Source: Oceanospirillum beijerinckii DSM 7166 (GTDB taxonomy: Bacteria; Pseudomonadota; Gammaproteobacteria; Pseudomonadales; Halomonadaceae). From it: 64,000 bases of DNA. The position numbers and the translations under genes are program-made. The stretch's first letter is position 1; every line of letters begins with the position of its first letter. The notes beneath the pieces are model-generated. The model worked only from the letters and a program-made list of their open reading frames with translations. It made no database searches and was not told the DNA's origin. The DNA lies in NCBI RefSeq assembly GCF_000422425.1, contig NZ_AULT01000024.1:1-64000 (forward strand). Direction: 5' to 3'. Positions 1-64,000 of this stretch are shown here, one piece after another.

Positions 1-280
1 TACAGCATTCAAACCTCTTGTCAACAGTGATTTGAAATTTATTTTCAAATCGTCTTTTTCAAAACGGTTAAAAACTTTTGAAAAATCAGACTGTTACGGT
101 GCTGCTTGAGGCCTTACCCCGTGACAGCGAGGGCGTATTATACGTATGGAAGACCAAAGCACAACCCCTATTTTCACTTTTTTGTAAAAAAGTTACAGAG
201 AAGCTGAAAATAGCCTAAATACGGCTTATAGAGAAAAGATCAGAGAATGGAATCAGGTAAGAGGGGAGGAAGTAAGAAAA
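1..280. other. No gene recognised at window start
   Basis: I see no coding region or RNA gene here. The stretch is AT-rich, and any gene it belongs to lies outside the window or has decayed. Confidence 0.5.
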
Positions 281-298
281 GGGAGCCAGTCAGCTCCC
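281..298 (-). terminator. Rho-independent terminator, leftward
   Basis: GGGAGC and GCTCCC form a 6-bp stem around a 6-nt loop. Read leftward, the stem is followed by a T-rich run, so it would terminate transcription from the minus strand. It lies about 105 bp beyond the stop of the membrane-protein fragment, which it probably once served. Confidence 0.6.
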
Positions 299-404
299 TC
301 TCTTGATCCTTCCTATAAGACCAATGTTGCTCAGCAAGTTATTTCAGAGAAATCCGTGTCTATCTATTCAACGACCTATTTAGCTATGACCGATTCAACT
401 ATGG

Positions 405-578
405 CTAGAAAGAGTCCAGCAACGGAGGAATACCCGGCAGCATACCCACCGCAGCCATTACACTACACATCACCACCAAGGTAATTGTCGGGATAATCCA
501 GCGATCGGTGTGGCGTAACTCTTTACCACGCTCTTTATCACCGATAAGACCTAGTAACCCATCAGTCTTATAAATTAG
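405..578 (-). pseudogene. C-terminal fragment of an unidentified membrane protein
   Basis: On the minus strand an open frame of about 57 codons runs to a TAG at 405-407. It has a charged, basic first part and then one clearly hydrophobic segment of about 20 residues (around IIPTITLVVM) with a short tail, as at the end of a polytopic transporter. No start codon or upstream part is present: the frame runs directly into the IS630 remnant, and a leftward terminator follows. I infer that the gene was cut by the insertion event. The family is not recognised. Confidence 0.4.
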
Positions 579-1105
579 GATAAAGGCGTTTTAACTTAAT
601 TCGGGCATCTTCCGTTGTAAAACGCCAGTCCACTCTTTGTTTTCCCCGGTTTCTCTCTCCAACCCAGCTACTTACCTCACGCTCGACTGTTTCAATATCT
701 GGCAATCGTCTGTCCAGACATTGCCGTGCTAATACACTGAACTCACACTCTGCCATATTCAGCCAGCTACCATGCTTTGGTGTATAAACAAACTCCAGTT
801 TATCCAACAAAGCCCTTGCCACTTCGGGTTTGAATGCTTTGTAAAGTGATGCGCGTATGTGTATTGAGATTGTCCATCACCAGCGTATCATCAGATGTGC
901 AACACCATTTACATTCATACTCTGCATCATAGCGCTCAGCCTGCCCGGGGCAGGCCTTTATTGGCTCCCGAACCTCTTTCGTACATTGCACGCTGGTTTC
1001 ATCCATGCAAATCACAGGGTAGTCCTTATCTGATGGCCGTTTGTAAACCTCCAGAACCGACTCCATCTGACAGACAAACTGTGCGTTACTCTGTGCCGGT
1101 ATAGT
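568..1105 (-). pseudogene. IS630-family transposase remnant, frameshifted and N-truncated
   Basis: Two overlapping minus-strand frames together read as the C-terminal half of an IS630-family DDE transposase. The upstream frame begins near SNAQFVCQME and carries both aspartates (ICMDETSVQ and VMDNLNTHT). The second frame carries YTPKHGSWLNMAE with the catalytic Glu, and a QCLDRR segment. A single frameshift near 850 separates them; the other frame reads LYKAFKPEVARALL through the gap, as expected for the family. The N-terminal HTH half is missing, and homology stops where the integrase remnant begins, so this is a dead IS fragment that cut the integrase. Confidence 0.8.
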
Positions 1106-1750
1106 AAATCTGAAACCACATAATATCTAACATCGGAATCTTGTTACGCCGATCCCGGTAATGCTTACGCCAGAAATACCGGCTCAACTTCCACAGCTCG
1201 GTAGGCGTTGGCCGCCGCTCCCTCTGCTTTGGCCGGGCGATCAGTTTATGCTGACGACAGATCACCCGCGTATCCTCAATCACACCCAGGTCCAGCGGAA
1301 TGCCTTTAGCCGCTCTTACCGCCTTAAAAATCACTCCCAACCAGATCAAATCGTTATTCACCGTGGTCGGAGAGGCTCCGCCAGAAACCCGCCAACGGAC
1401 ATGCTCAATCAGACTCTGAGACATAACAACAACCGCCGGAATCTCTGCCAGCGCATACATTCTCAATCGAGCCAGGTCATAACCTTTGCTGCGTCCCCAG
1501 CCCTCAACAGGCTCAAATAGCCCCTCTGCTCTACCACATCGCCGATCAAAGTACCGGCATGGCGCACTTTTTCCAGACCGCTTTGGTCCTGCAGTTCAAG
1601 CTCACGCTTGTTTGCCCACTCTTCTGCCAACTTCTTTCTATCGAATGTGCGTGACTCCCTGTGTATAATCCGGCCTGCCTTTTTTATTCGTATATCCGCC
1701 TTATACTTAGTCTTACCGGCTGCGGTTTCTCTTTTCGTAATCATCGCCAT
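1100..1750 (-). pseudogene. Tyrosine-recombinase (island integrase) remnant
   Basis: The minus-strand frame beginning at 1750 reads like the N-terminal arm-binding region of a phage or island integrase (KRETAAGKTKYKADIRIKK). A second frame (1466 to about 1100) continues with a core-binding-type SAM-like segment (SPTTVNNDLIWLGVIFKAVR). They are joined by at least one frameshift around 1480-1530. The catalytic R-H-R-Y domain is absent: the frame runs into IS630 sequence. The gene lies about 110 bp upstream of dusA. Integrases that insert at dusA are a known class of genomic-island recombinase, so I infer the relic of a dusA-targeted island. Confidence 0.7.
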
Positions 1751-1751
1751 G

Positions 1752-1809
1752 GGTGCGCCCTATTTGATCCCGGTGCGCCTTGCGAAAAAAGGCGCACTCT
1801 AGGCGCACC
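1752..1809. repeat. Four GGTGCGCC-type repeats between integrase relic and dusA
   Basis: GGTGCGCC occurs at 1752 and 1772, and near-inverse copies (GGCGCACT and GGCGCACC) at 1791 and 1802. Clustered short repeats next to an integrase often mark recombinase arm sites or an operator. Here they sit exactly between the integrase start and dusA. The role is inferred. Confidence 0.45.
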
Positions 1810-1860
1810 AATATACGAAAAAAGGTTAAAAACGTGCAATAAAAGATAGGTAAATATACA

Positions 1861-2925
1861 GTGACCGAGACCGAAAAAACCGCCAGCACCCCTTTAAAAT
1901 CAAGCGCTTACCCTAATAGACGGTTTTCGGTGGCCCCTATGCTGGATTGGACAGATAAACACTATCGCTACTTTGCCCGTATTATGAGCAAAGAGGCCCT
2001 ACTGTTTAGTGAAATGGTGACCACTGGAGCCATTCTGTTTGGTCAAAACCCTGAGCGCTTCCTGGCTTATAACGACGAGGAACACCCTCTGGCATTACAG
2101 CTGGGCGGCAGCAACCCGGAAGATCTGGCAAAGTGCACCAAAATCGCCGATGAATTTGGCTATGACGAGATCAACCTGAACGTAGGTTGTCCCAGTGACC
2201 GTGTACAGAACAATATGATCGGTGCTTGTCTGATGGGTCACGCCGACCTGGTGGCAGAATGTATCAGTGCAATGCGCTCGGTAACGGATAAAGCGGTCAC
2301 CGTAAAATGCCGTATCGGTATCGATGACCAGGAGCCGGAAGAGATATTACCTAAGTTTATCGAAACTGTTGCCGCTACAGGGTGTACCAGTTTTACACTG
2401 CATGCCCGTAAGGCATGGCTACAGGGCTTAAGCCCTAAAGAAAACCGAGAGATACCTCCGCTGGACTATGATCTGGTCTACCGTATGAAGCAGACCTATC
2501 CAGAGCTGGAGATCTCGATCAATGGCGGAATCAAAACTTTTGCCGAGATGGAGCAACACCTGCAACATGTTGACGGTGTAATGGTAGGCCGCGAGGCCTA
2601 TCAGAACCCTTATCTGCTGGCAGAAGTCGATCAGAAGCTGTTTAGCTCTGACCGTCCTGTGATCTCACGCCACCAAGCTATCGAGCAGATGCTGGATTAT
2701 ATCGAACAGCAGATAAGCCAGGGTGTGTATTTAGGTCACATTAGTCGCCATATACTGGGTATTTTCCAGGGCTGCCCCGGTGGTCGTAAGTTCCGTCGAC
2801 ACATAAGTGAAAACGCATACAAGCCTGGTGCCGGACCTGAAGTAGTGAAAGAAGCTCTGGCTTTAGTTTCCGAACAGGCCATTCTGGATCAGGCATTCAA
2901 ATCACAGCCTGCTCTCGCGGAGTAG
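1861..2925 (+). CDS. dusA: tRNA-dihydrouridine(20/20a) synthase DusA
   Basis: FMN-dependent TIM-barrel enzyme that reduces uridine in the tRNA D-loop using NADPH. The 354-residue protein opens its core with [19 protein letters not shown], has the FMN-site segment [10 protein letters not shown], and carries the catalytic cysteine at about residue 110 in [10 protein letters not shown]. Further conserved segments are VTVKCRIG and SINGGIKT. The length is typical of gammaproteobacterial DusA. The start is a GTG with an AGG about 9 bases upstream. The upstream neighbour is a decayed integrase, consistent with dusA as an island attachment gene, so the extreme N-terminus and leader may have been supplied by the island. 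The coding frame is intact. Confidence 0.95.
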
Positions 2926-3171
2926 CCGCGATACCTGTACTCAGCATACAAGCATAAAACCCACCCGTTATCCTCCTGACCTCAAATATCCACTGAGGTC
3001 AGGACTCTATCACGTCACTTTACCCTCATAAACTCCTCTCTCGACCAGAGCCAACGATATAAAATTTTAGAGACAGGTTTACAAGCAAGGTCTGTCTATC
3101 TTAGTGTTATTGCAGGGTACTGATTTTCTCTTTAAAAACAAGAGATTCATCGATTGCAGGACACAAATGTT

Positions 3172-4122
3172 ATGCCAAGCAAACTGGAACAACTTCGCCA
3201 AATGACTGTAGTGGTTGCCGATACAGGCGACATTGATGCCATTCGAGATCTACAGCCACAGGATGCGACAACCAACCCCTCCCTAGTACTCAAGGTTGCT
3301 GATAAACCTCAGTATCAGCCCTTGCTAAAAGAGGCAATAGAGAAGGCGCGCCAGGAGAGCCTGGACCTGGCTCAACAACTGGCTTATGCCGTAGACCGCG
3401 CATCTGTAGCCATTGGCGCTGAGATCAATCAGGTCATCCCCGGCTACATATCTACTGAAGTCAGCGCCAAATTGTCTTTTGATATTCGTGCTACTGTTGA
3501 AAAAGCGCGCCGTCTGATTCACCTCTATCAGGAAAAAGGTATTGGCCGTGATCGAGTACTGATCAAGATCGCTTCTACCTGGGAAGGCATTAAAGCGGCT
3601 GAGATTCTGGAAAAAGAGGGCATCCACTGCAACCTGACGCTGCTGTTTGCAATGCCTCAAGCAGTTGCATGTGCAGAGGCAGGCACTACACTGATCTCAC
3701 CGTTTGTGGGCCGTATTCTGGACTGGTACAAAACAGCTCAACCCAATGAAGACTGGAGCGGCGCAAACGATCCAGGCGTATGCTCAGTACAGAAGATCTA
3801 TCAGTACTACAAAGAGCATGGCTACCAAACCATCGTGATGGGTGCCAGCTTTCGTAACACCGATGAGATTGAACACCTGGCAGGCTGTGATCGCCTGACT
3901 ATCAGTCCTGCGCTGCTGGAGCAACTGGCAGCGGATCAAGGCGAGCTAAAGCAAGTACTGAAGCCTGAAGCAGCCAGCAGTCAACAACCTCAGCCGCTAG
4001 ATGAAGCCACATTCCGCTGGCAGATGAATCAAGATGCGATGGCCACTGAAAAGCTGGCCCAGGGTATCAGCCAGTTTGCAGCGGATCAGGATAAGCTGGA
4101 AGCGTTACTGGCACAGCTTTAA
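3172..4122 (+). CDS. tal: Transaldolase B
   Basis: Catalyses transfer of a dihydroxyacetone unit between sedoheptulose-7-phosphate and glyceraldehyde-3-phosphate in the non-oxidative pentose phosphate pathway. The 316-residue protein has [10 protein letters not shown] near the N-terminus and the Schiff-base lysine in [11 protein letters not shown], which falls at residue 132, the same number as in E. coli Tal[12 protein letters not shown] and MGASFRN are also present. A TTG at 3154 would add six residues, but the ATG at 3172 has a GCAGGA upstream at suitable distance and matches the family length. A strong hairpin follows the gene, so it is probably monocistronic. Confidence 0.95.
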
Positions 4123-4170
4123 CTTTCCAGTCTCTCTTATCCCCCCTGAAATCCAAATAACCAGTACAAT

Positions 4171-4206
4171 AAAAAAACCCTTAGGGAAACTAAACTTCCC
4201 TAAGGG
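4171..4206. terminator. Bidirectional terminator between tal and the STAS gene
   Basis: CCCTTAGGGAA (4178-4188) pairs perfectly with TTCCCTAAGGG (4196-4206) around a 7-nt loop. The run of seven A on the left becomes a T-tract for leftward transcription. It sits between two convergent genes. Confidence 0.85.
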
Positions 4207-4268
4207 CTCTATTCTTTCTAACCACCAGCTTTTCATATGCAAAAAGCATAAAAACCACCAAAACGACC

Positions 4269-4784
4269 TCAGTGTCGTGTCACACTATCCTCTACACCCA
4301 CAGCAGGGCAATTTTCCAGCGCAAAGACCACAGGTTCAAATTCAGCTTTATTTTTAGGATTTAATCCCATCAGGATTCGATGAGCATCAATCACTTTTTG
4401 GCGCACACTCTCTGCACATTCATCCAGAATCGGCGCTTCCTGCATACAACACCCTAACTCAACCGGCTCCCTACAGATTTCAAAATAATGCTCAAAGCCC
4501 ATGGTTTCCAGAATATGAGTAATATCCGTACGGGTACTGATAATCGTAGGCTTATGATTTAACACACCTTTCGCATTAACGGCTATTTTTGCCAATAACC
4601 CTAATGCCGTACTGTCGATGCCGTCTGTTTCCGTCAGATCCACGACAACGGATTTTAATTCCCCACCAAAAATTCGCTTCAATAGAGAATCGATTGTGGA
4701 ACATAGTGTCAATCTAACATCGCCCATAAACTTCAGAACGTAAACATCCTGATTTTCGGCGACCATGATTTTACCATTTTGCAT
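4269..4784 (-). CDS. STAS-domain anti-sigma factor antagonist
   Basis: Residues about 10-105 form a STAS domain of the SpoIIAA/RssC type: VYVLKFMGDVRLTLCSTIDSLL, the VVVDLTETDGIDSTALGLLAKI segment with the phosphorylatable serine in DSTALG, then a helical second half ending GFEHYFEI. A C-terminal extension of about 60 residues has no recognised domain. It lies 32 bp downstream of a SpoIIE-type phosphatase on the same strand; this pair is the hallmark of partner-switching modules (RssB/RssC, GigA/GigB). By analogy the phosphatase dephosphorylates this protein, which then binds an anti-sigma factor. No anti-sigma kinase is encoded next to it. Confidence 0.88.
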   Translation of the reverse strand: MQNGKIMVAENQDVYVLKFMGDVRLTLCSTIDSLLKRIFGGELKSVVVDLTETDGIDSTALGLLAKIAVNAKGVLNHKPTIISTRTDITHILETMGFEHYFEICREPVELGCCMQEAPILDECAESVRQKVIDAHRILMGLNPKNKAEFEPVVFALENCPAVGVEDSVTRH

Positions 4785-4816
4785 AATTTAACAACCGGAA
4801 ATAGACAAACAACTGA

Positions 4817-5977
4817 CTACCCTTTTTTACCGGATATCGTCATTAAAGTGACATCATCAGGAGAATCTTCCATCCCCATCTGAGCAAACCACTCCACCAT
4901 CCCAGCGTGATCTCCTGCATACTGTTGAGCAATTTCCAACAGTGTAGTTTCTTTATCGGCCAGACTGCCGCTTTGCATTAACTCAAAAACACCATCAGAG
5001 AAAAGCGAGAGATAGTAGCTTGGCTGCAACAATAACTCAAATTCCTCGTAGACCGCATCGTCAAAAAGTCCTACGGGCATACCCTTACCTTCGATAAAAG
5101 CGGCCTTACCATCCCGAACTAATACAGGCGCTGGATATTGAGCACCGTTGCAATAACACATTTTATGATTCCCACCATCCAAGATGGCCAGGAAGATAGT
5201 GACATGTTTACCCAACTCGGTACCCAAAATCTCCTTATTCAACTCGGCCAAAATCGCTCCCGGGGAAATTTTGGCACCTCTGATTAACATACGGGTAACA
5301 AAACGCCGGATAAATACCCTCAAGAGGATAGTCAGGAAAGCAGAAGAAGCGCCATGACCAGACACATCTGCTAAATAAAAGAGCACTCGCTCACGATCCA
5401 TCGGGAAATAATCTACGAAGTCGCCACTCAAATATAAAGAGGGACATACTTTATGTTCAAAAGTCAGCGCCTGAAAATCCCACGGAGTTTGCGGCAACAT
5501 CTTCTGCTGCACATAACGTCCTGCCTGCTGGTCCTGCCTTAAGACATCCAGGCTGGTCATCAGTTCCAGATTAATCTGCTCCAGCTCTTCATAAGTTTGC
5601 CGTGCCTGTCGGGCATCCCGTCGTCGACTGACAACCCTATGGGCAACCAGAGAAACCAGATTCAGGTGTCGATTGGGGTCCAGCACATAATCATCTGCAC
5701 CAGCCTCCAGGCCCCGTACCACTAAACCGGCCTGCGAATCGTCAGCCAATAACAACACCGCATACTCTCGCTGAGAATCCAACCAGCGCTCAAGACGGAA
5801 CAGGTCTTGATGATCATTCAGATAAAAGATCACCAACTCACAAGCTTTTGACAGATCCTCTGGTACAGCGTCAGTAGCTAAAGACTCTACTGCCAAATCT
5901 ACATCCAGTAATTCAGCAAGATGCTCTATCTTACCCGGGCAGGGAATAAACACTGCATCTGCTATAGTTGAAAGCAT
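4817..5977 (-). CDS. Receiver-like/PP2C (SpoIIE-type) phosphatase, RssB/GigA-like
   Basis: 386 residues. Residues 1 to about 120 resemble a response-regulator receiver fold (ELVIFYL, YAVLLLADD, GLEAGADDYVLDP), followed by a helical linker (about 125-150) and a PP2C-type SpoIIE domain (about 165-386) with LSGDFVDYF, FYLADVSGHGASSAFL and LSLFSDGVFEL metal-site motifs. The receiver looks degenerate: the position expected for phospho-Asp reads YLND and the usual Lys before Pro reads LDP, so it may not be phosphorylated in the normal way. It is co-oriented with and just upstream of the STAS gene, its probable substrate. Confidence 0.88.
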   Translation of the reverse strand: MLSTIADAVFIPCPGKIEHLAELLDVDLAVESLATDAVPEDLSKACELVIFYLNDHQDLFRLERWLDSQREYAVLLLADDSQAGLVVRGLEAGADDYVLDPNRHLNLVSLVAHRVVSRRRDARQARQTYEELEQINLELMTSLDVLRQDQQAGRYVQQKMLPQTPWDFQALTFEHKVCPSLYLSGDFVDYFPMDRERVLFYLADVSGHGASSAFLTILLRVFIRRFVTRMLIRGAKISPGAILAELNKEILGTELGKHVTIFLAILDGGNHKMCYCNGAQYPAPVLVRDGKAAFIEGKGMPVGLFDDAVYEEFELLLQPSYYLSLFSDGVFELMQSGSLADKETTLLEIAQQYAGDHAGMVEWFAQMGMEDSPDDVTLMTISGKKG

Positions 5978-6118
5978 GGTCGCTTATCATCCTTATTCAG
6001 TACCTAAACCTAGTGTAATCCCTAGACTCACTTAGGGAAATATCGGGGAGACATACAACCCCAATTTATGCCATAGTAAGTGTAACAATTTGTAAGCTTA
6101 TGACTAAGAGTGATTGAT

Positions 6119-6415
6119 ATGGATTTTTTCTTACCCTTCAATGAAAAGCGTAAGTTCCCTCGAATTAAGGTAAACAGCCCGATAACCCTGGAAGAACAGG
6201 AGTCGGGTAAGACCTACGAAGCTCACTGCCTGGATCTTAGCGCTACTGGTAGCCGTGTTATTCTTGACGAACCACTGACTGTAAACACCCTGCTACGCAT
6301 CAAACTCTCCAGCCCGCTGGGTTTAGATCCTTTCTGCGCACTAGCCAGGGTTGTTTATAATAGTCTTGAATCAGGCCATGAAATTGGGCTGGAAATTACC
6401 GAGATATTGGATTGA
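6119..6415 (+). CDS. PilZ-domain protein (probable c-di-GMP receptor)
   Basis: A 98-residue single-domain PilZ protein. The two c-di-GMP motifs are visible: RxxxR in RKFPRIKV near the N-terminus and the DxSxxG type motif in LDLSATGSR. The remainder (LLRIKLSSPLGLDPFCALARVVY...GHEIGLEI) is the PilZ beta-barrel. I use the ATG at 6119, which has AAGAG at good spacing; a GTG at 6110 would add three residues. A GGDEF-EAL protein is encoded at 12.6-15.5 kb, so c-di-GMP signalling is active in this organism, but the target of this receptor cannot be read from context. Confidence 0.88.
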   Translation: MDFFLPFNEKRKFPRIKVNSPITLEEQESGKTYEAHCLDLSATGSRVILDEPLTVNTLLRIKLSSPLGLDPFCALARVVYNSLESGHEIGLEITEILD

Positions 6416-6627
6416 GCCCTCACACCAAATGATGCGAGAGCCAGCTCTTCCCATAAGTTAATACCACCACTATTATAAGCGGTGAAAGAAAACCCACACA
6501 CAATATAGTAAAAGGCTGATTTAGCGGTTTTAAAGGAGTTGTACACTACTGAATAAGCAAGAGAGTACAAAAAAATAAACCTCTGACGGGGTACCAGCCC
6601 AAGAAAACCAGCCTCCTTTACAGAGAG

Positions 6628-7350
6628 TTAAAGTGCTTCATCATCAAGATCCAGATCATCAAAGCCCGCATCAAATTTATCTTCAACCTGACCATCATTG
6701 ATCTGATAAGTACGGCTTTGCAAATACACATCCCGAATAAAACTGTACTTATCACCTTGAATGATGCCTTCACTATCCAGCAACTGATGCCTGATATGAA
6801 TCAGTTTTAACGCAGTAATACCGTAACGCTCATCTTCTTTCAAATCCGCATGATTCAACGGGTCCAACAGGTAATCTGGATATAAACTGAGACCATCACG
6901 AACATTACTTGGCCCCAATATCGGCAAAACCAGATAAGGGCCGCTCTCAACACCCCATACGGCCAGGGTTTGACCAAAGTCTTCGCTATGCTCTTCAATA
7001 TCCAGCATAGAAGCCACATCAATCAACCCCAGTAACCCAACAGTGCTGTTGATCAGAAAACGTCCTGCCGATGTTGCTGCTGCTCCTGGCTTGGCTTGTA
7101 GCAAATCGTTGGCCGCCGTCGGCACCTCTCCTAAATTACTGAAGAAATTACCTACACCACGGCGAATAAACGTCGGCACAACAGCCTTATAGCCCTTTGC
7201 TACCGGTTTGGCGACGTAACTGTCTACCGCTTCATTAAAGTAAAAAACTTTGCGGTTCCAATTTTCCCAGGGATCAACGTCTTCCACTGCCCAGGCAGAA
7301 TTTGCCCCTAATAGCAGAACCAGCATCAATGCCGGGATTATCTTGTTCAT
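6628..7350 (-). CDS. mlaA: MlaA (VacJ) family outer-membrane lipid asymmetry protein
   Basis: Outer-membrane component that, in the family, removes mislocalised phospholipids and passes them to MlaC. Core motifs: DPWENWNRKVFYFNEAVD, the GVGNFFSNLGEVPTAANDLLQ region, AGRFLINSTVGLLGLID and the SEDFGQTLAVWGV...GPYLVLPILGPS stretch. The C-terminus is strongly acidic (DDLDLDDEAL), as in many MlaA proteins. I prefer the start at 7350 (MNKIIPALML), giving a 240-residue precursor with a hydrophobic signal sequence; an upstream ATG at 7374 is possible. Oddity: no cysteine follows the signal sequence (LLLGANSAWAVED), so the usual lipobox is missing and signal peptidase I cleavage after AWA is suggested. 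Confidence 0.9.
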   Translation of the reverse strand: MNKIIPALMLVLLLGANSAWAVEDVDPWENWNRKVFYFNEAVDSYVAKPVAKGYKAVVPTFIRRGVGNFFSNLGEVPTAANDLLQAKPGAAATSAGRFLINSTVGLLGLIDVASMLDIEEHSEDFGQTLAVWGVESGPYLVLPILGPSNVRDGLSLYPDYLLDPLNHADLKEDERYGITALKLIHIRHQLLDSEGIIQGDKYSFIRDVYLQSRTYQINDGQVEDKFDAGFDDLDLDDEAL

Positions 7351-7559
7351 CAGTAACACTCTTGCTTCCTTCATATCACCCTGGACAGGGCATTAGTTCT
7401 TCCAACATAAGACATTGCACTTCAAAGGGCACTTGTAGCGTTGAAGTACGTTTAAGAATCGCAGGACACATTCAACCTAAACAACATCCAGTCAAAGTAA
7501 ATTGAGTGGATTCATACAAAGCATCTGCTGTAATTAACTCAGTCCTTCTAGCCTATTAG

Positions 7560-8492
7560 CTAACTAACACAAGATTTTTCAGCAATCTCCTGTAACCAAG
7601 CCAGTAACAAAGGATAGTAATCCTCTTCGGCATCTGTATTAGTGCAGAGCTCCGATACCGAATAGTTCCTTTTATTACCTGTTTTAGCAGACAACTTGAT
7701 CATACGGGCATCGTGCTTTGCCAGCTCGAACATAAAGTTGCGACTATCCACTTCCCTTTGCATCCACTTCTGATGAGCAGAGACAAAGTACAGGCTAGGA
7801 GGAAAAGAGAGCGTTTTCATCGCCTGATGGTAATCAAAGCCGTCTTCTCTGTCTTGCCAACTATCCTGTTGCCAGCCCTGTATATCCGTTAATAAAGCAC
7901 GGGATTCATTCACCAAGCCATCACCCATGAACATAGCGGGCACATACCCCAGCAAAGCAGCGAAAGAAGGGATCAGCTTGCATTCAAAAAAACCATAATT
8001 CAGCTGTTTTAGCCAGCCAACGGAAGACTGAACTCGCTGCGGATTAAAGTGAACAATCCCTGCCACTTGGTTAATGATTTCGGGGTTGCGGGCTAAAAAT
8101 GCACTCCAAAGTACACTCCCCAATTGATACCCCATTAAAAAGCGCTGTGGGTGCCTATGTCGCTTATCTACCGCTTTCCAGATCAAGGGCAGGTCTTCGA
8201 TCACTAATTGCAACCAACTATAAGGCTGCTGTCGGAGTAGAGTGCGAGAGGCATCTCTTCCACGATAACTACAGACAAACACCTCATACCCCTGATCGAC
8301 AAGAGAGTAAGCTAAGCCTACTCCCTTATCTGAATTCAGGAAGATACGACTATCCTGCCCAAATCCGTGCAGCATAAGTACACACCCTTTTAGCTCTCCC
8401 TGGCGCGGTGTTAAACGATGCAGACCTGCAGCCATAGAAGGCGTTAGCGGTAGAGTAATAAACTCCTCCAGCACCTGTCGATCCATCGTCAT
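7560..8492 (-). CDS. Alpha/beta-hydrolase-fold protein lacking the nucleophile serine
   Basis: The 310-residue protein has the fold's oxyanion segment (GCVLMLHGFGQDSRIF), a SYRGRDASR strand-loop, and a nucleophile-elbow position that reads MGYQLGSVLWS. In an active hydrolase this would be GxSxG; here the central residue is Gln. Unless another residue substitutes, it is probably not a classical serine hydrolase. A lid-like insertion and a C-terminal SELCTNTDAEEDYYPLLLAWL tail follow. The start codon shares a base with the hrpA stop (TGATG), so it is translationally coupled to hrpA. The function is not known to me. Confidence 0.7.
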   Translation of the reverse strand: MTMDRQVLEEFITLPLTPSMAAGLHRLTPRQGELKGCVLMLHGFGQDSRIFLNSDKGVGLAYSLVDQGYEVFVCSYRGRDASRTLLRQQPYSWLQLVIEDLPLIWKAVDKRHRHPQRFLMGYQLGSVLWSAFLARNPEIINQVAGIVHFNPQRVQSSVGWLKQLNYGFFECKLIPSFAALLGYVPAMFMGDGLVNESRALLTDIQGWQQDSWQDREDGFDYHQAMKTLSFPPSLYFVSAHQKWMQREVDSRNFMFELAKHDARMIKLSAKTGNKRNYSVSELCTNTDAEEDYYPLLLAWLQEIAEKSCVS

Positions 8493-11400
8493 CAGGCTAG
8501 TTCACTCCATATTTTGTCTAAGCGCTTCGCTGATACGGGCACTTTAGTACCCAATTGTTGCGCAAACAGCGATACCCGATACTCTTCCAACATCCAACGG
8601 TAAGGAGCCAGAGCCACCGCACTACCCTCACGCTGCTCCAACTGCTCTGCCTTGGTCTGATATTTCTGCCACAACTGATTCAGCTCATCACTCCAAAGCT
8701 GCTCACGCCCTCGGTTTAAGCCTGCTTTTTCCAGACGCAATAGAATCGCTTTCAGATAACGGGGCAGCTCCTGTAACCATTCACGGCCAGTTTGGTGCAA
8801 GAAGCCTACATAAACCAGATTTTCCAGCTGAAAGCGAATATCACTATAGATAAAGGCCAGTGCCAACGGAATCTTACCCTTCAGCTTCTTCTGAATTTCG
8901 TGATTCAGCTTAAGTACTTCATGGCACAGCTTGAGCACCTCAACCGCTTCCTTGGCGACTCGATCTTTATTGGCTGCAAGATGTTGCTGAAAGGCCTGTG
9001 CATCTCTTGGCATCGACTCTTCCCTGAAGGCCCAGTCAAAACTGGCCAGCACTAAGTCCTGTACCAGCTGGTCTTTTTTACCCAGGCTATTGAACAGTAA
9101 AGCCACCTGATTTAGATTCGGCAATGATTTTTCCACCCATTTCACCTGCTGAGGCAGTGCCAGCATCAATAGACGGCGTACCCCTTGCCAGTGGGCTTCT
9201 TTTGCCTGCCCCGGTAGATCAAACAACGTAGAGTCCACACTGTCTTTTTTATCCACCAGTGCCGGATAGGCTCTTAATACAATACCCTGCTGTTCCTGCT
9301 CAATCTGCTCCGGTATTGTCAGGTTAGCAGGCCAACTGGTCAGGCCCTGCTGCTTAAACTTATCATCACCGCTGATACGCACCTGCTCAGCGGATTGACC
9401 GGAGAACTGTTCCAGCAACTCAGACAGATCACGGGATTCACCCAGAATCTTGCCTTTGGCGTCCACCACCTGAATCAGCATTCGATGATGAGCATCCAGT
9501 TCATGGGGCTTCCATAGCTCAGGGTCAATGCGCACCCCGGTTTTACGGCGCAGCTGCTCCGCCAGACAGACCGTCAACGGTAAATCCCCTGGCTCCAGCA
9601 TCGGGAGTACATCATCAATATGATCAGGGATCGGCACAAAGTTCTTGCGCACCTGCTTAGGCAGATTTTTTACCAGCGCAATACATTTATCCCGCAGCAT
9701 ACCCGGTACCAGCCAATCCAGACGGTTCTCATTGATCTGCTGCAAACCCGCGACCGGCACCTTGATATTCAGACCATCGTGTTGCTTGCCCGGCTCAAAC
9801 TGGTAATCCAGCGCCAGGCGCATGCCTTCCAGCCCCAGTTGATCCGGGAACTGGTAATCGATCGCCTGCTCGTCGGCTTCCCGCTGTAACAATTCATCTT
9901 TATTAAAGAACAGGTAGTGTTTGTCGTCCTTCTCAACGGTTTTACGCCACTTTTCAAAACCGGCACCGTTGTAGATTTTTTCCGTAATGCGCTCATCATA
10001 GAAACGGAACAGGGTTTCATCATCCACTAAAAGATCACGACGACGCACCTTGGATTCCAGCTGCTCTACTTCGGCAATCGCCTGCTGATTGTGTTGATAA
10101 AACGGCGCTTTGCTGAAATAGCCACCTTCCACCAGGCCAGTACGGATAAAGATCTCACGGGAGATCACCGGATCGATCGGGCCATAGTGCACACGACGAT
10201 TGGGTACAATGGGCAAGCCGTACAGGGTCACTTTTTCAGCAGCAACCACCTGAGCGCGTTTTTTCTCCCAGTGGGGCTCACTGTAACTGTGCTTGGTCAG
10301 GTGCTTGGCGTAACGCTCCACCCACTCAGGTTCGATCTTGGCGACCTGACGGGCGTAGAGTTTGCTGGTTTCCACCAGCTCTGCCGCCATAATCCAGCGC
10401 GGCTGCTTTTTAAACAGCGCAGAGCCTGGGAAAACATGGAACTTGCGGTTGCGGGCCCCCAAGTACTCACGGTCTTCCAGTTTCATGCCCAGATGGCTTA
10501 ACAGCCCCGGCAATAGGGATTTATGCACATTGTCATAACCCGCTGGATTCTCATTAAACTCCAGTTTCAGCTCTTTACTCATCAACTTGAGCTGATGGTG
10601 CACGTCGCGCCATTCGCGCATCTTCAGATAGGACAGAAACTGCTTATGACACCATTTACGGAACTGGCTGCTGCTCAGCTCCTGACGCTGCTCTTCATAG
10701 CCGTTCCACAAGTTCACAAACGCCAGGAAGTCGGAGTTATCATCTTTCCACTGACGGTGTTTCTCATCCGCTTGCTGCTGTTTGTCGTGGGGACGCTCAC
10801 GGGGGTCCTGGGCGCTCAAGGCACTGGCGATAATCAGCACTTCATTCAGCGCCTTATGTTCGGCACCGGCCAGTACCATACGGGCGATACGAGGATCGAT
10901 AGGTAACTTGGATAGCTGACGACCAATCTGAGTCAGGTTTTCCTTATCATCCACAGCACCCAATTCATGCAGCAAACGGAAGCCGTCACGGATATAACGA
11001 TTATCCGGCGCATCGACAAACGGGAAGTGGGCGATATTACCCAGACGCAGATTCAACATCTGCAGGATCACCGATGCCAGATTGGTACGACGGATCTCGG
11101 GATCGGTAAACTCAGGACGCCCAACAAAATCTTCTTCGCTGTAGAGGCGAATACACAGACCTTCTGCAATACGGCCACAACGCCCTTTACGCTGATTAGC
11201 GCTGGCCTGAGATACCGCTTCAATCGGCAAACGCTGGACCTTGGAGCGGTAGCTATAGCGGCTGATACGGGCGGTACCCGGATCGATCACATAGCGGATA
11301 CCCGGCACCGTTAATGAGGTCTCGGCCACGTTGGTGGACAACACGATACGGCGGCCATTGTGGGACTGGAACACCCGGTTCTGCTCTTTGGCGCTTAAGC

Positions 11401-12499
11401 GTGCATACAAAGGCAGAATCTCCGTATGCAGGAATTTCGCCTTGCGCAGCACCTCAGCGGTTTCACGGATCTCACGTTCACCGGGCAGGAAGATCAGAAT
11501 ATCCCGTGGACCCGAGCCCCATTTACGCTCTTTCTCAATAACGGTGATCTCTTCCACCGCCTCGACAATACCCTGGTGCAGATACTGGTCGTAATCGCGC
11601 TCTTCGTCGTCATCCAACTCCATCAGCGGACGATACAGCAGATCTACCGGGAAAGTGCGACCCGACACCTCTATCACAGGGGCATTATTGAAGTGCTTGG
11701 AGAAGCGCTCCACATCAATGGTTGCCGAGGTGATAACCACCTTCAGATCGGGACGCTTAGGCAGCAGCTGTTTCAGATAGCCCAACAGGAAATCGATATT
11801 CAGGCTACGTTCGTGAGCCTCATCGATAATCAGTACTTCATAACGGTTCAGGAAACGATCATTCTGGGTTTCAGCCAACAGAATACCGTCGGTCATCAGC
11901 TTAACCAGGGTATTTTCCGTTACCTGATCGGTAAAACGCACCTGATAACCCGCCTGCTCACCAAAGGGCACTTTCAGCTCTTCAGCAACACGGCTGGCGA
12001 CGGTTCTGGCGGCTAAACGACGGGGTTGAGTATGGCCGATCAGGCCACGGGCACCCAGGCCCAGCTCCAAACAGATCTTAGGAATCTGAGTGGTTTTACC
12101 GGAACCGGTTTCACCGGCAATCACCACCACCTGATTATCACGAATCGCTTCGGCGATCTGCTCTTTTTTCTGGCTAACCGGCAGGTTTTCCGGGTATTCC
12201 ACCTTGGGAATCAGCTGCAAACGCTCTTGTACTCGTTCCGCAGAACGTTGAATCTGAGCAACCAGTTTTTCCAGCTCGGCTTGAGGATCTTTGATCTCCT
12301 CGACTTTACCGCCACGACGTCCTTTTCCCCGTCCCTTTTGGCCCGGGCTCTGACCCCTGTTTGGTCCATTAGATACCAATGGCGGCTGCCCAGACAGCAC
12401 AGGCTTTAACTGCTTCCACTTCTGCTGTAAGCGAAAACGATCTTTCAGCATCGAGGCTGCTAATAACTGCTCAATTTCAGAGGGAATTACCGTAGACAT
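8492..12499 (-). CDS. hrpA: ATP-dependent RNA helicase HrpA
   Basis: DEAH-box helicase of 1335 residues, the usual size for HrpA. After a basic, glycine-rich linker the helicase core starts with VVIAGETGSGKTTQIPK (Walker A), TQPRRLAARTVA (Ia), LIIDEAHERSLNIDF (DEAH), VITSATID (III), and QRKGRCGRIAEGLCIRLY (VI). The long C-terminal half is the HrpA-specific region (DUF3418 type). E. coli HrpA acts in mRNA processing and rescue of collided ribosomes. The first frame-consistent codon is TTG at 12514; the ATG at 12499 (MSTVIPSEIEQLL) is the more likely start. The following hydrolase-like gene overlaps its stop. Confidence 0.96.
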   Translation of the reverse strand: MSTVIPSEIEQLLAASMLKDRFRLQQKWKQLKPVLSGQPPLVSNGPNRGQSPGQKGRGKGRRGGKVEEIKDPQAELEKLVAQIQRSAERVQERLQLIPKVEYPENLPVSQKKEQIAEAIRDNQVVVIAGETGSGKTTQIPKICLELGLGARGLIGHTQPRRLAARTVASRVAEELKVPFGEQAGYQVRFTDQVTENTLVKLMTDGILLAETQNDRFLNRYEVLIIDEAHERSLNIDFLLGYLKQLLPKRPDLKVVITSATIDVERFSKHFNNAPVIEVSGRTFPVDLLYRPLMELDDDEERDYDQYLHQGIVEAVEEITVIEKERKWGSGPRDILIFLPGEREIRETAEVLRKAKFLHTEILPLYARLSAKEQNRVFQSHNGRRIVLSTNVAETSLTVPGIRYVIDPGTARISRYSYRSKVQRLPIEAVSQASANQRKGRCGRIAEGLCIRLYSEEDFVGRPEFTDPEIRRTNLASVILQMLNLRLGNIAHFPFVDAPDNRYIRDGFRLLHELGAVDDKENLTQIGRQLSKLPIDPRIARMVLAGAEHKALNEVLIIASALSAQDPRERPHDKQQQADEKHRQWKDDNSDFLAFVNLWNGYEEQRQELSSSQFRKWCHKQFLSYLKMREWRDVHHQLKLMSKELKLEFNENPAGYDNVHKSLLPGLLSHLGMKLEDREYLGARNRKFHVFPGSALFKKQPRWIMAAELVETSKLYARQVAKIEPEWVERYAKHLTKHSYSEPHWEKKRAQVVAAEKVTLYGLPIVPNRRVHYGPIDPVISREIFIRTGLVEGGYFSKAPFYQHNQQAIAEVEQLESKVRRRDLLVDDETLFRFYDERITEKIYNGAGFEKWRKTVEKDDKHYLFFNKDELLQREADEQAIDYQFPDQLGLEGMRLALDYQFEPGKQHDGLNIKVPVAGLQQINENRLDWLVPGMLRDKCIALVKNLPKQVRKNFVPIPDHIDDVLPMLEPGDLPLTVCLAEQLRRKTGVRIDPELWKPHELDAHHRMLIQVVDAKGKILGESRDLSELLEQFSGQSAEQVRISGDDKFKQQGLTSWPANLTIPEQIEQEQQGIVLRAYPALVDKKDSVDSTLFDLPGQAKEAHWQGVRRLLMLALPQQVKWVEKSLPNLNQVALLFNSLGKKDQLVQDLVLASFDWAFREESMPRDAQAFQQHLAANKDRVAKEAVEVLKLCHEVLKLNHEIQKKLKGKIPLALAFIYSDIRFQLENLVYVGFLHQTGREWLQELPRYLKAILLRLEKAGLNRGREQLWSDELNQLWQKYQTKAEQLEQREGSAVALAPYRWMLEEYRVSLFAQQLGTKVPVSAKRLDKIWSELA

Positions 12500-12607
12500 T
12501 ACCGCACCAGACAAACAAAAAGCGGCATTCTACCTTGTTTAGCGCCAAAAGGCAGACTTTCCCCAAGAAAGATTCCGACTGAATCTAAAGAAGCCGTTTC
12601 AGTCTCT

Positions 12608-15493
12608 CTAGGCCAGGGAACAACCGCCTATTATTTGCTCTTCAGATTGAGCCTGTTCCTGTAACAAAACCACCTCCTGTAACAAAGCCTGATCCTTTCG
12701 CAACTCTTTCTCTTGTCGCAAAAAATGACCGGCTGCCTCTTCCGGTAAAGGTTTTGAAAACAGATAGCCCTGTGCGAACCGACAACCGGCTGCTTGTAAC
12801 AACGCCTTCTGTTCCTGAGTTTCCACCCCTTCGGCCACTACTTTCAGATTCAACAAACGAGCCATATGTACGATGACCTCAATCATCGCCTGCTTACTGC
12901 TGTCTTCTTCCAGTTGATGCACAAAGGAGCGATCCACCTTGATACCATCAATGGGAAACTCCACCAGGCGTTTAAGGGAGCTATAACCGGTGCCAAAATC
13001 ATCGATATAGATCTTAAAACCCATATCCCTAAGTGCCGTCAGACGCCCAACCACCGCCTGCTCATCCATATCCAACGCACTCTCGGTCAGTTCAAAGCGG
13101 ATACTATGGGCGTTCACTCCCGCTTGCTGCAACAGATCCGGTAGCGCATCAATCAAACTATCATCATGTAGCTGACGAGGGGACAGATTGATATTAATGG
13201 TAATGGGTTTATCAGGCACACAGGCTTGCAGCTGATTAAAACCTTTTAGGGCTTGCTCTACAATCCATAGACCGATACCCGGCATCAGATGCTGCTGCTC
13301 CGCCAAAGGTATAAAACGCTCCGGTGACACCTGGCCCAGCTGTGGGTTATACCAGCGCAGCAACACCTCAAAGCCGCATACGCTATTACGCTCGGGGCCA
13401 CTGGAGTGACATATAGAACTATCCTCTATAGAGACGACGGGCTGATAATTCAGGCTAAACTCTTGTTTACCCAAAGCACTATGCAGATGATTCTCAAACT
13501 CGGTCTGCTGCTGAATCTGCTTATGCAACTCCAGACTATAGACCTGATGGGCCGCCTTACCGTTTTTCTTCACCTCATACATCGCCAAATCCGCATCCCG
13601 TAAGATATCATCGGCATTTTGGTAGTGAGGTCCCAGGAAAGTGACACCGATACTAGCGGAGACCTGTAAGGAAATTAAGCAGCCATCTAACATCACTGGC
13701 CGGGCAACCTCCAGTTGTAAACGATCGGTCAGCTGTTGCAGTGCGAGGTTAGACATCTCGCCGGCCAGATAGATGACAAACTCATCACCACCAATGCGAG
13801 CAATACTATCCTGCTGACGCAGTACCTGTTGCAAACGTTGAGCGATCTCCTGCAGAAAAAGATCGCCGTTACCATGGCCATAGGTGTCGTTGATCTTTTT
13901 AAAGCCATCCAGATCGATAAACAGTACCTGCCCCCATCGCTGCTGTTGCAGGTGGTTTTCCAGCAATTTCTGACAGGCGCTACGATTTAACAGCCCCGTT
14001 AACGGATCATGATTGGCCTGATAGTTCAGTCGCTGTTCATTAAACTTACGCTCGGTAATCACATCCAGCGTACCCTGATAAACCAAACGATCTTCTGCTT
14101 CGGCATTCAGATAGGCATTCTCCGATAACCAGATACTGTTACCGTAACGATCGATGCCTTCCCACTCGTAGTTGTAGACCTCTTTTTTCTCCAGCAAGGT
14201 CTGCATAAAGCTTTGGTAGCTCTGCTGCTCCCGATGTAACTGCCGACCTATATGCTCTACCGCTTGCTGCATCTGTGCCGGATCATCATAACCAAAGGCC
14301 TTGGCCAAAGAAGGGTTCACCTTAAGAAAACGCCCTTCCAATGTGGCGCTATAAACACCCTCAACCACCTTTTCAAATAGATTGTGGTATTCACTTTGCG
14401 CCACAGCCAGAGAACGGCCCTGCTCTTTCGCCAGCTCCTCGGCCCTGATACGCCGATCCACCGCATGGCGCAGCAACGATAAGAACAACCAGATCACCAA
14501 GGCAATGCTGCCGACAATCAAGCTGGGTCGGGACAGCAGCCACCAGGGCGGTTCAGGGCTCAAATCGATAAAGCGGTATTTCAGTGTCCAGCTACCATAC
14601 TGCTGCATAAACTCAGCCCGATAACGGCTATCACTCGTGTGGCGATGCAGAGAGCTAAACAGCAGCTCGGGTTCAACACTGCCCTGGCGATAGATCTCCA
14701 GCCCCAGATTCTGTCTTTGATTCAGCACAGGCCCCAACAGGATCTGCATCGCTTCATCAAAATGCACCATAGCACTGACATAACCTCTGAGTTCGGGGCC
14801 TACCTCGCGGTGCTCGCCTTCACTATTTTCTCGCAGGGAAAATACAGGTAACAGCAGGCGCATCTCTGGGGTTTCACTATCATCAAACCCCATATTCTCG
14901 CTGATCACAATCTCGACACGGTTGCTGTTAACCGCCGTCACCATGCCTTTACGAATACTGGGAATAGCCGCCAGATTAACGCCTAAAGACAAGCCATTCA
15001 TCTGACCAGAAGCGGAATAATAGATGGGAAAGAGCTCTTCATATTGACTGACCCGGCTTAAACGGAAATCAAAGATGCCGTCCTTTCTGGCTTGCTCTAT
15101 CATCGCCTCAGATTGCCCAGGCAAGGTTTTAGGTAGCCATCCATATACCACAATGCCATAACCACTCAGCTTTGATTGAGCATTAAATTGATCAAACTGT
15201 TGCCGGGTCAGATCCGGCTGAAAAGTCATCAAATTACGCAGAGCGACTAAGTGCTCTTCCAATGCTGCCAGATTGCGCTCGGCGGCACTCATACTCAGAC
15301 TGGCATATTGATGCAGCTGTTCATCCCTCAGCCTTTGCTCATTATTCTCCAACGCCTGATACAGCAGATACATCGGCAAGACCAGGGCACAAACCGTAAT
15401 AAATAACCAAACTCTGATTTTTTGTTCCGTCACAAGACCACCGACTATCGCAAATATGGGGGGATAACCTTTTATTCCTTGCTGTTGCCCCAT
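12608..15493 (-). CDS. Membrane CHASE-PAS-GGDEF-EAL c-di-GMP enzyme
   Basis: 961 residues. A transmembrane segment (about 27-47) precedes a periplasmic CHASE-like sensor (about 75-300), a second transmembrane segment lies near 325-345, then a PAS domain (YHNLFEKVVEGVYSATLEGRFLKV...), a GGDEF domain with the intact signature RIGGDEFV, and an EAL domain. EAL landmarks: FEVLLRW (EVL in place of EAL), NINLSPRQL, FELTESAL, IDDFGTGYSSL, KVDRSFV, AEGVETQEQ and QGYLFSKP. Catalytic acidic residues and lysine are retained, so both synthesis and hydrolysis are possible; net activity cannot be read. It is separated from hrpA by about 110 bp. Confidence 0.93.
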   Translation of the reverse strand: MGQQQGIKGYPPIFAIVGGLVTEQKIRVWLFITVCALVLPMYLLYQALENNEQRLRDEQLHQYASLSMSAAERNLAALEEHLVALRNLMTFQPDLTRQQFDQFNAQSKLSGYGIVVYGWLPKTLPGQSEAMIEQARKDGIFDFRLSRVSQYEELFPIYYSASGQMNGLSLGVNLAAIPSIRKGMVTAVNSNRVEIVISENMGFDDSETPEMRLLLPVFSLRENSEGEHREVGPELRGYVSAMVHFDEAMQILLGPVLNQRQNLGLEIYRQGSVEPELLFSSLHRHTSDSRYRAEFMQQYGSWTLKYRFIDLSPEPPWWLLSRPSLIVGSIALVIWLFLSLLRHAVDRRIRAEELAKEQGRSLAVAQSEYHNLFEKVVEGVYSATLEGRFLKVNPSLAKAFGYDDPAQMQQAVEHIGRQLHREQQSYQSFMQTLLEKKEVYNYEWEGIDRYGNSIWLSENAYLNAEAEDRLVYQGTLDVITERKFNEQRLNYQANHDPLTGLLNRSACQKLLENHLQQQRWGQVLFIDLDGFKKINDTYGHGNGDLFLQEIAQRLQQVLRQQDSIARIGGDEFVIYLAGEMSNLALQQLTDRLQLEVARPVMLDGCLISLQVSASIGVTFLGPHYQNADDILRDADLAMYEVKKNGKAAHQVYSLELHKQIQQQTEFENHLHSALGKQEFSLNYQPVVSIEDSSICHSSGPERNSVCGFEVLLRWYNPQLGQVSPERFIPLAEQQHLMPGIGLWIVEQALKGFNQLQACVPDKPITININLSPRQLHDDSLIDALPDLLQQAGVNAHSIRFELTESALDMDEQAVVGRLTALRDMGFKIYIDDFGTGYSSLKRLVEFPIDGIKVDRSFVHQLEEDSSKQAMIEVIVHMARLLNLKVVAEGVETQEQKALLQAAGCRFAQGYLFSKPLPEEAAGHFLRQEKELRKDQALLQEVVLLQEQAQSEEQIIGGCSLA

Positions 15494-15630
15494 AAGTCCT
15501 GTTTTCGCTCTACCTAGAGCCCTGTCAGATGCAGACAGCGGTACTTAATGATGCAAACAAGATAATGGTATATATTCTCATTTGCAAATTAAAGCTCCCA
15601 ATCTAATAAAATTTTCTTCGCATAAACAAA

Positions 15631-15662
15631 AGAACCCCGCTTACGGCTGTAAGCGGGGTTCT
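15631..15662. terminator. Strong bidirectional terminator downstream of fadD
   Basis: AGAACCCCGCTTAC and GTAAGCGGGGTTCT form a 14-bp stem around a 4-nt loop (GGCT), flanked by A-rich sequence left and T-rich sequence right. It terminates leftward fadD transcription. Confidence 0.9.
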
Positions 15663-15778
15663 TTCTGAGCAGAAGGCCTGTTAAAACAACGATCCGTTAA
15701 AACAGCTAGAAGCGAAAACAAGAAGCTGTAAAACGAAAATCACTTAAAACAAAAAGCTGCCAGTTTCAGTACGTTGGA

Positions 15779-17473
15779 TTACGCGGCCTGAGCACTATTT
15801 AGCTTGCTCAGCTCCTCATCTCTCAGTGTACGGCGTAGTACTTTACCGACGTTGGTTTTGGGTAGCTCTTCGCGAAACTCAATCTGCTTAGGCACCTTAT
15901 AACCGGTCAAGTGACTTCGGCAATATTCCTTAACCTCTTCAATCGTCAGCTTGCTATTACGGCTGACAATAAACACCTTAATCGCTTCACCAGCCACATC
16001 ATCGGGCACACCGATAGCCGCCGCTTCTATAATATCGTGATGGGATACAATCACATCTTCAATTTCGTTTGGATAGACGTTAAAACCAGACACTAAGATC
16101 ATATCTTTCTTGCGATCCACGATACGGGTATAGCCATCTTCCTGTATCACAGCAATATCACCAGTCATCAACCAGCCATCTTCGGTAATGGTTTTTGCGG
16201 TTTCTTCCGGGCGTTGCCAATAACCTTCCATCACCTGAGGACCACGCACACAAAGCTCACCAGTGCCGCCCCAAGGTACGGTATTACCCTCTTCATCAAT
16301 AATTTTCAGATCGGTAGAAGGTACCGGTAGACCAATAGTACCCATCTGAGACTGGCATGGCAGATTAAAACTGACAATGGGTGACGTCTCCGTCATACCG
16401 TAACCTTCGTTGATATGACAGCCGGTTACCTCAAACCACTCCTCTTCTGCGGCATGAGTCAGCGCCATACCACCGGAAATGGTCAGCTTCAGATTGGAGA
16501 AGTCCAGCTGTTTAAAGTCCTCACGGTTACACAGCGCCACAAACAGCGTGTTCAGACCGACAAAACCGGAGAACTTATGTTTAGCCAGCTCTTTGACAAA
16601 GGCTGGCAGATCCCGTGGATTAGTAATCAGAATGGAGTGGTTACCGGACTCCATCAGCACCAGGCTGACAGTAAAAGTATAGATGTGGTACATAGGCAGA
16701 GGAGAGATAATGGACTCTTGCCCCTCTTCCAGAATAGTGTTCAGAATAATACGGGCCTGCAACATATTCGCCACCAGGTTCCGGTGGCTGAGCATCGCAC
16801 CTTTGGCAACCCCTGTCGTACCACCGGTATACTGCAATACCGCCAGGTCACCAGCATTAGCGTGATGCTCTTCCATGGGTAACTTTTTACCCGCAGATAA
16901 CACCTCCCTAAAGCTGATCGCCTGTGGAATGGAGCAATCCGGCACCATCTTCTTCACATAGCGTACGACTGAATTGATTAGGGTACGTTTGGCAAAGCTG
17001 TGCATATCGCCCAGCTCGGTGATAATGACATGTTCAATCTTAGTATCCGGCAATACCTTCTCTGCCAGATGAGCCATATTAGCCAGTACCACCAAAGCTT
17101 TTACGCCGGAATCCTGAAACTGATGACGCATCTCACGCTCGGTATAGAGCGGATTAGTATTCACCACCACCAGACCGGCACGCATCGCCCCAAACAACGC
17201 AATAGGATATTGCAGAGTGTTCGGCAGCTGAATCGCAATACGTTCACCGGGTTTTAGGCCCAGCTGATTTTGCAGATAAGCGGCAAAGTCCCGGGCATAA
17301 AAATCCAGCTCTTTGAACGTGATGGTTTTGCCCAGATTGCTGAATGCAGGACGACCTGCAAAACGGTTACAGGCTTCATCCAGCACATCCAGAATAGAGT
17401 CATACTTGGACAGATCAATTTCCGTCTCAATCCCCTCGGGGTATTTATCTTTAAAAAACTGACTGATCATCAT
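15779..17473 (-). CDS. fadD: Long-chain-fatty-acid--CoA ligase FadD
   Basis: ATP-dependent activation of fatty acids to acyl-CoA for beta-oxidation. 564 residues, typical for FadD. The AMP-binding P-loop LQYTGGTTGVAKGAMLSH, the GGMALTHAAEEEW segment, NEGYGMTETSPIV, the FACS signature region DGWLMTGDIAVIQEDGYTRIVDRKKDMILVSGFNVYPNEIE, and the C-terminal KTNVGKVLRR catalytic lysine are all present. The start ATG has GGGAGATTA upstream. It stands alone between a terminator and a 460-bp intergenic region. A second acyl-CoA ligase gene lies at 28.3 kb. Confidence 0.95.
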   Translation of the reverse strand: MMISQFFKDKYPEGIETEIDLSKYDSILDVLDEACNRFAGRPAFSNLGKTITFKELDFYARDFAAYLQNQLGLKPGERIAIQLPNTLQYPIALFGAMRAGLVVVNTNPLYTEREMRHQFQDSGVKALVVLANMAHLAEKVLPDTKIEHVIITELGDMHSFAKRTLINSVVRYVKKMVPDCSIPQAISFREVLSAGKKLPMEEHHANAGDLAVLQYTGGTTGVAKGAMLSHRNLVANMLQARIILNTILEEGQESIISPLPMYHIYTFTVSLVLMESGNHSILITNPRDLPAFVKELAKHKFSGFVGLNTLFVALCNREDFKQLDFSNLKLTISGGMALTHAAEEEWFEVTGCHINEGYGMTETSPIVSFNLPCQSQMGTIGLPVPSTDLKIIDEEGNTVPWGGTGELCVRGPQVMEGYWQRPEETAKTITEDGWLMTGDIAVIQEDGYTRIVDRKKDMILVSGFNVYPNEIEDVIVSHHDIIEAAAIGVPDDVAGEAIKVFIVSRNSKLTIEEVKEYCRSHLTGYKVPKQIEFREELPKTNVGKVLRRTLRDEELSKLNSAQAA

Positions 17474-17836
17474 TAATCTCCCGGCATTTATTGTTATTGG
17501 CTGCCTGGCTTAAACCGCTCAGGGGCTATATTAGTCGTTCTGATGACACAACATAAACCAGTCCCAAGAAAAAGTAAAACACACGATTTAAACGCACGTT
17601 TGTTTTATTAATCAGGTCAGCAAGATCAATTAGTTAGCCTGACACTGGCTTTTGCCCCTTCTCTTAGATAGGACACCCTGGGGGCAAAAAAGTTGGGCTT
17701 TATTAGCAGTCTAGAGGGATTTTGGCTGGGTTTACAACTCAGGATTTCCCTTAATGCGCCAGTTTTGTGCAAATGTGTCTTTAATGATAACACTTCGGCG
17801 AAAAATGATTGTTAAGGACATCGCAAAACGGCTCTT

Positions 17837-17887
17837 GGCTGAAAAATGAAGCTATCGGTCAAAAAGAAACTTTTGCGTGAATGCTTA
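17837..17887 (-). repeat. Dispersed leader repeat, copy 1
   Basis: It shares GGCTGAA and then AAAAAGAAACTTTTGCGTGA followed by TGCTTA with copies near 30074-30117 and, more weakly, 49139-49219. All three lie upstream of minus-strand genes (fadD, the DmdB-like ligase, ggt). Confidence 0.5.
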
Positions 17888-17918
17888 TATCATTTCTAAT
17901 AAATGCCTTGATATCCGA

Positions 17919-17935
17919 GTAGGTTGGATAAGCGA
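17919..17935 (+). repeat. Left part of interspersed repeat split by the Mu-like element
   Basis: GTAGGTTGGATAAGCGA matches the first 17 bases of an 85-bp intergenic repeat found whole at 32046-32130 (opposite orientation). The remainder continues at 28047-28115. Joining the parts with one copy of AAGCGA restores a collinear 86-bp repeat. Confidence 0.8.
17930..17935. repeat. Target-site duplication, left copy (AAGCGA)
   Basis: AAGCGA directly precedes the element's first TG and is repeated directly after the last CA at 28041-28046. A 5-bp duplication (AGCGA) cannot be fully excluded, but only the 6-bp reading leaves TG and CA termini. Confidence 0.8.
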
Positions 17936-17945
17936 TGTAGGGCCG

Positions 17946-17973
17946 CGAGATATTTCAGAATTATCAGCGAGAT
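17946..17973 (+). promoter_or_regulatory. Left-end transposase-binding sites (L1, L2)
   Basis: CGAGAT occurs at 17946-17951 and 17968-17973, exactly 22 bp apart and 11 and 33 bp from the terminus. This mirrors the tandem 22-bp MuA sites of Mu, whose core is CGAAA. The same hexamer occurs inverted at the right end. Confidence 0.65.
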
Positions 17974-18056
17974 AATTGGCGTTCAGAATTCTTCCGCATA
18001 GTGAAAGATACTTTCAAACAATACGGAAAAGGAACTGACTAGTAGGTTTGTATGGA

Positions 18057-18146
18057 AAGTAAGCAAGGGTGGGAGTCGAACCCACATAAAGGGGTCAGCT
18101 CTCACCGACCACCCCGTTTTACCGATCAACGTACACTTGCTTACTT
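18057..18146 (-). ncRNA. tRNA-like structure downstream of the capsid gene
   Basis: On the minus strand a 90-nt segment is closed by an 11-bp perfect stem (AAGTAAGCAAG with CTTGCTTACTT). Inside is a canonical T-arm (GTGGG, loop TTCGACT, CCCAC), a D-arm-like hairpin (CGTT, loop containing GG, AACG) and a third stem (GTCGG with CUGAC, one G-U pair) with a loop holding UGAGAG. It is not a clean tRNA: the acceptor stem is too long, extra bases sit before the D-arm, the anticodon loop has six bases and no CCA is encoded. It begins 18 bp after the gpT-like stop, in the same direction. Degenerate tRNA or a structural mimic are both possible. Confidence 0.55.
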
Positions 18147-18164
18147 CGATGGGGATTTTACAAC

Positions 18165-19058
18165 TTAATCCAGCCAAGGCACGACAAGAACTTCTACCGC
18201 ACCGTAGTTCGCATTACTTTCACCGTAGGCTTTTCTTTCAGCTTCAACAAGCTGCTTAGCCTGAATACGATTACTAGGACCGACTACAAGTAAACTAGGA
18301 ACAAGACCTAAAGGTCGGCCTTTGTCGGACTTCATTTCCGTAATCATGCTGTACGCCTGATTAAAGTTATCTTCTGTCAGATCTGATGTTGCACCAATGG
18401 CCTGCTGCCAAAACCCGAAACCAGCGTTCAGTCTAGCATCGACGCCATATAGATACTCATCGCTCAGAAACACATGATCAGAGGTTCCTGCATCTGTTTT
18501 AGCTTGTAATCTGTAGTCACGTCTGGTTTGTAAAATTAAAGGTTTCAGAGGACGTTTAGTGTCCAACAAAAACCATGGTGCACTGCTGCCCTGGATCAGG
18601 TTTGAAACAGCTTTCTGCTCTCCATCTGAACCTACCATATGGGAGTCATCAAAGAAATTTAGCCCATCATAGCAAGGTGTGGAGAAACCGTCCTTCAGCA
18701 ATGAAAATACAAGCTCATCAGGGTGAGTTGCTGCCGCATACCCCATATCTTCAAACTTAGGGGCCATAATGCCATAAGTATCATCTTCGATTCTTTCGGC
18801 TGGAATAGACTCAGTAGCTTCAAACTTGCGGTTACGAACAACATAGTTCGAAACTTTCATTCTATTAATCTGGCGATCACCGATCCATTCACGTAATCGG
18901 CTAAACTCGCCTAGCCAGCTGTAGTTCTCTTCCGACCCTGAAGACGGCACCTGAGTAGCAACTTTATGCCACAATGGTTGATAGCTGTCGCGCCCTTTAT
19001 TAAATGACGTATTAACAGCGGCATATAAAGATTGAAGTGCTTCTTTTGAAATATCCAT
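18165..19058 (-). CDS. Mu gpT-like major capsid protein
   Basis: 297 residues, close to Mu gpT (about 305). The order of motifs follows gpT: YSWLGEFSRLREWIGDRQI near the N-terminus, YVVRNRKFEATESI, RIEDDTYGIMAPKFEDMG, AAATHPDELVFSLLKDGF, CYDGLNFFDDSH, a WFLLDTKRPLKPLILQTRR strand, LYGVDARLNAGFGFWQQAIG and GLVPSLLVVGPS near the C-terminus. It would be the shell subunit of a Mu-type head. The frame is intact. It lies leftward of the repressor on the minus strand, whereas in Mu the T gene is far right on the other strand. It starts 12 bp after the coiled-coil gene, in scaffold-then-capsid order. No other head gene is present. Confidence 0.88.
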   Translation of the reverse strand: MDISKEALQSLYAAVNTSFNKGRDSYQPLWHKVATQVPSSGSEENYSWLGEFSRLREWIGDRQINRMKVSNYVVRNRKFEATESIPAERIEDDTYGIMAPKFEDMGYAAATHPDELVFSLLKDGFSTPCYDGLNFFDDSHMVGSDGEQKAVSNLIQGSSAPWFLLDTKRPLKPLILQTRRDYRLQAKTDAGTSDHVFLSDEYLYGVDARLNAGFGFWQQAIGATSDLTEDNFNQAYSMITEMKSDKGRPLGLVPSLLVVGPSNRIQAKQLVEAERKAYGESNANYGAVEVLVVPWLD

Positions 19059-19070
19059 TTGATATTTACC

Positions 19071-19637
19071 TTATTTAATTCCCATTTGTTCTAGTAACTG
19101 GTCTTGAGTGGCCGTAATGGCTTTTCTATCTAGCTCACCATACTTACTCTTGATTGGTTCTGATAAAAATCGAATAGACCAGCCAGGGTTCATACCATCG
19201 CCAGCGGCGATTATTTCTCTCAGCAAGTCCAGCAGATCACCGTCAAGCTGTAACTTTTTACAAAGCTGATTGTGTTTTTCTTTCCACAAATCCTTCAGAG
19301 CTTGATTAATAGCTTGTTGTTTGTTGTGAGCAGAAGAATTGAATACCTCTATTCTTTTCTCCAAATTGATAACCAGAAGCTCTGCATCTTCGAAGGTAGC
19401 CTCTGCTACCTTAAGAGCCTTTCGTATACCTTCAATATCCTCTATAGATACAGCCTCTCTTAGCTTGGACTGCTCAATAGATACACCATGCTGTGCTTTC
19501 CTTAGATGCTCTTGTGCTTCCGGTAGCTGCTTATCGGTAATTAAATCAATATCAGATTTCTCTTTTTCGAAAGATGATAGTAGATCTTTGTACTTACTGA
19601 TGCTTTCAGAAAGTAGCTGAGAAGTGTCCTTTGTCAT
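19071..19637 (-). CDS. Coiled-coil protein upstream of capsid gene (scaffold candidate)
   Basis: 188 residues, mostly charged helix from about 5 to 135 with heptad character (SESISKYKDLLSSFEKEKSD, RKALKVAEATFEDAELLVI), then a short more globular tail (IIAAGDGMNPGWSIRFLSEPI). There is no cysteine-rich or catalytic motif. AGGAG precedes the ATG by about 9 bases. Phage scaffolding proteins are typically small, helical, charged and encoded just before the major capsid gene, as here; this is a positional inference only. It could equally be a regulator or an inhibitor of another phage's assembly. Confidence 0.7.
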   Translation of the reverse strand: MTKDTSQLLSESISKYKDLLSSFEKEKSDIDLITDKQLPEAQEHLRKAQHGVSIEQSKLREAVSIEDIEGIRKALKVAEATFEDAELLVINLEKRIEVFNSSAHNKQQAINQALKDLWKEKHNQLCKKLQLDGDLLDLLREIIAAGDGMNPGWSIRFLSEPIKSKYGELDRKAITATQDQLLEQMGIK

Positions 19638-19697
19638 GATTTATGCTCCTAATAAATTTAAAAATAATAAGGGTGATATAGTCTTTAATAGATTGAT

Positions 19698-20363
19698 CTA
19701 GACAGCAGCACCATTAGGAGGTGCATGGTGTAATTCTCGTTGTTGCTCAATGATGCTATATACCCGCTGAGGTGTTAGCCCATATTCTTGAGCCAAGCTT
19801 CTTTGATTGAAGCCATCAAACGCCTGGTAAATCTTTATATTGCGTAATGCCCGCTGCAAACGATCGCTACGAGGCAAGTAAAATGCTCGACCGGATAGAT
19901 AGTTGGACAGGGCCTTACAAGCATCTTTTGCATGTGGATATGCAGCCTCCAGAGTGATGTCAAGGCTGCGAGCTAACTCGCCCTGAATAATAGATAAAAC
20001 AGCCATAAGAGTTTGCTGAGGAGGCAACCCACTCTCTTCTAAGTTGGCGCAAGTAGTCTCCTGATTAGCCTCAATATCACGAAAAGCTCGCTCTAACAGA
20101 CTACTACGAGGCAAGTAGATTTGCTTTCCCCCTAAACAGTGGGCAATTGCAACACAAGAATTCCGCGCATATGGGTATGCCGTATCTAGGGTGATATTGA
20201 GACTTCGAGCTAATTGATACTGTATAACGGATAAAAGATCAGCCAGTGCTTTCGGCCATACATTTGGAGTTCGATCTATAGCTTCAATATTGTTTAGAAT
20301 AGCGCTCAGCTCTGGATCTAAATCATCTAAACTATTTGTTGTATTTTCCTCACTTGAACTCAT
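19698..20363 (-). CDS. Mor-like transcription activator with duplicated core
   Basis: 221 residues using the ATG at 20363, which has AGGAAG at good spacing; an ATG at 20408 has none. Two similar units of about 63 residues (39-101 and 118-181) share the pattern QxxLARSLxITLxxAYPxA, then YLPRSxxLxRAxRxI. Only the second unit is followed by a helix-turn-helix (FNQRSLAQEYGLTPQRVYSII), which matches the C-terminus of the Mor/C family. A normal one-unit Mor-like protein is encoded at the element's other end. Because Mor acts as a dimer, the fusion may form a one-chain pseudo-dimer with a single DNA-reading head. It could activate the leftward capsid operon or interfere with a helper's activator. 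Confidence 0.75.
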   Translation of the reverse strand: MSSSEENTTNSLDDLDPELSAILNNIEAIDRTPNVWPKALADLLSVIQYQLARSLNITLDTAYPYARNSCVAIAHCLGGKQIYLPRSSLLERAFRDIEANQETTCANLEESGLPPQQTLMAVLSIIQGELARSLDITLEAAYPHAKDACKALSNYLSGRAFYLPRSDRLQRALRNIKIYQAFDGFNQRSLAQEYGLTPQRVYSIIEQQRELHHAPPNGAAV

Positions 20364-20503
20364 ATCTACTTCCTGTGAACGGGCTTTGTGTAACACAATC
20401 TTATTCATAGGTAGGTCACAGATCTTTTGAACAAGGTCAAAAAACAGGAGGCAATTGCGGAAAATATTTGCTGAATGGGCTAATAAGAGAGCAGAAGTGC
20501 AGA

Positions 20504-20527
20504 GTTGGCTATTATTCCATAGCCAAC
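20504..20527. terminator. 8-bp hairpin downstream of the basic protein gene
   Basis: GTTGGCTA and TAGCCAAC pair perfectly around an 8-nt loop. There is no long T-tract, so termination is possible but weak; attenuation between the repressor operon and the duplicated-Mor gene is an alternative. Confidence 0.4.
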
Positions 20528-20591
20528 CCTGATTTGTGAGTAAAGCATTTGTAAACTATATACCTTCCTCTAAATTGGAAGCAAGTTACTA

Positions 20592-21209
20592 TCAGATTGT
20601 CTTTTTCTTAGCAAAAATATATGTATAAGTGCGCTGTATCTCATCAGTCGATAACTCAGTAAGCGAGTCAGCTTTAAAATTCTTCTTAATGTATGGCTTG
20701 TATGCATTCGGATCGCCAAGTTGGTTCTTGCTTCGGGCTTTGATTGCTCCTATACGCTTTGCTCTCCACTGGTCATCTTTTGCTGGGGCTGATTTCATAT
20801 TACGCAGTTGGCCCATTTCTTTCTTAATAAACGCGACAACCTTTTTAAATTTTGCTTGTGGGATCATCGCATATTTTGTTACTCCACCGGTTTTATTAAT
20901 TCTGGACCAGGCTGCACCATAAGTTAGTGGTCGTTTCTTTATGCTGTTATGTAATGCAACCCACTCATCGCATAAAGATTTAATTTCTGCCTTCTGTTGT
21001 TCTGAGATTTCGTTAGGCCCAGGATTTAGTACAACAACCTCTTTTACCTTCTTATTTTCCGGTGGTGTGGTTTGAATATGAATATCACCCTGATTGCCAA
21101 TGATGTTGGTGCCACCAAATATACTATGAACATTGTTTGAAGGTGCTTCTGTTGTATTGATATCCCTACCAGCCGCACTCCCTTCCGGTGCTTCGATTTT
21201 CTTAGTCAT
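20592..21209 (-). CDS. Basic phage protein with ORF6C-like C-terminal region
   Basis: 205 residues from the ATG at 21209, which has AAAGGA upstream and follows the repressor stop by 4 bp. Residues about 12-48 are a low-complexity Gly/Asn stretch (SAAGRDINTTE, then GGTNIIGNQGDIHI). Residues about 75-130 (LCDEWVALHNSIKKRPLTYG ... GGVTKYAMIPQAKFKKVVAF) resemble the conserved C-terminal region seen in phage antirepressor-type proteins. The tail is rich in Lys and Arg. The AAGRD motif also ends the neighbouring repressor. A partner or antagonist of the repressor is a reasonable guess, but I do not recognise the family with certainty. Confidence 0.55.
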   Translation of the reverse strand: MTKKIEAPEGSAAGRDINTTEAPSNNVHSIFGGTNIIGNQGDIHIQTTPPENKKVKEVVVLNPGPNEISEQQKAEIKSLCDEWVALHNSIKKRPLTYGAAWSRINKTGGVTKYAMIPQAKFKKVVAFIKKEMGQLRNMKSAPAKDDQWRAKRIGAIKARSKNQLGDPNAYKPYIKKNFKADSLTELSTDEIQRTYTYIFAKKKTI

Positions 21210-21213
21210 TCCT

Positions 21214-21621
21214 TTATCCTTTCTTTTTGATAAACATATCACGCCCTGCGGCATGTCCATTAGAAGCGTTAACCGTCACGCTATTTCCTTGCTCACTTTC
21301 ATCTGATTCCAGTTCACCAGTTAATAGGGATGCCAGCATTTTTTTTCTCTGAGCCATTGGTAATGTCCGGTACGCATCAACCAACATTTGTTCATCTGCT
21401 GCTAGAGATGGAGGTAGATCGGCCTGATTCTTTTTGCCTGTAACTACATAGGTTATGTCCATTCCAAACTCAGCAAAAAGTTCTAGTTGGGCTGCTGTAG
21501 GAGATGACGCCCCCTTCTCCCATTCAATAATAGTGCGCTTCTTAGTGCCTACGATTTCACCCATAGCAGGCTGTGTTAAACCCAGACGCAGCCTTTCTTC
21601 CTTAAAACGTTGTCCTAACAT
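21214..21621 (-). CDS. Cro/C1-type (XRE) phage repressor
   Basis: 135 residues. The N-terminal helix-turn-helix (FKEERLRLGLTQPAMGEIVGTKKRTIIEWEKGASSPT) and a following MDITYVVTG segment are typical of short XRE repressors; a helical part and a tail ending NGHAAGRDMFIKKKG follow. There is no peptidase (LexA-like) domain. I use the ATG at 21621 because it has GGTGAG upstream; a longer frame to 21681 would run into the operator region. It is divergent from the Ner-like gene, the standard lysogeny-switch layout of Mu-like phages, so it probably represses the early rightward promoter. Confidence 0.82.
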   Translation of the reverse strand: MLGQRFKEERLRLGLTQPAMGEIVGTKKRTIIEWEKGASSPTAAQLELFAEFGMDITYVVTGKKNQADLPPSLAADEQMLVDAYRTLPMAQRKKMLASLLTGELESDESEQGNSVTVNASNGHAAGRDMFIKKKG

Positions 21622-21686
21622 GCAGATATTCTCACCAAAATAATTGACAGGTGCAGAAATATGCACCAATATATAACTCAAGACAA

Positions 21687-21703
21687 CGCCTTATACACAG
21701 GCG
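21687..21703. promoter_or_regulatory. Inverted repeat in the repressor/ner switch region
   Basis: CGCCT and AGGCG flank a 7-nt TATACAC spacer between the divergent repressor and Ner-like genes. The size and place fit an operator for the repressor or Ner. No promoter boxes are clear enough to call. Confidence 0.5.
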
Positions 21704-21742
21704 GTTATCAACCTAAATAATTAAGTAAAAGGATAACAAAGC

Positions 21743-21991
21743 ATGCACCCAGAAGAAATCAAAGCATCTTTACGTATTCATGGGTTTACCCAGGCAATGT
21801 TAGCCGATGAATTACAAGTCGCTCAGTCATCAGTACACCAGGCTATCTGTGGGAGTATCCGCAGCCAACGCATTCAGTCTCGTATCAGCGAGATCCTTGG
21901 GAAGTCAGTGAAAGATATTTGGCCGTACCAAGTCATTATTCGCCGTAGTCAGGCACAGATTCAGGCTCAAAAGGCCAAAGCTAAAGGGTAG
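21743..21991 (+). CDS. ner: Ner-like DNA-binding protein
   Basis: 82 residues. HPEEIKASLRIHGFTQAMLADELQVAQSSVHQAI is a helix-turn-helix of the Ner/Nlp (SfsB) type, with the family's closing VKDIWP element. In Mu, Ner is the first early gene and turns down both the repressor and early promoters. It is the first rightward gene after the switch region, with AAAGGA upstream. A basic tail (QAQIQAQKAKAKG) follows. The next gene carries a second, related Ner domain. Confidence 0.82.
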   Translation: MHPEEIKASLRIHGFTQAMLADELQVAQSSVHQAICGSIRSQRIQSRISEILGKSVKDIWPYQVIIRRSQAQIQAQKAKAKG

Positions 21992-21996
21992 CAATC

Positions 21997-22428
21997 ATGA
22001 CTATCGGTGAACGTCTAAAAGAAGTGCGTGAGGCTTTGGGTATGACTCAAGAGGAACTAGGTAATAAATGTGGTGTGACAATGCGTTCCCAAAGAAATTA
22101 TGAAAGAGGGAAACAGCAGCCTGACGCGCAGTACCTGAAAGAAATAGCGTTGCTGGAAATTGATGTCGCTTACATCCTAACAGGCGAAAAGAAGGAAGCA
22201 CCTATCACCGGGATGCACCCTGAGCAAATTAAAGCAGATATCCGAATAGCAGGTACCACACCAGCAAAAATTGCTGAAGAGTTGGGTGTTACACGATCAA
22301 CCGTTTCCCAGGTTATTCATGGCCGAGGGACTTCTGAACGCATTCAACAATACATTAGTGAAGTTATTGATAAACCGGTGTCGTTAATTTGGGCACCGAG
22401 AGAATTGCTAGCCCGGAAATATAAGTAA
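21997..22428 (+). CDS. Repressor-Ner fusion protein
   Basis: 143 residues in two parts. Residues 1-65 are an XRE-type helix-turn-helix (IGERLKEVREALGMTQEELG ... YERGKQQPD ... VAYILTG), similar in plan to the divergent repressor, including the D-x-x-Y-x-x-TG end. Residues 73-133 (MHPEQIKADIRIAGTTPAKI ... SEVIDKPVSLIWAP) are a Ner-type domain closely paralleling the preceding Ner-like protein, including its first residues MHPEQIKA versus MHPEEIKA. The gene looks like a fusion of repressor-like and Ner-like domains after duplication. It starts 5 bp after the previous gene. It may act as a switch protein bridging two operator types; the role is inferred. Confidence 0.8.
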   Translation: MTIGERLKEVREALGMTQEELGNKCGVTMRSQRNYERGKQQPDAQYLKEIALLEIDVAYILTGEKKEAPITGMHPEQIKADIRIAGTTPAKIAEELGVTRSTVSQVIHGRGTSERIQQYISEVIDKPVSLIWAPRELLARKYK

Positions 22429-22499
22429 CTCAGCGCCTTTTCCAATAGATGGGAAAAGCTCCCTTTTAAGAGTACCCATACAGCTTAGGAAGCATTCTT

Positions 22500-22985
22500 A
22501 TGAACAAGAAACTACGCAACTGGGCCATTTATCAAGCATTTAATGGCAACAACTTAGAAGAAGTAGCGCAGGCCTTTGATGTTAGCAGGGATAAGGTGAC
22601 TTGGGTTGCAAGTCAGCCTGCACCCAAGAAGCCAAAAAACTTCAGTGAGCAGGATGCTACACAAGTCACTCAGGCTATCTTCGATGCTAAAGCGCCTGCA
22701 AATAAGCAGCCTGAGAGCCTGCAAATTATGGATGCGCTGAAAGGGCACGTGCTATCTGGCTTAGCACTGGATGATTTAACCCGTCAGCTGGATATGGCAC
22801 CAAGCACTGTCATCCATTATTTAACCATGCTTACAGGCGCAGGAATGGTCACCCAGTTGGAAGATGGCAATTACGCGCTGAGTGTACGCACGCTGCAAAT
22901 AGCACAGGCCTATTCCAATGAAATGATCAAGGCTTCAAATCGTATCAACACACTATCACAGCAAGTCGTTGCTGGTCGCTTTTAA
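22500..22985 (+). CDS. Early-region helix-turn-helix protein
   Basis: 161 residues. The first about 35 (NWAIYQAFNGNNLEEVAQAF DVSRDKV, read through) resemble the C-terminal HTH of Mor-type activators. Residues about 75-130 (DALKGHVLSGLALDDLTRQL and following VIHYLTMLTGAGMVTQLEDG) form a winged-helix-like domain as in IclR-type regulators. Mu-like phages of the B3/D3112 type carry similar regulators between ner and the transposase gene. It begins about 70 bp after the fusion gene and is followed 12 bp later by the next gene. The family is not named with certainty. Confidence 0.65.
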   Translation: MNKKLRNWAIYQAFNGNNLEEVAQAFDVSRDKVTWVASQPAPKKPKNFSEQDATQVTQAIFDAKAPANKQPESLQIMDALKGHVLSGLALDDLTRQLDMAPSTVIHYLTMLTGAGMVTQLEDGNYALSVRTLQIAQAYSNEMIKASNRINTLSQQVVAGRF

Positions 22986-22997
22986 AGGGTAAATAGC

Positions 22998-23987
22998 ATG
23001 ACAAAAGAACACGCAAACCAAGACGTACTGACCGAACTTCAGAATCAAGCTTCAGCAATGCAAAGCCAGTACGGTAAAGAAAGAGATGTCGTAAATCAGC
23101 TGTTAGGCCAAGCCCAAATGGCCGACTCAATTGCTAAGTTTACCTCGACAGTCGCGATTTCAAAGATGGCTTTTGTTAAGGAAAACAAGCTGTACAAAGG
23201 GCTTCACGGAATGAAAGGGCTCGACGGTCGCGATTTAAGTGGTACATGGGAAGAGTTTTGTAAGCTGCTTGGCACATCTGCTGCCAAGGTGAATGAGGAT
23301 ATTCACAACCTACAATCTTTTGGTGAAGAAGCTTTGGAGTCGATGGGGCGTATGGGGATTGGCTACCGTGAAATGCGCCAATATCGCAGGCTTCCTGAAG
23401 ATCAAAAAGCGGCACTTTTAGAGGTCGCCAAAGATGGGGATAAGGAGTCATTTGTCGAACTGGCAGAGGAAGTTATCAGCAAGCATACGAAAGAGAAAGA
23501 GCAGCTGACAAAAGATCTGGAAGAGTCAAGGGCAGATTATGATGCGCTTGACGCAGTAAACAACACTAACTCTATGAAGCTGGAAGAAACCAAGCTGGAG
23601 TTAGAGCGCACCAAACAACGAATTAAGAAAATGAAACCAGATGAAGCCATTAAGGAGATACGGCAGGAAGTCAGCAGTGCAGCCTATGAAGCTGAAGTCT
23701 CGGTAATGAGTGGGCTACGCAAATCGTTTGAAGCACTGAGTGAGCAATCTGATGTTAGCGAAACCGATGAGCGTGCTTTTATGTCGGGCCTGCTGGATAC
23801 GTTGGAGAAAGAGATTATTGCTCTGAGGGAAGACTTCAGCCTACCCAGTCTTGGTGCGGGTGATATTAACTGGATGAACCCTGATGCACTGGCAGAGGCT
23901 GAGGCTCGGTTAGGTGTCGGTCAGGGAACCAGTGGAAGCGATAGCTTTGAAGACAAGGAGCCGTCTGATGAGTCCCGCGATAGCTGA
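22998..23987 (+). CDS. Coiled-coil early protein upstream of transposase
   Basis: 329 residues. The N-terminal half contains a compact region (KENKLYKGLHGMKGLDGRDL, GTWEEFCKLLGTS, YREMRQYRRLPEDQKAALLE) of a type found in phage and plasmid DNA-binding proteins. Residues about 150-215 are a strong coiled coil, and the tail is acidic and Ser-rich (GSDSFEDKEPSDESRDS). Its end overlaps the transposase start by 20 bp, so the two are translationally coupled. It may be an accessory factor for replication or transposition. I do not recognise a specific family. Confidence 0.55.
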   Translation: MTKEHANQDVLTELQNQASAMQSQYGKERDVVNQLLGQAQMADSIAKFTSTVAISKMAFVKENKLYKGLHGMKGLDGRDLSGTWEEFCKLLGTSAAKVNEDIHNLQSFGEEALESMGRMGIGYREMRQYRRLPEDQKAALLEVAKDGDKESFVELAEEVISKHTKEKEQLTKDLEESRADYDALDAVNNTNSMKLEETKLELERTKQRIKKMKPDEAIKEIRQEVSSAAYEAEVSVMSGLRKSFEALSEQSDVSETDERAFMSGLLDTLEKEIIALREDFSLPSLGAGDINWMNPDALAEAEARLGVGQGTSGSDSFEDKEPSDESRDS

Positions 23988-25743
23988 GGTAGTCATGGCC
24001 GCTGTTAGGGCAGCAGAACAGATGGGGCATGGTGGCAAAGGTGAAATTTATGAAAAAGCTCGTCTGCAATTGGGTATTTCTCCCGCTCAGTTTTACCGTT
24101 ATCGGAAGGAATTAACAGTGGAACTCAAGACACGCAAACAACGTAAAGATGCCGGTCAAAGCTGGTTAACCCGTGAAGAAGCGTTGACGATCAGTGGCGT
24201 ATTAATGGAGACCCTGCGTAAAAACAATCGCCAGATGGGTAGTCTGGTTCAGATGGTTAAGGCTTTGCGCAAAGACGGCAAGATCCGTGCTGAGCGGCTG
24301 GATAAAAATACGGGTGAGCTGATCCCTTTATCTGAAAGCGCTATCAGCCGCGCTTTACGTAGCTACGGCTTGCATCCTGATCAATTATTACAGCCTACGG
24401 GGCATAGCACTATGGGGTCCCTGCATCCTAATCATGTTTGGCAAATTGATGCTTCTTTGTGCGTACTTTATTACCTGAAGCCAAACAAGAGAACAGGTAA
24501 CGGGCTGCATGTTATGGAACGAGATAAGTTCTATAAAAACAAGCCTGCAAACTTGAAAAAGATTATGGCGGATAGGGTTTGGTCTTATGAGATCACGGAC
24601 CATACAACCGGGTGGCTTTATGTCGAGTATGTAATGGGTGCTGAGTCTGGGGAAAATCTGTGCTCTGTGTTAATCAATGCGATGCAGGAGCGCGGCGGTG
24701 CTGACCTGATGCACGGTGTGCCCAAGGTGCTTTATATGGACCCTGGTAGCGCGAATACCAGTGCCATGGCGAAGAACCTTTGTAAGGCTTTAAAGATTGA
24801 TGCAATAGCACATGCCCCTGGCAATGCCCGTGCAACTGGTCAGGTGGAGAATGCCCGGAAACTGATTGAGGAGCATTTTGAATTTGGGCTGAAGTTTCGC
24901 CCTGTCGCTGATCTGGAAGAACTGAATAAGCTGGCGGTTCAATGGCGCTCGGTCTGGAATGCTTCTCAGAAGCACCGTAGACACGGCCTGACGCGTTCTG
25001 AGGCTTGGTTAAAGATCAAGGAACATGAGCTGGTGAAGGCTCCTACAGTGGAAGAGTGCCGTAGTTTAGCAATTTCAGGGCCGGTTGAGCGTAAGGTCAA
25101 TGCTGGTCATTACGGCCATTACATTAGCCTGGATGGTGAAGATTACGATGTTTCACATCTGGACATTGAGACAGGCCAGAAGATTCAGGTTGCTCGTAAT
25201 CCACTGGGTAACAAAACCGCATACGCTTTGATGTTGGATGAGAACGGGCATGAGATTCGTCATGAGCTGGCACTGATTGTGAAAAATGAATGGGGCTTCC
25301 CTGTGGAAGGACCGATTCTGGGTGAGAGCTTTAAAGCACCTGCTGAAACTACAGGCCAGAAGGCGAGGAAAGAAATTGAACAGCTCATGACTGAAACTGA
25401 TTCAGTGACTGACGCTGAGCAAGCCCGTAAGAAAAAGGCAATCCCTATGGGTGGAAGCTTTGATCCATACAAAGGTTTGGATGATGCGAAGCTGCCGACT
25501 TATATGCCACGTAAAGGCACTGAGCATGGGCTGAAGATGCCTTCCGTTGAAGCGCAGCTTCTAACCACGACTCAGATTGCAATGCGCTTACGCAGCCGTA
25601 TGGGAGCTGATTGGAAACCTGAGTTCTTTGCTTGGTTGGAACAGCGCCACCCGGACGGTGTTCAAGAATCGCAACTCGGTAGTTTAGAGGAGCAATTGAG
25701 AAAGCCTCACGCGATGGCATTAAAAGTCATTAACGGAGGTTAG
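23968..25743 (+). CDS. MuA-like DDE transposase
   Basis: 591 residues from the ATG at 23968, which has AAGGAG six bases upstream; an earlier GTG at 23914 is less likely. An N-terminal DNA-binding region (SPAQFYRYRKELTVELKTRK) leads to a retroviral-integrase-type core: D161 in VWQIDASLC, D258 in LYMDPGSANTS and E294 in RATGQVENARK, giving a D-x35-E spacing. HRRHGLTRSEAWL and a C-terminal beta-barrel plus helical tail (about 430-591) follow, as in Mu/D3112/B3 transposases, where the tail contacts MuB. It would bind the CGAGAT sites at both ends and carry out replicative transposition. All catalytic residues are intact. Confidence 0.9.
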   Translation: MSPAIAEVVMAAVRAAEQMGHGGKGEIYEKARLQLGISPAQFYRYRKELTVELKTRKQRKDAGQSWLTREEALTISGVLMETLRKNNRQMGSLVQMVKALRKDGKIRAERLDKNTGELIPLSESAISRALRSYGLHPDQLLQPTGHSTMGSLHPNHVWQIDASLCVLYYLKPNKRTGNGLHVMERDKFYKNKPANLKKIMADRVWSYEITDHTTGWLYVEYVMGAESGENLCSVLINAMQERGGADLMHGVPKVLYMDPGSANTSAMAKNLCKALKIDAIAHAPGNARATGQVENARKLIEEHFEFGLKFRPVADLEELNKLAVQWRSVWNASQKHRRHGLTRSEAWLKIKEHELVKAPTVEECRSLAISGPVERKVNAGHYGHYISLDGEDYDVSHLDIETGQKIQVARNPLGNKTAYALMLDENGHEIRHELALIVKNEWGFPVEGPILGESFKAPAETTGQKARKEIEQLMTETDSVTDAEQARKKKAIPMGGSFDPYKGLDDAKLPTYMPRKGTEHGLKMPSVEAQLLTTTQIAMRLRSRMGADWKPEFFAWLEQRHPDGVQESQLGSLEEQLRKPHAMALKVINGG

Positions 25744-25747
25744 ACCG

Positions 25748-26899
25748 ATGTTAATACTGAAAAGTGTAATGGCAGGCTTAGGGCTGAAGCAGGCCTCACT
25801 AGCTAGAGTGCTGGATCTATCACCGGCGGCTATGTCGCAGATTATCAACCATGATCTATGGCCTAAATCATTCAATAAGAGTGATCTGCAAAGTAGGACT
25901 ATGAGCTGGCTGGAAGATAAAGGCGCTCAACCGGAACAACTGAAAACTGTGTTTGAAATGGCAGGGCTGTCGCAAGCAACCCTACCTACTTCAAAGAAGC
26001 AATCCCTGGAAAAGGACGACGTTATGTTACTACGAAAACAGCATCTAACACAAAAGGCACGTCAAACCTTCAAGTTGACACGAGATCCGTTTATGGACCC
26101 CAGATCATCGGAAGAAGTTTTCATGACGCCTGATGCCCGTTATGTGCGTGAGTCCATGAGAGCTGCAGCCAGGCATGGTGGCTTTATCGCTGTGGTTGGT
26201 GAGTCTGGTTCTGGCAAGTCGACCTTGCGCAAAGATCTGGCGGAATGGGCTCGTGAGGAACAAAAGCCCATCATCATGATTGAGCCTTACGTATTGGGTA
26301 TGGAAGACAATGATATTAAGGGCAAGACGCTCAAGGCGCGCAATATTGCAGAGGCTATTCTGGCGGAGTTGGTTCCACACGAAAAACCTAAGCGCAGTCA
26401 GGATGCTTTCTACCGCCAGCTTCATGAAGCTTTACGGGAATCTCATCGTGCCGGTAATCGACACTTGCTGGTGATTGAAGAGGCTCAAGGCCTTTCCATT
26501 CCAACGTTAAAACATTTGAAGCGTTTTTTTGAACTGGAGGAAGGTTTTTCCAGATTACTAAGCATTATCCTGATCGGCCAAACAGAACTGGGACAGAAAC
26601 TGGATGAGCGTAACCCTTCTGTTCGTGAGGTAGTGCAACGCTGTGAAGTCGTTAATCTGCGCCCACTGGATGCAGAATTAGAAAATTATCTGCACCACCG
26701 TTTTGCAATGGCAAATCGTTCTTTGGTGGAGCTTATGGGAGATGAGGCTATTCAAGCCTTACGCCAGAAGCTATCAGGTCGCGGCAATCACTCCGTACTG
26801 TATCCCCTTGCGATACACAATGTGGTTACTGCTGCTCTGAATGAGGCGGCTGAAATTGGTCTGCCAAAGTTGAACTCAGATTTGATCCTTGAGGTGTAG
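25748..26899 (+). CDS. MuB-like AAA+ target-selection ATPase
   Basis: 383 residues. The N-terminus carries a repressor-like HTH (GLKQASLARVLDLSPAAMSQII), as MuB does. The AAA+ core has Walker A from about residue 151 (GESGSGKST), Walker B with E244/E245 (HLLVIEEAQG) and sensor-type IILIGQTELG. In Mu, MuB polymerises on DNA, selects targets, gives immunity to self-insertion and activates the transposase. It begins 4 bp after the transposase stop, so the two are co-translated. Length exceeds Mu B (312) by an insert after the HTH. Confidence 0.9.
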   Translation: MLILKSVMAGLGLKQASLARVLDLSPAAMSQIINHDLWPKSFNKSDLQSRTMSWLEDKGAQPEQLKTVFEMAGLSQATLPTSKKQSLEKDDVMLLRKQHLTQKARQTFKLTRDPFMDPRSSEEVFMTPDARYVRESMRAAARHGGFIAVVGESGSGKSTLRKDLAEWAREEQKPIIMIEPYVLGMEDNDIKGKTLKARNIAEAILAELVPHEKPKRSQDAFYRQLHEALRESHRAGNRHLLVIEEAQGLSIPTLKHLKRFFELEEGFSRLLSIILIGQTELGQKLDERNPSVREVVQRCEVVNLRPLDAELENYLHHRFAMANRSLVELMGDEAIQALRQKLSGRGNHSVLYPLAIHNVVTAALNEAAEIGLPKLNSDLILEV

Positions 26900-26901
26900 A
26901 C

Positions 26902-27120
26902 ATGGCGATTGACTACGACTTAAACGCACTTCTTTCTGATGACACTCAGCAAATGGTTCATCTGACGTTACAGCAAGGTCAGTTTTCAGCAATCTTTGAG
27001 CAGTCTGTGAGTAGTAGGTATTGGGGGATGGCTGCTGTTGATTCTGCCATTAGCCAAGCTTTTTCAGAACTAACAGCAGATAAGGACGATGGTCTGATAT
27101 GTCGATCTGAAAGAGCCTGA
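26902..27120 (+). CDS. Small early protein, unknown
   Basis: 72 residues, acidic, starting 2 bp after the MuB-like stop (MAIDYDLNALLSDDTQQMVH). No family is recognised. The frame ends at 27120, but the following frame (27137-27250) reads as a plausible continuation, so a frameshift in a once longer gene is possible. Confidence 0.5.
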   Translation: MAIDYDLNALLSDDTQQMVHLTLQQGQFSAIFEQSVSSRYWGMAAVDSAISQAFSELTADKDDGLICRSERA

Positions 27121-27136
27121 CGGCTTTCCTCTAAGA

Positions 27137-27250
27137 ATGAAGGATGATGCAAAGCTCGGTGAAGCATGGCTCAGAAGCATGATCATCAAGGCTGAGATTG
27201 TAGATGTGCGGCGGGAAGAGTCATCAGAGAAGGGTAAGGGAGAAAGCTAA
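27137..27250 (+). CDS. Possible 37-residue ORF coupled to the next gene
   Basis: From the ATG at 27137 the frame reads KDDAKLGEAW, a short hydrophobic patch (SMIIKAEIVDV) and a charged tail to a TAA at 27248-27250 that overlaps the next ATG (TAATG). The overlap suggests that this frame is translated. The same frame is open upstream to a TGA near 27096, so it may instead be the shifted C-terminus of the preceding gene. Confidence 0.4.
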   Translation: MKDDAKLGEAWLRSMIIKAEIVDVRREESSEKGKGES

Positions 27251-27504
27251 TGTCCACTCTGAACGAACCACAGCAGCCAATCAGGATCGTTATTGAAATA
27301 ACCCAAAGTGATAACGGTGTTGTAAATGCTGACCTGGACTACAGCAGCAATGATGAAAAAGACCTCAAGCTGAAACAGGTTGGCTATGCACTAACGATGG
27401 CTCTGGGTACAACTGTTTTACCAGGTGTAATCCCGATGATCGTGAATGAGATAGATCATCCCACAAATGATGCAGAGCATAGCGAAAACGCCATCTCGCA
27501 TTAA
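27250..27504 (+). CDS. Small early protein, unknown
   Basis: 84 residues. A beta-strand-like opening (IRIVIEITQSDNGVV) is followed by a hydrophobic helix (VGYALTMALGTTVLPGVIPMIV). The start overlaps the previous stop. No recognised family; gam-type or kil-type functions occupy this place in Mu, but nothing in the sequence supports either. Confidence 0.5.
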   Translation: MSTLNEPQQPIRIVIEITQSDNGVVNADLDYSSNDEKDLKLKQVGYALTMALGTTVLPGVIPMIVNEIDHPTNDAEHSENAISH

Positions 27505-27525
27505 ACAAGACAATCAAGAGCTTTA

Positions 27526-27543
27526 GGGGCTGATTGCAGCCCC
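27526..27543. promoter_or_regulatory. Hairpin before the mor-like gene
   Basis: GGGGCTG and CAGCCCC pair around ATTG. It lies between the early gene block and the mor-like gene, about 45 bp before its start. No T-tract follows, so a regulatory or weak terminator role is possible. Confidence 0.4.
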
Positions 27544-27589
27544 TTCAACAAAGTTACTGCTAAAAGCAAAAGGCACTGGAGATAAGAAG

Positions 27590-27937
27590 ATGACGATGGA
27601 AGAAAGGAGACATGAGCTACTGGCCGACACCGCTCAGCAGACAGAGGAACTGTTAAAGCTATATGGCATTGATGAAAGCATCGCTGATCAAGTAGGCTGT
27701 GCTGTGGCTGATCATTTAGCTAATCACTGGGGAGGTCAACTTATCAACATCCCCAAAGATTACCAGTACAAACTTGCCAATCGCGATTTAGAGATCTGGA
27801 ATGACTTCACTGGTAGCAACCATGCTCAGCTGGCGAAGAAATATAAACTTAGTACCAGAGCGATATATAAGATCATTAAGCGGGTCAAAGAAAGGCAGAG
27901 TGCAGCAGATCAGCCAGGCTTATTCGATGTTTCGTAA
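27590..27937 (+). CDS. mor: Mor-family middle transcription activator
   Basis: 115 residues with the Mor architecture: an N-terminal helical dimerisation region (LLADTAQQTEELLKLYGIDE), the strand segment GGQLINIPKDYQYKL, and a C-terminal HTH (DFTGSNHAQLAKKYKLSTRAIYKIIK). In Mu, Mor switches on the middle operon, which leads to late gene expression. Here nothing lies downstream except the transposon end, so its target must be elsewhere: the element's leftward capsid operon or a helper phage. GGAGATAAGAAG precedes the ATG. Confidence 0.85.
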   Translation: MTMEERRHELLADTAQQTEELLKLYGIDESIADQVGCAVADHLANHWGGQLINIPKDYQYKLANRDLEIWNDFTGSNHAQLAKKYKLSTRAIYKIIKRVKERQSAADQPGLFDVS

Positions 27938-27980
27938 TTTGAAAGAGTCTTTCAGATTTGATCCCACTAAATCCCGGTTA

Positions 27981-28007
27981 ATCTCGTCTAATCCCGGATT
28001 TATCTCG
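27981..28007 (-). promoter_or_regulatory. Right-end transposase-binding sites (R2, R3)
   Basis: ATCTCG (inverse of CGAGAT) lies at 27981-27986 and 28002-28007, 21 bp apart, each preceded by a TCCCGG direct repeat. Counted from the right terminus they start at 34 and 55, in register with the left-end pair; a degenerate outermost site (TGATAA) may occupy position 11. Confidence 0.65.
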
Positions 28008-28040
28008 CAAAACCATTATTATTTTTATCACCCCCTAACA

Positions 28041-28046
28041 AAGCGA
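28041..28046. repeat. Target-site duplication, right copy (AAGCGA)
   Basis: Directly follows the terminal CA at 28040 and equals the left copy at 17930-17935. Confidence 0.8.
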
Positions 28047-28117
28047 AGCGCCATCCGACACTGACACTGACTCTCGGTTATTGTCGGAAGGCGCCTTGCG
28101 GCTTTTCCGACCTACAA
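28041..28117 (+). repeat. Right part of interspersed repeat split by the element
   Basis: From AAGCGAAGCGCCATCCGACA to the end GCTTTTCCGACCTAC this continues the repeat begun at 17919. It is built of two hairpin-like units (GGATAAGCGAAGCGCCATCC and a TCGGAAGGCGCC...TTTTCCGA unit). The insertion point is at the tip of the first hairpin. Confidence 0.75.
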
Positions 28118-28184
28118 CAACTTATCTTGATTGGTATTAGCGATAAGAGTAGAAAAAATGGTACAAAACAGCAGGCACAAAAAA

Positions 28185-28217
28185 GGGAGCTTACTGCCCA
28201 AGGCAGAATCAGCTCCC
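28185..28217 (-). terminator. Terminator downstream of the DmdB-like ligase
   Basis: GGGAGCT and AGCTCCC form a stem around an internal GCCC/GGGC-like region. Read leftward it ends in a run of T. It follows the minus-strand ligase gene. Confidence 0.75.
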
Positions 28218-28274
28218 AAAGTATCTACAGACAGGAAAAGTAAGCAGCCATAAGCCGCTTACAGGGTGAGCCTA

Positions 28275-29900
28275 TTACAGCTCTTTGGCACGATCACGAA
28301 GCATAAACTTCTGGATCTTGCCGGTTGAAGTTTTTGGCAGCTCGCCAAAAACGACGGTCTTCGGCGCTTTAAAGTTCGCCATGTTATCGCGACAGAACTG
28401 GATCACTTCCTGTTCGGTCAAGTTCGCTTCCGCATTCAGAGTCACAAATGCACATGGCGTCTCGCCCCATTTCTCATCAGGACGGGCCACAACTGCAGCT
28501 TCCATGATTTTCGGGTGACGATACAGTACATCTTCTACTTCGATAGAGGAGATATTTTCACCACCGGAGATAATTACATCTTTGGAACGGTCTTTAATCT
28601 CGATATAGCCATCTTCATGCCACACCGCCAGGTCACCAGAGTGGAACCAGCCGCCTTCGAACGACTCATCCGTGGTGTTCGGGTTCTTCAGATAACCCTT
28701 CATCACCAGATTACCGCGGATAAAGATCTCACCCATGGTTTCACCGTCCTGAGGTACCGGCTCCAGTGTATCCGGATCAGCCACCATCAAACCTTCCTGC
28801 ATTGGCGCACGCACACCCTGACGGGCTTTCAGCTTAGCGCGCTCACTCAGTGGCAGATCATCCCACTCGCTGTGCCATTCACACAGTACACAAGGGCCAT
28901 AGGTTTCGGTCAGGCCATAAACGTGGGTCACCTTGAAGCCCATGGACTCCATGCCCTCAATCACAGAAGCCGGAGGCGCGGCACCCGCAGTCATCACTTT
29001 CACTTCATGCTCAATACCCGCTTTCAGCTCATCAGCTGCGTTATTCAGCATGTTCAGAACGATCGGTGCACCACAGAAATGATTCACACCAAACTCTTTG
29101 ATCGACCCGTAGATCTCATCAACACGCACATGGCGCAGGCTGACACTGACGCCACAGGCTGACGCGATGCTCCAAGGGAAACACCAGCCATTACAGTGGA
29201 ACATTGGCAGAGTCCACAGATAAACAGGGTGATGCCCCATATCCCAGGAGATCACATTGCTTGCCGCATTCAGGTAAGCACCACGGTGGTGGTACACCAC
29301 ACCTTTTGGATTACCCGTGGTGCCAGAGGTGTAATTCAGAGTGATCGCATCCCACTCGTTACCAGGCATCTCCCAGGCATAATCCACATCACCTTCGGCG
29401 ATAAAGTCTTCGTAGTTGGTATCGCCAATCAGCTGACCACCTTCGTAGTAAGGATCGTCGATATCGATGATACGTGGCTTCTGATGCAGCATTTTTACTG
29501 CACGAGAGATTACTTCAGAAAACTCACGGTCAACAAAAATAACTTTGGTCTCTGCATGTTGCAGAATAAAGGCGATCGCTTCTGCATCCAGACGGGTATT
29601 TAATGCATTCAGAACTGCACCGGACATAGGCACACCAAAGTGCGCTTCAAACAGCGCTGGGATATTCGGTGACATAAAGGACACCGTATCACCTTTCTGG
29701 ATACCCGCTTTATTCAGGGCAGATGCCAGACGAACCGCACGCTGATAAGTCTCTTTCCAGGTGATTTTATCGCCATGGTGAATCTGAGCGGTATAGTTCG
29801 GGTACACAGACGCCGCACGTTTCAGGTAGCTTAACGGTGTCAGCGCTTCGTAGTTGGCTGGGGTCTGTTCCAGCCCCATGTTGTAGATGTTCTGATGCAT
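28275..29900 (-). CDS. Acyl-CoA ligase, DmdB-like
   Basis: 541-residue member of the acyl-activating superfamily: NYTSGTTGNPKGVVYHHRG (P-loop), LPMFHCNGWCFPW, AGAAPPASV, VYGLTETYGP, and the hinge/C-terminal segments DRSKDVIISGGENISSIEVE and LPKTSTGKIQKF with the catalytic lysine. The FHCNGWCFPW motif and length are typical of the group containing DmdB, the 3-methylmercaptopropionyl-CoA ligase of the DMSP demethylation pathway, but the group also acts on short and medium fatty acids. No dmdA, dmdC or dmdD is in the window, so the substrate remains open. It stands alone, flanked by a terminator. Confidence 0.88.
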   Translation of the reverse strand: MHQNIYNMGLEQTPANYEALTPLSYLKRAASVYPNYTAQIHHGDKITWKETYQRAVRLASALNKAGIQKGDTVSFMSPNIPALFEAHFGVPMSGAVLNALNTRLDAEAIAFILQHAETKVIFVDREFSEVISRAVKMLHQKPRIIDIDDPYYEGGQLIGDTNYEDFIAEGDVDYAWEMPGNEWDAITLNYTSGTTGNPKGVVYHHRGAYLNAASNVISWDMGHHPVYLWTLPMFHCNGWCFPWSIASACGVSVSLRHVRVDEIYGSIKEFGVNHFCGAPIVLNMLNNAADELKAGIEHEVKVMTAGAAPPASVIEGMESMGFKVTHVYGLTETYGPCVLCEWHSEWDDLPLSERAKLKARQGVRAPMQEGLMVADPDTLEPVPQDGETMGEIFIRGNLVMKGYLKNPNTTDESFEGGWFHSGDLAVWHEDGYIEIKDRSKDVIISGGENISSIEVEDVLYRHPKIMEAAVVARPDEKWGETPCAFVTLNAEANLTEQEVIQFCRDNMANFKAPKTVVFGELPKTSTGKIQKFMLRDRAKEL

Positions 29901-30422
29901 TTTAGAAAATACCTTTTATTTCTGAGCCCTGATTGAGTTTCGGATTCACGACACTTTGCGCCATGTGCAGCGCCCCCCCTTCCTAAACCAAGGTAGAGCA
30001 GGCACCACACCGCCACTCTTTATTTTTTGTTATACACACTTACACAAAAGTGTTTCGATATTTTTTGACCAACGGCTGAAGCCATTTGTTAAAAAGAAAT
30101 TTTTGCGTGAGTGCTTAGGAAACGAGCTAAAGAGTAAACTCTTCTGTCTCGTTACTTTGATCAAACACTTATATCAAACGCTTAAAGCAATCACTTGCGT
30201 GTCCAATCAGTCACCTTTTTCTTGTAAAGCAACCGAAAGACGCTGTTTATTTCGGCTTTTCATTAAGCATTACGCTGCATAGCAAAAGAATCAGACTTTA
30301 GTTGAGTCAATAGCGGTTTCAGCTAAATATTTGCGACTCAATAGTCATACTTTTTGTGTGAAGCGAAAAGTCTGTAGAATGCCTAGCGGTAAATATTCAA
30401 ATACAATAAGACACTGATTTTT
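29901..30422. other. Intergenic region between divergent ligase and hydrolase genes
   Basis: It must hold both promoters, though no clear boxes can be called. It contains the dispersed repeat copy at about 30037-30117, and nothing coding that I can support. Confidence 0.5.
30037..30117 (-). repeat. Dispersed leader repeat, copy 2
   Basis: It begins CACTTACACAAAAGTGTTT and ends TTTTTGCGTGAGTGCTTA. The two ends are imperfect inverted repeats of each other (CACTCACGCAAAAA read inverted), a MITE-like design. The inner GGCTGAA and AAAAAGAAA match copy 1. Confidence 0.5.
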
Positions 30423-31205
30423 ATGACATTCAGCGCTACTTTTTCCCGCTCAAGCCAAGATGATAATCCTGTTGTTTTTCTGCACAGCTCTTTAAGCCGT
30501 GGCCAGCAATGGTCAGCCCTAAGCGCCCGTTTTCCCTGCACCAGCACACCGGATCTTTTGGGTTATGGCCACAGCCCTATGCCAGCCAAAGCACGTAAGG
30601 AGTTTCGCCTGAGTGATGAGCTTGAGGCACTGGCAACCGAGCTGTATCAACAGCCGTTTCATCTGGTAGGGCACTCCTTTGGTGCCGCCAATGCCCTGCA
30701 GATCGCCCGACACTTTCCTAAACAAGTGCTAAGCCTGACTCTGTTTGAGCCTGTCGCCTTCCACTTACTGGATCAACAAGATCCGGCATTGGCTGCCATC
30801 ACTGAGATCAGTCACACCATCGAAGCGTTTCTGAATGAGGGGCAAACTCAACAAGCCGCCCAATACTTTGTCGATTACTGGAATCAAACCGGCACCTTTG
30901 AGCGCTTAAGCGATAAAACCCGCGCCCAGTTTATCCGGGGTATCGAGAGGGTGGCATACGATTTTCATGCCCTACTCAATGAAGAATCAGGTCTTCAGGA
31001 TCTGGCACACCTGCAATGCCCGGTGTTGCTGATGGAAGGTCAGCACAGTCCAATGACCACCCGTGCAGTAATCTCAGCCCTGGCACAACAGTTCCCTAAC
31101 GCAGAGCGACACGACCTGCCTTGTGGCCATATGGGCCCCATCACACACGCTGAGATTGTTAACCCGATTATTCAACAATTTATTGCATCGCACAAAAAAG
31201 CGTAA
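30423..31205 (+). CDS. Alpha/beta hydrolase
   Basis: 260 residues. Oxyanion segment VVFLHSSLSRG, nucleophile elbow LVGHSFGAANAL, acid region LLMEGQHSP and catalytic His in PCGHMGPI are all visible, so it should be an active serine hydrolase or esterase of the haloperoxidase-like group. No signal peptide is seen, so cytoplasmic. The substrate cannot be inferred; it lies between a ligase and a MaoC hydratase gene, which suggests acyl-ester metabolism at most. Confidence 0.85.
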   Translation: MTFSATFSRSSQDDNPVVFLHSSLSRGQQWSALSARFPCTSTPDLLGYGHSPMPAKARKEFRLSDELEALATELYQQPFHLVGHSFGAANALQIARHFPKQVLSLTLFEPVAFHLLDQQDPALAAITEISHTIEAFLNEGQTQQAAQYFVDYWNQTGTFERLSDKTRAQFIRGIERVAYDFHALLNEESGLQDLAHLQCPVLLMEGQHSPMTTRAVISALAQQFPNAERHDLPCGHMGPITHAEIVNPIIQQFIASHKKA

Positions 31206-31525
31206 TATTTTTGCCTTAGATTAGGCACAAAATCGGCAGATAAGAGATTGAGCTTACCTACCCGACTGCCTGAGATGAGCAAGAAGCAGATCCGGCTTAA
31301 ACGGACAGCAAATGCCATGCAGCCGAGGAATATCCTTTAAGCAAGGAATGTCATCAGACATTTTGCATTGCGTCATAATGCCGTAATATGGTCTGTAATA
31401 GTCTGATTATTAATGGATTACCGTGAGTCAGTACGCTGACTAATGTCGTACTGACCCACAAAACTTTGCACTACACAGCATCCAATGAATGAAACGGATT
31501 ATCCGAAAAGAAGTGGAGAATATTC
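31206..31525. other. Intergenic region, hydrolase to MaoC hydratase
   Basis: About 320 bp with no open frame, RNA gene or clear terminator that I can support. It presumably contains the promoter of the hydratase gene. Confidence 0.5.
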
Positions 31526-31996
31526 ATGAGCGTACTGATCAACAAAACTTACGATGAAATTCAGGAAGGCGAAAGCGCAACTCTGGTACGCGCCCTGACT
31601 GAAAAGGAACTGGTGCTGTTTGCCGCGGTATCTGGCGACGTAAACCCAGTTCACCTGGATGCCGAATTTGCTAAAACTACTATGTTTGGTGAGCAGATCG
31701 CTCACGGCATGTGGTCTGGCTCCCTGATCTCTGCGGCTCTGGCTACCGTACTGCCAGGACCGGGCACCATCTATCTGGGCCAGGAGCTGAGCTTCCGTCG
31801 TCCGGTTAAACTGGGTGATACCCTGACCGTAACCCTGACCGTTAAAGAGAAGCTGAGCAAAAACCGCGTTGTGATCGACACTCTGGTGACCAACCAGAAC
31901 GAAGAGAAAGTGGTTGTGGGTACTGCTACAGTAATGGCCCCGACTGAGAAATCTGAACTGCAGGCACCTGAACTGCCAGAAATTACCATCGGCTAA
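31526..31996 (+). CDS. MaoC-like (R)-specific enoyl-CoA hydratase
   Basis: 156-residue hot-dog-fold protein. The MaoC hydratase motif is clear in AAVSGDVNPVHLDAEFA, with the catalytic Asp and His, followed by FGEQIAHGMWSGSLISA and FRRPVKLGDTL. PhaJ-type enzymes convert crotonyl-type enoyl-CoA to (R)-3-hydroxyacyl-CoA, supplying PHA synthesis or beta-oxidation. GGAG precedes the ATG. The codon use is strongly biased, suggesting good expression. No PHA synthase is in the window. Confidence 0.88.
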   Translation: MSVLINKTYDEIQEGESATLVRALTEKELVLFAAVSGDVNPVHLDAEFAKTTMFGEQIAHGMWSGSLISAALATVLPGPGTIYLGQELSFRRPVKLGDTLTVTLTVKEKLSKNRVVIDTLVTNQNEEKVVVGTATVMAPTEKSELQAPELPEITIG

Positions 31997-32045
31997 TTTC
32001 TCAGTTTTCTTTTGCTGCAAATAATAGCAATCCAGATGAATTATT

Positions 32046-32130
32046 GTAGGTCGGAAAAGCCGCAGGCGCCTTCCAACAATAATCAGGTATCGGGCTCAGT
32101 GTCGGATGGCACTCCGCTAATCCAGCCTAC
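32046..32130 (-). repeat. Intact interspersed repeat
   Basis: An 85-bp intergenic repeat, read leftward as GTAGGCTGGATTAGCGGAG ... TTTTCCGACCTAC. It is the uninterrupted equivalent of the copy split by the Mu-like element, and has the same double-hairpin design. Confidence 0.75.
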
Positions 32131-32175
32131 CCTGAAACAAAGAGACTTATTGGGAATGCTATAAGCAGATACAAC

Positions 32176-32199
32176 AAAGGGCAGATTTCTCTGCCCTTT
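32176..32199. terminator. Hairpin terminator, convergent genes
   Basis: AAAGGGCAGA and TCTGCCCTTT form a 10-bp stem with a 4-nt loop between the hydratase gene and the convergent VWA gene; flanking T/A makes it bidirectional. Confidence 0.75.
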
Positions 32200-32269
32200 G
32201 CTTACTCTATATTAATAATTCAAAACCACTTATCTAAAACCACACAGAATAAGCTTTATCCCTTACCCC

Positions 32270-33454
32270 TTATCCCTTCTTAGACAAACGCTGAATCGCA
32301 TCGGTAATACCACTGATCGTCAGCGGGAACATACGATCTCCAATCAGCTCCTGGGTCATACCGATGGAATGGGTGTAATTCCAGTACTTCTCATTCACCG
32401 GGTTTAGCCACACCAGATTGGACCAGGTATCGGTTACCCGCTTCATCCATTGGGCACCACTCTCCTCATTCCAATGCTCGACACTGCCCCCGGCCAGCGC
32501 GATCTCATAAGGCGCCATAGAGGCATCACCGACAAAGATCACTTTATAGTCCGGGCCATATTTATGCAGCACATCCAGCATGGAGATACGTTCGTTATAG
32601 CGGCGGATATTATCCTTCCACACCGACTCATAGATAAAGTTGTGAAAGTAGAAATATTCCAGATGCTTAAACTCGGTACGACAAGCTGAAAATAACTCCT
32701 CACAGGTGCGGATATAACCGTCCATGGAACCACCGACATCCAGAAACAGCAGCACCTTCACGCTGTTATGACGCTCGGGCACCATCTTGATATCCAGCAT
32801 ACCGCCGTTATGGGCCGTGGAACGGATGGTATCATCCAGATCCAGCTCGGATGCTGCACCGGAACGGGCAAACTGGCGCAGACGTTTCAGCGCCACCTTG
32901 ATATTCCGGGTGCCCAGTTCAACACTGTCATCCAGGTTTTTAAACTGACGCTTATCCCACACCTTCACCGCGCGGTTATTACGATTGCCATCCTGGCCGA
33001 TACGAATCCCTTCCGGGTTATAACCGTAGGCACCATAGGGGGAGGTACCACCGGTACCAATCCACTTATTACCCCCGGCATGGCGTTTCTGCTGCTCTTC
33101 CAGACGCTCTTTAAAGGTATCCAGCAACTCTTTCAGGCTACCCAAAGATTTAATCTTCTCTTTCTCTTCCGGCGTGAGCAGCTTCTCAAACTCCTTGCGA
33201 ATCCACTCCCCTGGAATCAGGCTGTCTAACAGATCATCCTGCCCTTCCAGACCGTTAAAATAGGCACCAAAGGCCTGATCAAAACGGTCATAATACTTTT
33301 CATCTTTAACCAGACAGGTGCGGGTTAATAGATAAAAGTCATCAATACTGGCAAACACCAGCCCCTGCTCCAACGCCGCCAGCAGATCCAGCAACTCTCT
33401 CAAAGTCGTTGGCACACCGGCTTTGCGGATATCGGTAAAAAAATCGATCAACAT
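32270..33454 (-). CDS. CoxE-like VWA-domain protein
   Basis: 394 residues. The N-terminal half is helical and charged; the C-terminal half is a von Willebrand A domain with MIDAS motif DVGGSMDGYI (VLLFLDVGGSM) and the later IFVGDASMAPYE. Such proteins work with MoxR-family AAA+ ATPases, usually inserting metal cofactors or remodelling partner complexes. It starts 18 bp after the MoxR-type ATPase gene, with AGGAG before the ATG, so they form an operon. The target is not encoded nearby. Confidence 0.85.
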   Translation of the reverse strand: MLIDFFTDIRKAGVPTTLRELLDLLAALEQGLVFASIDDFYLLTRTCLVKDEKYYDRFDQAFGAYFNGLEGQDDLLDSLIPGEWIRKEFEKLLTPEEKEKIKSLGSLKELLDTFKERLEEQQKRHAGGNKWIGTGGTSPYGAYGYNPEGIRIGQDGNRNNRAVKVWDKRQFKNLDDSVELGTRNIKVALKRLRQFARSGAASELDLDDTIRSTAHNGGMLDIKMVPERHNSVKVLLFLDVGGSMDGYIRTCEELFSACRTEFKHLEYFYFHNFIYESVWKDNIRRYNERISMLDVLHKYGPDYKVIFVGDASMAPYEIALAGGSVEHWNEESGAQWMKRVTDTWSNLVWLNPVNEKYWNYTHSIGMTQELIGDRMFPLTISGITDAIQRLSKKG

Positions 33455-33472
33455 AGATCAGCTCCTGGCCGA

Positions 33473-34318
33473 TTACCGGGACTCACGACGGTGCATAAAG
33501 GCCAGTTTTTCCAGCAGAGACACATCCTGCTCATTTTTCACCAACGCACCGTGCAGTGGCGGGATAGCCTTGGAAGCATCACGGTTCTGCAGCATCTCCA
33601 GGCTGATCTCATCGGCCATCAGCAGTTTCAGCCAGTCGATCAGCTCAGAAGTGGACGGCTTTTTCTTCAGACCACGCACTTCACGCAGATCAAAGAACAG
33701 CTCCAGCGCTTCCGATACCAGCTTTTGCTGAATATCCGGATAGTGCACATCCACAATCTGCTTCATGGTGTCTTTATCCGGGAAAGCGATATAGTGGAAG
33801 AAACAGCGGCGCAGGAAAGCATCCGGCAGCTCTTTTTCGTTGTTACTGGTGATAATTACGATAGGACGCTGTTTCGCCTTGATGGTCTCGCCAGTTTCAT
33901 AAACATGAAACTCCATCTTATCGAGCTCCAACAGCAGATCGTTCGGGAACTCAATATCCGCTTTATCCACCTCATCGATCAGCAGTACCACCTGCTCATC
34001 CGCTTCAAAGGCTTCCCACAGTTTGCCCTTATTGATGTAGTTCTTAATGTCATGAACCTTATCATCACCCAGCTGGGAATCACGCAGACGGGAAACTGCA
34101 TCATATTCATACAAGCCCTGATGCGCCTTAGTGGTGGACTTGATATGCCATTGGATCAAACGTACACCCAACGCCTCTGCCAGCTCTTCCGCTAGCATCG
34201 TCTTACCTGTACCCGGCTCCCCCTTAATCAATAACGGACGCCCTAGCGTAATCGTAGCGTTTACCGCCATCTGGAGTTCTGGAGTAGCAACGTATTGATC
34301 AGTACCTTGGAATTTCAT
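33473..34318 (-). CDS. MoxR-family AAA+ ATPase
   Basis: 281 residues. Walker A in LLIKGEPGTGKTMLAEELA, Walker B in VVLLIDEVDKADIEFPNDLL, sensor 1 in PIVIITSNNEKELPDAFLRRC, and an arginine finger region. The sequence resembles the NorQ/CbbQ-like and CoxD-like branch. It is the first gene of a two-gene operon with a VWA protein, the usual chaperone pair. An RFC-like C-terminal lid follows. Confidence 0.88.
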   Translation of the reverse strand: MKFQGTDQYVATPELQMAVNATITLGRPLLIKGEPGTGKTMLAEELAEALGVRLIQWHIKSTTKAHQGLYEYDAVSRLRDSQLGDDKVHDIKNYINKGKLWEAFEADEQVVLLIDEVDKADIEFPNDLLLELDKMEFHVYETGETIKAKQRPIVIITSNNEKELPDAFLRRCFFHYIAFPDKDTMKQIVDVHYPDIQQKLVSEALELFFDLREVRGLKKKPSTSELIDWLKLLMADEISLEMLQNRDASKAIPPLHGALVKNEQDVSLLEKLAFMHRRESR

Positions 34319-34468
34319 GCAGTAAACTCTTTAATCGGTTGTGTTAACGTTCAGTCTGTTTTTACTAACTTGTAACCAGTTTTGCTGATTAGCACTGCCC
34401 TTAAGTGTACCTATCCTGCTTGACAACAAAAGGTTAATTGTGACTCATAAGTCATGGGGAAAAATAAC

Positions 34469-34495
34469 TAAACCTTATCAATGAGCTGCCGATAA
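34469..34495 (+). promoter_or_regulatory. FliA (sigma-28) promoter of flagellinolysin gene
   Basis: TAAACCTT, an 11-bp spacer, then GCCGATAA: near-exact agreement with the flagellar class-III consensus TAAAGTTT-N11-GCCGATAA. It ends 88 bp before the ATG. Confidence 0.9.
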
Positions 34496-34583
34496 CCAAT
34501 TTAAGAAATATAAATTTGCCAATAGGCAATGCAAATCTCGTTTATGAAAAGTGAATTTCATGTATTAAAGATGGTAACCGTTT

Positions 34584-36209
34584 ATGGTATTTGTAAACAC
34601 CAATGTGAACGCGTTGAAGGGCACGAATCATCTGTCAAATGTTACAGAACGTATGAATCGTTCTTTTGAGCAGCTGTCATCAGGCTCCCGCATCAACTCC
34701 GCACGGGATGATGCCGCTGGATTACAGATATCCAATCGCCTTGATACTCAGCTAATTGGCACTAGGCAAGCAAACCGCAATATTCAAGACGGTATATCTG
34801 CACTGCAGATTGCGGACGGAGCTATGTCTGAAATAACAGATATAGCTCATAGGATGAGACAGCTCTCGGTGCAAATGTCGAGTAATACCTTAAGTCAAGA
34901 TGATCGGGATGGCGCCCAACTCGAAATCGAAGAACTGATAAATGCGGCAAATAGAGTCGCTGAAGGAGCTAACCTGGGCGGTGAAACCCCACTATTAGAT
35001 GGGCCTGAAGGGAACTTCACAGCCAATTCAGACCAGGACATCTTCGCCCGGGTAACGGGCATGATGGAACAAGCTGAAGCCAATATCAAAGCTCACTATG
35101 GCCTGGTCGGTGATGGCGAAGACACATTCCAAATGTTAATCTCCAATTATGATGGCGCAGGAAATGTTGTCGCATTTGTAAGCTCATCTCCCGGAAATGT
35201 GAGCAGTATGACCCTGGATAGAGATGACTTTAATGGATCAATTCCTAATATCGACCGAATTATAGAGCATGAGATGGTTCATGCTGTCATGCGTAATCAG
35301 ATTACATCAGCCATGCCCTTGTGGTTTACAGAAGGTACAGCCGAGTTGATTCATGGCGCTGATGATAGATTATCTGCGGATCTGGCTGCTGCTGGGAGCT
35401 CAACAGCATTAATGGCAGCATGGGATGGTGCTGCAGATGACAGTGCCGATTACTCTAGGGCCTATGTTGCAGCTCGCATGCTACATGATGATTTAAAAGA
35501 AGCGGGTCATGCCGGCGGCATGAGAAGCCTAATGCAAGAAATGGCAAAAGATGGCACAACGCTCGACAGCAGCCTGCAAAAGCTACTGGGCATGACTCAG
35601 GCTCAGTTTGAAACCCGTGTTCAAAATGATGGGGCTTCCTATATCGACAATATGGATCTAACGAATAATGATCTTGGTGGAATAGGGGCATTTGATGCAG
35701 ACAATCTAGGCATACGAAATGCTGCCGATGCTGTAGGAGATGCGTTCAGTTATGCTGAGCAGCCTCTCGAAGGCTTTAAGTTGGACTGGTCTGCCGCTGG
35801 TTTTACCCCTGCTGAGAAAAAAACCTTTACCTTTCAAACAGGCAGTAATTCAGGTGAACGATCTAACTTCACCATTCGCGGAGGATCTGCTGAACGTATT
35901 GGCCTGGCAGGAGTAAACGTCTCGGCAAATGCCCGAGGTTCCATTGCTATTGTTGACAAAGCTTTAAAGAACATTCATGAAATCCGCAGGGAAATTGGTG
36001 GCGCCATGGCGGAAATGGAATCAATGCTACGTAACAACAGCACTATGGTTGTTAATGTATCTGATTCTAAATCAAGAATCACTGATACTGACTTTGCTTC
36101 AGCCACTGCAGAACTAACCCGCAACCAGATTATTCAACAAGCAGCATCTTCAGTTCTTGCCCAAGCAAATCAAAGTCCTAATATCGCACTATCACTACTA
36201 GGCCGTTGA
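34584..36209 (+). CDS. Flagellinolysin: flagellin with internal zinc metalloprotease
   Basis: 541 residues. Residues 1 to about 140 are a flagellin N-terminal D0/D1 (NTNVNALKGTNHL, SSGSRINSARDDAAGLQISN) and the last about 100 are the C-terminal D1/D0 (SRITDTDFASATAELTRNQI, ending LSLLGR). Between them lies a metallopeptidase domain with H229-E230-M-V-H233 and a third-ligand candidate E250 in LWFTEGTAELIHG. Flagellinolysins are known flagellins in which a protease replaces the hypervariable region and is displayed along the filament. No other flagellar gene is nearby, but a FliA promoter drives it. It is presumably a minor filament subunit; the substrate is unknown. Confidence 0.93.
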   Translation: MVFVNTNVNALKGTNHLSNVTERMNRSFEQLSSGSRINSARDDAAGLQISNRLDTQLIGTRQANRNIQDGISALQIADGAMSEITDIAHRMRQLSVQMSSNTLSQDDRDGAQLEIEELINAANRVAEGANLGGETPLLDGPEGNFTANSDQDIFARVTGMMEQAEANIKAHYGLVGDGEDTFQMLISNYDGAGNVVAFVSSSPGNVSSMTLDRDDFNGSIPNIDRIIEHEMVHAVMRNQITSAMPLWFTEGTAELIHGADDRLSADLAAAGSSTALMAAWDGAADDSADYSRAYVAARMLHDDLKEAGHAGGMRSLMQEMAKDGTTLDSSLQKLLGMTQAQFETRVQNDGASYIDNMDLTNNDLGGIGAFDADNLGIRNAADAVGDAFSYAEQPLEGFKLDWSAAGFTPAEKKTFTFQTGSNSGERSNFTIRGGSAERIGLAGVNVSANARGSIAIVDKALKNIHEIRREIGGAMAEMESMLRNNSTMVVNVSDSKSRITDTDFASATAELTRNQIIQQAASSVLAQANQSPNIALSLLGR

Positions 36210-36376
36210 TAATATCTTCGGCCTTGTATTTTCAAGCAGTCTGTTCTTAGCTTAAAACCTTATCGAATCAAGTTGCGATGGATTTTTCACCAACGAATCC
36301 CTAATCTTAGTGTCAACTTACAGTGGAACTTTCCAGCTAACTGTAAGAAAACAATCAGAAATATTAGGGATTTTTT

Positions 36377-37348
36377 ATGAGCAAGGTTTTCGAAGATAAT
36401 TCACTGACCATCGGCAACACCCCACTGGTTAAAATCAACCGCCTGAGCAATCACCCTAACCTGTATGCCAAACTGGAAAGCCGTAACCCGGCCTTCTCAG
36501 TAAAATGTCGTATCGGGGCTAATATGATCTGGGATGCGGAAAAACGTGGCGTCCTGAAGCCGGGTATGGAAATTGTTGAGCCAACCAGTGGTAATACCGG
36601 TATTGCTCTGTGTTTTGTTGCAGCATCCCGTGGCTACAAGATCACTCTGACTATGCCATCCAGTATGAGCCTGGAACGTCGTAAGATGATGAAAGCCCTG
36701 GGTGCTAATATCGTACTGACCGAGCCTGCAAAAGGCATGAAGGGGGCGATTGCCAAAGCAGAAGAGCTGATCGCCGAACGTCCTGACTACTACTTTATGC
36801 CACAGCAGTTTGAGAACCCGGCTAACCCAGAGATCCACGAAAAGACCACGGGCCCTGAAATCTGGATGGATACCGACGGTGAAGTGGATATGATCGTAGC
36901 TGGCGTAGGTACCGGCGGCACCATTACCGGCATCTCCCGCTATATCAAAAACGTTCAGGGCAAAGCGATTAAGTCTGTTGCTGTAGAGCCTGTAGACTCT
37001 CCTGTGATCACTCAAACCATTAACGGTGATGAAGTGAAACCAGCCCCACACAAAATTCAGGGCATTGGCGCCGGTTTTGTACCAAAGAACCTAGACCTGT
37101 CTCTGATCGATCAGGTTGAACAGGTGGGCAACGATGAGGCGATTGCCATGGCCCGTGAGCTGATGCTGCAGGAAGGCGTAATTTGCGGTATCTCTTGTGG
37201 TGCTGCTATGGTTGCCGCTATCCGTCAGGCGGAACTGCCAGAAAACCAGGATAAAACGATTGTTGTGATTATGCCGGATTCTGGTGAGCGCTATCTGTCT
37301 ACCGCACTATTTGAAGGTATGTTTACCGATAACGAAATGGTGCAGTAA
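36377..37348 (+). CDS. cysK: Cysteine synthase A
   Basis: O-acetylserine sulfhydrylase, last step of cysteine synthesis. 323 residues. The PLP lysine is in [11 protein letters not shown], the substrate loop is [10 protein letters not shown], the phosphate-cupping loop VGTGGTITG and the C-terminal [10 protein letters not shown], all as in E. coli CysK. AGGGAT precedes the ATG. A strong terminator follows at once, so the gene is monocistronic. A CysB site may lie in the 170-bp leader, but I cannot define one. Confidence 0.95.
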
Positions 37349-37358
37349 AGCTGGACAT

Positions 37359-37388
37359 AAAAACGGAGTATTAATTGCTCCGTTTTTT
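37359..37388 (+). terminator. Rho-independent terminator of cysK
   Basis: AAAACGGAG and CTCCGTTTT form a stem around TATTAATTG, followed by a run of T. Confidence 0.9.
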
Positions 37389-37499
37389 TACCTTGAGTCG
37401 CTCGACTGAGAGATAATGAATACAAAGTTTTGCTGAGGCCTAAAGAAGCTGTATAAAATAACAGATATATTCACCTAAACAGCGACGCAGTGTGACACT

Positions 37500-38960
37500 A
37501 TGCCCTCAGCAAGCCCAAGTACCGACTTTAACCTGCAGCCCTTGGCCTTTATTGATCTGGAAACTACAGGCCTTAGAACCACAAAAGACCGTATTACCGA
37601 GATTGCTATTATTCGCTATCAAAACGGCCAGGAGCTGGATCGCTGGAGTCAGCTGATCAATCCCAAAATGAAGATCCCGGAGCAGATTCAGCACCTGACA
37701 GGTATTCATCAGGCTATGGTCGACGACGCTCCCGAGTTTAAAGAGGTGATTGATATAGTAAGAGGTAAACTACAAGGCTTTACTCTAGTCGCCCATAACG
37801 CTCGTTTTGATTACGGTTTTCTGCGCAATGAATTTAACCGTGTAAACGAACAGCTGCACTGCCAGGTACTATGTACAGTCAAGCTCTCCCGTCGTTTATT
37901 TCCAAAGCAACAGAAGCATAATCTTGATGCGCTGCTAGCCGCTGCCAATATCCCTAGCGAAAACCGACATCGCGCCATGAGTGATACCCAAGCCCTGGTT
38001 GGCTGGTTTAATAGCCTGCCAGAACGGGTCAGTATCGAAAGCATTAATGATGGCGCAGATCAGGTGATGCGCCAGCAGGCTTTGCCTAGTCATATTGACC
38101 CAGGCCAGATTATGGATATTCCCGATACTGCAGGGGTTTATCTGTTTTATGGTGAAAATGAGCTGCCGCTCTATGTAGGCAAGAGTGTAACATTACGTAG
38201 TCGTATCCGATCCCACTTTTATGATGATCGTCATTCCAATAAAGAGATGCAGTTGCTACAGCAAGTGCGCCATATTGAATACCGCTCAACAGCAGGGGAA
38301 CTGGGTGCCCTGTTACTGGAGGCCAGCCTAGTTAAACAGCTTTGCCCTGTATTTAACCGTCAGCTACGTAAAAAGCAGCAATTGGTGAGCTTGCAGTGGA
38401 ATGGTTCCATAGCCCAAACCCCACAAGTTGTCGACGCCTGCAGACTGAACCTTCATCAATGCGAGCAGTTTTATGGTCTGTTCCGTAATAAAAGAGATGC
38501 CGACCAGACACTACGTAAACTCAGTGAAGAGTTTCGCCTATGCCTGAAAAAGCCGGGCTTAGAGAAAGGTAAAGGGGCCTGTTTTGGCAGTCAGATTGGC
38601 CGCTGTGATGGCGTTTGTGCCGGTAAAGAAGATGAAGAGATCTATCTACAACGTCAGCATGATGTACTCAATCGAATTCGTCTCAACGCCTGGCCTTACC
38701 CGGGAGCACTTGTGATCGAAGAGATTGCCAAAGCACCTTATATTGGGTTCGATGGTAAAAATTATCAGTCGGATTTTTTGCTATTTGATAACTGGCGTTA
38801 TCTAGGGCGTTTTAATAGCTTGGAACAAGCGAAAACGACCTATGGCGATAAACAGATCAGCGATAATCTGCCAGCATTTGATCGAGATATTTATAAGATA
38901 CTAATCAGCCAGCTGAAGAAGCAGGGCGAACATTTACATTTAATTCCACTGGAAGCCTAA
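37500..38960 (+). CDS. DEDDh exonuclease fused to GIY-YIG (UvrC-like) nuclease
   Basis: 486 residues. Residues about 15-180 are a DnaQ-type 3'-5' exonuclease: FIDLETTGLR (DxE), LVAHNARFDYGFL and HRAMSDTQAL (H-x4-D). Residues about 205-290 are a GIY-YIG endonuclease (AGVYLFYGENELPLYVGKS, LRSRIRSHF, EYRSTAGELGALLLEASLVK with the metal Glu). A UvrC-like Cys segment (ACFGSQIGRCDGVCAG) follows, and the C-terminal about 90 residues are unassigned. Related to the Cho/UvrC N-terminal half joined to an exonuclease, it probably acts in DNA repair. It lacks the UvrC C-terminal RNase H-like nuclease and HhH domains. Confidence 0.9.
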   Translation: MPSASPSTDFNLQPLAFIDLETTGLRTTKDRITEIAIIRYQNGQELDRWSQLINPKMKIPEQIQHLTGIHQAMVDDAPEFKEVIDIVRGKLQGFTLVAHNARFDYGFLRNEFNRVNEQLHCQVLCTVKLSRRLFPKQQKHNLDALLAAANIPSENRHRAMSDTQALVGWFNSLPERVSIESINDGADQVMRQQALPSHIDPGQIMDIPDTAGVYLFYGENELPLYVGKSVTLRSRIRSHFYDDRHSNKEMQLLQQVRHIEYRSTAGELGALLLEASLVKQLCPVFNRQLRKKQQLVSLQWNGSIAQTPQVVDACRLNLHQCEQFYGLFRNKRDADQTLRKLSEEFRLCLKKPGLEKGKGACFGSQIGRCDGVCAGKEDEEIYLQRQHDVLNRIRLNAWPYPGALVIEEIAKAPYIGFDGKNYQSDFLLFDNWRYLGRFNSLEQAKTTYGDKQISDNLPAFDRDIYKILISQLKKQGEHLHLIPLEA

Positions 38961-39039
38961 TCGGCTTCCAGCAATAATTTTACAGACGGGTAACTGCGCG
39001 GTAGGGTTCAACCCTACAATCATCGCAATGTGATTACAC

Positions 39040-39825
39040 TTAATCCGCCAGAAACTGACTTACAGTATCGAAGAAATCCAGCGGCTTTTCAGCATGTAAC
39101 CAGTGACCCGCACCGTCAATCGTGCTGAGCTGGGCCTGTGGGAACAGCGCCTCAATCTGCGGCCAGTAGCTATCCAATACATAATGGGAGTGACCGCCTC
39201 GGATAAACAGGGCCTTACCATTAAACGGTGTACCTGCCGGAGCCTGTACAACGGATTCATAGTCATCACGAATCTGATCCAGACCCACACGCCACTCCAG
39301 CTTGCCGGTCTCTTTTTTCTCCAGATTGGTCATCAGGAACTGACGTACGCCCAGCTCTTTCACATACTCACTCATCAGCACATCGCCTTCCTTGCGGGAA
39401 GCCACGCCACCGGCGGCACGTACTGCATAAAAAGCCGCAATCACATCATCATGGCCATGCTCGTAAGTTACTGGCGCTATATCTGCTACTATTAGCTTAG
39501 CTATTCTCTCAGGATGATTCAGCGCCAACTGCATAGCAACCTTCCCTCCCATAGAGTGGCCAATGATATGCGCCTGTTCTATTTGTTGAGCCACCATAAA
39601 CTGCTCAAGATCCGCCGCCATGGCATGGTAGTTCATGCTCTCGACATGAGGTGAACGACCGTGATTGCGCAGATCAACACAATAGACTTTATAGTTTTCT
39701 GCAAACTTCTTGGCCAATGTCCGCCAGTTATCTGCCGAACCAAATAACCCATGAATAATGATCAGGGGAAAGCCTTCACCCTGTTCGGTGAAATACAGAT
39801 CAACCGTAGGCCAATTATCAGACAT
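39040..39825 (-). CDS. ybfF: Alpha/beta hydrolase, YbfF-like esterase
   Basis: 261 residues. HGLFGSADNWRTLAKKF at the oxyanion site, DLRNHGRSPH, nucleophile IIGHSMGGKVAM, IVADIAP, and the catalytic His in GAGHWLHAEKP. This order is typical of YbfF, an acyl-CoA/ester thioesterase of unknown physiological role. A short AGGT precedes the ATG. It is convergent with the exonuclease fusion gene. Confidence 0.88.
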   Translation of the reverse strand: MSDNWPTVDLYFTEQGEGFPLIIIHGLFGSADNWRTLAKKFAENYKVYCVDLRNHGRSPHVESMNYHAMAADLEQFMVAQQIEQAHIIGHSMGGKVAMQLALNHPERIAKLIVADIAPVTYEHGHDDVIAAFYAVRAAGGVASRKEGDVLMSEYVKELGVRQFLMTNLEKKETGKLEWRVGLDQIRDDYESVVQAPAGTPFNGKALFIRGGHSHYVLDSYWPQIEALFPQAQLSTIDGAGHWLHAEKPLDFFDTVSQFLAD

Positions 39826-40195
39826 TGTTTTACCTGTTGTGTTTGGAGTCGCTGTTTTTATGAATGTACAGCTGTGAATATACAGTTTTAAATCAGTGCT
39901 GTTCTAAACCGGAGCATTATCATATGTTTCGATGCCCGCTCCAAGTCTTGGCGTAATGCTAATTTAAAGGCAATCCCTTTATAGTAATGGCAAGCTCTCT
40001 TTCCCCTCCCCAATTCTCATCTATCACTATCAACCCTTAGTTAATGCTGAGTTCCTATTAGCCTACTTTTTGTCATGAGACGAGAAATCTACACTATATC
40101 TAATTCGCCGGATCTTAATGACAACACGGTCAGCACCGCTATTAACTCTATATCACTATCAAGCACATATTACTTTGAGTACCTGGAGGTTTTTT
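39826..40195. other. Intergenic region between ybfF and the dioxygenase gene
   Basis: About 370 bp with no supported gene; a frame open from 40118 is better read with an ATG at 40196. It must hold two divergent promoters, none of which is clear. Confidence 0.5.
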
Positions 40196-41014
40196 ATGAA
40201 CCCGGATCAAGCCAGTAAAACAGTTCAACCCAGTCTGTTTCTCTCCCATGGTTCACCTGATTTGATTCTGAGTGACTCCCCTGCCAAACATTTTTATCAA
40301 CAGCTGGCAACGCAGTTAGCCAGACCTGATGCAATTATTGTGGCATCGGCACATTGGGAAACACCGGCCCCTATTATTGGAATCACCGCCAGTCCTGAGC
40401 CTGAAACTATACATGACTTTTATGGTTTCCCCGACGCTCTGTATCGTATGATTTACCCTGCTCCAGGTGCGCCAGAACTGGCTGACAGGGTACAAAAACA
40501 GTTACAGAAGTGGGATTTTGACGCTCGTCTACATGAAACCCGAGGTATAGATCACGGCGCATGGTCACCATTAAAGCTGATCTATCCTGAAGCAGATATT
40601 CCTGTAATTCAGATCTCTCTACCCAGGGGTGTCACGAGCAGTACATACTGGCAGATTGGTCAAGCATTACAGGCCTTTAGAAGGGAGAACATTCTGATAA
40701 TCGGTAGCGGCGCTGCGACCCATAACCTGAGTTACTTTAATCGCCGTCGTCAACCCGGGCAGACTGTATTGACTGAAGCTCAAGGCTTTATAGACTGGTT
40801 AAACCAAGCGGTAACTTCTGGTGATAAAGATGCTTTATTATCATACGATAAAGTGCCTTATGGCTTGGAAAATCACCCGACACCTGAGCACTTTGTGCCT
40901 TTACTTGTCGCAGCAGGGGCCAGTAGCGGCAACCAAAAACCGAATCGGGGTGAAGTTATCCACGATAGCTTTGAATACGGCTTTCTTTCTATGGCCTGCT
41001 ATCGTTGGGAGTAA
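40196..41014 (+). CDS. DODA-type extradiol dioxygenase (YgiD-like)
   Basis: 272 residues from the ATG at 40196, which has GGAGG at good spacing. Metal ligands expected for the LigB/DODA fold are visible: FLSHGSPDL (His), IIVASAHWETP (His), TRGIDHGAWSPLKLI (His) and the ATHNL segment (His). E. coli YgiD opens the ring of L-DOPA (4,5-cleavage); plant homologues make betalamic acid. The natural bacterial substrate is uncertain. No other catechol-pathway gene is nearby. Confidence 0.88.
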   Translation: MNPDQASKTVQPSLFLSHGSPDLILSDSPAKHFYQQLATQLARPDAIIVASAHWETPAPIIGITASPEPETIHDFYGFPDALYRMIYPAPGAPELADRVQKQLQKWDFDARLHETRGIDHGAWSPLKLIYPEADIPVIQISLPRGVTSSTYWQIGQALQAFRRENILIIGSGAATHNLSYFNRRRQPGQTVLTEAQGFIDWLNQAVTSGDKDALLSYDKVPYGLENHPTPEHFVPLLVAAGASSGNQKPNRGEVIHDSFEYGFLSMACYRWE

Positions 41015-41258
41015 CCCAAACACTAACTAAAGAGAGTTTCCTGCGATGAAAAATCAAGCTGATATTCAGAAAATAGACTAAACTCATCTCGCTGTCGCAA
41101 AAACGCAAACAAATCAGACTAGCCTAAGGCTCAATACATCAGCCAGTGTTAGATCTGGTTTAGTTTTAACACAATGAGCGTTCCTGATAGACCTCTGCCA
41201 AGATACACCAGGTCTAGCAGGCCAAAGATTTAAAACCCGTTTGCAACAGGAGTGCAGT

Positions 41259-42104
41259 GTGGGCATTTCAAAACTAGAGTTAGTCTATCGTAAAGCGAAG
41301 CAGCACGACGCCGTCCCTGTGCTTTTTGTACACGGTATCTTTTGCGGAGCATGGGTATGGGAAGAGCACTTCCTGGACTGGTTTGCAGAGCATGGATATC
41401 ACGCTTATGCCGTTAGTTTACGGGGGCACGGCAGGTCATCTGCGCCGGACCCTATGGGTCAATACTCTCTGAATGATTATGTACAAGATCTGAAAGATAC
41501 GATTCAAACTATTGAGATGAGCCATAAGCAACCGCCCATTTTGATAGGTCACTCTATGGGAGGTATGGTTGTCCAGCGTTTTCTCAGTAAACATATTTAC
41601 CGAGGTGCTGTACTGATCAGCAGTATTCCCCCTCAGGGTATGATGCCGCTATCCTGGCAAAGCTTCTGGCAAGATCCGCTGATCACAATGGAGATGACTC
41701 AGACTTATCTGATGCCAGAACTGGCAACAACAGAACAGCTACGCCGCTATCTGTTTGCCGGACCGGTTGAACAGGAGAAACTGGATGCTTGGTTGGAATA
41801 TCTGGTACCGGAATCCCAGCGTCTGTTATGGGACATGAGTTGGCACAATCTACCGAACCCATTTGAAGTTGCTAAAACTCCGATTGCGGTGGTTGGTGCA
41901 CTACATGATCGCTTAGTGCCTAAAGTGATTGTCACCATGACCGCTGCTACATACAGCTGCAAACCACACTGGATCGACTCCGGTCACGGTGTGATGCTGG
42001 AGCATAACTGGCAAGAAGCAGCTCAGGTCGTTGCGGCAGCGCTGACCGAAGTGTTATTGAGTGAACAGGATGAAAGCTTGATGCAGGAACCAGTACCAGC
42101 CTGA
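41259..42104 (+). CDS. Alpha/beta hydrolase
   Basis: 281 residues from a GTG at 41259 with AGGAG six bases upstream. VLFVHGIFCGAWVWEEHFLDW, AVSLRGHGRSS, nucleophile LIGHSMGGMVVQ, ALHDRLVPK (acid) and IDSGHGVMLEHNW (His) are intact. It lacks a signal peptide. The fold is that of lysophospholipase/haloperoxidase-like esterases, and no substrate can be inferred. It is followed by a repetitive intergenic region. Confidence 0.85.
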   Translation: MGISKLELVYRKAKQHDAVPVLFVHGIFCGAWVWEEHFLDWFAEHGYHAYAVSLRGHGRSSAPDPMGQYSLNDYVQDLKDTIQTIEMSHKQPPILIGHSMGGMVVQRFLSKHIYRGAVLISSIPPQGMMPLSWQSFWQDPLITMEMTQTYLMPELATTEQLRRYLFAGPVEQEKLDAWLEYLVPESQRLLWDMSWHNLPNPFEVAKTPIAVVGALHDRLVPKVIVTMTAATYSCKPHWIDSGHGVMLEHNWQEAAQVVAAALTEVLLSEQDESLMQEPVPA

Positions 42105-42890
42105 TATAAAGAAGGCCTCTTAAGAAGCTATGCTATAAGGCAGAATACAAACCAAAGGCGTACAACCAACTGTCGATAGAGGCTGTAGAGGTAAATTGGT
42201 TAGTGCCTAGAGTAAGTTGGTTAGTAGAGTAAGCTGGTTAGTAGAATAAGCTGATTAGTAGAGTACTCAAGCTTTGTAGAGCCCTTGCGATAACGCTCTA
42301 ATCAGCCCTAACTTCCTGTAGGTTCGGTCTAACAATCTGCAAGATGTTATCCTCAAGCCAATGTTTGGCCCGCAGTGTTTTCCGAAAGGTTGCGATTGCG
42401 GGCATCTTTTTCATCCCTCAATTCAAGTTATTATCTCAGTCCAGACAGGGCAATAGAAACAAGACTTCACAGCCTGACCTCTTCGGCAAAGGAACTATTA
42501 AGGTGTTATTGCATCTTAGTTTAATCCTGTTATTCTCCTGAACTTATATACAAAATCGATCTGGTGCTATGGTAGCGACAAGTGAGCCTCCTGGGCTGTA
42601 TTCAAAGTTAGTGTCTCCTATTGCTATAGGTACATCCAAGCCTCTGTATGCTCGCAATACAGCTATTCATATCGTCTACCCATACCTATCTGGTGATACG
42701 CTGATCGCCACTCTCCTTTTTCCTGCTTATGTGCTGCTATCCCGAAAAATCAAGGAGGGCTTGCTCCTTCTATTAGGCAATAGCACTAATTTTCCACATA
42801 GGCTGTTTAAACTAGGAAGAAGTCACCCTGGTAGCCGTATGTACAAGCTTCCCAGATTCAGAATTCAAAGCAATTGAGGCATCACGACCA
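42105..42890. other. 786-bp region without a convincing gene
   Basis: It holds a 17-bp tandem repeat (42187-42265) and then unstructured sequence. Frames of 65 and 102 codons exist, but have no ribosome binding site, no recognisable motif and unusual composition, so I do not call them genes. Confidence 0.5.
42187..42265. repeat. 17-bp tandem repeat, about four units
   Basis: Three adjacent units, AGAGTAAGTTGGTTAGT, AGAGTAAGCTGGTTAGT and AGAATAAGCTGATTAGT (42209-42259), preceded by a diverged unit at 42187-42204 and followed by a partial one. Confidence 0.8.
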
Positions 42891-43595
42891 ATGCGCATAC
42901 ATGTTTTACAACATGTTCCTTACGAAGGCCCGGGCAGTATTGCTCGCTGGGCTGAAAAAAATGAATACCTGCTTACCTTGACTCGTTTTTACGCTGGCGA
43001 TTCTCTGCCTGATCAGGACAGCTACGATATGCTGTTGATTCTGGGTGGCCCTATGGGCGTGAACGACACTAAAAAAGTGCCTTGGCTTAAAGAAGAAAAG
43101 CACTTTATCAGCGAAGCCATTGAGCAGGGAAAAATGGTTCTGGGCATCTGCTTAGGTGCACAGCTGGTAGCCAATGTACTGGGTGCAAAAATTAAGAAAA
43201 ATGAGCACCGCGAGATCGGCTGGTATCCGATCACAGCCACACCTAATGCCATGGTGCTGGGGTTACCGCAACAATTCCAGGCATTCCACTGGCATGGCGA
43301 TACGTTTGGCCTGCCTGATGGCGCGATTCCTATCGGTACCAGCGACGGTTGTGAGAACCAGGGTTTTATCTATCAGGATCGGGTTGTTGCGCTTCAATTC
43401 CACCTGGAAACCACACCTGAAGCAGCAAAAGAATTGATTGATGCCTGCGCCCATGAAATCGACGACGGCCCTCATTGTCAACCAGCAGAGGCGATGCTTG
43501 TTGATTTGGAGTTGTTTAGTGAAGCCAACCAGCGTATGGAACAGATTATGAGCTATATGCTCAGCCAGATGGAAACTGACTGGTATATGGGTTAA
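42891..43595 (+). CDS. Class I glutamine amidotransferase-like protein
   Basis: 234 residues, GMP-synthase-type GATase fold. The nucleophile elbow MVLGICLGAQLVANVLG contains the cysteine; LLILGGPMGVND forms the oxyanion site and ALQFHLETTPE the His/Glu pair. Stand-alone proteins of this kind are often annotated as GMP synthase-like but lack a synthase partner; some hydrolyse gamma-glutamyl compounds. Monocistronic, with a terminator directly after. A ggt gene is 3.7 kb away, but no link is shown. Confidence 0.88.
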   Translation: MRIHVLQHVPYEGPGSIARWAEKNEYLLTLTRFYAGDSLPDQDSYDMLLILGGPMGVNDTKKVPWLKEEKHFISEAIEQGKMVLGICLGAQLVANVLGAKIKKNEHREIGWYPITATPNAMVLGLPQQFQAFHWHGDTFGLPDGAIPIGTSDGCENQGFIYQDRVVALQFHLETTPEAAKELIDACAHEIDDGPHCQPAEAMLVDLELFSEANQRMEQIMSYMLSQMETDWYMG

Positions 43596-43614
43596 AGATA
43601 GATAGCTGTAACGA

Positions 43615-43645
43615 AAAATGCTCCTGAGTACTCAGGAGCATTTTT
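43615..43645. terminator. Terminator of the GATase gene
   Basis: AAAAATGCTCCTGAG and CTCAGGAGCATTTTT form a nearly perfect palindrome; it works in both directions. Confidence 0.9.
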
Positions 43646-43753
43646 CACATTATAGTCAAACAAGCCGCCCCAAAATAGAGCCAATCCATTTAAGATCAAG
43701 CGCCTCTTCCAGGATTAATCTCTAGACAGACCTCAAGAGATCTAAGCGAATCT

Positions 43754-44953
43754 CTACGATAAAAGCATCACTAAACGCTTAATCCCCTCCTCCATCTCTG
43801 GTAAAGAGATCTGACTGAAGCTTAAACGCAAACAGCGATTTCCATCTGCCGCAATAGTAAAAGAGCTACCCGGCAAGACAACAACCCCTGCTTCGATCCC
43901 CTGCTGAAGTAGGCGCTGACAATCCGCCTCCAGCGTCAACCAAAAAAACATCCCCCCGGCAGGAGATTGCCAACTAACCCCTTTGGGCAAGTAATCAACC
44001 AGTAAGCGATGCATATTGTCACGCTTAGATCGGTAATGTTTCTGTAGCTGTTCAATGTGAGTAGGCAAGGTACCCTGTTGCAGAAAGCGAGCAATCAACA
44101 ACTGCCCTAAACGATTAGTGTGTAGATCCGTTGCCTGTTTTGCCCGATACAGATAAGGATATAGCTCAGGATGAGCCACCATAAAACCAGTGCGCAGACC
44201 TGGCCACAACATTTTGGAAAAAGAACCCAAATAGATCCAGGGCGACTGCTTCACGTAATGGCAGATAGGGCGGGTAAAGACTCCATCATAGTTCAGCGCC
44301 CGATAAGGATCATCCTCAACCAAAACAACACCGTAACGGTCAACCAGCTGCGCAATATCGATGCGCTCCTGCTCGCTGTAGCAGTATCCGGTTGGGTTCT
44401 GAAACGTTGGGATAAGATAGAGCATTCGAGGTTGACGTGTTTGTAACAACTGCTCCAACGCATCCAGGTCGTTCCCATGACCAGATAATGTAAAAGGCAA
44501 TAGCTCAGCACCTAAACCATTCAAAATCTGTAACATTGCCAGATAACTGGGATCTTCAACAATCACTTCACTGCCAGGATCAACCAGCAAACGTGCAGCC
44601 AGATCCAGCCCTTGCTGAGAACCAGAAGTGATCAGAATTTGACCTTCTTCACAAGCTAATCCTTCACCAGACAACCAGCTTACCAGTTGCTGTTTTAGCA
44701 GCCTCTCTCCCTCTGAAGTCCCATACTGAACCACACTGGCCAACTCCTGTGATGATAGTTGTGGTAGCTCTGGCATAACAACAGCATCAGGCAAGCCGCC
44801 GGCAAAAGAGATCATTCCCGGTTGCTGACTCACTGACAGTATCTCTCTGACCGGCGAACCGGGTAAACGTTTGCCGTAATCCGATAACGACAATGTCTGT
44901 ATTTCAGGTATCTGGGGGGATATCTGTGCAGGGATATCCAGCTGTAGGGCCAT
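43754..44953 (-). CDS. PLP-dependent aminotransferase, class I/II (LysN-like)
   Basis: 399 residues from the ATG at 44953, which has AAGGAG upstream; an ATG at 44989 would add a basic 12-residue leader. PIRE-like GSPVREIL, FAGGLPD, ITSGSQQGLDLAARLL, the YLIPTFQNPTGY substrate segment, EDDPYRALNY and the PLP lysine in YLGSFSKMLWPGLRTGF are present. This is the aminotransferase group that includes 2-aminoadipate and branched-chain/aromatic transaminases and is close to the catalytic domain of MocR regulators. It is divergent from a MocR-type regulator gene, its probable controller. Confidence 0.9.
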   Translation of the reverse strand: MALQLDIPAQISPQIPEIQTLSLSDYGKRLPGSPVREILSVSQQPGMISFAGGLPDAVVMPELPQLSSQELASVVQYGTSEGERLLKQQLVSWLSGEGLACEEGQILITSGSQQGLDLAARLLVDPGSEVIVEDPSYLAMLQILNGLGAELLPFTLSGHGNDLDALEQLLQTRQPRMLYLIPTFQNPTGYCYSEQERIDIAQLVDRYGVVLVEDDPYRALNYDGVFTRPICHYVKQSPWIYLGSFSKMLWPGLRTGFMVAHPELYPYLYRAKQATDLHTNRLGQLLIARFLQQGTLPTHIEQLQKHYRSKRDNMHRLLVDYLPKGVSWQSPAGGMFFWLTLEADCQRLLQQGIEAGVVVLPGSSFTIAADGNRCLRLSFSQISLPEMEEGIKRLVMLLS

Positions 44954-45164
44954 AGGAGCTCTCCTTTTTCGCCGTTTATTGTGGTTCATTTAGTGCCTGT
45001 TACTGCCCGTTATCGACCGCAGCCGTAACAGTCTTACGTACAACTATTATGGAAACGTACTAGGCAAACAGAATAGAGACAGATAAGCTAACCACCAACA
45101 CACAGATACAATATCAAGCAAACAGATCAATAAAATCAGATCTAAAACCTAAAAGAGCAAACAG

Positions 45165-46598
45165 ATGGTAAAAAATAAGCAAAATAACACCAGTAAAGAT
45201 GCCCATCTGTATCTAAGCGCCAGTCAAAAGCTCAAACAGCTGATCTCACAGCATAAAGACCCAACACAGAAGCTTCCCAGCTTACGTCAGATCAGCGAGC
45301 GCTTTTCCATTAGCTTAAGCACCGCTCAGAGCGCTTATCAGGTATTGATTGATGACGGCCTGATTCAGGTACGGCCTCGCTCCGGCTATTTCCTTACAAC
45401 AAAATCCGACCCTCAGCTGCAACCACAAGTCCCAGCACCAGATCCAGGGGCCAAGCGGGTACAAATTGGTGAATTGGTAGTACAGATGCTGGCTCTCACC
45501 CGCCAACAACCTGTCATCAATCTTGGTACAGCAGTACCGGAACCACAGCTTCTACCCTTGGATACCATAGCCAAAGCGCAACGTCGTATTAGCCAACGCC
45601 AGCGCTGGGCTTATGGCAGCTATAGTCCCAGTAGCGGTGAACCGGCCTTGCAGGCCGCGCTGGCAGAATATCTGCAGCAGAAAGAAATACCATGCAGTGC
45701 AGAGCAACTTCTGATCACCAACGGCTGCACCGAAGCACTACGACTGGCTTTAATTAACAGCACCCAACCTGGCGATGTCATCGCCATCGAATCTCCCACC
45801 TACTTTACTGTGTTGCTACAACTTGAAAGCCTGGGTTTAAGAGCGCTGGAGATCCCGACTTCTCCCGAAACAGGAATCGACCTGAAACATTTGGCTACCA
45901 TGATGTCTGCAATCAAGGTGAACGCCTGCGTGGTCAACCCCGTAGGCCATAATCCCCTGGGTTTTGTTATGCCTGATGACAAGAAACAGGCACTGATAGA
46001 ACTGTGCCACAATCATGGTACTCATCTAATTGAAGATGTGATCAATCTGGACCTGACTTACCATAACCATAACTCCCGCTCGCTAAAAGCATTGGATAAC
46101 TACGGCTTAGTCAGCCAATGCGGCTCCTTCTCAAAAAGTCTGTCACCGGCTTTACGGGTAGGCTGGCTGCTGCCCAGTCATCAGCTAACACAAATCACCA
46201 CTAGCAAATTTATCAGTAATGTCAGTGTCAGCACACCATGCCAGCTCACCATTGCAACAATGCTGGAAAAAGGCTGGTATCAGAAAGCAGTCAATAAACA
46301 TAGAGGACAGCATGCCGAACGGGTACAGAAAACCAGGGAGTGGATCTTACAGCGCTTCCCGCAAGGCACCCGCGTATCACTACCGCAAGCGGGATTTGTG
46401 CTTTGGGTCGAACTCCCGGAACCTTATCAGGCGATGCCGATTCACCAAAAAGCCCTGGAAAAAGGTGTGCTGTTTCTGCCTGGGGATGTGTTCTCTCCGA
46501 CCAGCGATCTCTATAGCCGCTATCTAAGGATCAACTGCTGCGCCTGTAAACCGGAAGAAGTATTGGAAGGGGTAAAGAGAATTGCCAGATGTTTTTAG
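45165..46598 (+). CDS. MocR-family transcription regulator (GntR HTH + aminotransferase domain)
   Basis: 477 residues. Residues about 10-85 are a GntR winged helix (LPSLRQISERFSISLSTAQSAYQVLIDDGL). After a linker, the aminotransferase-like domain (about 115-477) has LLITNGCTEALRLAL, VVNPVGHNPLGFVMP, and the PLP lysine in QCGSFSKSLSPALRVGW. MocR proteins (GabR, PdxR, TauR) sense amines or PLP compounds through this domain. The shared intergenic region with the divergent aminotransferase gene suggests that it regulates that gene and itself. Confidence 0.92.
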   Translation: MVKNKQNNTSKDAHLYLSASQKLKQLISQHKDPTQKLPSLRQISERFSISLSTAQSAYQVLIDDGLIQVRPRSGYFLTTKSDPQLQPQVPAPDPGAKRVQIGELVVQMLALTRQQPVINLGTAVPEPQLLPLDTIAKAQRRISQRQRWAYGSYSPSSGEPALQAALAEYLQQKEIPCSAEQLLITNGCTEALRLALINSTQPGDVIAIESPTYFTVLLQLESLGLRALEIPTSPETGIDLKHLATMMSAIKVNACVVNPVGHNPLGFVMPDDKKQALIELCHNHGTHLIEDVINLDLTYHNHNSRSLKALDNYGLVSQCGSFSKSLSPALRVGWLLPSHQLTQITTSKFISNVSVSTPCQLTIATMLEKGWYQKAVNKHRGQHAERVQKTREWILQRFPQGTRVSLPQAGFVLWVELPEPYQAMPIHQKALEKGVLFLPGDVFSPTSDLYSRYLRINCCACKPEEVLEGVKRIARCF

Positions 46599-46792
46599 AG
46601 CACTTAGAAAAAGAATACAGATTGAATTATAGGCTCTTAAAAGCATCCTTACCTGACAACCTGTTGACCTGAAACAACGTACTGAACGGCATACTGTTTA
46701 CATCACGGATATGCAGCTCCATGGCTTTATACGACCCAGGACTCAATGGTTATTATTAGAAGCATCGCCTCCAGCTTTTCAAAATCGATCAC

Positions 46793-47212
46793 TTAAATAA
46801 GCGCCACGCTATTCCGTAACTCCAGCATCATGCCCAAACAGCTTTCACCGCGCATCTCATAAGGATTAAACTCAGAGTTCCCGGAGTACTTAATACACAG
46901 CGGCTTAGTTAGATCACTTTCCGGTACACAACCCATTGCCCAGTCAGAAAATTCCCGTCGAGAGATTTCATCGTACTCCAAAAGTACAACTTGATGATGA
47001 CGGGGATCATTCAGAATATTGTGATAGACCTTGTTTACATTGGTGCGGGCACCTTCCAGGCATTGAAGGAAGTATTTGCGGTTAAAGCATAGCAGACCCG
47101 TCACTTCAACCTTCCCGTTATTCTCTTTGGCAGTAGATATAATTTGTTCTACTTCCTGCATATTAAGCTCATGAGTTACAGCACTACAGTAAATCAAACG
47201 AACTAAGTACAT
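46793..47212 (-). CDS. BLUF-domain blue-light sensor
   Basis: 139 residues, a single BLUF domain with a short tail. The key residues are present: Tyr in VRLIYCSAV near the N-terminus, Asn in TGLLCFNRKYF, and Gln in FLQCLEGARTNV; HHQVVLLEYDEISRREFSDW follows. FAD would be bound non-covalently, and light rearranges the Tyr-Gln hydrogen bond. There is no output domain, so it should act through a partner. GGAG precedes the ATG. The neighbours give no clue to the partner. Confidence 0.92.
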   Translation of the reverse strand: MYLVRLIYCSAVTHELNMQEVEQIISTAKENNGKVEVTGLLCFNRKYFLQCLEGARTNVNKVYHNILNDPRHHQVVLLEYDEISRREFSDWAMGCVPESDLTKPLCIKYSGNSEFNPYEMRGESCLGMMLELRNSVALI

Positions 47213-47268
47213 ATGTCCATCTCCTCAGGCACTCCACATCAGTGTAGACGGTGATATCAATGCTGCAA

Positions 47269-47299
47269 GAAACAGGGGCTTTTTATAAGCCCCTGTTTT
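47269..47299. terminator. Terminator downstream of ggt
   Basis: AAACAGGGGCTT and AAGCCCCTGTTT pair around a short AT loop; T-rich on both sides. Confidence 0.9.
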
Positions 47300-47327
47300 A
47301 CTTCTGTGTCGCTTGAAAGGATGCAGA

Positions 47328-49073
47328 TTAATCCCCCAGCGCTATTCCCTCACGTCGCGGATCAGCCGCACCCACTAACTTGCCATTATCAAAGTGGATG
47401 GCATGCAGGCCTGAGTTCAGGTCACGTACATTCACCTTAAAACCCATCTGTTCCAGCGGTGTTTTAAACTGCTCAGCGGTTGTGCCTTTTTCCAGATCAT
47501 AGGTGCCAAAGCGATTAATCAAGCGAGGCAGGCTCACAGCTTGTTGAATCGGCATGCCCCAATCGATATGAGCGATCAGACTGGAGGCAACATAACCGAT
47601 AATGCGTGATCCACCCGGCGAGCCGATAGCCATATAAGGTTTGCCGTCTTTCATCACAATAGTGGGTGCCATGGAAGAACGAGGACGTTTACCCGGCTCC
47701 AGTCGATTGGCAATAGGGTAACCGTTTTTATGACTGGCAAAGGAGAAATCCGTCAATTCGTTATTAAGCAAAAAGCCGTTACTCATCACACGGGAGCCAA
47801 AACCGTTCTCAATTGTGCTGGTCATCGAAACGATATTACCTGCTTTGTCCACGATCACCAGGTGAGTAGTCGATGGTAACTCAATAGACTCATCATCCGC
47901 TTGGGTCATGGCTTTTTCCCAGCGGGGTTCACCGGCATTGGCTTCTTCTAGTGCCTGACCTGGGGTGATTAATTTGGCTCGCGCTGCCAGATAGTTGGCA
48001 TCCAGAAGACCTTCTGGCATAGGCACATAATCGGTATCAGCCATATAGCGGCCGCGATCAGCAAAAGCTAAGCGGGAAGCATCGCCAATAATCTGCCATG
48101 CCTGCGGACTATCTGCCCCCATGGCTTTCAGGTCAAAGTGGCTGCTGATCCCCAGAATCTGCCCCACGGTTAGCGCCCCTGAGCTTGGAGGCCCCATGCC
48201 ACAGATATCATATTGACGATAAGGGGCACAGGTTACCGAACGCTCCTTTATTTGATAGTTGGCCAAATCCTGCCGGGTTAACAAGCCAGGATTATCAGGA
48301 ATATTGTTCACTCGATTGACGATATCCTGACCGATTTGACCGTGATAAAACGCTGCTGAACCTTCTTTAGCCAGTGTGGCCAGGGTGTTAGCGTACTCTG
48401 GGTTCTTTAGTAGACTGCCCTCAGCAAGAGGTTCACCATCAGGGGTGAAAAAATAAGCCTGGGTATCAGGGTAGCGGCTGAGTCGCTTCTGATCTTTTGC
48501 AATAGCGCCCGCTAAGCGCGACGATACGATGAACCCCTGCTCAGCAGTGATTTGTGCAGGCTCCAGCAATTTAGCCCAGTTCTGGTTGCCGTAGCGGGCG
48601 TGCAATTCAGCCATGAGCTTGACCGTTCCCGGGGTGCCCACTGAACGACCACCTACAACAGCATCAAAGAACTGCAGTGGTTCACCATTTTTGTCCTGAA
48701 ATAGCTCTGGAGTTGCAGCCATCGGTGCTGTTTCACGGCCATCAAAAGTGGTCATTTTTTGACTTTCTGCATCGTAATAAACCAGAAATGCACCACCGCC
48801 TAGACCTGAGGATTGAGGCTCTACCAAGCCCAGCATCGCCTGTACCGCAACCATGGCATCAATAGCTGTGCCACCTGCTTTTAGCACCTCATAACCGGCC
48901 TTTACCGCCAATGGATTGGCGGCAGCGACCATAAAATCATCGGCACTGACACTGGCTTTTTCGGTAAAACCACTGGCCACTTCCGGTGCAATGGCATCTG
49001 TGGTTTGTGCTGCATGTAGATTAAAAGAGAGCAGGGCAGAAGCTATTAATAGGGTTGATCGTTTGAGCTTCAT
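47328..49073 (-). CDS. ggt: Gamma-glutamyltranspeptidase
   Basis: N-terminal-nucleophile hydrolase that cleaves glutathione and other gamma-glutamyl amides in the periplasm. About 581 residues starting at 49073 (MKLKRSTLLI), which suits the AAGGAT ribosome site better than 49082. A signal peptide ends near LNLHAAQ. The self-cleavage threonine is in ELPSTTHLVIVDKAG, dividing large and small subunits; substrate-site motifs GLGGGAFLVYYD, ENGFGSRVMSNGFLLNNELTDF and AIGSPGGSRI are present. Monocistronic, with a terminator. The start region follows a dispersed repeat shared with two ligase genes. Confidence 0.95.
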   Translation of the reverse strand: MKLKRSTLLIASALLSFNLHAAQTTDAIAPEVASGFTEKASVSADDFMVAAANPLAVKAGYEVLKAGGTAIDAMVAVQAMLGLVEPQSSGLGGGAFLVYYDAESQKMTTFDGRETAPMAATPELFQDKNGEPLQFFDAVVGGRSVGTPGTVKLMAELHARYGNQNWAKLLEPAQITAEQGFIVSSRLAGAIAKDQKRLSRYPDTQAYFFTPDGEPLAEGSLLKNPEYANTLATLAKEGSAAFYHGQIGQDIVNRVNNIPDNPGLLTRQDLANYQIKERSVTCAPYRQYDICGMGPPSSGALTVGQILGISSHFDLKAMGADSPQAWQIIGDASRLAFADRGRYMADTDYVPMPEGLLDANYLAARAKLITPGQALEEANAGEPRWEKAMTQADDESIELPSTTHLVIVDKAGNIVSMTSTIENGFGSRVMSNGFLLNNELTDFSFASHKNGYPIANRLEPGKRPRSSMAPTIVMKDGKPYMAIGSPGGSRIIGYVASSLIAHIDWGMPIQQAVSLPRLINRFGTYDLEKGTTAEQFKTPLEQMGFKVNVRDLNSGLHAIHFDNGKLVGAADPRREGIALGD

Positions 49074-49082
49074 TGAATCCAT

Positions 49083-49509
49083 CCTTTTTGTTTTTATTGA
49101 TCATTGCACAGCGAAACAAAAGTATTCGATAACACTGAGACAAAAGTGTTTGGCATCCTTCGGTCAACGATAGGGGGGAATGAAGCACTTTGTTGTAGAT
49201 AAACTTTTGTGAGTGCTTATGATTCCTTCACGATGTCCAGAAATAGAATATTATTTGCCTGAGAAGTTTCTGTTCCACTGATAGGTTGTATTACAGCTGA
49301 TTGCTGATCATAGGATAGTAAATTGATCAGGAAAGGCGAGCGATCTCCTTTCGTGCCAGTTTGACCTTCTTGTGTGCCGTGGGCACTCTGCTCAAGATTA
49401 TTTTTTGTCAAAGTAAAAGAAAATAAGAGGGTTATTTTCTAGTTTGCTACAGTAAGTGGCGGCTTAGAGAATAAGCCGATCATTACACAGCGCTTTTATG
49501 GAGGGATAG
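49083..49509. other. Intergenic region upstream of ggt
   Basis: It contains copy 3 of the dispersed repeat (about 49139-49219) and AT-rich sequence toward the next gene. No gene supported. Confidence 0.5.
49139..49219 (-). repeat. Dispersed leader repeat, copy 3
   Basis: It carries ACAAAAGTGTTT near one end and AAACTTTTGTGAGTGCTTA at the other, as in copy 2, with a diverged centre. It is more diverged than copies 1 and 2 are from each other. Confidence 0.4.
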
Positions 49510-50088
49510 ATGTCATTAGAAGATAAAAAGATGCTATTGGCTGCCGCAGACTCTGAACCTGTGACCGTGAGCATTTCCCGTAAGGTAAAGCCAGGTTGTG
49601 AAGCAGAATATGAGGCTTGGATCTCCGATGTAATCGATGCGGCACGCGACTTTCCCGGCCATCAAGGCGCAAGTGTATTACGCCCCTGTGCAGCAACCCG
49701 TCAGCAGTATGTGATTATTTATCGTTTTGCCAGTTATGAAGACTGTCGGCGCTGGGAAGATTCTGATATTCGGACTCAGTGGTTGGAGAAAATTGAACCC
49801 TGGGTTGATGGTGAAGCAGTTACCCGTCGCGGCACTGGTTTGGAGTTCTGGTTTGACCTACCTGAACTGCCGGCACAAAAGCCGCCTTCACCTCATAAAA
49901 TGGCGTTAGTACTGGTTGTCGTGGTGTTTACGCTGGTGATGGCGATTAATCTAGTTTTTGGCAGTTGGTTAGCTGAGTTGCCCATTGGGTTACGTACCTT
50001 GTTGGTTGTCCTTACCCAAGTATTGCTGATGACTTATATTGTTATGCCCAGGGTGACCAAGATACTGAAGTCCTGGTTATTCAAGTAG
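49510..50088 (+). CDS. Antibiotic-biosynthesis-monooxygenase-fold membrane protein
   Basis: 192 residues. Residues about 15-115 form an ABM-type dimeric alpha/beta barrel (VTVSISRKVKPGCEAEYEAW, HQGASVLRP, YVIIYRFASYEDCRRWEDS). Two hydrophobic segments follow (about 132-152 MALVLVVVVFTLVMAINLVF and about 162-182). The arrangement of a cytoplasmic ABM domain and two-TM tail is common in bacteria, with unknown function. GGAGGGATAG precedes the ATG. Confidence 0.85.
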   Translation: MSLEDKKMLLAAADSEPVTVSISRKVKPGCEAEYEAWISDVIDAARDFPGHQGASVLRPCAATRQQYVIIYRFASYEDCRRWEDSDIRTQWLEKIEPWVDGEAVTRRGTGLEFWFDLPELPAQKPPSPHKMALVLVVVVFTLVMAINLVFGSWLAELPIGLRTLLVVLTQVLLMTYIVMPRVTKILKSWLFK

Positions 50089-50203
50089 CCGAGTTGAGTA
50101 TGAGTCTTTATGAGCGCCCTAGTCCCTTTTAACAATGGAACCTGGGCGCTACCTGCTCAAGGTATAAGTATTTTACATATCGTTGTTTAGGGCATTCGTT
50201 GGA

Positions 50204-52270
50204 TCAAGCCCCAGGAGCCAGTCCGAGCATCTTAAGTACAACACTCTGGCTTTCGGCGATTTCTTGATAGCTTTGATCCCGCCCAGAACCTCCCGCGTGA
50301 CCAGAGTCCATACGGGTGCGTAGATATACGTTATTGATCCCGGCTTGCTGTAGACGGTAGTGCCATTTGGCCGGCTCCCAGTATTGTACCCTTGGGTCAT
50401 TCAGACCTGCTTCGATCCAGAGTAGAGGCTTGCCTGTGGATATAGAATCCTGTGCAGTCAGTCTGAGATTATCGAGCGGGCTATAGTGGCGGATGCGCCA
50501 ATGATCTTCTATATTGCCTGGGTCTCCCCACTCTTCGTACTCCGTCACTGTTAATGGAAGCTCCGGACGGGACATGGTACGCAATACATCAACAAAAGGT
50601 ACTTCGGCCAGTATGCCTGTTATCAGTTCAGGGATACGGTTATAGATCGCACCCAGTACAATGCCAGCAGCACTCCCTCCTTGTATTACCAGTTGTTGGG
50701 GGCTGGTAATATTCCGTTGAATCAGTCCTTGGATTGAGCTTTGCAGATCCCGAATACTATTTTCTTTGTAGCCCAGTCGCCCCTGATGATACCAATGCTC
50801 ACCACAGTCACCCCCGCCTCGCAGGTGAGCCACCGCAAACACGACGCCTCGCTCCATCAGGCTTAAGCGGCTACCGGAGAACCAGGGATCCAAAGCATCG
50901 CCATAAGCGCCGTAGACATACAGTAGCATAGGGGCTGGTTTATCACTGTCTAAGATGTTTGTTTGCCCTACCAGGCTAATGGGCAGTGTATTACCATCCC
51001 AGGTCGGTACGGTGATCTGTTTACTGCTGAACTGGCTCAGGTCAGTGTTGTTCAGTGGCATACGTTTCAGACAGTCCAGCTGCTGGTTAGCCATATCATA
51101 TTGATACAGTGCCGGTGGCTGGTTAAAGGATTCCAGCTCTAAACGCACAAGTTGACTGTTACTAAGCGGGTTGTCTGACAGGTTGATCGATACCAGAGGA
51201 AACGGGGCCTTGAATTCATGCTGGAGTTGGCCGTTCAGGCTTTTGATAAACAAATGCTGTTGGCCCAGAGTATGATCACGACTCAGGATCATCAGATGGC
51301 GATCAAACAGCTCAAAGCCTTCAAAGGTGGTGTACTGACAACCAGGCTCAATCACAGCGCTTTCAATCAGCTGCACCTTATTCAGAGGTGTGTGTTGCTT
51401 TTTAACAGACAGAAGGCTGAAGCATGGATGCTGGCAATTACTGCGGATATAGAGGGTATCACCCAGGCTATCGGCATGGTATTCATGGCCCTCTTCCCTG
51501 GGACTGATCAGTTGCAGCGGTGCCAAAGGGTCTTTGGCAGAAACAAAGTAGTACTCTGAGCTTTGCTTGCTTAAGCTTTCGATAAAGAGAGTCTGCTTAT
51601 CGCGACTCTTGCTGCATCCAACCCAAAAGCGGGCATCTTCTTCGGTAAAAATAACGTGTTGTTCACCGGTCTGAATATTGAGCACCATCACCTGCCAGGG
51701 ACGCTGAGTATCATCCAGAGGAAAACAAAGCAGCAGGCTTTGATCTTCGCTCCAGATAATGTCTGAGGTCAGTGGTGGCAGATCATCAAAATAGGTGATT
51801 TCACCACTGTTCAGGTCCAGTAGCTGCAGTTGATACTGCTCATCACCCTCGGTGTCCAGAGTCATGGCCAACAGCATCTCATCTGGAGAGATTGCTAAAT
51901 CACCCAGATCAAAATAGTTTTCGTCTTTGGCCCAGGGGTTGATGTCCAGATAGCACTTGGCGTTATCTTTCAACCCAATCGGGTAGCGCCAATACTGGGG
52001 ATAGTTCAGAGCTTCGTGGTGTCGGACAAAGTAGCTGAAGTACTCCAGATCTGTAGGATAACTGTCGTAATTCAAAGGTGTACGGTGACGAATTTCCTGA
52101 AACAGTTGCTCCTGAAGAGATGAATTGAGCCATTTATCCGCTTCCAGGTTTTGGGCTGCCAGATAATCCAGGGTTTGTTGAGACTTCTCTTCAAGCCAAA
52201 GCTCAGAATCTTCCGGTAGTTCGCGTTTTAAAAAGTTTGGGTGGTCGTTATTTTGTTTGGCTTGAGACAT
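50204..52270 (-). CDS. Prolyl-oligopeptidase family S9 peptidase (oligopeptidase B-like)
   Basis: 688 residues. An N-terminal beta-propeller (about 75-410) and a C-terminal alpha/beta-hydrolase domain. Landmarks: LLYVYGAYGDALDPWFSGSR, AVAHLRGGGDCGEHWYHQGR, nucleophile QGGSAAGIVLGAI, EVPFVDVLRTM, and the acid and base in GLNDPRVQYW and MDSGHAGGSGR. This pattern fits oligopeptidase B, which cuts short peptides after basic residues. There is no signal peptide, so it is cytoplasmic. No good ribosome site is seen at the chosen ATG. Confidence 0.92.
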   Translation of the reverse strand: MSQAKQNNDHPNFLKRELPEDSELWLEEKSQQTLDYLAAQNLEADKWLNSSLQEQLFQEIRHRTPLNYDSYPTDLEYFSYFVRHHEALNYPQYWRYPIGLKDNAKCYLDINPWAKDENYFDLGDLAISPDEMLLAMTLDTEGDEQYQLQLLDLNSGEITYFDDLPPLTSDIIWSEDQSLLLCFPLDDTQRPWQVMVLNIQTGEQHVIFTEEDARFWVGCSKSRDKQTLFIESLSKQSSEYYFVSAKDPLAPLQLISPREEGHEYHADSLGDTLYIRSNCQHPCFSLLSVKKQHTPLNKVQLIESAVIEPGCQYTTFEGFELFDRHLMILSRDHTLGQQHLFIKSLNGQLQHEFKAPFPLVSINLSDNPLSNSQLVRLELESFNQPPALYQYDMANQQLDCLKRMPLNNTDLSQFSSKQITVPTWDGNTLPISLVGQTNILDSDKPAPMLLYVYGAYGDALDPWFSGSRLSLMERGVVFAVAHLRGGGDCGEHWYHQGRLGYKENSIRDLQSSIQGLIQRNITSPQQLVIQGGSAAGIVLGAIYNRIPELITGILAEVPFVDVLRTMSRPELPLTVTEYEEWGDPGNIEDHWRIRHYSPLDNLRLTAQDSISTGKPLLWIEAGLNDPRVQYWEPAKWHYRLQQAGINNVYLRTRMDSGHAGGSGRDQSYQEIAESQSVVLKMLGLAPGA

Positions 52271-52322
52271 AATAGGATGCTTAAAAATCAGGGTGTTAAT
52301 GCCGACAACGGAAACCGCAGTT

Positions 52323-52742
52323 ATGACTTTTGAAAATTATCAGACTTGGATCTGGGCGATCTATGCATTATCCGCTTTGGTGGTAATGCTTGTCACGCTC
52401 AGAATGACGCGCAACTGGCATAGCGGTGTTAAAGGTTTTTTACGGGTAACCGTTCTGGTATTAATGGCGATGCCTTGGTATGTGCAGCAGGATGCTACCG
52501 GGCCGCTTGCTCCCGCTATTACCGTTGCCGTCTTTGAAGGTGTCACTTTAGGTGGGGATGGCTGGAAGCGTGCTGGGTTACCGCTGATTGCCGTTCTGTC
52601 ATTGGGGTATCTGCTGTGGTTTGCCGGCTGGTGGATTAGCCGCCGCCTCAGTGTTGAAAAAGAGGATAAGCAGCGTGAGCCACACAATGCAGATAGGGAA
52701 AAAGTGGAGCCTTCAATGGACGGGGCCGAAAAAGTGATTTAG
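52323..52742 (+). CDS. Small inner-membrane protein, unknown
   Basis: 139 residues from an ATG at 52323 (an upstream ATG at 52293 is possible). Three or four hydrophobic segments: IWAIYALSALVVMLVTL, FLRVTVLVLMAMPWYV, APAITVAVFEG and PLIAVLSLGYLLWFAGWWI, then a charged cytoplasmic tail. I do not recognise the family. It is divergent from the peptidase gene and about 180 bp before the next gene. Confidence 0.7.
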   Translation: MTFENYQTWIWAIYALSALVVMLVTLRMTRNWHSGVKGFLRVTVLVLMAMPWYVQQDATGPLAPAITVAVFEGVTLGGDGWKRAGLPLIAVLSLGYLLWFAGWWISRRLSVEKEDKQREPHNADREKVEPSMDGAEKVI

Positions 52743-52918
52743 TAATAACTAACTGTTAAAGAATATATTTTTACGCACATTTTCCATTGTGTGTAACAGG
52801 GGAATGCATAACAATATCCCCATTTAATTTTAGTGGGTGGTAACTGGCGTCTGGTGATGAGTCACTCAGGTATCGTCATTGCAGCTTCAAACACGGAAAC
52901 GGTTCGGGAAAATAAAAC

Positions 52919-53581
52919 ATGGTATCACACGTTGTTATTCTTACTTTTGTCATGCTGATGGCAGGGGTTTTTGGTGGTCTGATTAACTTCTATCTGCTTA
53001 ATCAGAATAATAAAGATACAGTGGCACTGGCACGCTGTTTGGTGGTTGGTGTTGGGGCTTCGTTCCTGGTTCCGGTTGTTCTGGACCTTATGGGTAGTGA
53101 TATTGTGGTACTCAGCCAGACGGATTCCGCAAAAATGCTAATCTATACAGGTATCTGCCTGATTGCGGCTATCGGATCCCGTATGGTTGTGACGAATGCA
53201 TTGGATCGCTCACTGGTGGCTTCTGAGTATGCTAAAACTCAAGTTGAAGAACTGAAGCAGGAACTGAAGCAGCTACAGGATGCTCTGACACCTCTGCTTG
53301 AAACCGAAACCGAGCAGGAAGCAGCGTTAGTTGTTTCTGAAACTGAGCTGGATACTCTGGATGTGACTTCAACAGCGGTATTGAAAAGCTTGTCCAGTGG
53401 TCGTCATATCTACCGAGCCCTATCGGGTTTAAGTGCAGAAACCGAGCTGGATGAATCCGACCTGCAGAAGAGCCTGGCGGTACTCGTAGGCAAAGGTTTC
53501 GCGGGCAAAGTAAACAGTGGTTGGGGTGCTCGCTGGTATGTCACTGAGCATGGACGTAAGTTGGCAGAGACGATTGTTTAG
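52919..53581 (+). CDS. Membrane-anchored coiled-coil/winged-helix protein
   Basis: 220 residues. Two or three N-terminal transmembrane segments (VVILTFVMLMAGVFGGLINF, VVGVGASFLVPVVLDL, IYTGICLIAAIGSRMVV), a coiled coil (about 105-135), and a C-terminal domain (about 150-220) that looks like a winged helix (ALSGLSAETELDESDLQKSL ... WYVTEHGRKLAETI). This plan resembles proteins described as YEATS-associated helix-containing proteins; that name is tentative. It precedes the VWA protein by 67 bp. Confidence 0.65.
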   Translation: MVSHVVILTFVMLMAGVFGGLINFYLLNQNNKDTVALARCLVVGVGASFLVPVVLDLMGSDIVVLSQTDSAKMLIYTGICLIAAIGSRMVVTNALDRSLVASEYAKTQVEELKQELKQLQDALTPLLETETEQEAALVVSETELDTLDVTSTAVLKSLSSGRHIYRALSGLSAETELDESDLQKSLAVLVGKGFAGKVNSGWGARWYVTEHGRKLAETIV

Positions 53582-53648
53582 TTTGTTAGTTTATAGCCGT
53601 CAGTTAAATGCTCTTTAAGGCAAGTTTGTAATTAAGTAAGGATCAGTA

Positions 53649-55541
53649 ATGGCACTCTCAAATGATCTTCGTATCGAAAAAGTTCTGAGTATTGTCTGCA
53701 CCCTGTGTCTGCTACTTGTATCCCCACTGGGGTTGGCTGCAAATAGTAAACCGGATGTTCGGGTGTTGATCGATATTTCCGGCAGTATGAAAGAAAACGA
53801 TCCGAATAATTTAAGGGTGCCTGCATTAAATCTGCTGGTTGACCTGTTGCCTGAGGGCAGTAAAGCCGGAGTGTGGACCTTTGGTGAGTATGTTAACGCT
53901 TTGGTGCCCCATGAAAATGTGAATGAAGACTGGCGCAGTCAAGCTCGTAGTCGCAGTCGTGATATCACCTCTTCAGCACTGTTCACCGATATAGAAAATG
54001 CGCTGGAGCGCTCCACTTACGACTCTAAGCGTGGTAATGGTGGTTTTGATCGTCATATCATCTTACTGACAGATGGTTTAGTGGATATTTCAGAAGCGGG
54101 TAGTGAGCGCCAAAAGCGCATTGAAAATAATCGTTCCCGTGATGATATTCAATTTGACCTGCTACCTAAGCTGCAGAAAGCGGGCTTTACTATTCATACC
54201 GTTGCATTATCGGATAACGCTGATAAGGATTTGATGCTTAAATTGGCACAGCGCACCGGTGGCCTGGCTGCGGTTGCAAATAATGCAGAGGAGCTGATGC
54301 AACTGTTTGTTCAGGCACTGGACCGCACTGCTCCAAGTGAACAGGTACCGCTGGAAAATAACCGATTCCTGGTAGACAGCAGTATTAATGAGTTCACCGC
54401 ACTGGTATTCCACAAACCAAATAGTCAACGTGTATTCCTGATATCGCCAAGCGGCACCCGTTATACTTCATTGGATAAGCCGGACAATATCCGTTGGCAT
54501 TATGAAACTCACTACGATCTGATCACAGTCACAGACCCAGAGGATGGTGAGTGGTTAATCGAAACAGAGATGCACCCTGAGAACCGGGTAACGGTGGTAT
54601 CTGATTTGAGTCTGCAGACCAGTGATGTGCCGGCGACCCTGTTCCGTGGCCTGAGCCTGGATATCGAGGCCTCGATTACAGAAGAAGGCGAGCTGATTAC
54701 CCGGTCAGAATTCCTGAAGGTGATGACGCTAAATGCGGAGCAGGTGTCAGATAGTGATCAGGTGCTTAAATCAGATATATTGACTGGTAAGCCCGGGGCT
54801 GCAGGTTACTTTGAAACCGAGCTGGGACCGTTTAATAAAACGGGTAACTTCCGTATTAAGGTGAATCTGGATGGTAAAACTTTCCAGAGATCGGTTTCTC
54901 AGCCAGTGTCTGTTCAGGATATTGTCAGCACCAGTGTTGATTATGACGAAGGCAATGATCCAACCCGGGTCTTTTTTACCAAGGTTCTGCCAGAGCTGAA
55001 CTCCAGGGATGTACAAATTACGGCTTCGGTTCAGGGTTTAAATCTGCAAGCGGCACTGGCCAGCCAGGAAAGCTGGACCATGAAACTTCCTGAACTGAAT
55101 CGCGATAAAGAGCAGGTGATTCGCCTATTTGCAAAAGGCACCGTTGAGGGTAAACCTCTGGATGTTGAACTGGAGCCTATTGTGATTCCTTCTCTGAATC
55201 CTGAGCCCCAGGTTTCTACTATGGAAGAAGAATCGGCTGTTCAACCACAGGCATTGCCACCAGAAGAGACTGGTGATAGTGCAGGGGCAGAAGGTGCTGA
55301 CGAGCCTGCACCTGAGGAAGAAAAGAAAAAAGAGCGCATGAATTTGCTGGATCCAAACGATAAGCCTCTTAATTCAACACCAGGCGGTTCTGATCTATTG
55401 TGGGTCTATATCGCCGTAGGTTTGGCTAATATTGCACTGTTTGCAGGTGCCTTCTGGTTATACCGTCGCTTTGTGCAGCGTCGTACTGCAGCCCGTCAAC
55501 AGAAAGAAGAAGCGAAACGCGATAATGATCTATCGCTGTAA
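53649..55541 (+). CDS. VWA-domain periplasmic/membrane protein (TIGR03503-like)
   Basis: 630 residues. A signal sequence or anchor (about 16-32) leads to a von Willebrand A domain (about 35-220) with intact MIDAS motif VLIDISGSMKENDP and IILLTDGLVD. Beta-rich periplasmic domains follow, then an acidic, Pro/Glu-rich linker (PPEETGDSAGAEGADEPAPE) and a C-terminal transmembrane helix (WVYIAVGLANIALFAGAFWL) with a basic cytoplasmic tail. This corresponds to a gammaproteobacterial family of unknown function. AAGGAT precedes the ATG. The next gene starts 33 bp later, so a joint transcript is possible. Confidence 0.85.
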   Translation: MALSNDLRIEKVLSIVCTLCLLLVSPLGLAANSKPDVRVLIDISGSMKENDPNNLRVPALNLLVDLLPEGSKAGVWTFGEYVNALVPHENVNEDWRSQARSRSRDITSSALFTDIENALERSTYDSKRGNGGFDRHIILLTDGLVDISEAGSERQKRIENNRSRDDIQFDLLPKLQKAGFTIHTVALSDNADKDLMLKLAQRTGGLAAVANNAEELMQLFVQALDRTAPSEQVPLENNRFLVDSSINEFTALVFHKPNSQRVFLISPSGTRYTSLDKPDNIRWHYETHYDLITVTDPEDGEWLIETEMHPENRVTVVSDLSLQTSDVPATLFRGLSLDIEASITEEGELITRSEFLKVMTLNAEQVSDSDQVLKSDILTGKPGAAGYFETELGPFNKTGNFRIKVNLDGKTFQRSVSQPVSVQDIVSTSVDYDEGNDPTRVFFTKVLPELNSRDVQITASVQGLNLQAALASQESWTMKLPELNRDKEQVIRLFAKGTVEGKPLDVELEPIVIPSLNPEPQVSTMEEESAVQPQALPPEETGDSAGAEGADEPAPEEEKKKERMNLLDPNDKPLNSTPGGSDLLWVYIAVGLANIALFAGAFWLYRRFVQRRTAARQQKEEAKRDNDLSL

Positions 55542-55574
55542 GTAAAAGACTGAACAGAGGAAAGCAAGCGTCAC

Positions 55575-56390
55575 ATGTGTGAACTGTTAGGCATGAGTGC
55601 CAATGTACCAACAGATATCTGTTTTAGTTTTAGCGGCTTGATCAAGCGGGGGGGAGATACCGGCCCCCATAAGGATGGCTGGGGAATCGCGTTTTACGAG
55701 GGCAAAGGCTATCGTGAATTCCGCGATCCTAAACCATCCGTTGATTCTGAAATTGCTCAGTTGATTCAGAACTACCCTATTAAGAGCAAGGTCGTTATCA
55801 GCCATATTCGCCAGGCTAATGTGGGTGAAATCTGCTTGGAAAACACTCATCCGTTCAGTCGTGAAATGTGGGGGCGCTACTGGAGCTGTGCTCATAACGG
55901 GCAACTGGAAGATGCTCCAGGACATTTCCCCGCCAGCTTTTATCTACCCGTAGGTTCTACTGATAGTGAACAAGCATTTTGCTGGCTACTGGCACAGATT
56001 CGCTTAAATTTTACGGACCAATGTGCAGTAGAGCCATTAAGCATGGCGTTGCACACGTGGTGTGAGCAGTTAAGAGACAAGGGCGTATTTAATATGCTGC
56101 TGTCTAATGGCGATTATCTATTTGCGTACTGTTCAACCAAGTTAAACTGGATCACCCGCCGTGCGCCGTTTGGTGAGGCAAACCTGTCAGATGTCGAGAT
56201 GACAGTAGACTTTAAGAAAGAAACCACACCGAATGATGTGGTGACAGTGATTGCCACTCAACCACTGACCGATAATGAAGCGTGGAACACTATGCAGACA
56301 GGTGAGCTGACTGTGTTTAAAGAGGGTGAGGTGGTATTACAGCATTTCTCTAAGCGGGTTATGGCTAACAGCAATGGCGCGCAGGGCTGA
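55575..56390 (+). CDS. yafJ: Class II glutamine amidotransferase, YafJ-like
   Basis: 271 residues. The N-terminal nucleophile Cys2 (MCELLGMSANVPTD), the RGGDTGPHKDGWGIAFYEG segment and ISHIRQANVGE place it with YafJ/EgtC-like class II GATases. No synthase domain is attached. E. coli YafJ is of unknown role; EgtC relatives cut a gamma-glutamyl bond. GAGGAAAG precedes the ATG. Confidence 0.9.
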   Translation: MCELLGMSANVPTDICFSFSGLIKRGGDTGPHKDGWGIAFYEGKGYREFRDPKPSVDSEIAQLIQNYPIKSKVVISHIRQANVGEICLENTHPFSREMWGRYWSCAHNGQLEDAPGHFPASFYLPVGSTDSEQAFCWLLAQIRLNFTDQCAVEPLSMALHTWCEQLRDKGVFNMLLSNGDYLFAYCSTKLNWITRRAPFGEANLSDVEMTVDFKKETTPNDVVTVIATQPLTDNEAWNTMQTGELTVFKEGEVVLQHFSKRVMANSNGAQG

Positions 56391-56530
56391 CACGATAATT
56401 GATATCGGCGGCGCTGATCACACACTCCATATTGGGGAACAGATACACATTGTACCCATTTCCCAATAGCCTACCCTCGCTCTTCCCAGCCTTCGTACGC
56501 CCTAATTCGAATCATCTTATAACGTCGAGA

Positions 56531-57262
56531 TCAGTCTATACTAATCTCCGCCCACTCTACATCTGCGGCCAGAATATAACCGGCACCGTACACGGTTTTA
56601 ATAATCTGCGGTTCTTTAGGGTTCACTTCGATCTTTTTACGCAGTCGCGACATTCTGGAGTCGATACTGCGGTCATAAGGGATCGCCTGTTCACCTAACA
56701 GTCTATCGCGGGATAAAATCTGTTTCGGTGCCCGTAACAGAGTCATCAACAGATCCGATTCTGCGGTGCTCAGCACCTGGTTATCCGTGCCATCATGATC
56801 ATCCTCATGACTCAGAGTCAGCGTCGACGGGTTATATTGCCACCCGGCAAACAGCGCCTGCTTGATGGTATTGGCAGACACCACCTCCGTGCGATCCAGA
56901 CGGCGGATCAGGCTTTCAACCCGTGCCACCAGATAACGGGGTTCAAACGGTTTGGTGATATAGTCATCCGCGCCCAGTTCCAGACCTAAGACCCGGTCGG
57001 GCAGGCTGCCGCGACCGGACAAAATCAGCACCCCGACATCCGGGCGGTTATATAGCTGACGCACCAATGCCAGACCATCCATATCCGGTAAACCCAGATC
57101 GATAATACACAGTGTTGGGGCGCAGCGTTCCAGTGCCTCCTGAGCTTTTTTGCCAGTATGAAATGCTTGCACTTGATATCCATATGCACTCAGTTCAGAA
57201 CTGGCCAGATCACAAATATCCTGGTCGTCATCGACCATATATATAAGGCTAGTCTTTCTCAT
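56531..57262 (-). CDS. OmpR-family response regulator
   Basis: 243 residues. Receiver domain (about 6-118) with acidic pocket VDDDQD, phospho-Asp in LCIIDLGLPDMDG, LSGRG and the lysine in DDYITKPFEPRYL; C-terminal winged helix (about 135-235) with LSTAESDLLMTLL, SRDRLLGE and DSRMSRLRKKIE...IKTVYGAGYIL. It lies 73 bp downstream of a hybrid sensor kinase gene on the same strand, its likely partner. Both face away from a divergent ABC transporter operon. Confidence 0.92.
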   Translation of the reverse strand: MRKTSLIYMVDDDQDICDLASSELSAYGYQVQAFHTGKKAQEALERCAPTLCIIDLGLPDMDGLALVRQLYNRPDVGVLILSGRGSLPDRVLGLELGADDYITKPFEPRYLVARVESLIRRLDRTEVVSANTIKQALFAGWQYNPSTLTLSHEDDHDGTDNQVLSTAESDLLMTLLRAPKQILSRDRLLGEQAIPYDRSIDSRMSRLRKKIEVNPKEPQIIKTVYGAGYILAADVEWAEISID

Positions 57263-57335
57263 TGATTATCTGCTTGTAAACCTGAATTACTTCTTGTTTT
57301 TATTGTAATAATAAAGCCTTATATAAGGAGCTTCT

Positions 57336-60287
57336 TTACGACTTAAGGTGTCCAGAAAGCTCCTTGGCTTGAGCCATTGCACGCTCTAACGTAGCTTTAT
57401 CAAAAGGTTTACGCAATATCTGATACTTTTTCGAGCTGACCGGTGAGTCTTGTTCGTACTCATTTCCACTGATAATCAATCTCTGGCTATCAGGATTATG
57501 CTGATACATCAGCTCTGCCAAGCCAAAACCATCCAACCTACCGGGCATATTGACATCGGATACCAGGCCTTCAATACTGTCCAGCGTGGTGATCAGCTGC
57601 TCCGCTTCATCGGCATCACAGGCTTCGATAACCGTGTAGCCTAAGCTGGTGAGTTGATCCCGTACCACCATACGCACATCACTGTCATCTTCGACCAGTA
57701 GGATTAGCTCTCCAGTGGCCCTATTGCCTGTAGCTGTACGATCCTCAGTTCCTCCCGTGGCTATACCGCACGTTGCTTTATCCTCTATGGCACTATTTGT
57801 AGTTGATATATTTATACCGGTGACATTTTTGCGAGCTTCTACCGTCAATTTTAGTGGCAGTAGCAGGGAGATAGACGCGCCCTTGCCCGGTTCACTATTA
57901 ATCGCGATAAAGCCTCTGGATTGTTTGATAAAACCATAGACCATACTCAGGCCCAGGCCCGTGCCTTCACCAACACTCTTGGTAGTAAAGAAGGGTTCAT
58001 AGGCCAGGGTTTTGGCCTCAGAAGAGAAACCGGCTCCGGTATCATTGATCTGAATCTCCACGTACCGCCCTGGTGGTACCAGATCGTCGTAGTTCAGGGG
58101 TGTAGTGACGGTCAGCATCTGGATATTAAAGGTAATGTCACCACCTTCCGGCATGGCATCACGGGCATTTAGCGCTAGATTCACCAGCGCATTTTCCAAC
58201 TGCCCAGGATCAACTACCAGTTGCGGGTTATCAACGATATGACTGCTAACGTTGATATTGTCCGGCAAAGAGCCTTCCAGCAGTTCGGTGGTTTCTTCCA
58301 ACAGCTCACGCAGATCTACCGCACAGGGGGCCAGGGCCTGTCGACGGGAGAAGGCCAGCAAACGTCCGGTAATATCCGCACCACGGCGGGAGGCACGAAT
58401 GGCAGGGTTGATATAGCGCTTCAGCCCTTCGACCTCGTCAAAGTGATCCTTGGCCGCCAGCAGATTACCCATAATCACGGTGAGTAGATTATTAAAGTCA
58501 TGGGCCAGACCACCGGCTAACTGACCGGCAGCACTCATACGCTGGGCTTCCATCAGTTTTATTTCAGCATCTTTTTCACTGGTGATATCAAGCGACAGGT
58601 TCAAGACGCCGATCACCTCCCCCTTATCGGACAGATAAGGAATCAGTTTACGTTTGGTGATCACCTGACGCTGATCCTGAGTAAAGGAGTACTCATACAC
58701 CGAGGGTTTTCCCGCCAGACACTGATCAATCTGATGATGAATACTTGCCATCATCTCGCTGCCCAGAATATCGGTCGAGGACTTGCCTACAATCTCCTCT
58801 TTACTGCGGTTAAACATCTCCGCATAACCCTGATTAACAAAGATATACTTCAGGTTTTTATCCAGATAAGCGATCTGGGCAGGCAGGGCGTCAAGAATCA
58901 GGCGCTGACGCTCTTCCTGTTGCGCCAGCTCCTGGGTGCGGCTTTGTACCTCATCATCCAGGGTCTGAATATTGTCGTGCAGACGTTGCACCATGGTATC
59001 GAAGGTTTGCGCCAGCACACCGATCTCATCATTGCGCACCACACCACTGGTGGCGGTCAGATCACCGGCACGAATCTGCTCAGCAGTACTTGCCAGTTGA
59101 TTGATGGGCCGGGTAATCCGGCGGATAAAGAACAGTGCCAGCGCAGTAGCAATCAGGGTGGAGAACAGTGCAATAGTGAGGATGCGCTCACTGAGCAACT
59201 CAGCACTTTGCTTCAATTCATCTTCATAGACTGAGGAACAGATATACCAACCCAAACCATCCAGTGAGCGGGCCAGGGAGACCTTATCGTAGATATAGTT
59301 TTCCGGATCAGAGGGTTTGTCCCACTTGTAGTGCCACTCTTTACCGGTGTCGGCCACATTCATCAGGTTTTCCAGAATGGGCAGTCCGGTCACCGGATCT
59401 TTTAGATCAAAGCCTACGGCGCGACGCAATTTGGCACTGGGGTGAATAATCAGATTACCGGCTTTATCAAACACAAACACATAACCGCTTTTACCGACGG
59501 TCACGCCTTCTAGGGCCTTAGTCACCTCTTCGATAATGCCCTGCTTGCGCTTTTCCACTTCCCGTTCGATATCGTCCAGATAGAGCCCCGAGCCTATAAC
59601 AAAGCCCCATTTGGGGAAGCTTTTCACATAAGACAGCTTGCCGGTCGGTACTCGCTCATTCAAGCGTTGCCACTGATACTGATAGAAACCTTCGCCCTCC
59701 TCCTGAGCGGATTGCACCAAATTACGCAAAATCTCTGTTTGTTCCCCCATATCCGGCTTAGCGATGGACATATTGTGGAAAAAAGGATCGGGATGGGACA
59801 GCACCTGGGTGCCATAATCGGTAATCCAGATATAACCCCCGTTGTCATAGGTAAAGTTGCGCAGGCCTTCAAAGATACGTTTTTTCGCCTGTTCAAAATC
59901 AACACCGGTTCTGTGCGCCTCTTCAAAGGCCTCTTCCAGGTGCACTTCACTCAAATCCACCACCGCTTTTAAGCGCTCTTTATGGGCTTCCAACGCCTGT
60001 TTTCGATAGCTTTCAAGGTTGCTGTGCATCGTATTGGCAAGCTGAAAAGTGTTATTTAGCGTTAAACGGGCGGATTTCAGTTCAATCTGATACACCTCCT
60101 TTTGTATTAGAGGCACCGAGTAGAAGTAGATGACCACAAACATCATGGTCATGATCAACACCACTACCGCAAAGAAGCGTCTGAACAGGGTAGTCCTTGG
60201 GGTGTTATCCGCTCTGGAATAGGCCTTAGCGCCAGGTTTTGACGGGCCGGAGCCAGAGGAAAAAGTATCAGAAGTTGCAGACGACAT
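57336..60287 (-). CDS. Hybrid sensor histidine kinase with dCache, HAMP, PAS and receiver
   Basis: 983 residues. Transmembrane helix (about 35-57), a long periplasmic double-Cache region (about 60-365; repeated GYIWITDYGTQVLSHPDPF and GYVFVFDKAGNLIIHPSAKL units), a second transmembrane helix (about 370-390), HAMP, PAS (about 470-590), a HisKA box with AGGLAHDFNNLLTVIMGN, HATPase motifs (NLALNARDAMPEGG, DTGAGF, EGTGLGLSMVYGFI) and a C-terminal receiver (VEDDSDVRMV, LVSDVNMPGRLDG, ILRKPF). The sensor type binds small ligands such as amino or carboxylic acids. It is divergent from an ABC importer operon, a common arrangement for a sensor controlling it. Confidence 0.93.
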   Translation of the reverse strand: MSSATSDTFSSGSGPSKPGAKAYSRADNTPRTTLFRRFFAVVVLIMTMMFVVIYFYSVPLIQKEVYQIELKSARLTLNNTFQLANTMHSNLESYRKQALEAHKERLKAVVDLSEVHLEEAFEEAHRTGVDFEQAKKRIFEGLRNFTYDNGGYIWITDYGTQVLSHPDPFFHNMSIAKPDMGEQTEILRNLVQSAQEEGEGFYQYQWQRLNERVPTGKLSYVKSFPKWGFVIGSGLYLDDIEREVEKRKQGIIEEVTKALEGVTVGKSGYVFVFDKAGNLIIHPSAKLRRAVGFDLKDPVTGLPILENLMNVADTGKEWHYKWDKPSDPENYIYDKVSLARSLDGLGWYICSSVYEDELKQSAELLSERILTIALFSTLIATALALFFIRRITRPINQLASTAEQIRAGDLTATSGVVRNDEIGVLAQTFDTMVQRLHDNIQTLDDEVQSRTQELAQQEERQRLILDALPAQIAYLDKNLKYIFVNQGYAEMFNRSKEEIVGKSSTDILGSEMMASIHHQIDQCLAGKPSVYEYSFTQDQRQVITKRKLIPYLSDKGEVIGVLNLSLDITSEKDAEIKLMEAQRMSAAGQLAGGLAHDFNNLLTVIMGNLLAAKDHFDEVEGLKRYINPAIRASRRGADITGRLLAFSRRQALAPCAVDLRELLEETTELLEGSLPDNINVSSHIVDNPQLVVDPGQLENALVNLALNARDAMPEGGDITFNIQMLTVTTPLNYDDLVPPGRYVEIQINDTGAGFSSEAKTLAYEPFFTTKSVGEGTGLGLSMVYGFIKQSRGFIAINSEPGKGASISLLLPLKLTVEARKNVTGINISTTNSAIEDKATCGIATGGTEDRTATGNRATGELILLVEDDSDVRMVVRDQLTSLGYTVIEACDADEAEQLITTLDSIEGLVSDVNMPGRLDGFGLAELMYQHNPDSQRLIISGNEYEQDSPVSSKKYQILRKPFDKATLERAMAQAKELSGHLKS

Positions 60288-60518
60288 AACGTATTACCAG
60301 TGCCTTAGATGGCTTCAGTGTAAAGCGAAAAATAGCCAATTACTGCCATGTGCACATTTCGGTGCATTTGTGACAAACCCTAGCCACAGTTTGTTCTGAC
60401 AATGGCTTCGGCTGACACGATCAGGCGCCTATTAAACCTGATCCACTGCTGACCTGAATACCACAGCACAAAAATAACAAAACCCCCATTTTTCAGGATA
60501 AGGGGCTGGGAAGGTTTT

Positions 60519-61289
60519 ATGACGCAAGATTATATCCTCTCGACGAACTCTCTGACGAAAGAGTTTAAGGGCTTCACTGCGGTAGATGATGTGAACCTCA
60601 ATATTGAACGCGGCACCATTCATGCGCTGATTGGCCCAAACGGTGCTGGTAAAACAACGTGCTTCAATCTGCTGACTAAGTTTTTAACGCCAACCCGTGG
60701 CACCATCCTGTTTAACGGCAAGGATATTACACATAAAACACCGACCGACATCGCTAAGATGGGAATGGTTCGCTCCTTTCAGATCTCTGCAGTTTTCCCT
60801 CACCTGAGCGTGATGGATAACGTGCGCATCGCGCTGCAACGCAAGACCGGCACCTCCTTCCACTTCTGGAAATCAGACAAAACCCTGGACGTGTTAAACG
60901 ACCGAGCCATGGAACTGCTGGAAGAAGTAGGCCTAGGCAAGTGGGCTGACACCATCACCGTTGAGATGCCATACGGTCGTAAGCGTGCACTGGAGCTGGC
61001 CACTACGCTGGCACTGGAACCTGAACTGCTGCTCTTGGATGAACCAACCCAGGGTATGGGTCACGAAGACGTTGAGCGTGTCATGCACCTGATCAAGAAA
61101 GTATCCGCAGGCCGTACCATCCTGATGGTTGAGCACAACCTGCACGTGGTTTCCAGCCTGTCTGATCGTATTACTGTACTTCAACGTGGCGCGGTATTGA
61201 CCGAAGGCCCATACGAAGAAGTGTCTCAGAACCCTCAGGTACGTGAAGCCTATATGGGTACTGAAGCAGCGGGGAGTGAAGCAGCATGA
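60519..61289 (+). CDS. ABC transporter ATPase, LivG-like
   Basis: 256 residues. Walker A ALIGPNGAGKTTCFNLLT, Q-loop RSFQISAVFPHLSV, Walker B LLLLDEPTQGMG (motif PELLLLDEPTQ) and the switch His in VEHNLHVV are intact. The signature region reads MPYGRKRALELATTLA, so the usual LSGGQ is replaced by MPYGRK, as in LivG/UrtD-type subunits. It is the first gene of an operon (ATPase, ATPase, binding protein, permease) of the branched-chain amino acid/urea family. GGAAGG precedes the ATG. It overlaps the next gene by 4 bp. Confidence 0.9.
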   Translation: MTQDYILSTNSLTKEFKGFTAVDDVNLNIERGTIHALIGPNGAGKTTCFNLLTKFLTPTRGTILFNGKDITHKTPTDIAKMGMVRSFQISAVFPHLSVMDNVRIALQRKTGTSFHFWKSDKTLDVLNDRAMELLEEVGLGKWADTITVEMPYGRKRALELATTLALEPELLLLDEPTQGMGHEDVERVMHLIKKVSAGRTILMVEHNLHVVSSLSDRITVLQRGAVLTEGPYEEVSQNPQVREAYMGTEAAGSEAA

Positions 61290-62038
61290 ATGCGGAAGTA
61301 AAAATGGCCAGCGAGAGCACAAACGAACATAAAAAAGGTACCGAGCAGCTGCGTATTGCAGATCTGCACGCCTTTTACGGTGAGTCTCATATCCTGCACG
61401 GCATCGATATGAAGGTGAATCGCGGTGAGCTGGTAACGCTGCTGGGCCGTAACGGTTCCGGTCGTTCCACCACCCTGAAATCCATTATGAATATGGTGGG
61501 CAAGCGTACCGGTTCCATCATGATCAACGGTAACGAAACCGTAGGCATGCCAGCACACCAGATCGCCCATCTGGGCGTGGGTTTCTGCCCGGAAGAGCGT
61601 GGCATCTTCTCCAGCCTGAACGTTGAAGAAAACCTGATGCTGCCACCGACCGTACGCAGTGGTGGTATGTCTCTGGATGAAATCTACGAGATGTTCCCGA
61701 ACCTGTATGAGCGCCGCATGAGTCAGGGTACCAGACTGTCCGGTGGTGAGCAGCAGATGCTGGCCATGGCGCGTATTCTGCGTACTGGTGCCAACCTGCT
61801 GTTACTGGACGAGATCACTGAAGGTCTGGCTCCGGTAATTGTACAGACCCTGGGCGAAGTACTGCTGAAGCTGAAAGACAAAGGTTTAACGATCGTACTG
61901 GTGGAACAGAACTTCCGTTTTGCGGCACCTCTAGCGGATCGTCACTATCTGATGGAACACGGTTCCATTGTGGAAGAGATTGCCAGCCATGAGCTGGAAG
62001 AGAAGATGGATCTACTGAACACCTATCTCGGTGTCTAG
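61286..62038 (+). CDS. ABC transporter ATPase, LivF-like, with Lys-to-Arg Walker A
   Basis: 250 residues, beginning inside the previous gene's end (ATGA overlap). Walker A reads GRNGSGRSTTLK: the normally invariant lysine is Arg. The signature RLSGGEQQMLAMARIL, Walker B LLLLDEITEGLAP and switch His region VLVEQNFRF (His replaced by Gln/Asn) follow. Arg at this place is known in some LivF-like subunits, but it usually lowers ATP hydrolysis, so this may be the weak half of an asymmetric ATPase pair. A 22-residue N-terminal extension precedes the domain. Confidence 0.88.
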   Translation: MNAEVKMASESTNEHKKGTEQLRIADLHAFYGESHILHGIDMKVNRGELVTLLGRNGSGRSTTLKSIMNMVGKRTGSIMINGNETVGMPAHQIAHLGVGFCPEERGIFSSLNVEENLMLPPTVRSGGMSLDEIYEMFPNLYERRMSQGTRLSGGEQQMLAMARILRTGANLLLLDEITEGLAPVIVQTLGEVLLKLKDKGLTIVLVEQNFRFAAPLADRHYLMEHGSIVEEIASHELEEKMDLLNTYLGV

Positions 62039-62223
62039 ATCTCCGGTTTCAACCGGTGACAAAGAAAAAGAGGTCAGAAGCAGCAAAAAAAAGCATTTCG
62101 CTGTGAATGACTGAAAATGGCTAACAAGCCAAAGCAATGAGTAACAACAAAAACAAAAAGCTTAAAAACACCTAAACAGAATCAAAACCCCTTTGTTTAG
62201 GCTGACAAGCAATGGAGTGGACT

Positions 62224-63444
62224 ATGAAAATGATCAAAAAACTGATGTGCAGCGCAGTTGTATCAGCTATGGCAGCAGCGGGTGCAGCTCAAGCTAAAGG
62301 TATCTCCGATGATGAAGTACGTATCGGTTACCTGGCGGATATGTCCGGTACTTATAGTGCTCTGGCAGGTCCTGGTGGTCTGGAAGCCGCTAAAATGGCG
62401 ATCGAAGACTTCGGCGGCAAAGTAAACGGTAAGAAAATCACTATCGTAAGTGCTGACGACCAGAACAAACCAGATATCGGCGCAAACAAAGTACGTCAGT
62501 GGATCGATGTTGATAACGTTGATATGGTCGCGGGTATGGTTTCCTCTGCGGTAACGATCGCAGTAAACAAGGTGGTAGAAGCGAAAGATAAAATCTCTAT
62601 CGTTTCCGGTTCAGCATCTTCTGCTATCACCAACCAGTACTGTACAGCGAACTCTGTACACTACGTTTATGACACCTATGCACTGGCACACGGTACTGGT
62701 GAAGCAGTTGTAAAAGAAGGTGGTGACAGCTGGTTCTTCCTGACAGCCGACTACGCATTTGGTCACGCAATGGAAGGCGACGTAACCACCGTTGTTAAAG
62801 AAAGCGGCGGTAAAGTCGTCGGCGGCGTACGTCACCCACTGTCTACCAACGACTTCTCCTCTTTCATCCTGCAGGCTCAGGCTTCTGGTGCAAAAATTGT
62901 AGGTCTGGCTAACGCGGGTGCAGATACCACTAACGCCCTGAAAACGGCAAAAGAGTTTGGTGTTGTAGATGCAGGTCAGAAACTGGCCGGTCTGCTGATC
63001 TTCCTGACAGATGTTTACAGTCTGGGCCTGGAAACCACACAAGGTCTACAGCTGACCACCGGTTTCTACTGGGACCGTACTGACGAGACCCGCGCCTGGG
63101 CAAAACGCTACGAAGAGCGTACCGGTGCTAAGCCAACCATGGTACAAGCGGGTGTTTACTCCTCGGTTAATCACTACCTGAACGCGGTTAAAGCAGCGGG
63201 TACTGATGAGACTTCTGCGGTAATGGCGCAAATGAAGAAAACGCCAATCAACGATTTCTTCGCCACCAACGGTCAGATTCGTGAAGATGGTCGTATGATC
63301 CACGATATGTACCTGGCTGAAGTTAAGAAGCCTTCAGAGTCTAAGAGTGACTGGGATCTGTACAAGATTCTGCGCACCATCCCGGCAGATAAGGCGTTCC
63401 GTCCTCTGTCCGAGTCTAAGTGTAAGCTGGTTGCAGGTAACTAA
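62224..63444 (+). CDS. ABC transporter periplasmic binding protein (LivK-type)
   Basis: 406 residues from the ATG at 62224 (GGAG upstream); a GUG-free upstream ATG at 62212 is less likely. A signal peptide with cleavage near AAQA-KG leads to a Peripla_BP_6-type Leu/Ile/Val or amide binding fold: VRIGYLADMSGTYSALAGPG, ADDQNKPDIGANKVRQWID, MVSSAVTIAVN and VGLANAGADTTNALKTA. The ligand cannot be told from sequence. It follows the ATPases by about 185 bp, with presumably its own leader, and precedes the permease. Confidence 0.9.
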   Translation: MKMIKKLMCSAVVSAMAAAGAAQAKGISDDEVRIGYLADMSGTYSALAGPGGLEAAKMAIEDFGGKVNGKKITIVSADDQNKPDIGANKVRQWIDVDNVDMVAGMVSSAVTIAVNKVVEAKDKISIVSGSASSAITNQYCTANSVHYVYDTYALAHGTGEAVVKEGGDSWFFLTADYAFGHAMEGDVTTVVKESGGKVVGGVRHPLSTNDFSSFILQAQASGAKIVGLANAGADTTNALKTAKEFGVVDAGQKLAGLLIFLTDVYSLGLETTQGLQLTTGFYWDRTDETRAWAKRYEERTGAKPTMVQAGVYSSVNHYLNAVKAAGTDETSAVMAQMKKTPINDFFATNGQIREDGRMIHDMYLAEVKKPSESKSDWDLYKILRTIPADKAFRPLSESKCKLVAGN

Positions 63445-63490
63445 TACCTGATACCTGGATGGCTCTGGTTCTCAGGAATCAAGCCATCTG

Positions 63491-63518
63491 GCTCAACCCT
63501 GCCCTATCGGGGTTGAGC
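63491..63518 (+). terminator. Hairpin between binding protein and permease genes
   Basis: GCTCAACCC and GGGGTTGAGC pair around a loop of about 9 nt. No T-tract follows, so it is better seen as an mRNA-stabilising or attenuating element, keeping the binding-protein message in excess over the permease. Confidence 0.55.
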
Positions 63519-63605
63519 TAAGTGTCCTGCTACAAAAGAAACAATAAAAATAACGACGCCTGTTTGAGGGTGGTCGCGTCTTCACGAGCGTTAAAGGGTT
63601 TTGTT

Positions 63606-64000
63606 ATGGCTGAGTTGCTGGGTTTTCCGCCACAAGTGTTATTTGGTCAGTTATTGATCGGACTGATCAACGGTTCGTTTTATGCACTGCTAAGTCTTGG
63701 TTTGGCTATTATTTTTGGTCTGTTAAACATTATTAACTTTGCACACGGTGCTCAGTACATGTTGGGTGCGTTTGTTGCCTGGCTGGGTCTGAACTTCCTG
63801 GGTGTAAACTACTGGGTTTCTCTGTTACTGGCCCCACTGGTGGTCGCGGCAATCGGTATTGCCCTTGAGAAAACCATGCTGCGTCGTCTTTATAAAGAGG
63901 ACCACCTGTACGGTCTGCTGCTGACCTTTGGTCTGGCGCTGATCATTGAAGGCTCCTTTATTCACTTCTTTGGTGTATCCGGTCAGCCATACTCTGTACC
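63606..64000 (+). CDS. ABC transporter permease, LivH-like (truncated by window end)
   Basis: The first 131 codons of an inner-membrane permease. Hydrophobic segments GLINGSFYALLSLGLAIIFG, INFAHGAQYMLGAFVAWLG, and LLAPLVVAAIGIALE, then HLYGLLLTFGLALIIEGSFI, match the BPD_transp_2 LivH/UrtB family, including the conserved NFAHG loop. The gene continues past 64000. Confidence 0.9.
   Translation, partial: MAELLGFPPQVLFGQLLIGLINGSFYALLSLGLAIIFGLLNIINFAHGAQYMLGAFVAWLGLNFLGVNYWVSLLLAPLVVAAIGIALEKTMLRRLYKEDHLYGLLLTFGLALIIEGSFIHFFGVSGQPYSV

Follow-up and report, generated by a model that had tools for sequence, protein, structure and literature searches.

Introduction

The redirection of helper phage heads by a satellite-borne capsid protein has been demonstrated for SaPIbov5, whose Ccm protein, according to the accessible part of PMC8569155, forms the pentamers of small heads, with the helper protein forming the hexamers, and yields no capsids alone. 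Ccm is a homologue of the major capsid protein of the helper and can enter the helper's shells and alter their size. Helical satellite proteins that set head size have also been described, namely CpmB and Rcm of SaPIs (PMC12409344, in its available sections) as well as Sid of P4 and TcaP of PLE (PMC10945586, likewise in part). They are satellite-encoded and largely helical, and they act on the capsid protein of the helper, which they steer into small shells. Capsid-forming PICIs and the Streptomyces satellites MulchRoom and MiniFlayer encode their own capsid protein as part of a whole set of head and packaging genes (PMC10690885, in the portion accessible). No satellite with Mu-type transposition was found in a literature search that covered mostly papers outside subscription. 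The accessible part of a 2024 review of satellite families (PMC11389934) presents no Mu-type one, and another helper-satellite pair is reported in PMC4936722, the available text of which describes no Mu-type transposition.

Here, we describe an element of Oceanospirillum beijerinckii DSM 7166, located in a 64-kb window (the whole stretch of 64,000 nucleotides that was analysed), which carries genes for MuA and MuB, for the Mu-type major capsid protein gpT and, next to the latter, for a charged helical protein of 188 aa. By analogy, Ccm may be regarded as its closest functional precedent, and the element likewise carries a capsid homologue without other head genes, for which the helper is only a candidate. 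However, Ccm is 24% identical to the helper protein and has a delta domain (PMC8569155, same part), whereas gpT of the element shares 69% identity with a prophage gpT and lies beside a gene for a helical protein. Redirection is demonstrated for Ccm, whereas the element is known from sequence alone, and SaPIbov5 is a PICI of Gram-positive hosts, whereas the element would move by MuA/MuB. The hallmarks of PICIs are a tyrosine integrase and a PICI-type replication module. The element has MuA/MuB instead, and no integrase or primase family was recognised in its 13 scanned proteins, save for weak P-loop matches of MuB. In contrast to capsid-forming PICIs, MulchRoom and MiniFlayer, it contains gpT only and no complete set of head and packaging genes. 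The 188-aa protein may play a role such as that of CpmB, Rcm, Sid or TcaP; none of these four was named by the family and structure-database searches.

Genomic location and gene content of the element

The aligned flanks of the insertion site lie about 150-340 bp apart in all five other species of the genus and about 10.6 kb apart here. The initial annotation had given the element a length of 10.1 kb, which is plausible as a size, although the ends are not fixed: two inverted similarities compete, a weak one at the candidate ends (17914-17933 and 28101-28120, 14/20) and a shorter but better one (18002-18018 and 27938-27954), and there is no convincing target duplication, for which MuA would be expected to leave 5 bp, a coincidence of CTTGA (5-6 bases) being at chance level. 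The element is known from one genome only. Its features are as follows.

17914..28120, no strand: the element, approximate extent (inverted similarity and comparison of flanks with five other species; ends not fixed)
18056..18147, minus strand: tRNA-like cloverleaf that lacks an anticodon loop, in the stretch from gpT to the element end (-38.2 kcal/mol, z -4.45)
18165..19058, minus strand: gpT, Mu-type major capsid protein, 297 aa, full length (PF10124, E 4.5e-110)
19071..19637, minus strand: charged helical orphan of 188 aa, candidate scaffold or capsid-size factor (composition and position; weak coiled-coil-like matches only)
19698..20408, minus strand: tandemly duplicated Mor-type late transcription activator, 236 aa (PF08765, E 2e-28)
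20592..21260, minus strand: 222-aa protein, phrog_17822, of unknown function (E 9.4e-30)
21214..21681, minus strand: HTH repressor-like protein, 155 aa (HTH_3; relatives in 105 of the compared loci)
21743..22428, plus strand: two small HTH regulators of 82 and 143 aa (HTH and phage-repressor families; both with relatives in other MuA loci)
22500..23987, plus strand: transcriptional regulator of 161 aa (phrog_1368) and 329-aa phrog_4623 protein (PHROG matches)
23914..25743, plus strand: MuA-type transposase (phrog_310, E 2.5e-112)
25748..26899, plus strand: MuB-type transposition ATPase (phrog_296, E 6.1e-72)
27590..27937, plus strand: Mor-type activator at the end of the early operon (PF08765, E 5.3e-38)

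The genes fall into a leftward set (repressor, 222-aa protein, tandemly duplicated Mor-type activator, 188-aa gene and gpT) and a rightward set (regulators, 329-aa protein, MuA, MuB, small genes and Mor). MuA keeps 57 of 58 near-invariant positions, MuB 37 of 38 and the 329-aa protein all 15. The 236-aa activator consists of two halves in one chain, which are 45% identical over 85 residues, unlike the shorter Mor relatives that precede lysis and terminase genes in the phage loci L034 and L037. No Mor2 was found in the viral contigs. Behind MuB, at 26902-27250, a 72-aa frame (26902-27120) stops where another frame opens without a start; the small gene at this place is possibly broken or frameshifted, and neither part has a relative among the compared loci. 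A promoter scan was uninformative (8 found, 9.2 expected), and no packaging signal was identified.

The cloverleaf at 18056-18147 has a 12-bp acceptor-like stem, a D arm and a T arm with a tRNA-like loop, and a GAGA tetraloop in place of the anticodon. Its stability was matched by none of 200 shuffles. ARAGORN reported no tRNA here, and Rfam gave a hit to the T arm only, below threshold. The structure occurs once in the genome, scanning the compared loci for it revealed no other place, and its pattern of T arm and acceptor had no match in the viral contigs.

A capsid gene without other recognised head genes

The capsid gene had been called a lone one in the initial annotation, and the comparisons bear this out. 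gpT is the sole head or tail family in the 13 element proteins scanned (the 72-aa frame at 26902-27120 lay outside the scan), none of the element's genes was recognised as one for portal, terminase, protease or tail, and out of 18 proteins of Vibrio phage ZX4290 only gpT and Mor matched the 64-kb window at E up to 0.01.

Sixty-six gpT loci were compared, made up of 61, most with 1.5 kb on each side, and five beside MuA. A Mu-type protease gene lies near gpT in 63 of them (58 of the first 61 and all five beside MuA), and the profile of a small head protein was found in 49 (45 and four, respectively). Both profiles were built from relatives beside the same gpT loci, a few of which are duplicates, and their labels were confirmed by two reference proteins each (PF10123/phrog_328 for the protease, phrog_1731 'virion structural protein' for the small protein); we read the small protein as a decoration protein. 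Three loci are without the protease. In L014 the contig ends 478 bases upstream and the small head protein is present, L216 holds a gpT fragment of 214 residues, and the third is the element, the only one of the 66 loci with a full-length gpT and available upstream sequence yet no protease. The gene order in the gpT relatives begins with the protease (PF10123, Mu I protein), followed in most by the small head protein (phrog_1731) and then gpT. The classical order of scaffold and shell genes, to which the gene pair had been likened, is thus not close for this family, in which a small virion protein rather than a scaffold directly precedes gpT in most cases.

Relatives of gpT were found in 21 of 275 genomes of the family, 23 of 390 of the order and 10 of 369 of the class (overlapping sets, each of which includes the element's own genome), and in 57 plasmid records, all below 60% identity. 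Leftward sequence of at least 9.5 kb was available for 114 MuA loci, of which 107 have a hit to at least one terminase-region or head protein there, in a test spanning only about 10 kb around MuA. Two of the other seven have the hit on the other side (L100, L124), two have a protease match (L171, L183), and L071, L115 and L133 are likewise without a leftward terminase-region or head hit; none of the seven has a gpT hit. Five loci with both MuA and gpT (L131, L150, L162, L178 and L185) were considered as sister elements and rejected because all of them have protease, terminase and portal hits. No sister element was seen among the gpT-positive genomes of family, order and class, in the genome searches with the 188-aa protein or among the examined MuA loci.

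Two arrangements in these loci deserve mention in their own right. In L150, L178, L185, L162 and L131, terminase and portal hits lie on one side of the early region and those of protease and gpT on the other, which may reflect either split late operons or neighbouring prophages. In L115, an Iodobacter prophage region, two large leftward frames of 845 and 586 aa (2876-7170) lie past the repressor, where late genes would be expected; they are possible cargo or defence genes.

Sequence conservation of gpT

The match of gpT to its family covers the full length, with residues 8-296 aligned to positions 1-289 of the 289 in the PF10124 profile (E 4.5e-110). The match to phrog_371 reaches E 3.7e-113, and among solved structures the capsids 8rkc (E 1.2e-70) and 9jod (E 6.7e-65) are clear relatives. 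The closest gpT found are those of a prophage in another species of the genus (genome G005; 69% identity) and of ZX4290 (63%).

In an alignment of 50 sequences, from which six loci aligning over only part of gpT were left out, none of the 23 columns invariant in the other 49 sequences is changed in gpT of the element. Of 38 columns conserved at 95%, it misses two, as does G005 gpT (2/38), and of 59 conserved at 90% it misses eight, the second most of the 50 sequences (G005, 6/56; ZX4290, 4/55). With ZX4290 as reference, 43 lineage-specific changes were counted for the element and 15 for G005 (Tajima chi-square 13.5, p 2.4e-4). These values suggest a capsid protein with a kept core and accelerated change outside it, owing either to a new role or to partly relaxed selection, and the constraint may date from before the capture of the gene. 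No dN/dS value was obtained, as synonymous sites were saturated. As a separate observation, the loci L217, L218, L219, L220, L237, L238 and L239 contain frames of about 300 residues in which the reported hit to gpT is confined to the first 145-155, which suggests capsid proteins whose second half was swapped or has diverged strongly.

The 188-aa helical protein

The 188-aa gene had been placed 12 bp before the gpT-like gene, and both frames are indeed found on the minus strand with 12 bases between them. Scored with a codon-usage table built from six other genes of the element, the frame reaches +30.0, compared with -28.6 to -46.4 for the other five frames, and AGGAG stands 8 bases upstream of its ATG. 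Its length alone would be weak evidence for coding, since 8 of 200 simulated sequences of 10.2 kb contained a frame of at least 188 open codons. The codon usage and the ribosome-binding site mark the frame as a real gene.

Charged residues make up 32% of the protein, and its first two thirds are amphipathic-helical: a helical hydrophobic periodicity as strong as that of residues 1-125 occurred in 4 of 2000 shuffles (8 of 2000 for residues 1-62; 123 of 2000 for residues 63-128 alone). Residues 126-188 are without such periodicity, 1007 of 2000 shuffles being as strong. Structure prediction of the protein alone, one of the checks that the initial annotation had proposed, gave an AlphaFold model whose secondary structure is all helix; the mean pLDDT was only 46, so that the fold is not established.

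The protein had no Pfam match at E up to 0.1, two PHROG matches only (near E 0.05), and no relatives in the viral contigs or, at E up to 1, in phages. As a query it gave one other match in 146 relatives (18.8 bits) and two others in 369 genomes of the class, inside open frames of 695 and 1474 residues; these look like chance matches of coiled coils and were not counted as homologues. The best matches in the structure database, an anti-CRISPR protein (E 0.041) and Par (E 0.11), are too weak to carry meaning. A derivation from the Mu-type protease or the small head protein was rejected by profile comparison (hhalign probability about 0.1%), and no relation to PF10123 (I protein, protease-scaffold) was found with the alignment of 53 protease sequences (0.1%). 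With no relatives and a poor model, a role cannot be inferred from family membership, and the protein is a candidate scaffold by position, composition and analogy. Homologues with another function away from capsid genes, which would have spoken against this role, did not turn up, though only because no true homologue was found at all.

Origin of the element and candidate helpers

In the capsid tree, gpT of the element is sister to that of the G005 prophage (100/93), followed by ZX4290 (100/99). The tree holds 54 sequences, with the truncated L216 and the duplicates L007 and L010 left out and the capsid gene of JBD18 added; the latter was tried as a gpT relative and, given its very long branch, seems not to be one. 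In the MuA tree (50 rows, 38 of them different; of the MuA loci, only L031-L060 and L111-L126 were used), the element groups with L034 and L037 at 83/95, which is below the star threshold of the tree program, and stands on a long branch. The capsid of the L037 phage, which is near the element by MuA, is placed elsewhere in the capsid tree. BLAST gave no significant match between MuA of the element and a G005 MuA piece of 454 residues, the match to ZX4290 MuA spans 43 residues only (E 0.003), and DNA similarity to the G005 prophage is confined to 18165-19071 (blastn, E up to 0.1). The capsid tree, the MuA comparisons and the restriction of DNA similarity to gpT together indicate that gpT comes from another phage lineage than the transposition genes, and judging from these sequences the element is a chimaera, whose MuA goes with Beetrevirus-like phages and whose gpT goes with the G005/ZX4290 lineage.

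Both sides of this origin resemble the element in part. JBD18 and the IMG/VR phages L034 and L037, which are Beetrevirus-like, have MuA, MuB, regulators and divergent operons in common with it, and in L034 and L037 a Mor-type gene opens the late operon as well. However, JBD18 has full head and tail operons at the place that is occupied by just the 188-aa gene and gpT in the element, and in L034 and L037 lysis and terminase genes come next, gpT of the element being from another phage lineage. ZX4290 and the G005 prophage, in turn, differ from the element by a full head gene set, a very different MuA, a collinear gene order in the case of ZX4290, and a protease and a small head protein before gpT. 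The G005 prophage yielded matches for MuA, MuB, TerS, TerL, portal, minor head, protease, small head protein, gpT and tape measure. At the phage end, the ZX4290 record also has an annotated diversity-generating retroelement with Avd and reverse transcriptase (35288-36894; 34657-36263 in L030).

A phage of the G005/ZX4290 type is a plausible helper type within the genus. In the element's own genome, a search with TerL of the G005 prophage gave no match (one in the positive control G005), and there is no second gpT. Pfam searches of this genome for portal and protease gave no matches either and prove nothing, because the controls were also without a match.

Discussion

The element has the genes expected of a phage satellite, with MuA, MuB, repressor and Mor present and a complete set of virion genes absent; an autonomous transposable phage would have its own head, packaging and tail genes. 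It looks parasitic on larger phages because it has one shell gene with a rod-like neighbour and no other recognised head part. The assembly of a shell has been described for the related phage JBD30, where scaffold and capsid protein copolymerise on the portal and the protease cleaves the scaffold later (PMC11445458, accessible part). Judging from its recognised genes, the element cannot build a working head alone and therefore needs a helper. The initial annotation had proposed a self-encoded scaffold-capsid pair. There is good support for a satellite-like element that carries a capsid gene and, beside it, a helical one, whereas the self-sufficiency of this pair is unlikely, because portal, protease, terminase and tail are missing and Ccm alone forms no capsids (PMC8569155, in the part cited above). 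Co-assembly with helper heads is the likelier course.

The best-fitting explanation, to which we give close to even weight, is a transposable phage satellite that captured a helper-type capsid gene, whose product co-assembles into helper heads and shifts their size. MuA and MuB of the element would provide for its movement and replication, and its own repressor would silence it. During growth of a G005/ZX4290-type helper in the cell, the Mor-type activators would turn on the short leftward operon, from which the gpT variant would be made together with the helical protein of 188 aa. The former would join the helper shells, beside helper gpT or in its place, and the latter would serve as an extra scaffold in competition with that of the helper. 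Head assembly would thereby shift, most likely to smaller heads, which would be a better fit for an element of 10 kb and keep out the helper genome, while portal, protease, terminase and tail would be supplied by the helper. This explanation finds its basis in the intact main genes, in the chimaeric origin, in gpT as the sole stretch in common with a helper-type prophage, in the strictest gpT residues being kept while the lineage changes faster than that of G005, in the lack of any other recognised head gene, notably the protease, in a helper type within the genus and in the precedents of Ccm, CpmB, Rcm, Sid and TcaP. We infer induction, co-assembly, head size and transfer, the entry of gpT into heads from its similarity and the scaffold role from position and composition only. 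Occurrence in a single genome, the lack of a helper relative in that genome, the orphan nature and poor model of the 188-aa protein, the weaker gpT conservation at looser thresholds, a gpT constraint that may be older than the capture, the failure to identify a packaging signal and the possibly broken small gene behind MuB count against a satellite. The strictest form of the explanation, in which a satellite of a new kind, riding on Mu-type transposition, took exactly one capsid gene from a different lineage of transposable phages and added a scaffold of its own, both reprogramming helper heads to a small size, is rather doubtful.

A serious possibility is that the 188-aa gene has nothing to do with the capsid and encodes, for instance, a regulator or an anti-defence protein, so that gpT alone would act on helper heads in the manner of Ccm, which requires no other satellite protein (PMC8569155, as far as accessible). 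The protein has no homology to protease or small head proteins, and its residues 126-188, without helical periodicity, may be a separate domain; on the other hand, the gene lies on the same strand, 12 bp before gpT, and its product is charged, amphipathic and helical like satellite scaffolds. This alternative overlaps with our preferred explanation in everything except the role of the 188-aa protein, which is why the confidences given here sum to more than one.

It is unlikely, in our view, that the locus is a decaying or recently deleted Mu-like prophage in which Beetrevirus-like early genes and a ZX4290-like head had already been combined, with gpT and the 188-aa gene as functionless leftovers. 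The divergent layout, with the repressor in the middle, an early operon ending in Mor and the late genes opposite, is the plan of JBD18, and L034 and L037 match it down to the Mor-type gene that opens the late operon; the possibly broken gene near 27120, the 8 of 59 columns missed by gpT at 90% conservation and a genome without a helper would also suit decay. However, the 188-aa gene was not found in the compared parts of either candidate parent, similarity to the G005 prophage stops at gpT on both sides, and comparison with ZX4290, G005, L034 and L037 revealed no late-gene remnant except gpT and Mor. The reading frames of gpT, MuA and MuB are open, with the strictest residues kept. Simple decay of one prophage, the main alternative to a satellite, fits poorly and is weakened by the separate origin of gpT, the intact main genes and the orphan neighbour, but with a single copy in one genome it keeps some probability. 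Still less probable is a capsid poison, by which the gpT variant, with or without the 188-aa protein, would ruin helper heads and protect the host, and no small heads would be made. A full-length gpT near that of a plausible helper (69%) in an accelerated lineage, with no other structural gene recognised, would be compatible with such a poison, and a prophage-encoded inhibition of tail assembly is known from the Mu-like phage DMS3 (Tab; PMC10884400, accessible part). The same facts suit a redirection of head size, however, a separate scaffold-like protein would be needless for a pure poison, and MuA/MuB with two Mor genes point to a cycle of the element's own.

If the satellite with co-assembling gpT is real, capsid piracy would have arisen on a transposition-based life cycle too, and taking over a capsid gene of helper type, as SaPIbov5 did, would be a recurring route to parasitism. 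Mu-type packaging follows the headful principle. With an element of 10 kb, most of the space in a normal head would then be taken up by host DNA, so that a change in head size would strongly alter the amount of host DNA that is moved.
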